DNA of 35,536 bases, from assembly GCF_000426885.1 (NCBI RefSeq), contig NZ_KE384586.1, positions 7,186-42,721 of the forward strand. Reading direction: 5' to 3'. Under the pieces are notes generated by a model. It worked only from the letters and a program-made list of their open reading frames with translations, ran no database searches and was not told the DNA's origin. A program made the translations under genes and the position numbers. Every line of letters starts with the position of its first letter. Positions within the stretch are counted from its first letter, which is position 1. This document shows positions 1-35,536 of the stretch, piece after piece. The stretch is from Moraxella caprae DSM 19149. Lineage in GTDB: Bacteria; Pseudomonadota; Gammaproteobacteria; Pseudomonadales; Moraxellaceae.

Positions 1-56
1 AAAAATTGAAAAATTGAAAAATTGAAAAATTGAAAAATTGAAAAATTGAAAAATAG
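1..56. repeat. Octamer tandem repeat (AAAAATTG)
   Basis: Six perfect head-to-tail copies of AAAAATTG are followed by a seventh unit differing at one base (AAAAATAG). The array runs off the left edge, so its full length is unknown. Such octamers can slip during replication; whether this one affects a gene to the left or the one at 220 cannot be told here. Confidence 0.95.
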
Positions 57-154
57 TCTGATTAAATTTTAATCAATTTTACACCCCTTATTCCAAAATT
101 TTTAAAAATCCCCCAAATTTTAAAATTTTTTCATAAACTTATGCCAAATTGGCG

Positions 155-183
155 TTGAACGTCCGTCTGTTTTTGGGTAAGAT
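155..183 (+). promoter_or_regulatory. Candidate sigma70 promoter for the DUF442-type gene
   Basis: TTGAAC (155-160) and TAAGAT (178-183) are separated by 17 bp and lie about 35 bp upstream of the coding start at 220. Confidence 0.45.
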
Positions 184-219
184 AAGTCCTATTATAAATC
201 ACCAAGTATGGGGAATCAC

Positions 220-546
220 ATGCACACAAACATCACATTGTATAAACAAATCTACCCTTGTCAATGCCAAGCCTTGTCCGAGCTGGGTTTTAAGAGTTTG
301 ATAAATTTGCGTTTTGATGATGAGATGGCAGGTCAGCCCAAGACTGCCGAGCTGTGCCAAAGTGCCGAGCAGGTTGGCTTATCCTATCGTCATCTGCCCG
401 TGGATGGCGAGAGTTTGCACTTGGAGACGGTGACGGCATTTGCTCATCTGTTGTCTGATTTGCCCAAGCCTGTCATGGTGTTTTGTGGGACGGGCAGCCG
501 TGCCAAACGCCTGTATCAGTCGGCAGTGGTAAGTGGGCTGATTTGA
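220..546 (+). CDS. DUF442 / beta-lactamase-hydrolase-like phosphatase domain protein
   Basis: Small protein of 108 residues resembling the stand-alone DUF442 domain (TIGR01244-like), a cytosolic fold related to protein tyrosine phosphatases. Visible family features are the segment FKSLINLRFDDE near residue 24 and the phosphatase-like loop FCGTGSR with Cys89 and Arg94 near the C-terminus. In other bacteria the domain is fused to or encoded beside sulfur-metabolism enzymes, but the substrate is unknown. The ATG at 220 is preferred over the in-frame ATG at 208 because GGGGA (210-214) sits five bases before it. The gene is monocistronic, ending in its own terminator ahead of trpE. The family assignment is good; the activity is inferred. 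Confidence 0.8.
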   Translation: MHTNITLYKQIYPCQCQALSELGFKSLINLRFDDEMAGQPKTAELCQSAEQVGLSYRHLPVDGESLHLETVTAFAHLLSDLPKPVMVFCGTGSRAKRLYQSAVVSGLI

Positions 547-551
547 TGATG

Positions 552-583
552 ACCGCCAAGTGAGAGCTTAGGCGGTTTTTTAT
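552..583 (+). terminator. Intrinsic terminator after the DUF442-type gene
   Basis: The inverted repeat ACCGCCAAG / CTTAGGCGGT is followed by a T run. It separates the small gene from trpE. Confidence 0.8.
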
Positions 584-613
584 TGTCTTTTGCCACGCAT
601 TTTGGGTTATAAT
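583..613 (+). promoter_or_regulatory. Candidate trpE promoter
   Basis: A perfect TATAAT (608-613) lies 24 bases before the trpE start, with a weaker TTGTCT at 583-588 (19-bp spacing). No leader peptide rich in Trp codons and no attenuator structure is visible between here and trpE. Confidence 0.5.
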
Positions 614-637
614 AATAAAAATTTTTTAGGACTTGTC

Positions 638-2143
638 ATGCTATCTTTATCCGACTTTCACGCTCTTGCCGAGCAAGGCTATACCCACATTCCACTTATC
701 AAAAAACGCTTAATGGACGATGCCACCCCTGTGTCGGTGTTTGCCAATTTGCGTAAATTTTTTGCGTCCGCTTATCTGTTTGAGTCGGTGGTGGGGGGCG
801 AACGCTGGGCAAGATATTCCATGATTGGACTGGGTTCGGACATTACTATTCAGTATCATGACGGCAAAGTGGTGGTGAAGGATGCTCGCAAGGACGAGAC
901 GACCACGCACGACACCGACCCCTTTGATTTTATCCGCACCTTTATGGCGGAGTACAAAACCCCAAGCCAAGATGTCATGCCCGATTTGCCTGCATTTAGT
1001 GGCGGACTCGTGGGCTATTTTGGCTATGACATGATACGAGTGATTGAGCCGACTGTTGGCGTGTCAAACTCGCCTAATCCTTTGGCTCTGCCTGATATGT
1101 GGCTTACCCTATCATCGTCTGTCGTGGTATTTGACAACCTAGAACATACCCTATCTATCGTGGTTTATGCGGACGTACAAGCCAAAGACGGCTACAAAAA
1201 GGCGGTCAAACAGCTTGATATTATTGAGAATTTGCTGTCGCACAAGCCTGATTTGACCGTCAAAAAACAGCCCCTACCGCATTTTGTCTCGCAAACAGGG
1301 CAAAACAAATTCTGCACGGACGTAAACCGCATTAAGGAATACATCAAGGCGGGGGACGTCATGCAAGTTGTCCCTGCTCAACGTCTGTCAGGTGAGTACA
1401 GTGGCGACCCGCTCGCGGTGTATCGGGCGTTGAGATACCTAAATCCGTCTCCGTATCTGTTTCTCATTCAAGGCGAGCTTGCCAATGACGAGCCGTTTCA
1501 CATCGTGGGGGCGTCGCCCGAGATTCTCTCTCGCATTGAGACGGTGGGCGATGAGCGTAAAGTTACCGTGCGACCATTGGCAGGGACTCGCCGTCGTGGC
1601 GTGGACATGGCAGAAGATTTGGCACTAGAAGCTGAGCTACTCTCCGACCAAAAAGAAATCGCTGAACATCTGATGCTCATTGACTTAGGGCGTAATGACA
1701 TCGGCAAGGTGTGCGACATTGGCACGGTCAAGGTAACTGATAAGATGTTTATTGAACGCTACTCGCAAGTCATGCACATCGCAAGCAATGTAGAAGGCGT
1801 GGTGTCGGCTGATAAGGACGCTCTGGACGTGTTCTGTGCGACTTTCCCAGCAGGCACGCTGTCAGGAGCTCCCAAAATCCGAGCCATGCAAATCATCGAT
1901 GAGGTTGAGCCTGTTCGCCGTAGCGTGTTTGGCGGAGCGGTGGGCTATCTGGGCTGGTCGGGCAACATGGATACCGCCATTGCCATTCGCACCGCCGTGC
2001 TAAAAGACGGACAAGTCCATATCCAAGCAGGGGCAGGCGTGGTGGCGGACTCCGACCCTGTGGCAGAGTGGGACGAAACTAACAAAAAGGCGTTGGCGAT
2101 TGTCAAGGCGGTGGAAATGGCGTGTGGGGGGCTTGTCGTCTAA
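638..2143 (+). CDS. trpE: Anthranilate synthase component I
   Basis: Converts chorismate and glutamine-derived ammonia to anthranilate, the first committed step of tryptophan synthesis, acting with the TrpG glutaminase in the cytosol. The 501-residue protein has the N-terminal regulatory domain with a LFES segment matching the Trp-binding LLES motif, then the chorismate-binding domain with GRNDIGKV, the FPAGTLSGAPK signature, and a C-terminal GAGVVADSDP segment. The start at 638 is chosen because AGG (628-630) precedes it by seven bases and the family begins here; the reading frame opens upstream at 590. No trpG is adjacent, so the partner subunit must be encoded elsewhere. The gene is complete. 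Confidence 0.97.
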   Translation: MLSLSDFHALAEQGYTHIPLIKKRLMDDATPVSVFANLRKFFASAYLFESVVGGERWARYSMIGLGSDITIQYHDGKVVVKDARKDETTTHDTDPFDFIRTFMAEYKTPSQDVMPDLPAFSGGLVGYFGYDMIRVIEPTVGVSNSPNPLALPDMWLTLSSSVVVFDNLEHTLSIVVYADVQAKDGYKKAVKQLDIIENLLSHKPDLTVKKQPLPHFVSQTGQNKFCTDVNRIKEYIKAGDVMQVVPAQRLSGEYSGDPLAVYRALRYLNPSPYLFLIQGELANDEPFHIVGASPEILSRIETVGDERKVTVRPLAGTRRRGVDMAEDLALEAELLSDQKEIAEHLMLIDLGRNDIGKVCDIGTVKVTDKMFIERYSQVMHIASNVEGVVSADKDALDVFCATFPAGTLSGAPKIRAMQIIDEVEPVRRSVFGGAVGYLGWSGNMDTAIAIRTAVLKDGQVHIQAGAGVVADSDPVAEWDETNKKALAIVKAVEMACGGLVV

Positions 2144-2401
2144 TCACAGCTTTTCGCAGATTTGCAGGTTTAGCCGAACAAAATCGTCCCAAGCGATGTG
2201 TTCGGCTAAATGCTTTTTATAATAATTCTCTACCTGACAAATAAGTGGGCGTTCATCATAAATCAAACATAGGTTGGTGTCATCATTAAAATGCCGACAA
2301 ACACCATCGCCACGGTCTAAATAAGCAGTATGTTCACTCAGATTGACACGGCGACAGCATTTGCCACAGGATGTGCATGGAAAAGGCGTAAGATTATCCA
2401 T
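2144..2401 (-). CDS. YkgJ-type small cysteine-cluster protein
   Basis: An 85-residue protein with the cysteine pattern of the YkgJ / UPF0153 family: C9xxC12xxC15C16 near the N-terminus, then C35, C45 and C55. The cysteines are thought to bind zinc or an iron-sulfur cluster; no enzyme activity is firmly assigned. The start at 2401 is preferred to an in-frame ATG at 2461, which would add 20 residues unlike the family. With this start the gene overlaps the end of the upstream 544-residue gene by 8 bp, so the two are probably translationally coupled. It may be a core gene that the accessory operon joined, or part of that module. Confidence 0.8.
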   Translation of the reverse strand: MDNLTPFPCTSCGKCCRRVNLSEHTAYLDRGDGVCRHFNDDTNLCLIYDERPLICQVENYYKKHLAEHIAWDDFVRLNLQICEKL

Positions 2402-4028
2402 GGAGCTTTTTGGCTTTGCTTTGTAGCCATGACATGGTGCTGGCACTATTTCCCATTTCATAGGGTAATTCTATGCCACGTCTGTCTATTTCGGCTTGTA
2501 AGACTTGTCCTTTTTGGATTTCATTGCTGGCATGGCTAAGAGCGTTAGACAAATCCCTTAACTCTTGGGGGTTGAGATTAAACTCTATTTTGGCAAGATT
2601 GGTAACATAAGCATTTAGCTCAGCATTAATCTCTTTTATATGGTCTAAAAAGACATCATACTTATTTTTAAGGCTGTTTAAAAACTCCCACACTTTTTTC
2701 ATAAGGGGACTATAATCAATAAAATAAGCAGTGCCAACCATCAAAAGACCTGTAAATAATGCACTGACAAAAGCGGCAATCTCCGTGCCAAAAGGTGTGG
2801 TTAAGACTGTCGCCAAATGCTGATGGAGCATAACGCCCAATATGGTAGAAACGCTTGCAAAAATAAGTCGGGTAATCTCTCTCATCAAATCGCCAAATGC
2901 CAACTTTTGGGGGTTTAATACCAACAGTTTGATGACTTGCACCAAGTTACTCCAAGATTCACGAATAAGTTTCCCCATTAATTTGGTACTGGTTAAGAAA
3001 ATATTTAAAATGGTGTTGGTAATGCTAGACAAAACCCCAGCAATAAAGCTGTCTTTAAAGGTGTTTAGTACATCTTTAAATCTTAATTTTACCCTTTCAA
3101 AAATATTGTTTAAGGTATTTTTTAGCTCCCCCCAAAACATTTCAAGGCTAAAATTTATTTGACATTTCCTTAAAAGATTTGGCAGAGCTTCTTTTAATTC
3201 AAACCAAATTTCTGCCAATGCCAAGCCTATCGCCTGTCTTGCTCCCATACGAAAGCCTTGGCTAGCAGCAGCCTTTGCGGTGTTTTTAAAAAATTTACTA
3301 CTGGTGTAATAAGCCATACCAATTTCATGATTGTATTCACCCCGTGCTTTTTTGTCAGTTTCAATCATGGCTTCTTTGTCAATATTTTGCAAAGCCTCCA
3401 AATCTTCCTTGGCTTGGCGTAAATTCTGTTTTAAATCCAAAACATCTTGACCGTGAGCATCTTTTGGAAGTTCTGCCAGTTGTTGCTCGTAGTTTTTAAT
3501 TTTGGCTTCATAATTATTAATGCTTTTTGGCAAAACTTCATTCAAAAATTTTTCGGTAGAATGTTGTTTTTTGGCAATATTGATTTTGTCATAGGTGGAT
3601 TGAAAGTTACTATTTTGATTGGCAAGTTCTGAGCCGTCCAATCCTGCCAAAACTCTACCTGCATCATCATGAATTTCTTTGGCGGAGATAATATGGTCTA
3701 AATGACGTTTCTCGCCGTGTTTCATTGTGGTGTTACGGTAGGCATCATGTAATTTGCCCGATTGGTATTTTTGCTTATCTTCTCTGCCTTTGTTGATATA
3801 ATTTTCATGCGAATGATAAGCGTGTGAATTGTAATCGCCACGATTTTCATAGGCAGAACGAGCTTCATCAGTTGCCCATATGCCTTGACGGACGTTGTGA
3901 ATGGTATCCACATCACCGCCTTTTTTATCTTCAAATAATAAAAAATCTAAACCAAAAGTGGTTACAAGGCTATGAGTAACGGTTTTGTTAAGCTCATTAC
4001 GCCAATCAAAGTGTTGGGTGTTTGTCAT
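2394..4028 (-). CDS. Uncharacterised membrane protein with an N-terminal HNH-like motif
   Basis: A 544-residue protein without a firmly recognised function. Residues 104-160 contain HLDHIISAKEIHDD (H109, D111, H112) and, about 30 residues on, NSNFQSTYDKINIAKK, a spacing and pattern resembling an HNH nuclease motif lacking the cysteine pairs. Residues 165-225 are charged and predicted coiled coil. Three hydrophobic stretches follow near 326-348, 385-405 and 412-437, so the C-terminal half should be membrane-embedded. A good ribosome site (GGAG, seven bases) precedes the ATG. It follows the 355-residue gene after 61 bp and is likely co-transcribed with it and the WYL regulator. A nuclease/membrane effector is an inference. 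Confidence refers to a real gene. Confidence 0.85.
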   Translation of the reverse strand: MTNTQHFDWRNELNKTVTHSLVTTFGLDFLLFEDKKGGDVDTIHNVRQGIWATDEARSAYENRGDYNSHAYHSHENYINKGREDKQKYQSGKLHDAYRNTTMKHGEKRHLDHIISAKEIHDDAGRVLAGLDGSELANQNSNFQSTYDKINIAKKQHSTEKFLNEVLPKSINNYEAKIKNYEQQLAELPKDAHGQDVLDLKQNLRQAKEDLEALQNIDKEAMIETDKKARGEYNHEIGMAYYTSSKFFKNTAKAAASQGFRMGARQAIGLALAEIWFELKEALPNLLRKCQINFSLEMFWGELKNTLNNIFERVKLRFKDVLNTFKDSFIAGVLSSITNTILNIFLTSTKLMGKLIRESWSNLVQVIKLLVLNPQKLAFGDLMREITRLIFASVSTILGVMLHQHLATVLTTPFGTEIAAFVSALFTGLLMVGTAYFIDYSPLMKKVWEFLNSLKNKYDVFLDHIKEINAELNAYVTNLAKIEFNLNPQELRDLSNALSHASNEIQKGQVLQAEIDRRGIELPYEMGNSASTMSWLQSKAKKLHG

Positions 4029-4045
4029 TTGATTTCTCCAAGGGA

Positions 4046-4074
4046 TAAGATGCCCTATAAGTTAGAGCATCTTA
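4046..4074 (-). promoter_or_regulatory. Hairpin between the two accessory-operon genes
   Basis: TAAGATGC (4046-4053) and GCATCTTA (4067-4074) form a perfect 8-bp stem with a 13-base loop, just upstream of the ribosome site of the 544-residue gene. There is no T run, so it is more likely an mRNA stability or translation-control element than a terminator. Confidence 0.5.
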
Positions 4075-4089
4075 AAGAGTAGCAAAGCG

Positions 4090-5157
4090 TTAATATTTTC
4101 TGGCATTGCTTGATGATGATTGCAGTTTATCGCCCATCTCTGCGGTATTTAGCACATTGCCGTGAGGACTTTGCTCAAATTGTGGTACATTATTTTCATC
4201 ATATACAATTTTGCCATTTTCTTTTTTCAATTTAAAAATTGGCGTTTGGATAATATCAGTCAAGATTGCCGCCAAAGCGTAACCATTATTGATTGATTGA
4301 ATAATGGTATCTGTTTCCTTGATGGTATCCAATGAACCTTTTCTTATTAACTGTGCAGCCCGTTGCAAGTCTTTTAGATAATGTTTAAATTGGAGATGGA
4401 TATTTTTGACGTTTAGGATAATGTTGACAACATAAGCACGAGTATCGTTAAGATGTGCAATGGCAGCATCGGCATTGCTTTCATACTCAGCAACCTGCGT
4501 GCGAATTTCTTTGGCTTTTTCTAGGGCATCTTTGGCATGAGAGGCGAACGCCCAACCTGCTACAGCAATGACAGGGGCTGCTACTACACCGCTTAGAATC
4601 ATCGCTCCACCAGCCATACCTAAGCCGCCTGCTGCCAATGAACCACCACCAATGGCTGCCATTGTTGCGTTATAAGCTGCTACACCTGATAGAGCGGCTA
4701 TCGGTGTGCCTGTAGAGGCAGCTGCTAAGGCCATGGTGCCACCATAGACAGCGTAAGCTGCCGCAGCACCACCTGCTGCACCACCGACAAGTTTGCCTGC
4801 ATAGGCAACCGAATTCATTGAAAGTGTTTTAATTTGATTTAATTTAAATTGAGGTAAATTAATTTCTAAGTGCTTATTCGAGTGTTGGTTGAGCTTATTT
4901 AATAACTCATCAGCTAATTCTTCAAAGGTTTTAAAGTCCTGTCCAATCGTTAGATAAAGCTCGCCCAATTCATTGATTTTTGATTGAGTGGATTCATTCG
5001 CTTTTTCTAATTGTGACTTTTTACGATCGTATTTAGACTTGGCGTTTTTGACGATATCATCGGCTTCACTTTTGTCTTGATAGCCGTCATAGGCTTTTTT
5101 AGCACCAGTAGCTGCGGTGGCAATGGCGATACCGCCTAGAATAAGTGGCAATGGCAT
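4090..5157 (-). CDS. Uncharacterised coiled-coil protein with a Gly/Ala-rich hydrophobic core
   Basis: A 355-residue protein of unknown function. A short hydrophobic N-terminus (residues 3-18) is followed by a charged helical/coiled-coil stretch (28-95), then a long Gly/Ala-rich hydrophobic region (118-205), a second helical stretch (205-275) and a polar tail ending in four serines. Two long helical arms around a hydrophobic centre recall alpha-helical pore formers such as the ClyA/HBL type, but this is only an architectural likeness. The start has a strong ribosome site (AAGGA, eight bases). It lies 50 bp after the WYL gene and 61 bp before the 544-residue gene, all on the minus strand, so the three probably form one operon. 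Confidence 0.85.
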   Translation of the reverse strand: MPLPLILGGIAIATAATGAKKAYDGYQDKSEADDIVKNAKSKYDRKKSQLEKANESTQSKINELGELYLTIGQDFKTFEELADELLNKLNQHSNKHLEINLPQFKLNQIKTLSMNSVAYAGKLVGGAAGGAAAAYAVYGGTMALAAASTGTPIAALSGVAAYNATMAAIGGGSLAAGGLGMAGGAMILSGVVAAPVIAVAGWAFASHAKDALEKAKEIRTQVAEYESNADAAIAHLNDTRAYVVNIILNVKNIHLQFKHYLKDLQRAAQLIRKGSLDTIKETDTIIQSINNGYALAAILTDIIQTPIFKLKKENGKIVYDENNVPQFEQSPHGNVLNTAEMGDKLQSSSSNARKY

Positions 5158-5207
5158 GGTTAGTTTCCTTATAAAAATGCTGATATTCAGCGGGGTTAAA
5201 ATAAATT

Positions 5208-6083
5208 CTAATCTAAATAAGACTTCAATTCACCCTCCAACCTATCCTGCCATTCTTTTGGCTCGATAATGGTCAAATGCGGTATCCAACACCGTATAAT
5301 GGGCGATAATTCATCATAATGCCAAACCGTGCTTTGTATAAGCCAGTCGCCATTGGCTTGTTTGGCGATAATGGATTGTTTGGGTAAAATCTGTCTTTGC
5401 TGAAAATAGGATATGACCTTTGAGCTGACATTGATAAGAACGGCCATCTCTTTTTGTCCTAGCCAAATGCTATCATCGTTATTGATGAGTGTGTCAATTT
5501 TATCATTGCTATCAAAGTATTCTTTATTGATAATCAAATCAACAATTTTACTTAACCGATAACTTTTTAGTTGGTCATTCTCCACACCTGCCAAATACCA
5601 AAATCCTTCTTTAAAAATTAGTTTGTAAGGATAAATGGTACGTTCTTTATTATCATAACGGCAGTGTATGATTTGGCGATTATTGATAGCACTATCTAAC
5701 CGCTTCATCATTTCATCAAATGCTTGACTGTTTTCATAGGCATAATGATGAATATGATATGAGCTGTCCGACTTTTGTTTGATGAGTTCCCTTAAAAAAC
5801 CAATATCCATATTTGGTAGCAGGTTGTGAATACCGATGAGTTTAATCAGCTCGCCAAATTCTTTGTGGGTTAAATCAAATCGTCGGCTATTATCCAAAGA
5901 CACGACCCCACGGTCACGCACCAACGGCAGATAGCACTCCATGCGAGCCAAATCACGGCGAATGGTTTTGTCGCACACGCCATATTCGTCCGCCAGAGCC
6001 TTGGTGTTCAGCGTCTCGTTGCTGTTTAGGCGGATAAAGATGTCGGCAAATCTGTCCGCCAGTCGTTCGTGCTTGTTGCTCAT
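5208..6083 (-). CDS. WYL-domain transcriptional regulator (DeoR-type helix-turn-helix)
   Basis: A 291-residue DNA-binding regulator. Residues 25-46 form a DeoR-like helix-turn-helix (LADEYGVCDKTIRRDLARME), the WYL domain covers about 130-182 with the FWYLAG core (W162, Y163, L164), and a C-terminal WCX-like extension follows. WYL proteins sense ligands such as nucleic acids or nucleotides and often control phage-defence and mobile-element operons (BrxR, CapW types). It is the first gene of the minus-strand operon and its promoter lies within an inverted repeat that could be its own operator. The ribosome site is weak: AAGGAA lies about 17 bases before the ATG, and an in-frame stop rules out a longer start nearby. 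Confidence 0.92.
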   Translation of the reverse strand: MSNKHERLADRFADIFIRLNSNETLNTKALADEYGVCDKTIRRDLARMECYLPLVRDRGVVSLDNSRRFDLTHKEFGELIKLIGIHNLLPNMDIGFLRELIKQKSDSSYHIHHYAYENSQAFDEMMKRLDSAINNRQIIHCRYDNKERTIYPYKLIFKEGFWYLAGVENDQLKSYRLSKIVDLIINKEYFDSNDKIDTLINNDDSIWLGQKEMAVLINVSSKVISYFQQRQILPKQSIIAKQANGDWLIQSTVWHYDELSPIIRCWIPHLTIIEPKEWQDRLEGELKSYLD

Positions 6084-6150
6084 GAGTTGTCAAATAAATT
6101 CCTTGTGGTGCGTTATCACTTTATGCCAAGAGCAATGAGCGAATAAATAT

Positions 6151-6195
6151 ATTGTACCTATTTTGGGTAAATTCGTCAATATGGTGTAAATAGGT
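6151..6195 (-). promoter_or_regulatory. Promoter of the WYL operon with flanking inverted repeat
   Basis: On the minus strand TTGACG (6174-6179) and TACAAT (6151-6156) are 17 bp apart, a good sigma70 promoter. ACCTATTT (6156-6163) and AAATAGGT (6188-6195) form a perfect 8-bp inverted repeat with arms next to the -10 and upstream of the -35. This is the expected placing for a repressor operator, most simply for the WYL protein. The same region serves the divergent XRE gene at 6216. Confidence 0.65.
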
Positions 6196-6215
6196 CTATT
6201 ATTTTCCATGAGTTC

Positions 6216-6461
6216 ATGGTGATGACCAGAAGTATTCACACCACCCAGATGATAGCCTTGCGAGCGTGGCTGTATGACGCACGCACCGCCCAAAACTTAC
6301 CCATGCGGACGCTTGCCGAGCGACTTGACCGCCCGCATTCGTTCGTCCAGCGGGTGGAGAATGGCGACCGCCGTCTTGATGTGGTGGAATTTATCCAGTA
6401 TTGCCAAGCACTAGGTATTGACCCAAAGGTGGGGCTTGACCTAGTGTTGCAGACAGAATAA
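6216..6461 (+). CDS. Small XRE-family helix-turn-helix protein
   Basis: An 81-residue protein that is almost entirely one XRE helix-turn-helix: LPMRTLAERLDRPHSFVQRVENGDRRLDVVEF followed by YCQALGIDPK. Small proteins of this type act as repressors or antitoxins. It is transcribed divergently from the WYL regulator with 132 bp between them, so it may share regulation of the accessory operon. No toxin-like partner follows. Alternative in-frame start at 6222. A hairpin at 6535-6558 lies downstream. Confidence 0.85.
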   Translation: MVMTRSIHTTQMIALRAWLYDARTAQNLPMRTLAERLDRPHSFVQRVENGDRRLDVVEFIQYCQALGIDPKVGLDLVLQTE

Positions 6462-6534
6462 GTCATGACATGGACAGGTTGTGTCCATATTGATGGCAGA
6501 TGTGTGATTTGTGCTGTATTTTTGGGTATAAAAT

Positions 6535-6558
6535 CCCCAAAAACATCTGGTTTTGGGG
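6535..6558. terminator. Hairpin downstream of the XRE gene
   Basis: CCCCAAAA (6535-6542) and TTTTGGGG (6551-6558) form a perfect 8-bp stem with an 8-base loop. It lacks a clear T tract, so termination is only probable. Confidence 0.4.
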
Positions 6559-6627
6559 TATGGTTAATAAATGCTTTTTGGCATAGATGTGCAAAAATAG
6601 TCAGTCTATATATCTAAAACTGGTTCT

Positions 6628-6743
6628 GGTTCAAAAAGTATGCTACAAAGAAAACCGTTCGTGGTGAGCTTGGGAAACCTAACGGTTTTCCTACCCACAG
6701 GCAGGCTCAGGGCGAACGGAAAAACTGGTTTTTTAGGAAGTTT
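6628..6743. repeat. REP/MITE-like palindromic element, copy 1
   Basis: About 116 bp. It starts with GGTTCAAAAAGTATGCT, contains a core with CCGTTCGTGGTGAGCTT, an AACGGTTTTCC segment and GGCTCAGGGCGAACGG, and ends near TTTAGGAAGTTTA. The core is shared with the elements at 15793 and 16843. Its left end matches the copy at 16843 and its right end resembles the copy at 15793. It lies between convergent genes. The 6462-6750 spacer holds nothing else I can support. Confidence 0.8.
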
Positions 6744-6750
6744 AATTTAT

Positions 6751-7917
6751 CTAATTTTCCAATTTATCTGTATCCAAGACAGGCTTGGGCGTTGGGGTGT
6801 CGGCAAGTAAGGCTTTGCCGTCCGCTACAGGGACAATACTGTCTTTGGGGGCAAAAATCTCATTTTTGTGCTGACTTATCCACTCTCGCCACACCGCCAA
6901 GCCAATCGCCAACACCACAGGCCCGATGAACAGCCCTACAAACCCAAATGCCGTCAATCCTCCAAGCACGCCGATAAAGATGATGATAAAGGGAATTTTG
7001 GTCGCCCCACTAATCACAATCGGACGAATAAGATTATCCACCCAACTAATAACAAGCGTCCCCCACAGGGCAAGCCCAATGCCTTCTGCTGTATGCCCTT
7101 GAGTGAGTAGCCACACCGTCACACCGCCCCACGCAAAGGGCGTGCCAAAGGGGATAAGTGCCACGACAAAGGTAAGAAGTGTGAGCAAAATGGGGTTTGG
7201 GGTGTTGGCAAAAGCGTAGCCCACCCCTGCCAAAATCGCCTGAGCTAAAGCGGTCAATCCAATGCCATACACCACCGCCTGCGTGGTCGCCCCCACCGAG
7301 TCGATGTAGTCGTCAATGCGGTCGCCGATGATGTTTTTCATGGCTTGGCGGATTTGGCGAATCAGACTTTTGCCGTCCCGATAAAAGAAAAACAGGGTCA
7401 TCAGAGCCATGCCAAGTTTGGCAAGGTTTTTTAGCACCGCATCAAACGCCATTTTGCCATAATACAAATGCGACTGCACCCACGTTCGCACCGTCTCCAT
7501 GGTCGCTTCGGGGTTTTTGTTAATCTCCCAAAGCGTGTCCTTAATCGTCTGCCCGATGACAGGTAAGTCCTTGATTTGACTGGGTAAATCCAAATAGCCT
7601 GCTTGCAGACGGCGAAGTGCCGTACCAACAAAACTCACCACTTCATGTTGCAAATAAAACACGCCCACAATCAGCGGAATGCCAATCATGAGTGAGATAC
7701 AAAAAGTCATCAAAAACGCACTAAAACTGGGGCTTAGGCGGACTTTGGTATGAAAAAAAGTATAAACAGGAAAAGTAACATACGCCAAAATCCCTGCCCA
7801 CAACGCTGGCACGATAAAAAATTGCACCACTTTAAAGCACAGTACAATCAAAATAACAAGCAAAGTCAAGGCGAGCAGGCGTTGTAAGACGAGTTCTTTA
7901 TTCCATTGTTCAATCAT
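6751..7917 (-). CDS. AI-2E family transporter (PF01594, YdiK/PerM-like)
   Basis: An inner-membrane protein of 388 residues with the layout of the AI-2E/UPF0118 family: hydrophobic pairs at the N-terminus, a soluble middle section (about residues 65-190), then a cluster of helices with GIGLTALAQAILAGVGYAF, a GTPFAWGG turn and FGFVGLFIGPVVLA near the C-terminus. Family members have been linked to autoinducer-2 export or sodium/proton antiport, so the substrate is uncertain. The frame extends to a TTG at 7983, but the ATG at 7917 fits the family N-terminus better; neither start has a strong ribosome site. It stands alone downstream of yaiI. Confidence 0.87.
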   Translation of the reverse strand: MIEQWNKELVLQRLLALTLLVILIVLCFKVVQFFIVPALWAGILAYVTFPVYTFFHTKVRLSPSFSAFLMTFCISLMIGIPLIVGVFYLQHEVVSFVGTALRRLQAGYLDLPSQIKDLPVIGQTIKDTLWEINKNPEATMETVRTWVQSHLYYGKMAFDAVLKNLAKLGMALMTLFFFYRDGKSLIRQIRQAMKNIIGDRIDDYIDSVGATTQAVVYGIGLTALAQAILAGVGYAFANTPNPILLTLLTFVVALIPFGTPFAWGGVTVWLLTQGHTAEGIGLALWGTLVISWVDNLIRPIVISGATKIPFIIIFIGVLGGLTAFGFVGLFIGPVVLAIGLAVWREWISQHKNEIFAPKDSIVPVADGKALLADTPTPKPVLDTDKLEN

Positions 7918-8058
7918 GGTTTTGGCGTAAAAATGCGTAAAAAGGTGCTTGTAAATGGGGATATTATGCCAAAATTTTGACAAAAACGCATGGGAATTTT
8001 GTGGTGTTTGCGTTGCGTAAGTTTAAGGGAAAATAATTTAAAAAACCGTCAAAATCGC

Positions 8059-8517
8059 TTAGGGTAATGCACGCACAAGCCGATTTAGCCCATTTGCAAA
8101 AGCGATTTTGTCCTTGTCGCTGTACGGCTTTTGTCCGCCCATGCTTTTTGGGTCAAGCACGCCTGTACCACGAAGCGTTTCCATAAAATCACGAGCGTTG
8201 AGCTTAGGTTTGATGTTATTCAGGGTAAATTCTTCTCCCCGTGAAGTCAAAACTTTTGCCCCTTTTTGTAGTACCTCACCCGCAAGGGGAATGTCGCTTG
8301 TAATGACCAAATCCCCTGCTTGGGCATGGTCTGTGATGTAGTTGTCCGCCATGTCAAAACCTTGTGCCACCACCACCGACTTTAAATAAGGTGATGGCGG
8401 TAATTTGATAAAGCTGTTTGCCACAAAAGTTGCCATAACACCTGTGCGGTTGGCGGTCTTGATAATCAGCTCTTTGGCGATGGTGGGAATGGCGTCTGCG
8501 TCTATATAAATAATCAT
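8059..8517 (-). CDS. yaiI: YaiI/YqxD family protein (UPF0178, DUF188)
   Basis: A 152-residue cytosolic protein of the UPF0178 family, PIN-like in fold. Features are IYIDADAIP at the N-terminus (most relatives have Cys before the Pro), VITSDIPLA in the middle and the C-terminal GGQKPYSDKDKIAFANGLNRL. Function is not established; a nuclease has been suggested from the fold. Its start overlaps the end of the fic gene by 4 bp (ATGA), so it is translationally coupled as third gene of purK-fic-yaiI. Confidence 0.92.
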   Translation of the reverse strand: MIIYIDADAIPTIAKELIIKTANRTGVMATFVANSFIKLPPSPYLKSVVVAQGFDMADNYITDHAQAGDLVITSDIPLAGEVLQKGAKVLTSRGEEFTLNNIKPKLNARDFMETLRGTGVLDPKSMGGQKPYSDKDKIAFANGLNRLVRALP

Positions 8518-9242
8518 ACTATCCCCAACTTTTGATAAACCCCAAACCCCTCCATCATACAGTCGTGAATTAGGGTCAAAAATTTATGGCGGTTGCCTGT
8601 GGTCGCCCAATCATCAATCGCCTCATAATAGACAAGGCGTTTGTCCACCGTGATGATACAAGGCGGATAGCCATGCTTGATAAGTTCAAGATTAAGAAGT
8701 AGGCGAGCGGTGCGACCATTGCCGTCAATAAAAGGGTGAATAATCACAAAATCGGTATGGAGCTGGCACGCCTTTTCTATAGGGTGTAAATTTGTCTTGG
8801 TCTCATACCACGCTACAAGCTCGCCCATTCGTTCATTTAACAAAAAATGCTCAGGCGGTGTGTGGCTTGCCCCCGTAATGATGACATTGGCACACCGATA
8901 CCGCCCTGCATTGTCTGGGTCAATGTTTTTTAGTACCAAGCCGTGCAGATTTTTGATGTGCCATTCGCTAAGTGGCTCATTTCTATCACAAAGCTCATAG
9001 ACATAATCAATCGCCTCTTTGTGATTAATTGCCTCAAAATGCTCACGCAATGACTTACCGCCCACCGTGATACCTTCTAGCACGACTTTGGTTTCAAGCA
9101 GGGTTAGGGTGTTGCCCTCAATGGCGTTACTGTGGTACGTCCAGCGTATCGCCAAATCCTCCGCCAGACTTTTGACAAGGTGGGGCAGTAGAGGGCGGTG
9201 GGTGTCAAGGGTGGATTTTAGGTGGTCAATGTCGGCAAACAT
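8514..9242 (-). CDS. Fic family protein (class II AMPylase-like), first copy
   Basis: A 242-residue Fic-domain protein, expected to transfer AMP or another nucleotide moiety to hydroxyl side chains. The active-site loop HPFIDGNGRTAR is intact (H169, D173, N175, R177, R180). An N-terminal inhibitory helix with SNAIEG (S38, E42, G43) matches the (S/T)xxxE(G/N) motif of class II, self-inhibited Fic proteins. The target loop lies between. The start overlaps the purK stop by 1 bp (TAATG) and its end overlaps yaiI by 4 bp, so expression is tied to purK. No separate antitoxin is present, which fits built-in inhibition. The target is unknown. Confidence 0.95.
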   Translation of the reverse strand: MFADIDHLKSTLDTHRPLLPHLVKSLAEDLAIRWTYHSNAIEGNTLTLLETKVVLEGITVGGKSLREHFEAINHKEAIDYVYELCDRNEPLSEWHIKNLHGLVLKNIDPDNAGRYRCANVIITGASHTPPEHFLLNERMGELVAWYETKTNLHPIEKACQLHTDFVIIHPFIDGNGRTARLLLNLELIKHGYPPCIITVDKRLVYYEAIDDWATTGNRHKFLTLIHDCMMEGFGVYQKLGIV

Positions 9243-10405
9243 TACAAAAGCCCCAATTTATTTGGTAGCAGCCCCACCACTTTCTCCACCGTCTCGGTAA
9301 GTTTCTCACTATCGCTTGGCATTACCGTGATATGGGCGATTTTGCGTCCGTGTCGCTCTTCTTTGTCGTAGCCGTGATAATGCACGCCGTCAAGGGCAAG
9401 CACATCGCTGATATTGGGATATTCGCCGATGATATTAAGCATAACAGATGGCTTAACGATACAAGTGTCGCCAAGTGGCAAGCCCGCCACCGCACGCATA
9501 TGGTTTTCAAATTGGCTACACACCGCCCCCTCAATGCTCCAATGCCCAGAATTATGCACTCGGGGGGCGATTTCATTGGCAATCAGCCCATTGTCCGTAA
9601 CAAATAATTCTAAGGTCAAAACACCGACATAATTTAAATGCTCCAAGAGTTTTTTGATATTATTTTGGGCTTGTTCGGTTAAATTATCCACATTAGGAGC
9701 AGGGGCTTCTGTTTTGGCAAGGATGCCATTGTGATGGACATTTTCCACCAAAGGATAATAGCGGATTTCGCCCTGCTTTGAGCGGACGGCAATGATGGAC
9801 ACTTCACGGTTAAAATTGATAAACCCTTCGGCAATTAAGGGAGCGGTTTCACACGCCTTGCCTAATTCGTCCCAAGCGGTTTTGATGTCATTTTCACTTC
9901 TAATCACAAATTGTCCTTTGCCGTCATAACCGCCCCGAGTGGTTTTTAAGACAAGGGGCAAGCCTAATTTATCGCAAGCCGTTTCTAATTCGTCAAACGT
10001 ACCCACCGCCAAAAATGGCACGGTGTTAATCTTTAACTCATTAAACAAATTCTTTTCGTTTAAGCGGTCTTGGGCGATAAATAGGGCGTGGGCAGGGGGA
10101 AATAGTCCGACCGTTTGCTCCAAAACTTTGGCACTGCCTAAGGGCGTATTTTCAAATTCTAAGGTATAAGTGTCGCAGGCTTTGGCAAATTCATCAAACT
10201 GCTCGGTGCTGTACACCTTGCCAAGCAGACGAGCAGGGCAGTTGGGGGCGTCTTCTAAGAACACACAGCGAATGCCAAGTGGCAAGGCACTTTGGGCAAG
10301 CATTAAGCCTAACTGCCCACCGCCTAGAATACCGATGGTTTTGACGGGGTGTTTGGAATGATTGACGCTATAAAAATTGGCGATGGAGATGGGGGTGTTT
10401 GGCAT
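9242..10405 (-). CDS. purK: 5-(carboxyamino)imidazole ribonucleotide synthase
   Basis: ATP-dependent carboxylation of aminoimidazole ribonucleotide to N5-CAIR, in purine synthesis. The 387-residue ATP-grasp protein has the nucleotide-entry motif GILGGGQLGLMLAQSA, TTRGGYDGKGQ in the ATP-binding loop, and EIAPRVHNSGHWSIEGA, a PurK hallmark. The ATG at 10405 is chosen over the frame opening at 10495 because the extra N-terminus is unlike the family; even so, about 20 residues precede the usual start. It follows purE on the same strand after 136 bp holding two small hairpins, and is coupled to fic by a 1-bp overlap. Confidence 0.96.
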   Translation of the reverse strand: MPNTPISIANFYSVNHSKHPVKTIGILGGGQLGLMLAQSALPLGIRCVFLEDAPNCPARLLGKVYSTEQFDEFAKACDTYTLEFENTPLGSAKVLEQTVGLFPPAHALFIAQDRLNEKNLFNELKINTVPFLAVGTFDELETACDKLGLPLVLKTTRGGYDGKGQFVIRSENDIKTAWDELGKACETAPLIAEGFINFNREVSIIAVRSKQGEIRYYPLVENVHHNGILAKTEAPAPNVDNLTEQAQNNIKKLLEHLNYVGVLTLELFVTDNGLIANEIAPRVHNSGHWSIEGAVCSQFENHMRAVAGLPLGDTCIVKPSVMLNIIGEYPNISDVLALDGVHYHGYDKEERHGRKIAHITVMPSDSEKLTETVEKVVGLLPNKLGLL

Positions 10406-10461
10406 AGGGGTTCTCAATTTGGTTTTTGGTGTTTTAGAGTTAATACAGAATAAGGGCGGTT

Positions 10462-10525
10462 TGTAAGGTGCGTACCACGCACCATTAAAGTCCAAATCCC
10501 AAAAGGTGCGTCATACACACCTGAC
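10462..10525. repeat. Paired palindromes between purE and purK
   Basis: GGTGCGTACCACGCACC (10468-10484) and GGTGCGTCATACACACC (10505-10521) each form a 7-bp hairpin. Closely related sequences occur at 13897 and 16002-16070, so this is a dispersed repeat rather than a purE-specific site. It may stabilise or trim the purE mRNA. Confidence 0.7.
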
Positions 10526-10541
10526 GGTTTCTTTGACGAAT

Positions 10542-11084
10542 TTAATTAATAATCCCCGGAACAGGATTATCCAAAATACTTTGTGTTTGTTTGGCACGAA
10601 ACTCGGCAACGGCATTGCCCAATTTTTCATCGCTGATGGCAAGCATTTGCACCGCCAAAAGCCCTGCATTGTACGCCCCTGCCGTACCGATGGCAAGCGT
10701 TCCCACCGCCACGCCTTTGGGCATTTGTACGATGGACAAAAGACTATCCCAACCGCTTAGCATACTTGATTTGACAGGCACGCCAAGCACAGGCAAATCG
10801 GTCTGGCTGGCACACATTCCCGGCAGGTGAGCCGCTCCGCCTGCCCCTGCGATGATGATGGCAAGCCCACGAGACTTGGCACTTTTGGCGTAGTCAAACA
10901 GACGGTCAGGCGTGCGGTGGGCGGAGACGACTTGGCATTCAAAAGGCACGCCAAAATCCGCCAAAATCTGTGCCGTCTCACACATGGTCGCCCAATCGGA
11001 CTGACTGCCCATGATGATACCGACTTTGGGCGTGCCGTCTGGCGATGAAATGGGGGCAGGGTTTGGGGCGTGGGCGTTTGACAT
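10542..11084 (-). CDS. purE: N5-carboxyaminoimidazole ribonucleotide mutase
   Basis: Converts N5-CAIR, the PurK product, to CAIR in purine synthesis. The 180-residue protein has the class I PurE motifs [10 protein letters not shown] near residue 22, [10 protein letters not shown] with the catalytic His56, [11 protein letters not shown] and [27 protein letters not shown]. About 18 residues precede the usual start, but the ATG has a proper ribosome site (AAGG) and no closer alternative. It is followed by purK on the same strand. A good promoter lies at 11122-11150. Confidence 0.97.
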
Positions 11085-11121
11085 GATAATCCTTAAATGG
11101 CTAAAAATGGTTGAAAAAAGT

Positions 11122-11150
11122 ATTATAGCAAATATTGGGGCGAATGCTAA
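11122..11150 (-). promoter_or_regulatory. purE promoter
   Basis: Minus-strand TTAGCA (11145-11150) and a perfect TATAAT (11122-11127) with 17-bp spacing, about 37 bases before the purE start. No PUR-box operator was recognised. The rest of the 11085-11318 spacer is plain AT-rich sequence. Confidence 0.7.
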
Positions 11151-11318
11151 GGGTGTGGGGAGATTTAATCTTTAAAAAATTTGGTATGGTTAATCTAAAT
11201 AAAATTGTTAAAGTAAATTATAAATTTTGGGGTGAATAAATCATTATTGTATGTCTGTATTTTAAAATAAACCCATTAAAATTATTAGGATAATTTTAAA
11301 TAAAATCCCCCAAATCAT

Positions 11319-12242
11319 TTACTCCACAAATTGCACAAAATTATCATCATCTAATATCGGATTATTGGTATCAAATTGATAAGCGGTTAAATGTCCGCCC
11401 CTGCCTGCCGAATAATCAATACACACCACTTTATCGGATAAAATGGTGGGCTTATCATGTAGCCAGTAATGCCCAATAAATATCGGTTTTTTGGTTGTAA
11501 CGCTAAATGCCAATAATTCATCAGACAAATCATTAAGATAAATTTCTGGTAAATCATTGGCAAATAGCGTTTTGTCAATGGATTTATTTTGCCAATCGTC
11601 CATCCACCATTTGACACGAGCCTGCGTGCGAACCATGCCTGTTTTGTCGGTCATGGTTAAGCCAGTCGGCAGGGGGCTTTCTATGCCTTTTAATAAATGT
11701 TCTATGGCATAATAAGGCTTGGTGTTTCTTTTGCCTGTGAGCTGTATGGCATTGGGGGTTAGTTTATTATTATGAAGTAGGGGTGTTAATATCTGTATGC
11801 TATATTTATCATAGCAGGCGTGAATACAAATCAGCTCATCTAATTCTATCCATAATGGCAATTCATAAAACCGCTGTATCCAATGGTGATGTAATGGGCT
11901 ATCAAATCCTACTTCATCAACAAAGGCTTTGTGCTGAAAGTTATTATTATCGGTATGCGGACGTAGATATTTGCCATTGTCATTTTGGGTAGCGTAGCAA
12001 ATGGCGTTGTATTCGTGATTGCCCATGACGGCAAGAGCCTTATTATTATCAATCATATCAAAAACGATTTGGAGTGTGGCTAATTGCTGATTGCCCCTAT
12101 CAATAAAATCGCCCATAAAAATCGCTTGATGACCGTGCGGGGCAATATAACTTTTGCCGTTATGAATATAGCCCAATTTATCAAGCAGTCCTGTTAATTT
12201 GTCGGCATGTCCGTGAATGTCGCCAATGATGTCGTAAATCAT
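11319..12242 (-). CDS. Metallophosphoesterase (calcineurin-like, PrpE/PrpA type)
   Basis: A 307-residue cytosolic phosphoesterase with the complete dimetal motif set: GDIHG (7-11), GDFIDRG (44-50) and GNHE (74-77), then later histidines including the C-terminal IFIGHYW. The spacing matches protein-phosphatase-like or diadenosine tetraphosphatase-like enzymes, so the substrate could be phosphoprotein or dinucleoside polyphosphate. The ATG has TAGGAT eight bases upstream. A run of ten A lies further upstream in its leader. It is divergent from ycgN and has no operon partner. Confidence 0.88.
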   Translation of the reverse strand: MIYDIIGDIHGHADKLTGLLDKLGYIHNGKSYIAPHGHQAIFMGDFIDRGNQQLATLQIVFDMIDNNKALAVMGNHEYNAICYATQNDNGKYLRPHTDNNNFQHKAFVDEVGFDSPLHHHWIQRFYELPLWIELDELICIHACYDKYSIQILTPLLHNNKLTPNAIQLTGKRNTKPYYAIEHLLKGIESPLPTGLTMTDKTGMVRTQARVKWWMDDWQNKSIDKTLFANDLPEIYLNDLSDELLAFSVTTKKPIFIGHYWLHDKPTILSDKVVCIDYSAGRGGHLTAYQFDTNNPILDDDNFVQFVE

Positions 12243-12261
12243 AAAATTATCCTATATCAAA

Positions 12262-12271
12262 TTTTTTTTTT
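12262..12271 (-). repeat. Homopolymer (A10 on the coding strand) in the phosphoesterase leader
   Basis: Ten consecutive T on the plus strand lie 20 bases upstream of the metallophosphoesterase ATG. The length is slippage-prone but it is outside the coding sequence. Confidence 0.7.
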
Positions 12272-12325
12272 GTAAAATTTAAAAATTAATTTTTAAAACC
12301 TTGCCATGATTATAACAAAAATTTT

Positions 12326-12339
12326 TGGCAAATTTGCCA
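12326..12339. promoter_or_regulatory. Perfect 14-bp palindrome in a divergent promoter region
   Basis: TGGCAAATTTGCCA is a perfect palindrome located between the metallophosphoesterase and ycgN genes. It could be an operator for either; no regulator is implied. Confidence 0.35.
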
Positions 12340-12385
12340 CCAAAAACCGCCAAATTTGTTACAATAAATATTTTTGGAAAATACC

Positions 12386-12844
12386 GTGTCCGATTTACGC
12401 CCCAACTTTTGGCAAAATTACCCCCTAACCGCCTTAACCGATGACGAATGGGAGGCGTTGTGCGATGGCTGTGGCGTGTGCTGTTTGGTCAAATACCTAG
12501 ACGATGATAACCCACGCTTTACTGAATATACGGACGTGGCGTGTAAGCTCCTTGACACTGCCACAGGGCATTGCTCGGACTACGCCAATCGTAAAGCAAG
12601 TGTGCCTGACTGCATTCGCTTGACGGTGGACATGCTCCCAAATATGATGTGGTTACCCCGTCATTGTGCCTACAAACGGCTGTATCTTGGGCAGGGCTTA
12701 CCGCATTGGCACCGCCTTATCGCAGGGCAAGACAGGCACGATGTAGCAATGGATAAAGTGGGCGTGCGTGGTCGTTGTGTGTCCGAGACGCAGTTTGATG
12801 ATGAAGAGATAGAAGAGCGTGTGATAAAGTGGGTGAAGATTTAG
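12386..12844 (+). CDS. ycgN: YcgN family cysteine-cluster protein (UPF0260)
   Basis: A 152-residue protein matching the YcgN/UPF0260 family across its length: FWQ near the N-terminus, EWEALCDGCGVCC (C26, C29, C32, C33), VACKLLD, PDCIRLT, WLPRHCAYKRL and LPHWHRLI. The cysteines probably bind a metal or cluster; activity is unknown. The GTG at 12386 is chosen because GGAA sits six bases before it; an in-frame TTG at 12374 overlaps that ribosome site. It precedes corC, which has its own promoter. Confidence 0.92.
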   Translation: MSDLRPNFWQNYPLTALTDDEWEALCDGCGVCCLVKYLDDDNPRFTEYTDVACKLLDTATGHCSDYANRKASVPDCIRLTVDMLPNMMWLPRHCAYKRLYLGQGLPHWHRLIAGQDRHDVAMDKVGVRGRCVSETQFDDEEIEERVIKWVKI

Positions 12845-12888
12845 AGGCGTGTGGCATGGCACTTTACCCAACTATTTGTAAAAACCCC

Positions 12889-12917
12889 TTGAATAACCCT
12901 TATAAATCCACTATATT
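12889..12917 (+). promoter_or_regulatory. corC promoter
   Basis: TTGAAT (12889-12894) and TATATT (12912-12917) with 17-bp spacing, 57 bases before the corC start. Confidence 0.6.
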
Positions 12918-12974
12918 AGGACGTGTTGAACATTCACAATTATTTTACCCATTTAAAAAAAGGATACACCGCTC

Positions 12975-13838
12975 ATGTCTGATGACCACAGTTGGCGACG
13001 TGGCTTAAAACGTTGGCTCTCTACCGCCCCCGAAACCCGTGATGACCTGCTTAACCTTGTCCAAGACTCTCGGCGGTTCTTGGATTCGGACATGGTTGAT
13101 ATGCTTGAGGGCGTGCTTGATTTGCCTGCCATGGCGGTCAAGGAGATTATGACCCCACGCCCTGATGTGAGAGCCATTACCAGTAGTGATGACATTGAGA
13201 CGGTGCTTGCCACCATTTTTGAGTCCAATCATTCTCGCTATCCTGTCATCGATGAGGCGGACGATAATGCGGTCATGGGTATTTTGCTCGTCAAAGACCT
13301 AATTCCCTATCTTGCCCAAAAATCGGCAGGGCAAAACCCTCCATTTTTGCTCAAAGACCTAGTACGAAAGCCCCTATACATCTCGGAGACGGCACGCTCG
13401 GATACTCTGCTACGCTCACTGCAACGGGCTCAGGTGCATATGGCGGTCGTGGTTGATGAGTTCGGTTCGGTGTCGGGCGTGGCGACGTTGGAGGATTTGT
13501 TGGAGGAGATTGTTGGCGACATCGTTGATGAGCATGATGACATCGATGAGGACAGCACCATTAACAACATCATCACCCACCCCGAAAAAGACGGCGTGTG
13601 GCTCGTGCAAGCGTCCACGCTCATTGGCGACTGTAACGAGGTGCTGGGGACGAGCTTTGATGATACGGACGTGGACACCATGGGCGGTCTGGTCATGCAG
13701 GCGTTGGGGGCGGTGAGCAACTTAGAGGGGCAGAGCGTGTCTATCAATGACTGGCAAATCACGGTGGTGGACGTAGAAGGGCGGTATATTCATCTGCTTG
13801 AGCTGACCTTAGTGCCACAATTAAATGATGAAAATTAA
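12975..13838 (+). CDS. corC: CBS-domain protein CorC (HlyC/CorC family)
   Basis: A 287-residue cytosolic protein of the CorC type, lacking the membrane DUF21 domain. It has the conserved VKEIMTPRPDV motif, two CBS domains (about 60-120 and 130-185, including AVVVDEFGSVSGVATLEDLLEEIVGDI) and a C-terminal transporter-associated domain with TMGGLVMQALG. Relatives are linked to magnesium/cobalt efflux and bind adenine nucleotides through the CBS pair. In many gammaproteobacteria corC precedes lnt; here murJ converges instead, so lnt is not adjacent. A terminator follows. Confidence 0.94.
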   Translation: MSDDHSWRRGLKRWLSTAPETRDDLLNLVQDSRRFLDSDMVDMLEGVLDLPAMAVKEIMTPRPDVRAITSSDDIETVLATIFESNHSRYPVIDEADDNAVMGILLVKDLIPYLAQKSAGQNPPFLLKDLVRKPLYISETARSDTLLRSLQRAQVHMAVVVDEFGSVSGVATLEDLLEEIVGDIVDEHDDIDEDSTINNIITHPEKDGVWLVQASTLIGDCNEVLGTSFDDTDVDTMGGLVMQALGAVSNLEGQSVSINDWQITVVDVEGRYIHLLELTLVPQLNDEN

Positions 13839-13846
13839 GAAAAGTT

Positions 13847-13873
13847 AAAAAGGGCGAGCAATCGCTCTTTTTG
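13847..13873 (+). terminator. Terminator after corC
   Basis: AGGGCGA GCAA TCGCTCT hairpin followed by a T run. It lies between convergent corC and murJ. Confidence 0.8.
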
Positions 13874-13892
13874 TTGGGGAATGTGTGGTTTT

Positions 13893-13913
13893 GTAAGGTG
13901 TGTACCGCACACC
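13893..13913. repeat. Palindromic repeat of the GTAAGGTGCGTAC family
   Basis: GGTGTGTACCGCACACC preceded by GTAA, nearly identical to the units at 10468 and 16002. It may terminate murJ transcription from the other strand. Confidence 0.6.
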
Positions 13914-13978
13914 AATATATTTTGATTTTAAAAGATGAATATTGCACATTCCCTTTTTCTTTCAATTTTCCTTCAATC

Positions 13979-15529
13979 TCACCCATGCCGTAACTGTCTT
14001 GGTCTAAACCCACTAGCAAGTAGCACCACGCCATACACCACCGCACCTAGCACGCAGATAGCGATTAGCACGGCAAGTTTTGCCCATGCCGAGCCGTCTT
14101 GGGGGTAGTAGGGTAGTACCGCATACAGGCTTACCGTCATGGCGAGCGTGGCGATGACAAACTGCATGCCCATTTTGTACCAATGTTTGCCAAAGTGCCA
14201 AATATCCCGTTTTTGCAAAAAGTAATACAAAAGCCCTGCATTGACAAAGCTCGCCCCTGTCGTGGCTAGGGCAAGACCGCCATGCAAGGGTAATTTGGCA
14301 AGATAAAAAATCCCAATAAACACCACGCTAAACAGCATATTGGCAAACACCGAGACGATACCGATTTTGACAGGGGTTTTGGTGTCTTGCCCTGCAAAAA
14401 ACGCAGGGGCGAACACCTTAATAAGCATAAAGCCCAAAATCCCGCCCGACAGACAGCGTAGAGCAAGAGAAGCCATGTCGCCGTCTGTGGCGCTAAATTC
14501 GCCACGCACAAACAGGGCATTCATCAGCACGTCCGACAGCACAAACATCGCCACAGATGCAGGCAGACCGATAAGGACAATAAGACGCATTGCCCAGTCT
14601 AGGGTTTTGCCAAATTCTATCATGTCCGCCTTGGCACGGCTTGCCGACAGGCTGGGCAAAATGACCGTACCGATTGCCACGCCGATGAGACCGAGTGGCA
14701 ACTCGCTTAACCGCTCGGCAGAGTAGAGCCACGAGACCGAGCCGTTTGCCATTTTGGATGCAAAAATGGTGTTGAGTAGCAGGTTAATTTGCGTTACCGA
14801 CACCCCAAAAATGGCAGGGAGCATGAGCGTCAAAATGCGTCTGACCCCTTCATGTTTAAAATCAATGCTTGGGGCGACCAGTAATTTTTTGCGATATAAA
14901 TCAGGCAGTTGTATGATAAGCTGTAACACGCCCGCTACCGCCACCGCATGGCCTAATGCCATGATAGATTTGTCAAGCATGGGGGCGATGAGCCATGCTC
15001 CGACTATCATGGAGATATTGAGTAAGACAGGGGCGAAGGCAGGCGGGGCAAATCTACCATAGCTTTGTAAAATACTGCCAAAAAATGCCGTCATGGAAAT
15101 AAAAAACAAATAAGGAAAGGTTAGGTACAAAAGCTCGGTTGCTGTGTTAAATTTGGCAGGGTCATCCACAAACCCAGGGGCAAAAAGCTGTATCACAAAG
15201 GGGGCAAGGGCAAGCACCGCCACCGTGAGTGCCAGCAAAATCACCCCAAGCACGCCCGAGACACGGCTGATGAGTAGCTGAATTTCGTTAAAGGTTTTTT
15301 GTTCTTTATATTCGGTCAAGACAGGCACAAAGGCTTGCGAGAACGCCCCTTCGGCAAAGAGCCTGCGTAAAAAGTTGGGGATTTTGAAGGCGACCAAAAA
15401 TGCGTCCATAAGACCACCTGCCCCAAACACGCCCATAAGGACGACATCACGCACCAAGCCTAAAATGCGTGAGAGCATGGTCATGGAGCTAACGACAAGG
15501 GTGGAGCTAAGCAGACGAGATTTTGCCAT
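13979..15529 (-). CDS. murJ: Lipid II flippase MurJ (MviN)
   Basis: Inner-membrane flippase moving the peptidoglycan precursor lipid II to the periplasm. The 516-residue protein has the family N-terminus with SSMTMLSRILGLVRDVVLMGVFG, the segment FKIPNFLRRLFAEGAFSQAFVPVL, and about 14 hydrophobic helices in all. The AERLSELPLGLIGVAIGTVILPSLS segment and the basic residues lining the expected central cavity are present. It is complete, monocistronic, and converges on corC. A TATAAT (15558-15563) lies 28 bases upstream. Confidence 0.97.
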   Translation of the reverse strand: MAKSRLLSSTLVVSSMTMLSRILGLVRDVVLMGVFGAGGLMDAFLVAFKIPNFLRRLFAEGAFSQAFVPVLTEYKEQKTFNEIQLLISRVSGVLGVILLALTVAVLALAPFVIQLFAPGFVDDPAKFNTATELLYLTFPYLFFISMTAFFGSILQSYGRFAPPAFAPVLLNISMIVGAWLIAPMLDKSIMALGHAVAVAGVLQLIIQLPDLYRKKLLVAPSIDFKHEGVRRILTLMLPAIFGVSVTQINLLLNTIFASKMANGSVSWLYSAERLSELPLGLIGVAIGTVILPSLSASRAKADMIEFGKTLDWAMRLIVLIGLPASVAMFVLSDVLMNALFVRGEFSATDGDMASLALRCLSGGILGFMLIKVFAPAFFAGQDTKTPVKIGIVSVFANMLFSVVFIGIFYLAKLPLHGGLALATTGASFVNAGLLYYFLQKRDIWHFGKHWYKMGMQFVIATLAMTVSLYAVLPYYPQDGSAWAKLAVLIAICVLGAVVYGVVLLASGFRPRQLRHG

Positions 15530-15557
15530 GATAAATTGCCAACAAAAATTTGTGCGT

Positions 15558-15563
15558 ATTATA
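15558..15563 (-). promoter_or_regulatory. murJ -10 box
   Basis: A perfect minus-strand TATAAT; the -35 region is not convincing. Confidence 0.5.
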
Positions 15564-15792
15564 AAGGATTTGGGTGATGAGTGGATGAATTTTTTGTGAA
15601 TTTGTGGGGTGTGAGCGGATTTGTTAAATCAAAATTGGGGTTTTTAAAATTAAAAAATAATAAAAAGGGGTAAATGATTTTTTAAAAATATTTTAACTTA
15701 AAAATAAAGATTGTAGCAACTGTATCCCACGCATCTTTTAATTTATATAAAAAATGATTTTTACCAATTTTATTTTAAATATTTTTAAAAAT

Positions 15793-15915
15793 AGACTTCC
15801 TGCAAAACCCAAAATAAGGAAAACCGTTCGTGGTGAGCTTGTCGAACCATAACGGTTTTCCGCCACCCCTCAACAAGCTCGGGGCGAACGGAAAGCCTAG
15901 TTTTGCAGGAAGTCT
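15793..15915. repeat. MITE-like element with perfect 16-bp terminal inverted repeats, copy 2
   Basis: A 123-bp element bounded by AGACTTCCTGCAAAAC (15793-15808) and GTTTTGCAGGAAGTCT (15900-15915), exact reverse complements. The ends can also be read as GACTTCC/GGAAGTC flanked by TA on both sides, the target duplication typical of IS630/mariner-type elements. The interior holds the CCGTTCGTGGTGAGCTT and GGGGCGAACGG palindromic core shared with copies at 6628 and 16843. It encodes no protein. The surrounding 15564-16100 spacer is AT-rich with no gene. Confidence 0.9.
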
Positions 15916-16001
15916 AATATGTTAATTTAAAAAATACAAATTTATAGTCAATTAATCCTAATTTGCACCAATGCTAAATTTTAAAAAATTCTTTTATAGT
16001 A

Positions 16002-16070
16002 TGGTAAGGTACGTAACACGCACCTTTTAAATGAAAAATCTTATTGGTGCGTATTACGTATCTTACTGTA
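16002..16070. repeat. Large inverted repeat of the GTAAGGTGCGTAC family
   Basis: A left arm with GGTAAGGTACGTAACACGCACC and a right arm with GGTGCGTATTACGTATCTTAC pair imperfectly over about 20 bp around a central AT-rich loop. This is the fullest copy in the window and looks like a small palindromic mobile repeat. Confidence 0.75.
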
Positions 16071-16100
16071 ATTAAAACACGCTTTAATTTAAAAACAACA

Positions 16101-16991
16101 TCAGCCCCTTTTATCAAACCACCGTCCGCCCAACAAATGCACCCTAAGCCCAAACAATACCGTCAAAATCCCCACATAATGCCACAAAATAAGACGCTCT
16201 TTTAACGCCACATAGCCCACGACCAACGCAATGACAGGCACAAGCATGATAAAGGGCGTAACCTTACTTGCCGAATGCCGAGCCAGCAAATACCCCCAGC
16301 CTGTATAGCCGACAAAGCTCGCCACATACGCCAAAAACATGACACCAAGCACCCCTGACAGGCTAAAATTTGCCAAATGACTCATCACACCGCCCACGCC
16401 ATACGCCAAGAGCGAGCCTAGCGTAAAGGCGATGAGTGCCGAGATATTGCCCCACGCCAATGAGCGTGAGTCCAGCCCCTGCCGTTATCATGCCGACAAG
16501 ATGATTGGGTTTGACGGATTCTTTTAGCAGTATGCACGAAAACAGCATGGTCAAAAAGACTTGTGCTTGTAAAATCAGTGCCGACAGCCCTGTGGGAAAT
16601 TGCCGTGACAATGCCAAAAACATGAGGCTAAATTGCCCAAAGCTAATGGTTAAGCCATATAAAATTAAATAAATCCACGGGGCATTGGGTTTTTTAAAAA
16701 AGAAAACAGCAGGCAATAAAATCAATAAAAAACGCACCATGCCTAATATCAAAGGCGGTACATCATTTAAGCCGATTTTCATTGCCAAAAAATTGACACC
16801 CCAAATCAAAACCACGCTAAATAAGATTAAATAATCGGCTTTGGTTCAAAAAGTATGCTACAAGGAAAATCGTTCGTGGTGAGCTATGCCTGCCCATAAC
16901 GGTTTTCCTACCCGCAGGCAGGCTCAGGGCGAACGGAAAACCTAGTTCAGCATACTTTTTGGACTACTATCAAATAATCTTTGGTGTGCAT
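16101..16991 (-). pseudogene. Broken EamA-family exporter
   Basis: A DMT/EamA-type inner-membrane exporter (amino acid or metabolite efflux) with two lesions. The original ATG (16991) has a good ribosome site (AAGGA) and begins MHTKDYLI, but a 122-bp palindromic element (16843-16964) follows and the frame stops. Beyond it the frame resumes as TKADYLILFSVVLIWGVNF and runs to about 16470, where LTLIGVG switches frame and continues as AWGNISALIAF to the end at 16101. By comparison with the family roughly 45-50 residues are missing at that junction, where TTGGCGTGG could have served as deletion microhomology. An internal GTG (16815) could start a truncated product. Non-function is inferred. Confidence 0.85.
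16843..16964. repeat. REP/MITE-like palindromic element, copy 3, inside the EamA pseudogene
   Basis: About 122 bp with ends GGTTCAAAAAGTATGCT and AGCATACTTTTTGGAC, an imperfect inverted repeat. The core is shared with copies 1 and 2. It is flanked by an imperfect direct repeat, AAATAATC-TTTGGT at 16972-16985 and AAATAATC-GGC-TTTGGT at 16829-16845, indicating duplication of the target codons. Confidence 0.85.
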
Positions 16992-17084
16992 ATTAATTCC
17001 TTTTAAAAATTGGTAATAAATTTTGGGTATTTTTTAATTAAATTTTTAATAAATCTCCTAAAAATTTTTAAAAAATTAAATCCA

Positions 17085-17672
17085 TTATTTTTTGCATAAA
17101 TCATCGACCAGTTGTCTTAATTTTTGCCAATCAAAAAATTCGCCAGGGTCGGTTTTGCGAGCAGGAGCAATATCACTATGCCCCATAAGGTGTCTCTTTG
17201 TGGTAGGATAGGCGGTATAAATGGCGTGGATAATATGAGCAAGGGCGGTATATTGTATCTTAGTAAAGGGCGAGTAATCATCGCCTTCTAATTCTATGCC
17301 AATGGTAAAATCATTGCAATTTGACCGCCCAAGATAAGCGGACTTCCCTGCGTGCCATGCCCTGTCATTAAAATTGACAAATTGACTAACAGATCCGTCT
17401 CGCTCAATAAATAAATGAGCCGACACTTCTAAATCGGCAATGGTTTTAAAATAGTCATGGTCATTGGCATTTAGGTTATTTTGAAAAAAGGCTTTGACAA
17501 AATGCGTGCCAGTAGTATCGGCTTTGCCAAATTCGCTTGGGGGCAGGCTGATATTATGAATGACAATGCCCGTAATGGGGCAGTCGGGACGGGCATTAAA
17601 ATTGGGGGACGGCACAAAGTCCGCTCCGTGTAATATGCCGTCTTTGATAAAAAAAGTGGTGAATTTTGTCAT
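17085..17672 (-). CDS. ampD: 1,6-anhydro-N-acetylmuramyl-L-alanine amidase
   Basis: Cytosolic zinc amidase of peptidoglycan recycling that cleaves the peptide from 1,6-anhydroMurNAc. The 195-residue protein has zinc ligands H39 (IVIHNISLPP), H165 (GHSDIAPARKTDPG) and D175, and the conserved acidic GIELEG near residue 125. Loss of ampD in other bacteria derepresses AmpC beta-lactamase, but no ampE follows here. anmK in the same window acts in the same pathway. A promoter (minus-strand TTGATA and TATAAA, 18-bp spacing) sits so close that the -10 ends about eight bases before the ATG, hinting at a very short leader. Confidence 0.96.
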   Translation of the reverse strand: MTKFTTFFIKDGILHGADFVPSPNFNARPDCPITGIVIHNISLPPSEFGKADTTGTHFVKAFFQNNLNANDHDYFKTIADLEVSAHLFIERDGSVSQFVNFNDRAWHAGKSAYLGRSNCNDFTIGIELEGDDYSPFTKIQYTALAHIIHAIYTAYPTTKRHLMGHSDIAPARKTDPGEFFDWQKLRQLVDDLCKK

Positions 17673-17679
17673 GATGATT

Positions 17680-17709
17680 TATACTTGTCAAAAGTCTATT
17701 CTATCAATT
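17680..17709 (-). promoter_or_regulatory. ampD promoter, unusually close to the start codon
   Basis: Minus-strand TTGATA and TATAAA, spaced 18 bp. The -10 box is only about eight bases upstream of the ATG and no Shine-Dalgarno is evident, so the mRNA may be leaderless or nearly so. Confidence 0.45.
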
Positions 17710-17718
17710 TTTATTTAA

Positions 17719-17742
17719 ATTTAACACTTGATTTAACACTTG
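17719..17742 (+). repeat. 12-bp tandem duplication before the DUF4105 gene
   Basis: ATTTAACACTTG occurs twice in direct succession (17719-17730, 17731-17742), ending two bases before the start codon, in the place where a ribosome site would be expected. Confidence 0.85.
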
Positions 17743-17744
17743 CT

Positions 17745-19568
17745 ATGAAAAATTTTTACCAACCCGTCCCCACACTACTGGCCCTTAGCCTAACCGCCTT
17801 GATGAGCGTGCCAGCGTATGCCGTCTCATCTGGCAATGTCCTAACAGACGGCACCAACGTGGCGTATCGAGACAGTCGTGTGGTTTTTGATGAGATTCAG
17901 CATTCATTTTTAGTGGATAATTCTCAACCGAACACCGCCCCAACCGCCAGCCAACCCCAGTCTTTGGCAGACGTGGCAAGCTCTCCTGCATGGCGAAAAT
18001 TGTTACTGCTTGACAAAAAAGGCAAGCCCACTGCCAAAGACCCTCATTTTTTACTGGCAGGGGGTGACACCAGAGCCGAGCTTGACGCTATCATCAAGGC
18101 AATAGATGAACGTGATGATAAGGTGCTGTGTGCTTTTCCTGCTCGCACGCACTATGTGGCAGAGCAGTTGGGCTTGGTGTTAGATGACAGCGGTTGTGAT
18201 GAATTTCATGCGTGGGCGAAACAGTATGACGCTCGGGCGTTGTCGCTGACCTTTGCCGATGAACACCCCAATTCGCTCGGATCGGCGTTCTCTCATGTGA
18301 TGATAAAGGCGGACACCGAGCAAAGTTTGGCAAGTGGTCGTGATGATGATGCTTTTGCTATTAACTACACCGTTGCCCGAGATAAGGCGGACGGCGAAGC
18401 CGAAGCCAGTACCCGCTCGCTGGTGGGCGGTTATGCAGGGGTCATGGAGTTTTATGATTATGATGAAAAGCGAGATGTGTACTTGCTTGATGATGAGCGA
18501 GACATTTGGGAATATCGCTTAAATCTCACGACTGCCGAAGTCGCCCAAATCATGCGACACGTGTGGGAGACCAAAGACTTAAAACGTCCGTATTTTTTTA
18601 CTCATGACAACTGTGCCAGTGAGATATTACGCCTGATTGATGTCGTGCGTGGCAGTGAGTTGCGTGAAGCGGTTGGCAAAGTCGTTGTTCCTAACGAAGT
18701 GGCACGCGTGCTGACCGATAAGGGACTGGTGCGTGATACCAAATACCTGCCGTCAAAGAGCAGTACCGCCCAAGCGGTGCAAAACGGCACACAGGGTGTG
18801 GTTACAAGCCCTAGCAACCCCGCCCATGCCAGTCCCACGCACCGCATTGGCTTATCGGTCGGCTATGATGACAGTTATCATGGCACACGTACGGGTGATA
18901 ATGATGGCACAACTTTTGGACTGTCGTTACGCTCGGCATATCATGATGTGCTAGATAGACCTGTGGGGGTACGCCAGTATCTTGATGTCGAAATGCTCTC
19001 GCTCGATGTGCGATATGATGATAGGCTAAAAGTGGATAAGGCAACGGTGTTTAGCACACGCAGTTATAACCCAACCAACACCGCCAAAGCCCATAACGGC
19101 ATGGCATGGGGTCAGCACGCACGGCTCATGCAGGTCATGGATGGCTCAGATGGGGATAATGATGACCATATGGTCTTTGATGTTCGCCTAGAAAAGGGCA
19201 AATCATGGACACTCGGGCAGGGCGAGCTAGGTACGGGCAGGCTTGCCGATACGCTCTGCTATGTGTTTGGCGGTTATGGCGGACAAGTGGGGCATATCAA
19301 TAAGGGCTATCGTGTGGGGGCAGGCGTGAATGTCGGCTGTATTCATCATGCCAGTGATAAGGTGCGTGTCATGGGCGAGCTTGCTCTGCCAGTGTGGTAT
19401 CATCACAATCAAGGCGAGACCCGCTCGACATACGTTCAGCCTGCTCTTAATGTCGGCGTGCAGTACGACATCAGCCCCACATACGCCCTACGCTTGACAG
19501 GTAAGGCGGAGCGTGGGCGTGATGACACGCACGAGCAAGTGGCGTTGGCGGTATTGCGGTATTTTTAG
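17745..19568 (+). CDS. DUF4105 (Lnb N-terminal periplasmic-like) protein with probable outer-membrane barrel
   Basis: A 607-residue exported protein. A signal peptide ends near residue 26 (LMSVPAYA). Residues about 110-320 hold the DUF4105/Lnb periplasmic domain: ASTRSLVGGYAGVMEFYDY, a region rich in aspartates, and RPYFFTHDNCASEILRLIDV with the conserved Asn-Cys pair of this papain-like family. The last 220 residues look like amphipathic beta strands and end in LRYF, a terminal aromatic as in outer-membrane barrels. The role is unknown. The ATG at 17745 is chosen because it begins the signal peptide; the frame opens at a TTG 60 bases upstream. No Shine-Dalgarno is seen. It is divergent from ampD. 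Confidence 0.85.
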   Translation: MKNFYQPVPTLLALSLTALMSVPAYAVSSGNVLTDGTNVAYRDSRVVFDEIQHSFLVDNSQPNTAPTASQPQSLADVASSPAWRKLLLLDKKGKPTAKDPHFLLAGGDTRAELDAIIKAIDERDDKVLCAFPARTHYVAEQLGLVLDDSGCDEFHAWAKQYDARALSLTFADEHPNSLGSAFSHVMIKADTEQSLASGRDDDAFAINYTVARDKADGEAEASTRSLVGGYAGVMEFYDYDEKRDVYLLDDERDIWEYRLNLTTAEVAQIMRHVWETKDLKRPYFFTHDNCASEILRLIDVVRGSELREAVGKVVVPNEVARVLTDKGLVRDTKYLPSKSSTAQAVQNGTQGVVTSPSNPAHASPTHRIGLSVGYDDSYHGTRTGDNDGTTFGLSLRSAYHDVLDRPVGVRQYLDVEMLSLDVRYDDRLKVDKATVFSTRSYNPTNTAKAHNGMAWGQHARLMQVMDGSDGDNDDHMVFDVRLEKGKSWTLGQGELGTGRLADTLCYVFGGYGGQVGHINKGYRVGAGVNVGCIHHASDKVRVMGELALPVWYHHNQGETRSTYVQPALNVGVQYDISPTYALRLTGKAERGRDDTHEQVALAVLRYF

Positions 19569-19583
19569 ACTTCAAGTTTGTGC

Positions 19584-20372
19584 CTAGCGAATGCTGTGGG
19601 TGTTTTTAAACCTTCTCTGCCTTAAAATCTCATACAAACACACGCTCCCCGCCACACCGACATTTAGGCTTTCTTGTCCGTATTGGGGTAGGGTTAGGGG
19701 CGTACATTCTTTTAATAAAATCTTATCCACGCCTTGCCCTTCGTGTCCCATAATCAGGGCAAGCGGTTTGGTCAAATCCTTATGATAAATCAAGCCATCA
19801 GCGTGTGAAGTTGTGGCAAACATTGGCACTTTAACGAAGTCAAAAATCTCATCAATCCCCACATTTTCATAAATATGTAAACTAAAATTTGCCCCCATGC
19901 CAGCACGCATTGTTTTGGGATTATAGGCGTGAGCCGTGCCTGTGGTGCAAATCACCGTTTCAAACCCTGTGGCACTGGCGGTGCGAAGTAGCGTTCCCAA
20001 ATTGCCCGTATCTTGAATGCCATTGATAATCAAGCAGTCGTTTTCAATGGCTTGATTTAAAATTAAACTTGGCATTTCAATGATTGCCATTATGGGCAAA
20101 CTTTCGCCCAATGTACGGATATTTTTATATAAAGTATCACTGATGATAATGGGGTTTTTATTTAACTTGGCAAGTAAACTTTGAATTTCAGCATTTGTCA
20201 TTCCACTTTCGCTGACAATGGTTGTGATTGGCATTTTACCTGCTTTTAAATAAGCGTCCAATAAATGCGTGCCTTCAATGACCGTTTGCGAAAGTTTCTT
20301 TCGCTTTTTGGGGTCGGTTAATAAGGCGTGGGCGGTTTTAATTAGGGGATTGTCTTTGGAGGTGATAATCAT
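19584..20372 (-). CDS. SpoU/TrmH-family RNA 2'-O-methyltransferase
   Basis: A 262-residue SPOUT methyltransferase that would use S-adenosylmethionine to methylate a ribose in rRNA or tRNA. It has the N-terminal substrate-binding domain with SKDNPLIKTAHALL and VIEGTHLLDAYL, then the knotted catalytic domain with IQDTGNLGTLLRTA, MRAGMGANFSL, ALIMGHEGQGVD and the C-terminal PQYGQESLNVGVAGSVCLYEILRQR. The exact target cannot be read from the sequence. The ATG at 20372 is chosen because it opens the family N-terminus and overlaps the stop of the preceding gene by 4 bp (ATGA), so it is coupled as the last gene of fbp-fic-unknown-methyltransferase. It converges on the DUF4105 gene 15 bp away. Confidence 0.93.
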   Translation of the reverse strand: MIITSKDNPLIKTAHALLTDPKKRKKLSQTVIEGTHLLDAYLKAGKMPITTIVSESGMTNAEIQSLLAKLNKNPIIISDTLYKNIRTLGESLPIMAIIEMPSLILNQAIENDCLIINGIQDTGNLGTLLRTASATGFETVICTTGTAHAYNPKTMRAGMGANFSLHIYENVGIDEIFDFVKVPMFATTSHADGLIYHKDLTKPLALIMGHEGQGVDKILLKECTPLTLPQYGQESLNVGVAGSVCLYEILRQRRFKNTHSIR

Positions 20373-20947
20373 TTTATTAAACTTGCTCTTTGAATGATTG
20401 TGGTAATAGTGTTTTGATTGCTGTTTAGCCAATGTTCGCATTCATCTAAAAACTCTAAAATTGGCTTGTGAATGTCTATTTTAAGGGCAATATTTTCTTC
20501 AAAAATATAAGCATAATTAACAAAATTATCAATGTTATCAATCGCATTGTAATTGTAGTGATAATTTTGCGAAAGCATTGAGCATAAGTCCAAAATTTTA
20601 TTTTCACTATTTTTATCAGAAAAATAATGGTAGGCGTAGAATGATGGTTTAAAGGGTCTAATTATGAAAGGACAAATTAAAGAAAATGTATAAAAATATT
20701 TGGCTTGTTCTTTGTTAAGGGTTATTAAATTAAGATTTTCTAGGGTTTTTGACAATAATTCTGATAATTCATCAATTGTTAAATAATTACAATCATCAAG
20801 AATCTCAAGCATTAAATCATCATAATAGCCATTATTCATTAAATAATGGGTAAACTCAATAATCTTATCTCTTTCCAATAAATTTAACGCCAAACGACTG
20901 GCGGTTAGGGTTATTTGGTATTGAAAATTGGATAAAAAAATATGCAT
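20369..20947 (-). CDS. Hypothetical protein encoded between fic and an RNA methyltransferase
   Basis: A 192-residue protein I do not recognise. It is probably mostly helical and soluble, acidic, and rich in Asn, Ile, Leu and Tyr, with a middle hydrophobic patch (LICPFIIRPFKPSFYAYHYF). The DNA is clearly more AT-rich than fbp or the methyltransferase, suggesting a different origin. It starts 4 bp after the fic stop and overlaps the methyltransferase by 4 bp, so all are coupled. It could be a partner of the Fic protein or an unrelated passenger. Confidence 0.75.
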   Translation of the reverse strand: MHIFLSNFQYQITLTASRLALNLLERDKIIEFTHYLMNNGYYDDLMLEILDDCNYLTIDELSELLSKTLENLNLITLNKEQAKYFYTFSLICPFIIRPFKPSFYAYHYFSDKNSENKILDLCSMLSQNYHYNYNAIDNIDNFVNYAYIFEENIALKIDIHKPILEFLDECEHWLNSNQNTITTIIQRASLIK

Positions 20948-20951
20948 TTTA

Positions 20952-21707
20952 TTATTCTTGAATATATTCTTTTAAAGTTTTTTGAATAATATCCAGCATA
21001 AATTCAATAAACACCGTAGAATTGTTGGCTTTATCAGCTTGTCTTAAAGTTTGATAATAGGCGTTTTGGTGGGCATAGACCATTGTTTCCACAGGTAACC
21101 ACGCAAAAATCGGTTGCCATTGGCTTAATATCACCGTTTGCCAAAGCCGTCCCATTCGCCCATTGCCGTCTTCAAAGGGATGAATGACTTCAATTTCATA
21201 ATGAACGACCGCACTTTTAATAATGGCAGGTGTATCATCGGCATTTGCCCAAGTAAATAAATCTGTTATTAGTTTTTCAATAAATGGCGGTCTTGCTCCC
21301 ATATGAATTAAATTGCCACCATTATCAAAAATACCCACATTGCTTTGACGAAATTGCCCTGATTGATTCACCAAACCATAAGTTAAAACTTGGTGAGCTT
21401 TTAAAAAATCGTCAATAGAAAAGGGGTTGAACTTTTCAATCAATTCGTAAGCATCATAAGCATTTTTGACTTCTTGAATTTCTTTGGGGCTACCCAAAAT
21501 GCGTTTGCCATTGATAATATCGGTTACTTGTTCTAGGCTTAATGAATTATTTTCAATGGCAAGCGATGACTGAATAGAACGCAAGCGATTATTTTTCCTT
21601 AAATGCAAATTGCGTTCGTATTCGTGTTGTAATTGCCCAATCAAATGACTAATATCAACCATTTGATTGAGCATTGTATTGGTAATATCAAAGGGTGGTT
21701 TGGTCAT
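20952..21707 (-). CDS. Fic family protein (class II AMPylase-like), second copy
   Basis: A 251-residue Fic-domain protein. The catalytic loop HPFEDGNGRMGR is intact (H176, D180, N182, R184, R187). An N-terminal inhibitory motif SLAIEN (S48, E52, N53) matches the self-inhibition signature of class II. A winged-helix tail, common in longer relatives, is not present. The sequence is clearly different from the Fic at 8514-9242, so this is not a recent duplication. The ATG follows the fbp stop with no intervening base (TAA then ATG), so it is translated with fbp. The target is unknown. Confidence 0.95.
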   Translation of the reverse strand: MTKPPFDITNTMLNQMVDISHLIGQLQHEYERNLHLRKNNRLRSIQSSLAIENNSLSLEQVTDIINGKRILGSPKEIQEVKNAYDAYELIEKFNPFSIDDFLKAHQVLTYGLVNQSGQFRQSNVGIFDNGGNLIHMGARPPFIEKLITDLFTWANADDTPAIIKSAVVHYEIEVIHPFEDGNGRMGRLWQTVILSQWQPIFAWLPVETMVYAHQNAYYQTLRQADKANNSTVFIEFMLDIIQKTLKEYIQE

Positions 21708-22715
21708 TTAAACCCTATCCCCATTCGCTAAAATCCCTGCCGTCTCGTGCAACGCCTTGACATAGTCCACTTCTTCTTTTGCTCCCAGTACCACAGGGAT
21801 TCGTTGATGAATGGCGGTCGGAGCGATGTCCATAATACGCTCCACGCCGTCCGTACTTGCTCCGCCCGCTTGCTCAATGACAAAGCTCATCGGATTGGCT
21901 TCGTACATTAGGCGAAGTTTGCCCGCCTTACCTGCGATTTTGGTGTCATACGGATACATAAACACCCCGCCACGAATCAAAATACGATGCACATCGGCAA
22001 TCATCGCTGCCACCCAGCGTGTGTTGTAGTCTTTTTGGCGTATGCCTGTGTCGCCTTGCACCAACTCTTCAATGTACTGCTGGATTGGTGGTAGCCAATA
22101 ACGGCGGTTGGAGGCATTAATCGCATACTCGGCAGTCTGCTCGCTGATACGCACATTGTCGTTAATCAAAATATAAGTTTGGGTCATCGGGTCAAAGCTA
22201 AACATGGCCACGCCTGCCCCAAAAGTTACCGCCAGCATGGTGGACGTGCCATAGATAAAATAACCTGCCCCAAGCTGATTTTCGCCTTTTTGCAAAAAGT
22301 CGCTCTCACACGCCTTTTGTCCTTGATTGTGATAAGGCAAAATAGAAAAAATCGTCCCCACCGTCATATTAATGTCAATGTTGGACGAGCCGTCAAGCGG
22401 GTCAAAGGTAACGAGCAGGGTGCCGTCATCGTTGGCAGGGCTAATCTCATCAAGTTCTTCCGATGCCACCCCTGCACAGTTGGGGTTGTGGATTAGGGCG
22501 TTTAGTAGCAGGTCGTTGGAAATCACGTCCAGCTTTTTTTGGGCTTCGCCTTGCACATTTTGTCCGCCTGCTTCGCCGTGAATGCCTGCCAATGCCCCTT
22601 TGTCCAGTAAATGACTAATAGCAACGCTCGCTGTGGCAAGCGTGGTCATGATGCTGGCAAGCTCTGGCGTGGCGTGGGATTCTAGGTATTGGGCGAGCGT
22701 GGTTTGTGCGGTCAT
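21708..22715 (-). CDS. fbp: Fructose-1,6-bisphosphatase class 1
   Basis: Hydrolyses fructose-1,6-bisphosphate to fructose-6-phosphate, the key step of gluconeogenesis; important for a strictly aerobic bacterium growing on organic acids, as expected of Moraxella. The 335-residue protein has VASEELDE, the metal-binding signature [39 protein letters not shown] and [21 protein letters not shown] ribosome site (AAGGA) precedes the ATG and a promoter lies at 22745-22773. It leads an operon with fic, an unknown gene and an RNA methyltransferase. Confidence 0.97.
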
Positions 22716-22744
22716 GGCAAATCCTTAAAGTCATAAATGCCCCT

Positions 22745-22773
22745 ATTTTATCATGAAATGGGTAAGATGTCAG
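22745..22773 (-). promoter_or_regulatory. fbp promoter
   Basis: Minus-strand CTGACA (22768-22773) and TAAAAT (22745-22750) spaced 17 bp, 30 bases before the fbp start. Confidence 0.6.
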
Positions 22774-22883
22774 AGATATTTTATTTTTTGATGATGGGAT
22801 AAACTCATAAAATACTGAGAGTAAAAAATGAATGATGAGTAAATATTCATCCGTAAAACCATTTTTTATAGGCATGCTATAAC

Positions 22884-22901
22884 GGGCTGTTTTGTCAGCC
22901 C
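22884..22901 (+). other. Hairpin just before a small ORF
   Basis: GGGCTG TTTTGT CAGCCC, a perfect 6-bp stem ending one base before an ATG at 22902. No T tract follows, so its role is unclear. Confidence 0.4.
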
Positions 22902-22913
22902 ATGGGGATTTTG

Positions 22914-23027
22914 ATGGAATTAACCAAATTTATTGATGAATTACTTAACGTCAATCAGATAAAAAAGAAAATATCATTAAAATTTTTCATGTATTTTTTA
23001 TCATCTCTTTTATTTTATGTTCTTTAA
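22914..23027 (+). pseudogene. Small ORF, possible 5' remnant of a membrane-protein gene
   Basis: Encodes 37 residues starting MELTKFIDELL with a hydrophobic end (FFMYFLSSLLFYVL); GGGG lies about ten bases upstream and an in-frame ATG at 22902 would add four residues. A one-base shift at the stop would extend the hydrophobic segment (TAYILVLLLR), so this may be the start of a frameshifted small membrane protein. No homologue recognised. Confidence 0.35.
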
Positions 23028-23089
23028 CCGCTTATATTTTGGTGTTGTTGTTGAGATAGTTTTATTTGTTTTATTTTTCTAATGGAATA

Positions 23090-23263
23090 CTTGTTTATAT
23101 AAATTAGAATAAAAAATGCAAAAGAAAACAAAGAAGTAATTATAGAAGACTTAAAATTATATTTATTATCTCTCTCACATCAATCATTGTACTGATAGCA
23201 ATTTTTAATTTTTTGCAATTTCCTTATTATATGACAGATTTTAATAAGGATAAAAAGAATTAA
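23090..23263 (+). pseudogene. Start-less ORF fragment with one membrane segment
   Basis: An open stretch ending at a TAA (23261-23263) reads as a basic segment, then IIFISLTSIIVLIAIFNF-like hydrophobic residues and a short charged tail. It has no start codon in frame. It lies downstream of the 37-residue ORF and may be the other half of one decayed gene. Start coordinate is approximate. Confidence 0.3.
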
Positions 23264-23404
23264 ATACCATAACTGGGGTGGTTTCTTCGTCACTTATGGA
23301 TGGTAACCATAAAAAACTGAAAAATATTTTGTTGTAAATAATCATAAATCAAAAAACTAACTAATGACCAAGCCTCTCAATTAAATTATCCATATCATAA
23401 ATTT

Positions 23405-23500
23405 ATGAATAAAAAGATAGAGCTACCAATGGGTGAAAGTATTGAAGTTGTTTATCACACTTATAACAGCCTATTTGATGGTGGGCTGACAACGTTTTAA
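23405..23500 (+). pseudogene. Short ORF fragment
   Basis: Thirty-one residues, MNKKIELPMGESIEVVYHTY and a short tail, with the frame open further upstream to about 23366 but without a ribosome site. Similar short open pieces in other frames lie just before it. Together they suggest degraded coding DNA rather than a working gene. The rest of the 22716-23615 spacer shows nothing supportable. Confidence 0.3.
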
Positions 23501-23530
23501 AAACGTGTGATTTTCCTATTTTTGAAAACA

Positions 23531-23573
23531 CAAAAGGGGCAGACTTGATGGATAAAGTCATCACGCCTGCCCA
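23531..23573 (-). terminator. prs terminator
   Basis: On the minus strand GGGCAG pairs with CTGCCC, with a second inner TGATG/CATCA pairing, followed by CTTTTGTGTTTT. It lies about 45 bases after the prs stop. Confidence 0.65.
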
Positions 23574-23615
23574 CGTCAGTTAAAGTAACGATAAGTGATT
23601 GCTTTTTGATGTCAA

Positions 23616-24563
23616 TCAATAATCAAACATCGCACTGATGGATTCTTCGTTGTTGATACGACGCAGGCTCTCAGCAATCATCGATGCGATGGTGACTTGA
23701 CGGATTTTTGAGCAGGCTTTGGCTTCGTCCGTCAAAGGAATGGTGTCAGTAACCACAATCTCATCTAGGGCGGAGCTTGAGATGTTGTCTAGTGCCTTGC
23801 CTGAGAGTACAGGGTGCGTGATGTAGCCGACCACACGTTTTGCCCCTTTGTCTTTTAGGGCTTGGGCGGCTTTGCACAGTGTGCCTGCGGTATCTACGAT
23901 GTCATCGACGATGATGCAGTCACGTCCTGACACGTCGCCGATGATGTGCATGACTTCGGATTCATTGGCTTTGGCACGGCGTTTGTCGATGATGGCAAGG
24001 TCAACATCACCCAGTGATTTGGCGACGGCTCTGGCTCGCACCACGCCACCGACATCAGGGGAGACGACCATGATGTTCTCATAATTTTTTTGTTTTAGGT
24101 CGCTAAGTAGCACGGGCGTGGCGTATAGGTTGTCCACGGGTACGTCAAAGAAACCTTGGATTTGGTCAGCGTGTAAATCCACCACCATCACACGGTCAAT
24201 GCCAGCGATGGACAGCATGTCCGCCACCACACGAGCCGAGATAGGCACACGAGCCGAACGGGGGCGACGGTCTTGGCGAGCATAGCCAAAATAAGGAATC
24301 ACGGCAGTGATACGTCCTGCACTAGAACGGCGTAGAGCGTCCGCCAGTAGCACCACTTCCATCAGATGGTCGTTGGTCGGGGCACAGGTCGGCTGGAGGA
24401 TAAAAACGTCTTTACCACGCACGTTCTCTTTAATCTCAACGGCAATTTCGCCATCAGAGAAGCGGGTAATATCAGACTTACTTAGGGGGATGTGAAGATG
24501 GTTGGCGACAGTTTGGGCAAGTTCAGGATTGGCACTTCCTGAAAAGACGGCCATATATGACAT
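23616..24563 (-). CDS. prs: Ribose-phosphate pyrophosphokinase
   Basis: Makes PRPP from ribose-5-phosphate and ATP, feeding purine, pyrimidine, histidine and tryptophan synthesis. The 315-residue protein has [11 protein letters not shown], the [10 protein letters not shown] segment, [26 protein letters not shown] and the PRPP loop [16 protein letters not shown] ribosome site (AGGAT) precedes the ATG. It has its own promoter after the tRNA-Gln terminator. In Pseudomonas rplY follows prs; here it does not. Confidence 0.98.
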
Positions 24564-24604
24564 GAAAAAATCCTATGGTTGGGATAGTGGGGATTAGCAA
24601 GATT

Positions 24605-24632
24605 ATTTTACCATTTTTTACCATCATTGCAA
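24605..24632 (-). promoter_or_regulatory. prs promoter
   Basis: Minus-strand TTGCAA (24627-24632) and TAAAAT (24605-24610) spaced 16 bp, about 40 bases before the ATG. A perfect palindrome GTGGTAAAATACCAC (24643-24657) lies just upstream and could be an operator. Confidence 0.55.
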
Positions 24633-24674
24633 AGACTCAAAAGTGGTAAAATACCACTGTACAAACAACAAACG

Positions 24675-24706
24675 TAAAAAAACCAGTCTTTCAACTGGCT
24701 TTTTTA
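24675..24706 (-). terminator. Terminator after the tRNA-Gln pair
   Basis: Minus-strand AGCCAGT TGAAAG ACTGGTT followed by a run of T; a clean intrinsic terminator 22 bases after the CCA end of the second tRNA. Confidence 0.88.
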
Positions 24707-24727
24707 CTCTTCTCAACCAAAAGAAGA

Positions 24728-24803
24728 TGGCAGAGGCGGCTGGACTCGAACCAACGGATGTCAGGATCAAAACCTGATGCCTTACCAACTTGGCGACGCC
24801 CCT
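24728..24803 (-). tRNA. tRNA-Gln (anticodon TTG), second of a tandem pair
   Basis: A 76-nt cloverleaf including encoded CCA: acceptor AGGGGCG/CGCCTCT with one G-U pair, anticodon stem TCAGG/CCTGA with loop TTTTGAT giving TTG, and T loop TTCGAGT. Identical in sequence to the copy at 24841-24916. Confidence 0.97.
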
Positions 24804-24840
24804 ATAAAGTGTGATAAATTTTTTAAAAATTTGCAAAAAA

Positions 24841-24916
24841 TGGCAGAGGCGGCTGGACTCGAACCAACGGATGTCAGGATCAAAACCTGATGCCTTACCA
24901 ACTTGGCGACGCCCCT
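24841..24916 (-). tRNA. tRNA-Gln (anticodon TTG), first of a tandem pair
   Basis: Same 76-nt sequence as the neighbouring copy, with encoded CCA and a 37-bp spacer between them. It is transcribed first from the promoter at 24930-24957. A tRNA-Gln between ispE and prs is also found in pseudomonads. Confidence 0.97.
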
Positions 24917-24929
24917 ATATAGGCGGACA

Positions 24930-24957
24930 ATTATACCGAAAAATTAAAATTATGCAA
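24930..24957 (-). promoter_or_regulatory. tRNA-Gln promoter
   Basis: Minus-strand TTGCAT (24952-24957) and TATAAT (24930-24935), 16-bp spacing; the predicted start lies a few bases before the mature tRNA. Confidence 0.75.
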
Positions 24958-25024
24958 GGGCTAATTTTTAAAATTTTAAAATAAATTGCTAAGTATTTGA
25001 AATTTATAAATTTAAAATGCCCAT

Positions 25025-25894
25025 TTAGTAAAGTCCCCGAGCAAAGAGTGCAGGACAGGGAGCGTTGTCTATCAAGCGGTTGATGGCGGTGTCATTGAGC
25101 TTATGGGGAATGGGCAAAAACACCGCCGAACCTGTACCACTCATGCGCACCTTGGTGCCAATCTTATGCTCTAAGTCACACAGATAGCCAAAGGCATGGG
25201 CGACTTTGGCAGAGCGTGCCAGTACCAGTGGGGTAAAGACGTTGGTAAATAAGGCATTATCGCCAAAGAAGTTGGCACCCGATAGGGCGTGATGGCTGTA
25301 CACAGGGCAGTCCCGTTTGAGCTCATCACAGCCGAACAGTGTGGCGGTGCTGACGTGTTCATCAGGCAGTAACACCAGATAGCCACAGTCGGGTAAGTCA
25401 ATGGCACTTAGTATCTCGCCAATGCCCGTGGCGATGGCGGAGGTTTTGTGAAAATGGGCAAAAATAAAAAACGGCACGTCCGCCCCAAGGCTTGTCCCAA
25501 TCTTGATAAGCTCATCGGCAGAGAGCCGAAGTCCCCACAGCTCGTTGATGGCGATGAGCGTGGTCGCACAGTTGGACGAACCTCCGCCCAGTCCTGCTCC
25601 TGTGGGGATGTGCTTTTCTAGGACGATTTGGACGGATGAGGCATAAGCAGGGTAGCGTTTGGCTAGGGTCTCGACCGCCCTGACGATAAGGTTATCATTG
25701 ATGTCGTCGGTCAGCTCATCTGCCCCCATCAAGGTCACAAGCTTTTGGCTCGTGGACGTGCGAAAAGAGAGCGTGTCGCCAAAATCAATGGCGGTAAAGA
25801 CGCTTTGCAGATGATGATAACCGTTGTTCGCCCTGCCAGTGATGTGTAAAAACAAGTTGAGTTTGGCAGGCGAGAATAAAGTAAGCTGACTCAT
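25025..25894 (-). CDS. ispE: 4-diphosphocytidyl-2-C-methyl-D-erythritol kinase
   Basis: GHMP kinase of the non-mevalonate isoprenoid pathway, phosphorylating CDP-methylerythritol in the cytosol. The 289-residue protein has the N-terminal SPAKLNLFLHITG with K11, the ATP loop PTGAGLGGGSSN (97-108), SLGADVPFF with D139, and the C-terminal MSGTGSAVF. It lies 4 bp after lolB on the same strand, so the two are co-transcribed, as in Pseudomonas. Confidence 0.97.
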   Translation of the reverse strand: MSQLTLFSPAKLNLFLHITGRANNGYHHLQSVFTAIDFGDTLSFRTSTSQKLVTLMGADELTDDINDNLIVRAVETLAKRYPAYASSVQIVLEKHIPTGAGLGGGSSNCATTLIAINELWGLRLSADELIKIGTSLGADVPFFIFAHFHKTSAIATGIGEILSAIDLPDCGYLVLLPDEHVSTATLFGCDELKRDCPVYSHHALSGANFFGDNALFTNVFTPLVLARSAKVAHAFGYLCDLEHKIGTKVRMSGTGSAVFLPIPHKLNDTAINRLIDNAPCPALFARGLY

Positions 25895-25898
25895 GATA

Positions 25899-26474
25899 TT
25901 AATTCGGATAAACGATGGTCATCACCACACGGTGTCCGTCGGTGTGATTGATGATAAGACGGCTTGGGCGCGGGCTGTTTTTGGGGTATTCAAAACTGGC
26001 TGTCCACTCATCATTGGTGCTTTGGGTGAGTCTGCCTTGTTCGTCCTGCTGACTGTCGGTGTCGCCTTGGGCGGTTTTGCCGACAATCCAGTGGGGCAGA
26101 TGACTGATGGGAGCGTGCCATCCTGTGGCTTTTTGGAGCAACTCTTCGGGGCTGTCTGCCTGTATCTCGCCCTTGTCGTTGGTGAGTGTGGCTTGCTGTC
26201 CGTCATAGCGGATTTGGGTTGCCCCCATGCCAAACGCCCCTGTTAGGTCAATGGCAAAGCGCTCATCTTCTTGTCCCCAGTTATAAAAAGCACTGCCTGC
26301 CTGTTTGCCGTTGGCGGTGTTTGTGGTAATACCGATTTTACCCGTGATGGCAAAGCGTAAGACATCATCATGAACCTGCTCGCTGATGACAGGGGTGGTC
26401 TTGGGCAGGGTTTGGCAGGCGGTGAGCGAGCCTGTGGCGACTAGGGTAAGGATAAGGGGGCGGATAAATTTCAT
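25899..26474 (-). CDS. lolB: Outer-membrane lipoprotein insertase LolB
   Basis: Receives lipoproteins from LolA and inserts them into the outer membrane. The 191-residue precursor has a signal peptide with lipobox LTAC (Cys20), then the LolB fold: RFAITGKIGI, GSAFYNWGQEDERFAIDLTGAFG, a long PEELLQKATGWHAPISHLPHWIVG helix-loop and a C-terminal LIINHTDGHRVVMTIVY. A ribosome site (AGGA) is present. It leads the lolB-ispE pair. Confidence 0.95.
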   Translation of the reverse strand: MKFIRPLILTLVATGSLTACQTLPKTTPVISEQVHDDVLRFAITGKIGITTNTANGKQAGSAFYNWGQEDERFAIDLTGAFGMGATQIRYDGQQATLTNDKGEIQADSPEELLQKATGWHAPISHLPHWIVGKTAQGDTDSQQDEQGRLTQSTNDEWTASFEYPKNSPRPSRLIINHTDGHRVVMTIVYPN

Positions 26475-26597
26475 GAGCTTCCTGATGATTAAATGGTAAA
26501 TAATGATGAGTAAAGAATTAATGAATAATGAGTGTCAAAGAGTTTTTAAAAGTTATTTAAAACAAAGATTGGGCTAAATACAAGATGTTACTTAATT

Positions 26598-26706
26598 CTC
26601 CACTTAAAATGGTAACTTATTGATTGTCCGATAATTATTTTTGGTGTTGTAGGGGTGAATCGTTCGCCCTTGATAAATCAATCATTTGTATAAAGTTGAG
26701 AATGGG
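26598..26706. repeat. Dispersed intergenic repeat, family 2, copy A
   Basis: About 109 bp: CTCCACTTAAA near the left end, TTATTGATTGTCC, ATTATTTTTGGTGTTGTAGGG, then TTTGTATAAAGTTGAGAAT at the right. It aligns along its length with 30697-30806 and the two ends are imperfect inverted repeats (CTC-ACTT / AAGTTGAG). No coding capacity. The remainder of the 26475-26865 spacer is AT-rich and shows nothing else. Confidence 0.75.
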
Positions 26707-26865
26707 GTATAAGTTGTCTTTTGCTTAAATGATGGTTAAAAAGATTTTTTAAAGTTGTTTAACAGTTGTTTAAGGGTTAATTTAATAAGGCATTGTCAAA
26801 TAAAAATACATGTTAAAATTTGGATATATAGGGCAAATCATTTATCCAAAAATCATTCCCAAACC

Positions 26866-28887
26866 CTAATATTCCTGCACTTCCTGTCCTGTCCGATTTT
26901 GTCCAAAGGCAAAGCGGTTTTGTAGGTCGGCAAGCAGGCGATCGACCTTATCAGACTCGCCAAGCCCTTGGTAGGCATGCAGTAGGGTTATGCCTGCGTT
27001 TAGGTCGGGGGCGACTTCATAGGGCATTTCTAGGTAGTCTAGCACCGCCCGGTAGTTGCCCTGTGATAGGGCGTGATTGCCAAGTACGATAAGAGCTTCA
27101 AGCTGTAACTGTGGGTCGTAATTGGGGTCGTCCGAGCTGATTTGGGCAAGGCTCATCGCCCCTTCGAGTGCTGATAGGTCGTTGGGGTTTTGGCTTAGGC
27201 GAAGTTTGATGTCAGCTAGACGATATGCAGGGTTCATGCGGTCAAGCTCCAAGAGCTTATCGATGGCAAAGCGTTTGTCATCATCGCTAAGCTCATTTTG
27301 CAAAAGCTGAAAACTGGCAAAGAGCAGGCGGTCATCATCGGGATATTCACGATTGGCGACGGTAAGCAGGTTTTGGGCTTCGGTTTTTTTGTCTTGACGT
27401 AGCAAAATCTCGGCATGAAGCAGATAGCTGTCAATGGCATAAATCTCAAAGTCATCACGCAGTCGCACCAAAGTAGCAATCGCTTTGTCCACGTCATCTT
27501 TGGCAAGATAGTAGCCGACCACTTTGGTGCGAGCGTCTAACACATGCTCGTAGTCTTTGACCTTTTCATAATGCTCTTTGGCAAGGGTAAGGTTGCCCGA
27601 GCGTTCGTAGCTGATGGCAAGGTAGTAATTGGCACGGCTATTAAAGGCAGGCACGTCAAGCAAGGGGGTCAAGACCGTACGGGCATTTTCATATTTGCCG
27701 ATGTCTAGCCCGACCAAGGCGGTCAGCAGGGCAACATCAGGGTCTTTGGTTTGACGGTTTGCCACTTGTAGTAAATCCCACGCCCGCCCAAGCTGACCCA
27801 TGTCTATCTCATGGCGAATTTCGTACAGATGTAGCTCTTTGATGGTGGGCAACTCCTTGACTTTTTGGCGGATAAACGCCCACATGGCGGACTCTTGTCT
27901 GCTCTCTTTTAGGATGTCGATTTTTAGGGTGATAAAGGCAAGGTTATCGGGTTCATCTTCTAGGGCTTTGTTGATGTAAGCCAAAGCAGGGGCGTAGTCT
28001 TGTAGGCGTAGCAAAAGACCTGCTCGCAGTACTGATAGCGATGGATTGTCGTCTTCCATGCTTTGTAAGGCGGTAAAAAGCTGTCGCTGTTCGTCAGGGT
28101 TCTGTGGAAAAATCCCTGTCAAAATCCCCGTCAAATCTGCCTTTTCATCATAATCCAAAATCATCGCCAACATGGTGCTGGCTTCATGATAGTCGCCTGC
28201 TTTTAGGGCAAGATGGGCGACATAGAACCACGCAGGGATATGCTCAGGGTTTTGGCGTTGCCATGCCCGAGCAAAGGCAAGCGACTGTTCGGGGGTCTCG
28301 TACTCGATGGACAGTGCCAACGCACGCTCAAAGACGGCTGTGGCATTGGCGGTAAAGCTCTCAGCTTTATAAATGGTCAAAGACTCACCAATCTGCCCTC
28401 TGTCCACGCCAAACTCAGCCGACAGCAGGGCGTACAAATCAGGATAGCCAAGCATGGGCGTGCTGTCGTGGGCGTTTAGGATGTCATCAAAGATGATGTC
28501 GGGGATGTCTACCGTGTCGGCATTGGGCAGGTAATCATCATCGGTGCCGTCATCGATATACTCGCCATGCTCTTCTATGTTAGGCTCATCAAGCTCATCG
28601 GGCGTAGATGGGGCGATAGGTGCAAAGGCAGGCTCTGCCGTCTGTGGCGTGCCTTCATCGCTGTCTTTATTGGTGTCTTGGGGTGGATTATCGCCAAGAC
28701 TGCGGTCATCATCATAAAAGGGTAGGAGAATTTTTAGCAATGAGTCAAAAACCCCTGCCTGTGCCGTGGACATGGTTTTCTCGGCAAGGGGCAGAAGTGC
28801 CAACACGCACAGCACTAGGATGAGACGTTTTTTATAAGTGGGCTTAGTTCTCTGATGAGACCGCTCAATATTTGGCGTTGCACTCAT
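26866..28887 (-). CDS. TPR-repeat protein upstream of lolB
   Basis: A 673-residue exported or membrane-anchored protein. The N-terminus has a hydrophobic segment (LILVLCVLALLPLAE) ahead of an AQA cleavage-like site. Residues about 60-130 are very acidic and proline-rich, and from about 180 to the end there are multiple tetratricopeptide-like helical pairs (for example ALAYINKALEDEPDNLAFI and ERSGNLTLAKEHYEKVKDY). TPR proteins act as scaffolds; a gene of this kind precedes lolB in pseudomonads, where its function is poorly defined. The ATG at 28887 is chosen because a promoter lies within 28915-28944, which makes the longer frame to 28944 unlikely. Confidence 0.88.
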   Translation of the reverse strand: MSATPNIERSHQRTKPTYKKRLILVLCVLALLPLAEKTMSTAQAGVFDSLLKILLPFYDDDRSLGDNPPQDTNKDSDEGTPQTAEPAFAPIAPSTPDELDEPNIEEHGEYIDDGTDDDYLPNADTVDIPDIIFDDILNAHDSTPMLGYPDLYALLSAEFGVDRGQIGESLTIYKAESFTANATAVFERALALSIEYETPEQSLAFARAWQRQNPEHIPAWFYVAHLALKAGDYHEASTMLAMILDYDEKADLTGILTGIFPQNPDEQRQLFTALQSMEDDNPSLSVLRAGLLLRLQDYAPALAYINKALEDEPDNLAFITLKIDILKESRQESAMWAFIRQKVKELPTIKELHLYEIRHEIDMGQLGRAWDLLQVANRQTKDPDVALLTALVGLDIGKYENARTVLTPLLDVPAFNSRANYYLAISYERSGNLTLAKEHYEKVKDYEHVLDARTKVVGYYLAKDDVDKAIATLVRLRDDFEIYAIDSYLLHAEILLRQDKKTEAQNLLTVANREYPDDDRLLFASFQLLQNELSDDDKRFAIDKLLELDRMNPAYRLADIKLRLSQNPNDLSALEGAMSLAQISSDDPNYDPQLQLEALIVLGNHALSQGNYRAVLDYLEMPYEVAPDLNAGITLLHAYQGLGESDKVDRLLADLQNRFAFGQNRTGQEVQEY

Positions 28888-28914
28888 GATAAAAATCGAT
28901 GGATAAAGTGCCTT

Positions 28915-28944
28915 ATTATAAGACGAAATGCCAAAAAGTTGCAA
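28915..28944 (-). promoter_or_regulatory. Promoter of the TPR gene
   Basis: Minus-strand TTGCAA (28939-28944) and TATAAT (28915-28920), 18-bp spacing, ending about 28 bases before the ATG at 28887. Confidence 0.65.
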
Positions 28945-29054
28945 TGTTTTGAAACAATTTTAATGTAAAAATTACCAAAAAACATTGGCACAAATTAAGT
29001 ATAGTCTAGCAATAAAATAAATCTGTACAATAATTCATCAATTTATATGCAGGC

Positions 29055-29087
29055 AAAAAAAGACCCACTGAAGGAGGGGCAGTGGGT
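29055..29087 (-). terminator. Strong intrinsic terminator downstream of the CapA-like gene
   Basis: On the minus strand ACCCACTG/CAGTGGGT form an 8-bp stem with a 10-base loop, followed by CTTTTTTTG. It lies about 290 bases after the capA-like stop, leaving a long 3' untranslated region. Confidence 0.8.
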
Positions 29088-29249
29088 TGAGGAAAGGGAT
29101 TGTGATTATTATTGTTATGTTATTCTAAATGGGGATGGGGTGGATTTTTTCAAGGATAAAAGAAGGAAAAAATGATAATTTTTAAAAAACTCATCATGTC
29201 AAAACCCATCATGAATATAATACACCCAACCAACTTGATATTTACCACG

Positions 29250-29370
29250 GGTTTGTAGGGGTTGGCTCCGCACACCCTTTGACGATATTACTATACAAGG
29301 CGTGTTCAACACGCCCCCACCAAAACCTGTGCCGAATATTAAGCCTGTTAGGGTCGTGATATGATTAATC
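29250..29370. repeat. Cluster of short palindromes
   Basis: Contains GGCGTGTTCAACACGCC (a 17-base palindrome), GTAGGGGTTGGCTCCGCACACC and CGTGATATGATTAATCACG. These resemble pieces of the dispersed repeats elsewhere in the window. The 28945-29375 spacer otherwise holds only the terminator at 29055-29087. Confidence 0.45.
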
Positions 29371-29375
29371 ACGCC

Positions 29376-30671
29376 TTATTTTGATGAGTGAGTAATCTTA
29401 TTATCACGAAATACCAAACCGCTATTAGGAAAATCAAGCTCGGTTAAGCGTTTTAATTCACCAAAGGCACGGTTGTTTTTATCTATCATTAGCCCATTTT
29501 CTTTGGTTTGATAAATGGACACCACATCTGCCGAGACAAATTTGCCGTCTGTTTGCATGGTTACATTAATAATGGGAGCAATGCCGTTAAGACCACGCAC
29601 ATTAAACGCCCCATAAGTGTTAAAATTACCCAAACTATATGCGATAAATCGGTCTTGATAAACTTCCACCGCTCGGGTAATATGAGGGCCATGCCCGATG
29701 ACAATATCCGCCCCCACATCGATGAGACTGTGGGAGAATTTATAAACATCGCCACGATTTTCATTTAGATACATCTCAGTCGTTTTGGGTACTCGGGTAT
29801 GCTCCGCCCCCTCTGCTCCGCCATGAAAAGAGACGATGACAATATCCACTTTCTTATCCAATTCCCTAACATAGCGTTTGGCGGTATCTAAATCATTGAT
29901 GGAGAGCGTACCGATGTTTGGGGCAAAGGCGACCATGCCATATTTTACGCCATTTTTGGTAAAGGTGGTGGTGGGTTTGGATAAAAGACCCGCATAATAA
30001 ATACCAGCATCGGCAAGCGTGGTTTTGGTGCTGTTACGCCCCACATCGCCAAAGTCGCCTGTGTGGTTATTGGCAAGACTTAACACATTAAACCCAGCAT
30101 CCTTGATGATTTTGGCGTAGCGGGTAGGCATACGAAAAGCATAGCAGGTCATGGCTTTGGGCTGACCTGTCTCAGGGTCGATGGCAGGCGTGTTGGGGCA
30201 TTTGGTGGCGTTACCATTATCTAGCAGTACCCCTTCTAAGTTGCCAAAGACCACATCGCCTTTTAGGTAGGGCTTGACATATTTAAAACTATCACGACCA
30301 TCATTGGGCGGTAAAAAGCCCACGTTGGGAAAGGACGACCCTATCATGATGTCGCCCACTGCCACGATATTGATAAGTCCGTCCTTGTTTGGGGTGGAGG
30401 TGTCATCGCCATGACCAAATAACAAATCATCATCGCTGATGATTATCTCATCACTGACGATGGTGTCACTGCCTTGATTGGGGTTGTATTCAAAGTCATC
30501 AACTTTGCGGGCGACATAGTTCACCACGTTATTTTTATAAGTTGTGGCGGTATAAGTCACCGTATCGCCAAAGTCGGCGATCTTTTGTGAAAAGTGCGTT
30601 TGGGTCTCGGCACTGCATGATCGGCATAGGATACCTACTGTCACAAAACACAGCAATGATAATCTTGTCAT
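29376..30671 (-). CDS. CapA family protein (poly-gamma-glutamate capsule synthesis-like)
   Basis: A 431-residue exported protein with a CapA-type metallophosphatase-like domain. The N-terminus has a hydrophobic signal sequence (LSLLCFVTVGILC). The domain starts near residue 95 with IVAVGDIMIGSSFPN, then GDVVFGNLEGVL, VLSLANNHTGDFG, IVSFHGGAE and IVIGHGPHITRAVEVY, the usual order of CapA motifs. Family members take part in polyglutamate or capsule production, but no capB or capC partners are nearby, so the role here is open. A strong ribosome site (AAGGAG) precedes the ATG. It is monocistronic. Confidence 0.88.
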   Translation of the reverse strand: MTRLSLLCFVTVGILCRSCSAETQTHFSQKIADFGDTVTYTATTYKNNVVNYVARKVDDFEYNPNQGSDTIVSDEIIISDDDLLFGHGDDTSTPNKDGLINIVAVGDIMIGSSFPNVGFLPPNDGRDSFKYVKPYLKGDVVFGNLEGVLLDNGNATKCPNTPAIDPETGQPKAMTCYAFRMPTRYAKIIKDAGFNVLSLANNHTGDFGDVGRNSTKTTLADAGIYYAGLLSKPTTTFTKNGVKYGMVAFAPNIGTLSINDLDTAKRYVRELDKKVDIVIVSFHGGAEGAEHTRVPKTTEMYLNENRGDVYKFSHSLIDVGADIVIGHGPHITRAVEVYQDRFIAYSLGNFNTYGAFNVRGLNGIAPIINVTMQTDGKFVSADVVSIYQTKENGLMIDKNNRAFGELKRLTELDFPNSGLVFRDNKITHSSK

Positions 30672-30696
30672 AAAAATTCTCCTTAATGCCTACTTC

Positions 30697-30806
30697 AATC
30701 TCAACTTAAAGTTACAAATTATTGATTTTCCAGTGATTATTTTTCGGGTTGTAGGGCAAATTGCAATTTGCCCTTTGATAAGTAAATCGCTTATATAAAG
30801 TTGAGA
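30697..30806. repeat. Dispersed intergenic repeat, family 2, copy B
   Basis: About 110 bp starting CTCAACTTAAAGTTAC and ending TTATATAAAGTTGAGAAT, aligned over its length with 26598-26706. The centre has the perfect hairpin AGGGCAAATTGCAATTTGCCCT. It lies in the 5' region of the CapA-like gene. Confidence 0.75.
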
Positions 30807-30834
30807 ATAGAGTTAATATCTGTAAAATACCATA

Positions 30835-32052
30835 TCACCCAAAACACACCGTCCCAAGAACCACTTCCTTATCCGCCCCTGTAACGCTTGGTAGGTTGGC
30901 AGGTTGCCCCAAGATGGTCTGACGAGCCAGCCACGCAAAACACACACTCTCCACCCAAGTGGGGTTAATGCCCACCACTTCGGTGGTGGCGATTTGCCAA
31001 GCGGGTAAATATACTTGCAAGCGTTCCAATAAATAGCCATTGTATGCCCCACCGCCACACACATATAAGTGATCGATTTGTTTACTAAATTTATCAATCT
31101 CACACCCTGCGGTCAAGGCGGTAAATTCGCATAAGGTGGCTTGTACATCTTGGGGAGAAGTGTCAAAGTTTGTTAAAATGCTGTCCAACCAGTCCAAATT
31201 AAACTCCTCTCTCCCTGTGGATTTTGGGGTGGTTTGGCTTAAAAATGGGTGTTTTAACAACTTATTTATCAAAGGCACGTCAATCTTACCGCCCCTTGCC
31301 CAGTCGCCATTTTTATCATAAGGTTGCCCCAAATGGCGAGCCGTCCAGCCGTCCATCAAGAGATTTGCCACACCCGTATCATAGCCGATGACTTCATCGT
31401 CCAAATTGGCATTTAGTACCGTGATGTTGGCAATCCCACCCAAATTTAAAACGACAACACCTCCAAGAAACATTGCCCTGTGAAAGGCGGGCACTAAGGG
31501 AGCTCCTTGACCGCCCACCGCCATATCTCGTCTGCGAAAATCTGACACCACCGTAATGCCCGTCCGCTCCGCCAAAACATTGGGGTCAAGAAGTTGTAGG
31601 CTAAATCGCCATTTGGGGCGGTGGCGGACGGTCTGTCCGTGTATGCCAATGGCGACCACTTCATCGGGCAAAATGCCAGCTTTTTCAAGGAGTTCTGTTA
31701 CCGCCTGAGCTGATAATTCCCCATAGAGCCGACTTGCCAAGCCCCAAAAGTCAAGCTCACTAAATTTTTCAAACTCGCCTTGTGCTAGGGCATTTGTGCC
31801 GTTTGGTGTGCAAAGGGCAGTTAGGATTTGATGGAGTTCTTTTGGGAAAGCCTTGCTGTGGGTGGCAACCAAGTCCACCTTTAAAAAACCGTCAGTATCA
31901 TCAAATTGGCACAGCACCACATCAAGGGCATCAAGGCTTGTACCGCTCATCATGCCGATATACAGTCCGTTTTGGCTGTCATCAATCAAGTCAAATTGGG
32001 GGTCGGTTTGGGCAGAAAGTTCGTCCAAAAAATCGTCAAAATTGGCGGTCAT
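30835..32052 (-). CDS. anmK: Anhydro-N-acetylmuramic acid kinase
   Basis: Phosphorylates and opens 1,6-anhydroMurNAc to MurNAc-6-phosphate in peptidoglycan recycling, downstream of AmpD. The 405-residue protein has the nucleotide-binding motif GMMSGTSLDALDVVL (33 onward), AIGIHGQTVRHRP, VVSDFRRRDMAVGGQGAPLVPAFH, NLGGIANITVL, GYDTGVANLLMDGW and CGGGAYNGYLLERL. About 28 residues precede the usual start, acidic and without a closer in-frame ATG, so this start is kept. It is divergent from tyrS with 99 bp between, where many gammaproteobacteria also place anmK next to tyrS. Confidence 0.96.
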   Translation of the reverse strand: MTANFDDFLDELSAQTDPQFDLIDDSQNGLYIGMMSGTSLDALDVVLCQFDDTDGFLKVDLVATHSKAFPKELHQILTALCTPNGTNALAQGEFEKFSELDFWGLASRLYGELSAQAVTELLEKAGILPDEVVAIGIHGQTVRHRPKWRFSLQLLDPNVLAERTGITVVSDFRRRDMAVGGQGAPLVPAFHRAMFLGGVVVLNLGGIANITVLNANLDDEVIGYDTGVANLLMDGWTARHLGQPYDKNGDWARGGKIDVPLINKLLKHPFLSQTTPKSTGREEFNLDWLDSILTNFDTSPQDVQATLCEFTALTAGCEIDKFSKQIDHLYVCGGGAYNGYLLERLQVYLPAWQIATTEVVGINPTWVESVCFAWLARQTILGQPANLPSVTGADKEVVLGTVCFG

Positions 32053-32113
32053 TGTTATTTTCCCAAGTAAAAACTGGGTTAAATTTTATCATATTTTTTG
32101 CTTAAAAAGCTGT

Positions 32114-32119
32114 TATAAT
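32114..32119 (+). promoter_or_regulatory. tyrS -10 box
   Basis: A perfect TATAAT 33 bases before the tyrS ATG; no convincing -35 at the right spacing. No T-box-like leader. Confidence 0.5.
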
Positions 32120-32151
32120 AGCAAAAATCCGTATTAAATAGGAATGCTCAA

Positions 32152-33360
32152 ATGACCCAATTTAAATCCCCCCAAGAACAACTTGAAATCCTAAAACGAG
32201 GCGTGGTTGAAATTTATTCAGAAGAAGATTTGTTAAAAAAACTCGCTTTGGGTCGCCCCTTGCGTATCAAACTTGGCATGGACCCCACCGCCCCTGATTT
32301 GCATTTTGGGCATACGGTGGTGCTAAACAAACTGCGTGCTTTTCAAGAATTGGGGCATGAAGTGCTGTTTCTTATTGGCGACTACACCGCTCGCATTGGC
32401 GACCCCACAGGCAAAAACGCCACTCGTCCGCCCCTATCAGAAGAGCAGGTCAAGGCAAATGCCGAAACTTACGCCAAGCAAGTCTTTAAAATCCTAGATA
32501 AAGACAAAACTACCATTATGTTCAACTCTGACTGGTTCTCCAAAATGAGTGCAGGGGACATGATACAGCTGGCCAGCCAGCTTACCGTATCTCGAATGCT
32601 TGAACGTGATGACTTTTCTAAACGATACAACAGCCAAACGCCCATCGCCATTCACGAATTTTTGTACCCACTTGTACAGGGCTATGACAGCATTGCCATG
32701 GAAGCTGATGTGGAGATTGGCGGTACCGACCAGACCTTTAACGTGCTTATGGGGCGTACCCTACAAGGTCGTTATGGCAAAGAACCCCAAGTTTGTATCA
32801 CCATGCCCCTTTTGGAGGGCTTGGACGGTGTCCAAAAAATGTCCAAATCGCTTGGCAACTACATCGGCATTGACGAACCTGTGGGCGTGATGTACCAAAA
32901 AATCCTATCCATGCCCGACACGCTCATCGCTCGCTATTTTGAGCTTTTGAGCTTTAAGCCGATGAGTGAAGTGAACGCTCTGCTTGATGACATGGCAAAC
33001 GGTCGCAATCCCCAAGAATTAAAGAAAATCCTAGCCCATGAGCTCATTGAGCGTTTTCATGATAAAGAGTCTGCCGACAACGCCCACCGCTCGGCAGGCA
33101 ACCGTCTGGCTGATGGCGAATTGCCGATTGATTTGCCAGAAGTGTCGCTCACGCTTGACGGTGCGGATAAGCTCTTTATCACCCAAGTGCTAAATCAAGC
33201 CAGCCTTGCCAAAAATTCTGCCCAAGCCAAAGATATGCTCTCTCGTGGGGCGGTCAAGGTAGACGGACAAGTTGTGGACGCAAGTTTTGCCCTAAGCGTG
33301 GGGCAAACGGTGGTGATACAGGCAGGGAAAAAGGCGTTTGCGAGAGTGAGTGTGGTTTAA
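32152..33360 (+). CDS. tyrS: Tyrosyl-tRNA synthetase
   Basis: Charges tRNA-Tyr. The 402-residue class I synthetase has the HIGH-type motif HFGH (51-54), [13 protein letters not shown], the tyrosine pocket segment [21 protein letters not shown], and KMSKS near residue 230. A C-terminal S4 RNA-binding domain is present ([17 protein letters not shown]). It resembles the TyrZ-type synthetases of Pseudomonas and Acinetobacter rather than the shorter E. coli motif order (HFGH instead of HIGH). Ribosome site AGGAA is seven bases upstream. Confidence 0.97.
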
Positions 33361-33368
33361 AAGAAATA

Positions 33369-33394
33369 TAGCCATATGAATTATCATATGGCTA
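33369..33394. terminator. Bidirectional hairpin after tyrS
   Basis: TAGCCATATGA ATTA TCATATGGCTA, a perfect 11-bp stem between tyrS and the converging broken gene. Flanking T/A tracts are modest on both sides. Confidence 0.65.
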
Positions 33395-33404
33395 TTTCCG
33401 ATGT

Positions 33405-33798
33405 TTAGTCATTGGTTCTATCCTTTATTTCCAAAGATAAACCAAGTACACTATTTGTGTTGTTTAGAGTCAAGCGTTTTTCTGTTACCTTTTGACGAAG
33501 AATGTCGCTTTTTGAATTGGCAAAAGCAAGAAATCTCTTTCTTGATATTATGAGTCTAACCGCAGTGGGCAAGAGTTCATATGACTTATCAAAGGCGGTT
33601 TCTATAAATTCATCATCATACAATCTTTCTTCGGCAACGCTTAAAAATCCGTGAACAAGTTTTGATTCTATTTTAGTCCAATGTTCATCAAGTAAAGCCT
33701 ACATATTAGTAACTGCTTGCGATTCTTTTACACTTTCTGCTTTATCTTTAATTTTTTTTGGACAAAACTTTGCTTTTGTTTCTTAAATCATTAAACAT
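33405..33798 (-). pseudogene. Broken gene of about 130 residues, unknown function
   Basis: From an ATG at 33798 the frame reads MFNDLRNKSKVLSKK and shifts at a run of eight A (33752-33759, T on the plus strand). It resumes as IKDKAESVKESQAVTNM, meets an in-frame TAG (33699-33701), and continues ALLDEHWTKIESKLVHGF to the stop at 33405. An ATG further in (33623) would give only the last 72 residues. No family recognised; the product looks soluble and charged. Two separate lesions argue for decay, though the A8 alone could be a slippage switch. Confidence 0.65.
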
Positions 33799-33834
33799 AA
33801 GGCAACCCAAGTAATCAAAAACCCAAAATCACTA

Positions 33835-34011
33835 TTAAAGTGCACGAACCTTATCAACACTCCATAGATAGTCTGGATTTTGGGATTTAGCATGTTCAAG
33901 TGCTGTCTTTTTGGCTTCACTTTCAGATGTGGCATTAACACTAAACCACTTATTGCCACCACTGCCACCATTTGGTTTTTTAAAGGTTAAATTTACGCTA
34001 TATCTAGCCAT
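33835..34011 (-). CDS. Small hypothetical protein, 58 residues
   Basis: An intact short gene reading MARYSVNLTFKKPNGGSGGN at the start, then NKWFSVNATSESEAKKTALEHA and ending in SVDKVRAL. It is basic, with beta-like ends around a short helix. A ribosome site (GGAG) lies eight bases before the ATG. It is transcribed divergently from the XRE gene at 34167 and upstream of the broken gene, in a shared regulatory region holding a 10-bp inverted repeat. No function recognised. Confidence 0.65.
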   Translation of the reverse strand: MARYSVNLTFKKPNGGSGGNKWFSVNATSESEAKKTALEHAKSQNPDYLWSVDKVRAL

Positions 34012-34097
34012 TGTTAAAACTCCAAGTTAATTTAAGAAATGCTTATTTGAAAACAGAAAATTGTTTTCAGTTTCTATTTTAATTATTTATTATATGG

Positions 34098-34127
34098 TTG
34101 TAAATTGACGGTTTGGACAATTTACAA
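34098..34127. promoter_or_regulatory. Operator candidate between the 58-residue gene and the XRE regulator
   Basis: TTGTAAATTG (34098-34107) and CAATTTACAA (34118-34127) are a perfect 10-bp inverted repeat spaced by 10 bases, placed as a dimeric regulator site. A minus-strand TATAAT (34089-34094) next to it could serve the small gene. Confidence 0.6.
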
Positions 34128-34166
34128 TCCATTTTAGACACAAAAATAAATTTTAGGTAGGTTAAT

Positions 34167-34592
34167 ATGACCATTCAAGACAATATCCGCCATATTAGAG
34201 AAAGTTACAATCTTACCCAAGAAAATATGGCAGAACTTCTTAACATGACAGCAAGTGGTTACGCAAAAATTGAGCGTGGAGCAACACAGTTAAAATTTGA
34301 AAAGTTAGAAAAAATCGCTCAAATTCTTAATGTGGACGTTGTTGAATTATTAGAATTAGGCGATAGTGGTGATGTTGTCATACAGTTGCCAAATAATAGT
34401 GGCGATAATGCAACGGCAAATTATTATTTAAATGCCAATGAAAAGCTAGTATCTGAAATAGAAAAGCTTAATTTAAAAATAGAGCATCAAGCCCAATTAT
34501 TGGTGAGCAAAGATGAATTAATTCTTGAAAAAGATAAACAAATCCAAGCGTTAAAAGATGTAATTGATTTATTGAAACAAGGTAAAAATTAG
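34167..34592 (+). CDS. XRE-family regulator with C-terminal coiled coil
   Basis: A 141-residue protein. Residues 5-62 are an XRE helix-turn-helix ([45 protein letters not shown]). After a polar linker, residues 88-138 form a leucine-rich charged coiled coil, likely for dimerisation. The DNA is AT-rich, as in the neighbouring 58-residue gene, which points to a small acquired patch. The inverted repeat at 34098-34127 is its likely binding site. No adjacent toxin gene was recognised. Confidence 0.9.
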
Positions 34593-34603
34593 GCAAACCT
34601 ACT

Positions 34604-34822
34604 ATGACCCCAAAAACAGGCATCTACCGCCACTACAAAGGCAACCTTTACCAAGTGCTACACACCGCCCGCCATTCCGAGACCGAAGAGACCCTTGTCG
34701 TTTATCGTGCCTTATATGGCGATTATGAGGTGTGGGTACGCCCTTTGACGATGTTTTGTGAAAGTGTAACGATTGACGGCAAGACCTTGCCACGTTTTGA
34801 GCTTATTAAGGAATTATCATGA
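34604..34822 (+). CDS. DUF1653 domain protein
   Basis: A 72-residue protein matching DUF1653: [21 protein letters not shown], then [17 protein letters not shown] and RFELI. Function unknown; a small beta-rich domain. Its stop overlaps the FKBP start by 4 bp (ATGA), so they are coupled. It begins 11 bp after the XRE gene. Confidence 0.92.
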
Positions 34823-35214
34823 ATTTTGAAATCATTGACCTTGTCATCGGCACAGGCAAAATGTGCGAGCGTGGGGCGTTGATTACCGCCCATTATACAG
34901 GCTATTTGGCGGACGGTACGGTGTTTGACAGCTCACACCATCGTGGGCAAGCCTTTGAGACTGTGATTGGCACAGGGCGAGTGATAAAAGGCTGGGATTT
35001 GGGTGTGCTTGGCAGTGAAATTGGGGCGAAACTGCTTGCCAAATGGGGCATAAGCGTGGAGTTGCCAGCGTGCGAGCCGATGAGAGTTGGCGGGAAAAGA
35101 CGGCTCATTGTTCCTGCTTTTTTGGGCTATGGCGAGCGTGCGGTGGGTAAGATTCCACCCAACTCGGATTTGGTGTTTGAGATTGAGCTGATTGATGTCA
35201 AAACAAGAGATTAA
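34819..35214 (+). CDS. FKBP-type peptidyl-prolyl cis-trans isomerase
   Basis: A 131-residue single-domain FKBP, catalysing proline isomerisation in the cytosol (no signal peptide). Motifs are [46 protein letters not shown] and [16 protein letters not shown]. Relatives are about 110 residues; here residues 66-87 ([11 protein letters not shown] onward) are an extra 22-residue block between GVLG and MRVGGKRR. It is in frame and compatible with a longer loop. Coupled to the DUF1653 gene. Confidence 0.93.
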
Positions 35215-35270
35215 ATATTTATAAAAATCAATATCTTATAAATATTTTAAAAAAATTACCGCAAAAAGAC

Positions 35271-35298
35271 TTTACAACCCAAAACTATCCTGTATAAT
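35271..35298 (+). promoter_or_regulatory. Strong promoter P1 at the right edge
   Basis: TTTACA (35271-35276) and a perfect TATAAT (35293-35298), 16-bp spacing, pointing right. Confidence 0.7.
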
Positions 35299-35467
35299 AC
35301 GCACTCATTCAAGCAATGGTTAGTTACAAAACACCAACAAAACAACTTTAATCTAAATAAAATTAAGAGTGAAGTTTGTTAAAGTTTGAATATTTCGAAA
35401 GAATTGATTTAAAAGTTAAGTTAAAAACAAACTTCTAAAAACTTTCAAAAAAAAATTAAAAAACCGC

Positions 35468-35495
35468 TTGACATCAAAATCCATTGTGATAGAAT
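35468..35495 (+). promoter_or_regulatory. Strong promoter P2 at the right edge
   Basis: A perfect TTGACA (35468-35473) and TAGAAT (35490-35495), 16-bp spacing. With P1 about 170 bp upstream it suggests a highly expressed unit, possibly stable RNA, starting beyond the window. No ORF or RNA gene is visible in 35215-35536. Confidence 0.7.
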
Positions 35496-35536
35496 AGTCA
35501 GCCTTGATTGATGATACAGACGATGTATCACGTACT

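Follow-up and report, generated by a model that had tools for sequence, protein, structure and literature searches.

Membrane-associated defence systems are among the closest described parallels to the locus reported here. In the accessible part of its report, SNIPE is described as a membrane-bound GIY-YIG nuclease (PMC13190303), while Zorya and Kiwa, in the accessible part of theirs, combine a membrane-embedded sensor with a DNA-acting protein (PMC12904381). The locus under study lies in a 35,536-nucleotide stretch of Moraxella caprae DSM 19149 (hereafter the window) and encodes a protein, B, which is likewise predicted to be a nuclease at the inner membrane and which weakly resembles tape-measure families; as far as the accessible SNIPE text goes, it differs in the type of nuclease and in having the partners A and C. 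Neither A nor B gave a Pfam match to DUF4041 or GIY-YIG, the marks of SNIPE, at E values up to 1; no Zor or Kwa model matched A or B, and the ZorA/ZorB pair was not found among the five window proteins scanned. Another parallel is provided by the dynamin-like GTPase LeoA and LeoBC, which we take to make up the Eleos system, as A partly matches PADLOC's LeoBC model (3.6e-8, the best stretch covering A residues 30-159 only); no LeoA was found among the five window proteins.

Two PADLOC candidates, PDC-M40 and PDC-M09, are each distantly related to one of our proteins; neither was found by name in the open-licence PMC literature searched. B is a distant relative of PDC-M40B (1.2e-30, 104.8 bits), and in L120, a stretch scoring 1.8e-84 (282.5 bits) with M40B, a WYL gene also lies upstream. 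However, the downstream helical protein of L120, with one membrane segment at its end, shows no detectable relation to A (hhalign probability 0.3), and the stretch holds no match to the A or C profile; no further PDC-M40 model matched any of the five window proteins. Similarly, A is distantly related to PDC-M09A (2.1e-24), whereas the M09B protein of stretch L116 shows no detectable relation to B (hhalign probability 2), and M09B, which PDC-M09 comprises together with M09A, was not found among the five window proteins.

The preliminary description of this DNA placed a WYL regulator and two further proteins on one strand with short gaps, and all three reading frames indeed lie at the locations it gave, with 50 bases between the WYL gene and A and 61 bases between A and B. 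The four genes WYL, A, B and C occupy positions 2144-6083 on the minus strand (Table 1). The fourth gene, C, shares 8 bases with the end of B and had no place in that description, though the range given there began at 2144; its open reading frame extends over 2144-2461, and alignment with relatives indicates the probable start listed in the table.

Table 1. Features of the locus, in window coordinates
Feature	Position	Strand	Description
Protein C	2144..2401	-	about 85 aa; CxxCxxCC (YkgJ-type) cysteine-cluster protein
Protein B	2394..4028	-	544 aa; with HNH nuclease-like, helical and membrane parts
HNH part of B	3534..3767	-	residues 88-165; D111, H112, N141, N150, K153
Protein A	4090..5157	-	355 aa; helical, Gly/Ala-rich hydrophobic centre
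Hydrophobic centre of A	4543..4785	-	residues about 125-205; from A alignments (A2, A5)
WYL gene	5208..6083	-	291 aa; first gene of the operon; optional among relatives
Promoter-like TTGACG-17-TACAAT	6151..6179	-	upstream of the WYL gene; consensus 10/12
Imperfect palindrome TACC-N7-GGTA	6155..6169	-	overlaps the promoter-like site; candidate operator

The WYL protein exceeds the Pfam cut-offs for both PF13280 (9e-11, 42.1 bits against 21.8) and HTH_DeoR (1.5e-7, 31.5 bits against 21), and with a helix-turn-helix and a WYL domain its predicted product is, as had been claimed, a WYL regulator by sequence. According to the accessible part of one report, about half of the WYL regulators of the BrxR type are encoded alongside defence systems (PMC9122601). 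The promoter-like site upstream is a mere consensus match that weighs little, since 29 such sites occur in 4.8 kb against 13.2 expected in shuffled sequences. The palindrome reads TACTC-N5-GAGTA, with one paired change, in the aligned genomes G010 and G058, in a comparison that rests on four sequences.

In the HNH motif, a DH pair in the first strand is followed by an Asn and then by Asn/His and Lys in the helix. B displays this residue pattern and is thus a predicted member of the HNH superfamily: HLDHIISAKEIHDD and the Asn/Lys block after it are both present and conserved, D111, H112, N141 and N150 are invariant, and K153 occurs in at least 90% of 62 diverse B sequences (alignment A4, which joins the window sequence to those from 61 of the 80 loci and excludes truncated and split copies; alignment A5 is smaller). 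Together with the match of the B profile to a stand-alone GmrSD_C nuclease (6.8e-7, hhalign probability 94), these residues argue for the HNH-type effector proposed earlier. Among 26 HNH subsequences, HNH_4 (10), GmrSD_C (3) and GH-E (3) were the Pfam families matched most often, the best HNH_4 score being 5.3e-4; window B by itself matched no HNH family in Pfam, and the endonuclease VII PHROG was matched by one of the 62 B proteins. With the GmrSD_C and HNH_4 nucleases, B shares the HNH residues and an alignable preceding D-x-Y-like stretch; unlike them, it carries a long helical membrane part in addition to its HNH part.

The predicted structure of B places strands at 108-112 and 142-146 and a helix at 147-153 (pLDDT >90), in the strand-strand-helix order of the HNH beta-beta-alpha metal fold, but Foldseek returned nothing from the PDB below E 1 (best E 1.3). 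PDB sequence searches likewise found no HNH relative of B; its profile drew two unconvincing matches, at E 0.11 and E 0.91, and its HNH part a further one at E 0.11, all of which were set aside, none being a nuclease. The VIA comparison of B spans mainly residues 157-348 and scarcely covers the HNH part. In a viral structure library, B matched its homologue from the jumbo phage LAh10 (4.5e-27); an unnamed 154-aa protein, A0A345MTS5, was also returned (probability 1.00, E 0.045). We dropped the labels “ATPase” and “cobalamin adenosyltransferase” that some records attach to B, as no such family exceeds its Pfam cut-off, and also weak Pfam hits such as ABC_tran_CTD and Laminin_II, which are below cut-off and lie within helical regions. 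The dN/dS of B between the window and M. lacunata is about 0.12.

Three membrane segments had been assigned to B; a simple hydropathy scan over 19 residues at a threshold of 1.6 yields one in the window protein; across 62 B sequences including that of the window, 56 have 1 to 3 segments, three have none and three have 4 or 5. Confidence in the predicted membrane part is middling (46-84 over 10-residue blocks). At a threshold of 0.001, just three PHROG families, all of tail or tape-measure type, were matched by at least two of the 62 B proteins (5, 3 and 2 members), with a best score of 1.1e-5, a weak likeness that may merely mirror helix composition.

A conforms to its earlier portrayal as a 355-residue protein with a Gly/Ala-rich hydrophobic core flanked by helical arms, as AlphaFold predicts helices at 18-92, 103-123, 208-272 and 282-304 on both sides of a low-confidence centre (mean pLDDT 73). 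The hydrophobic core recurs in proteins otherwise unlike A. Between the window and M. lacunata, A is 40% identical and differs as a block, against 95% for the WYL protein, 97% for B and 98% for C. The 48 matches of the A profile to PDB sequences were viral fusion proteins and coiled coils, which we judged to be helix look-alikes, and the label “chemotaxis protein” found on A in some records was dropped, no such family being above its Pfam cut-off. For neither A nor B was a non-defence family matched above a curated Pfam or NCBIfam cut-off.

C matches PF03692 (1.1e-6, 29.6 bits against a cut-off of 23) and carries the cysteine pattern of the CxxCxxCC (YkgJ) family, to which it is assigned by sequence: in ten sequences, C55, C65, C75 and C102 are invariant, and C29, C32, C35 and C36 are present in at least 90%. 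On an SGI1-related element, a YkgJ gene stands next to the gene of a MazF-type toxin, as the accessible part of that report states; the same part mentions neither adenosyltransferase, chemotaxis nor WYL (PMC9035990).

A adjoins B in 78 of the 80 loci retrieved with B, both exceptions being cases where B lies at a contig edge, and C is present in 77; a same-strand WYL gene ending no more than 1 kb upstream, on the other hand, is found in only 34 of the 68 loci that could be assessed (within 6 kb, in any position, in 52 of 80). We therefore regard A-B-C as the unit and the WYL gene as optional. Of the conserved two-protein module suggested earlier, the pair stands, but the unit has three genes; the notion of a WYL-regulated operon may apply to the window, where the WYL gene leads, but not to all relatives. 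The joint occurrence of A and B in very distant bacteria argues that their pairing is beyond chance. Among plasmid records, 37 match A, every one of them among the 69 that match B. The module is hosted by plasmids, including those of Klebsiella as well as pALVIN02 of Allochromatium vinosum and pRHB40-C01_2 of E. coli, by phages, including Aeromonas phages and the jumbo phage LAh10, by E. coli chromosomes and by distant phyla, with Acetobacter among its natural carriers, and the B gene is present in 374 of 5426 complete E. coli genomes (about 7%). An integrase or integrase remnant was found in all five E. coli stretches viewed, which came from the best-matching 12 of the 374 rather than from a random draw. 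Broken copies occur in G045 and in E. coli 14EC029, and in three of the 80 loci (L031, L032, L076) one of the genes A and B is divided over two reading frames. The A protein of LAh10 is detectable by profile; window A found no match among phages by tblastn, and a scan of IMG/VR with B gave 31 pattern matches, none of them confirmed.

Co-localisation with defence genes, on which the suggested defence role was to be judged, was borne out. At 1e-20, 48 PADLOC families, which are partly candidates themselves, were found among 126 neighbour genes at 18 loci, whereas 125 control genes from those genomes gave 8; these tallies count families rather than genes, cover 18 genome pairs (two of the 20 genomes had no control stretches) and exclude genes of at least 1200 aa on both sides. 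Because control stretch L190, whose genes were kept in the counts, overlaps the module of L048, two of these 8 most likely stem from the module itself. Among the 25 listed of the 48 families are type I and III restriction, LeoA and LeoBC (one gene each among the 126 sampled), ZacB, ZacC, MzaA, HEC-06 and PDC-M15. Type I restriction also adjoins the module in two of the five E. coli records viewed. Furthermore, in Moraxella the module sits beside trpE, a site occupied elsewhere in the genus by alternative WYL cassettes, one of which encodes an IetA/TRIP13-like AAA ATPase (6.5e-37); this survey covers 17 stretches, three of them only 2.2 to 3.2 kb long, and excludes L169 (wrong side of trpE) and L182 (too short).

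Considering the gene unit, its conservation, the HNH residues, the defence-gene neighbourhood and the presence on mobile elements, we think that A-B-C is probably a mobile module directed against phages (or mobile elements in general), with B as a membrane-tethered HNH nuclease. In our model, B would be anchored in the inner membrane via its C-terminal helices, while A, a putative membrane-associated helical partner, would either sense infection or keep B inactive until infection. C may be a small accessory protein that binds metal or Fe-S, and the WYL regulator would repress the window operon until a signal frees it. Upon infection, B would cut DNA at the membrane, in a milder version that of the incoming phage, and in a harsher version also that of the host, amounting to abortive infection. 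A more speculative elaboration, which we consider unlikely, is that such modules form a new class of injection-site interceptors, in which the membrane part of B mimics the phage tape-measure or injection channel, so that the HNH head would meet incoming DNA at the membrane, with A as an exchangeable specificity subunit caught in an arms race; the tail/tape-measure PHROG matches of B and the block-wise divergence of A from its M. lacunata counterpart hint at it.

It also seems unlikely that A is the weapon, its Gly/Ala hairpin inserting into the membrane and killing the cell as an abortive-infection pore, with the HNH part of B only sensing or licensing. For the pore-like nature ascribed to A earlier, structural likeness to alpha pore-forming toxins of the ClyA/HBL type is non-diagnostic, as unrelated helical proteins score equally or higher; the M. 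lacunata version of A has no hydrophobic centre, though the B, C and WYL proteins there are nearly identical to those of the window; and constraint is unequal across the family, B having 34 invariant columns and A only 2. Slightly less likely is a defensive or competitive role specifically against plasmids or rival phages (superinfection exclusion) in place of broad immunity to phages; this overlaps our preferred reading and would suit a module that is found in Aeromonas phages and on plasmids from many hosts; it sits less well with the chromosomal islands where the same genes stand beside classic anti-phage genes.

A different kind of toxin, be it interbacterial, part of a toxin-antitoxin pair or of a plasmid-addiction set, with C or A as antidote, would also explain a nuclease-like protein encoded alongside small partners on both plasmids and islands. 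We hold this to be quite improbable given three linked genes across very distant bacteria and no toxin or secretion domain in A or B above Pfam cut-off; moreover, C is conserved rather than variable, yet it is absent from 3 of the 80 loci and was not found in LAh10. Least probable of all, in our view, is a function outside defence, such as an operon for DNA repair or cargo linked to metal or redox chemistry, with surroundings that merely reflect mobile islands. Such a role would agree with the putative metal-chelating family of C and with the company the module keeps in E. coli, where its islands carry phosphoethanolamine transferase genes in all five records viewed and P-fimbrial genes in one, but PADLOC families are commoner among its neighbours than in same-genome controls, and the cassettes that share its site include the AAA ATPase of a defence family.

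If the reading of A-B-C as a membrane-tethered anti-phage module is true, it would represent an uncharacterised immune system hidden behind misleading record names, and HNH would join the nucleases stationed at the membrane against injection. The E. coli orthologues, in turn, would make the module directly testable.

The helical protein A (355 aa, with a Gly/Ala-rich hydrophobic centre), the HNH nuclease-like protein B (544 aa) and the small CxxCxxCC (YkgJ-type) protein C form a real, widely spread unit that is found on mobile elements. A scan of genome contigs with the B profile gave 99 confirmed stretches, of which the best 80 were retained for locus counts and all their ORFs scored with the A, B and C profiles; going by record titles, we take these 80 to represent at least six phyla (Pseudomonadota, Desulfovibrio, spirochaetes, Bacillota, Bacteroidota, Gastranaerophilales). 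Among these best 80 of 99, A lies on the same strand within 3.5 kb of B in 78 and C does so in 77. Both loci without A (L023, L073) have B less than 160 bases from a contig edge, three have no C (L087, L094, L097), and A or B is split in two ORFs in three (L031, L032, L076). A precedes B in 58 loci and follows it in 20, the latter mostly from non-Pseudomonadota, and the divergence of A and B is correlated (r 0.91, pairs of 84 loci). Counting both strands, 52 of the 80 had a WYL regulator gene within 6 kb, and a same-strand one ended less than 1 kb upstream in 34 of the 68 loci having enough upstream sequence. Among plasmids, B was matched in 69 records and A in 37, all of which are also B records; B matches further occurred in seven records from four Aeromonas phages, with A located before B in phage LAh10.

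The full module is not common. B was found in 6/299 genomes of the host family, and the 321 genomes of the host class contained B in 5, A in 8 and both at full length in 2. Of 5426 complete E. coli genomes, 374 carry B, always at a chromosomal site (a presence count, intact and broken copies alike), the match spanning 80% or more of the query in 367. No published study of A-B-C was found in the open-licence literature searched.

In M. caprae, B has a single match in the whole genome (2.6 Mb), and only WYL and C among the four module genes (see table) passed Pfam cut-offs. PADLOC places B as a remote relative of PDC-M40B (1.2e-30) and A as one of PDC-M09A (2.1e-24); A also matches part of the LeoBC model (3.6e-8). 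Moraxella lacunata NCTC10359 carries a module that, A excepted, is nearly identical.

Features of the window and of other loci
Locus	Feature	Position	Strand	Remarks
Window	trpE	590-2143	+	neighbour of C; the two genes face each other, ending on adjacent bases (2143/2144)
Window	C	ORF 2144-2461, probable start 2401	-	fourth gene, after B
Window	B	2394-4028	-	third gene, after A
Window	A	4090-5157	-	second gene, after WYL
Window	WYL regulator	5208-6083	-	first gene of four
Window	81-aa HTH protein	6216-6461	+	HTH_3 1.4e-6; divergent from WYL
Window	tRNA-Gln (TTG)	24728-24916		tandem pair
L079 (Acinetobacter pecorum)	second WYL-A'-small-B' set	4293-8190		directly upstream of its A-B-C
L094 (Anaerobiospirillum)	two B genes, enlarged A-matching genes	541-15077		
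L166	gene set with a ZorA-like stretch	434-5651		
L171	WYL-led AAA ATPase set	229-2414		

B is predicted to be an HNH-type protein with a membrane part. Seven residues (D111, H112, D122, R125, N141, T145, N150) do not vary across 62 sequences, and K153 is kept in at least 90%. The B profile matched a stand-alone protein (6.8e-7), itself a GmrSD_C match (3.4e-10), which hhalign aligned with B residues 90-162 (probability 94). When 26 HNH subsequences were compared with families, HNH_4 was matched by 10 (best 5.3e-4), GmrSD_C and GH-E by 3 each, four further families by 1 or 2 each, and none by the subsequence of the window B. Its predicted structure (pLDDT 76.5, pTM 0.44; pLDDT above 90 across most of residues 61-240) contains strands at 108-112 and 142-146 followed by a helix at 147-153, and Foldseek returned no PDB match for it. 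C-terminal to the HNH part runs a long, partly hydrophobic helical stretch, with 1 to 3 hydropathy segments in 56/62 proteins, none in 3 and 4 or 5 in 3. PHROG tail/tape-measure families were each matched weakly, by at most 5/62 B proteins (best 1.1e-5), possibly owing to helix composition alone.

Some B-type proteins are found in the absence of A. In L120, whose B-type protein closely matches PDC-M40B (1.8e-84), a WYL gene lies upstream and a helical protein with a membrane segment at one end lies downstream; the helical neighbour in L006 has no membrane segment passing the test. In L079, the alignment of B' to B (hhalign probability 49) is confined to the membrane part, and Pfam gives B' no HNH match. 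These relatives share a theme: a helical partner beside an effector that has a membrane part. The Gly/Ala core of A is also seen in proteins that differ in other respects (L115-L119, L124), one just 102 aa long, and is perhaps a portable membrane hairpin. In L094 the enlarged A-matching genes encode 642 and 691 aa, and an Ala-rich 1061-aa protein lies between the genes of this set.

Among 17 genomes with the downstream side of trpE readable at least in part, 7 carry a WYL gene or remnant there: with A-B-C in the window, the M. lacunata record (G086) and G045, where it is broken; with an AAA-type gene plus three small ones in G058 and G025; with genes that are GTPase-like on weak Pfam matches and one judged by eye to be transposase-like in G010; and alone in G083. 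The G058 ATPase matches IetA (6.5e-37) and TRIP13 (6.5e-16). Agreement between the WYL genes of G010 and the window is 0.73-0.97 over the promoter and the HTH half, against 0.42-0.77 in the remainder, which suggests a mosaic gene, with a site-tied DNA-binding half and varying sensor halves and cassettes. A short palindrome and a promoter-like site lie upstream of WYL; among the four sequences compared, a single paired change is seen, in G010 and G058. Relatives of the 81-aa HTH protein (66 and 73% identical) hold the same position in G058 and G045, whichever cassette follows, and it may belong to the trpE site. L171 and L174 each have, led by a WYL gene, an IetA/TRIP13-like AAA ATPase with three small proteins, those of L171 with no Pfam match at 0.01, and the L166 set has a ZorA-like stretch (3.7e-5), weak double-GTPase and dynamin matches and a transposase-like gene between its members.

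For 18 loci we compared the seven nearest other genes each (126, module and WYL genes left out) with 125 control genes from other places in the same genomes; PADLOC at 1e-20 gave 48 versus 8 matched families, these being numbers of families and not of genes. Among the matches listed (25 of the 48 families) are HEC-06, Orf5, DUF499, REase_I, ZacB, ZacC, LeoA, LeoBC, REase_III, PDC-M15A/B, DUF3780 and MzaA, several of them matched by more than one model. Two of the 8 control families, PDC-M40B and PDC-M09A, most likely represent the module itself, since control L190 overlaps locus L048. A tyrosine integrase or its remnant lies close by in each of five E. coli stretches, taken from the twelve best-matching of the 374 records; in two of them it adjoins a tRNA gene (tRNA-Sec, tRNA-Phe). 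Two of the five contain a type I restriction system and one a SIR2 gene, and in one, from strain 14EC029, both A and B are broken.

Putative WYL control of the module would fit with BrxR, a family of WYL defence regulators (PMC9122601). A-B-C is not a member of SNIPE or Zorya, because the defining domains of both were searched for in the window proteins and not found, although it may work like them. On balance we lean towards A-B-C being an anti-phage defence that would act through a membrane-tethered HNH nuclease.
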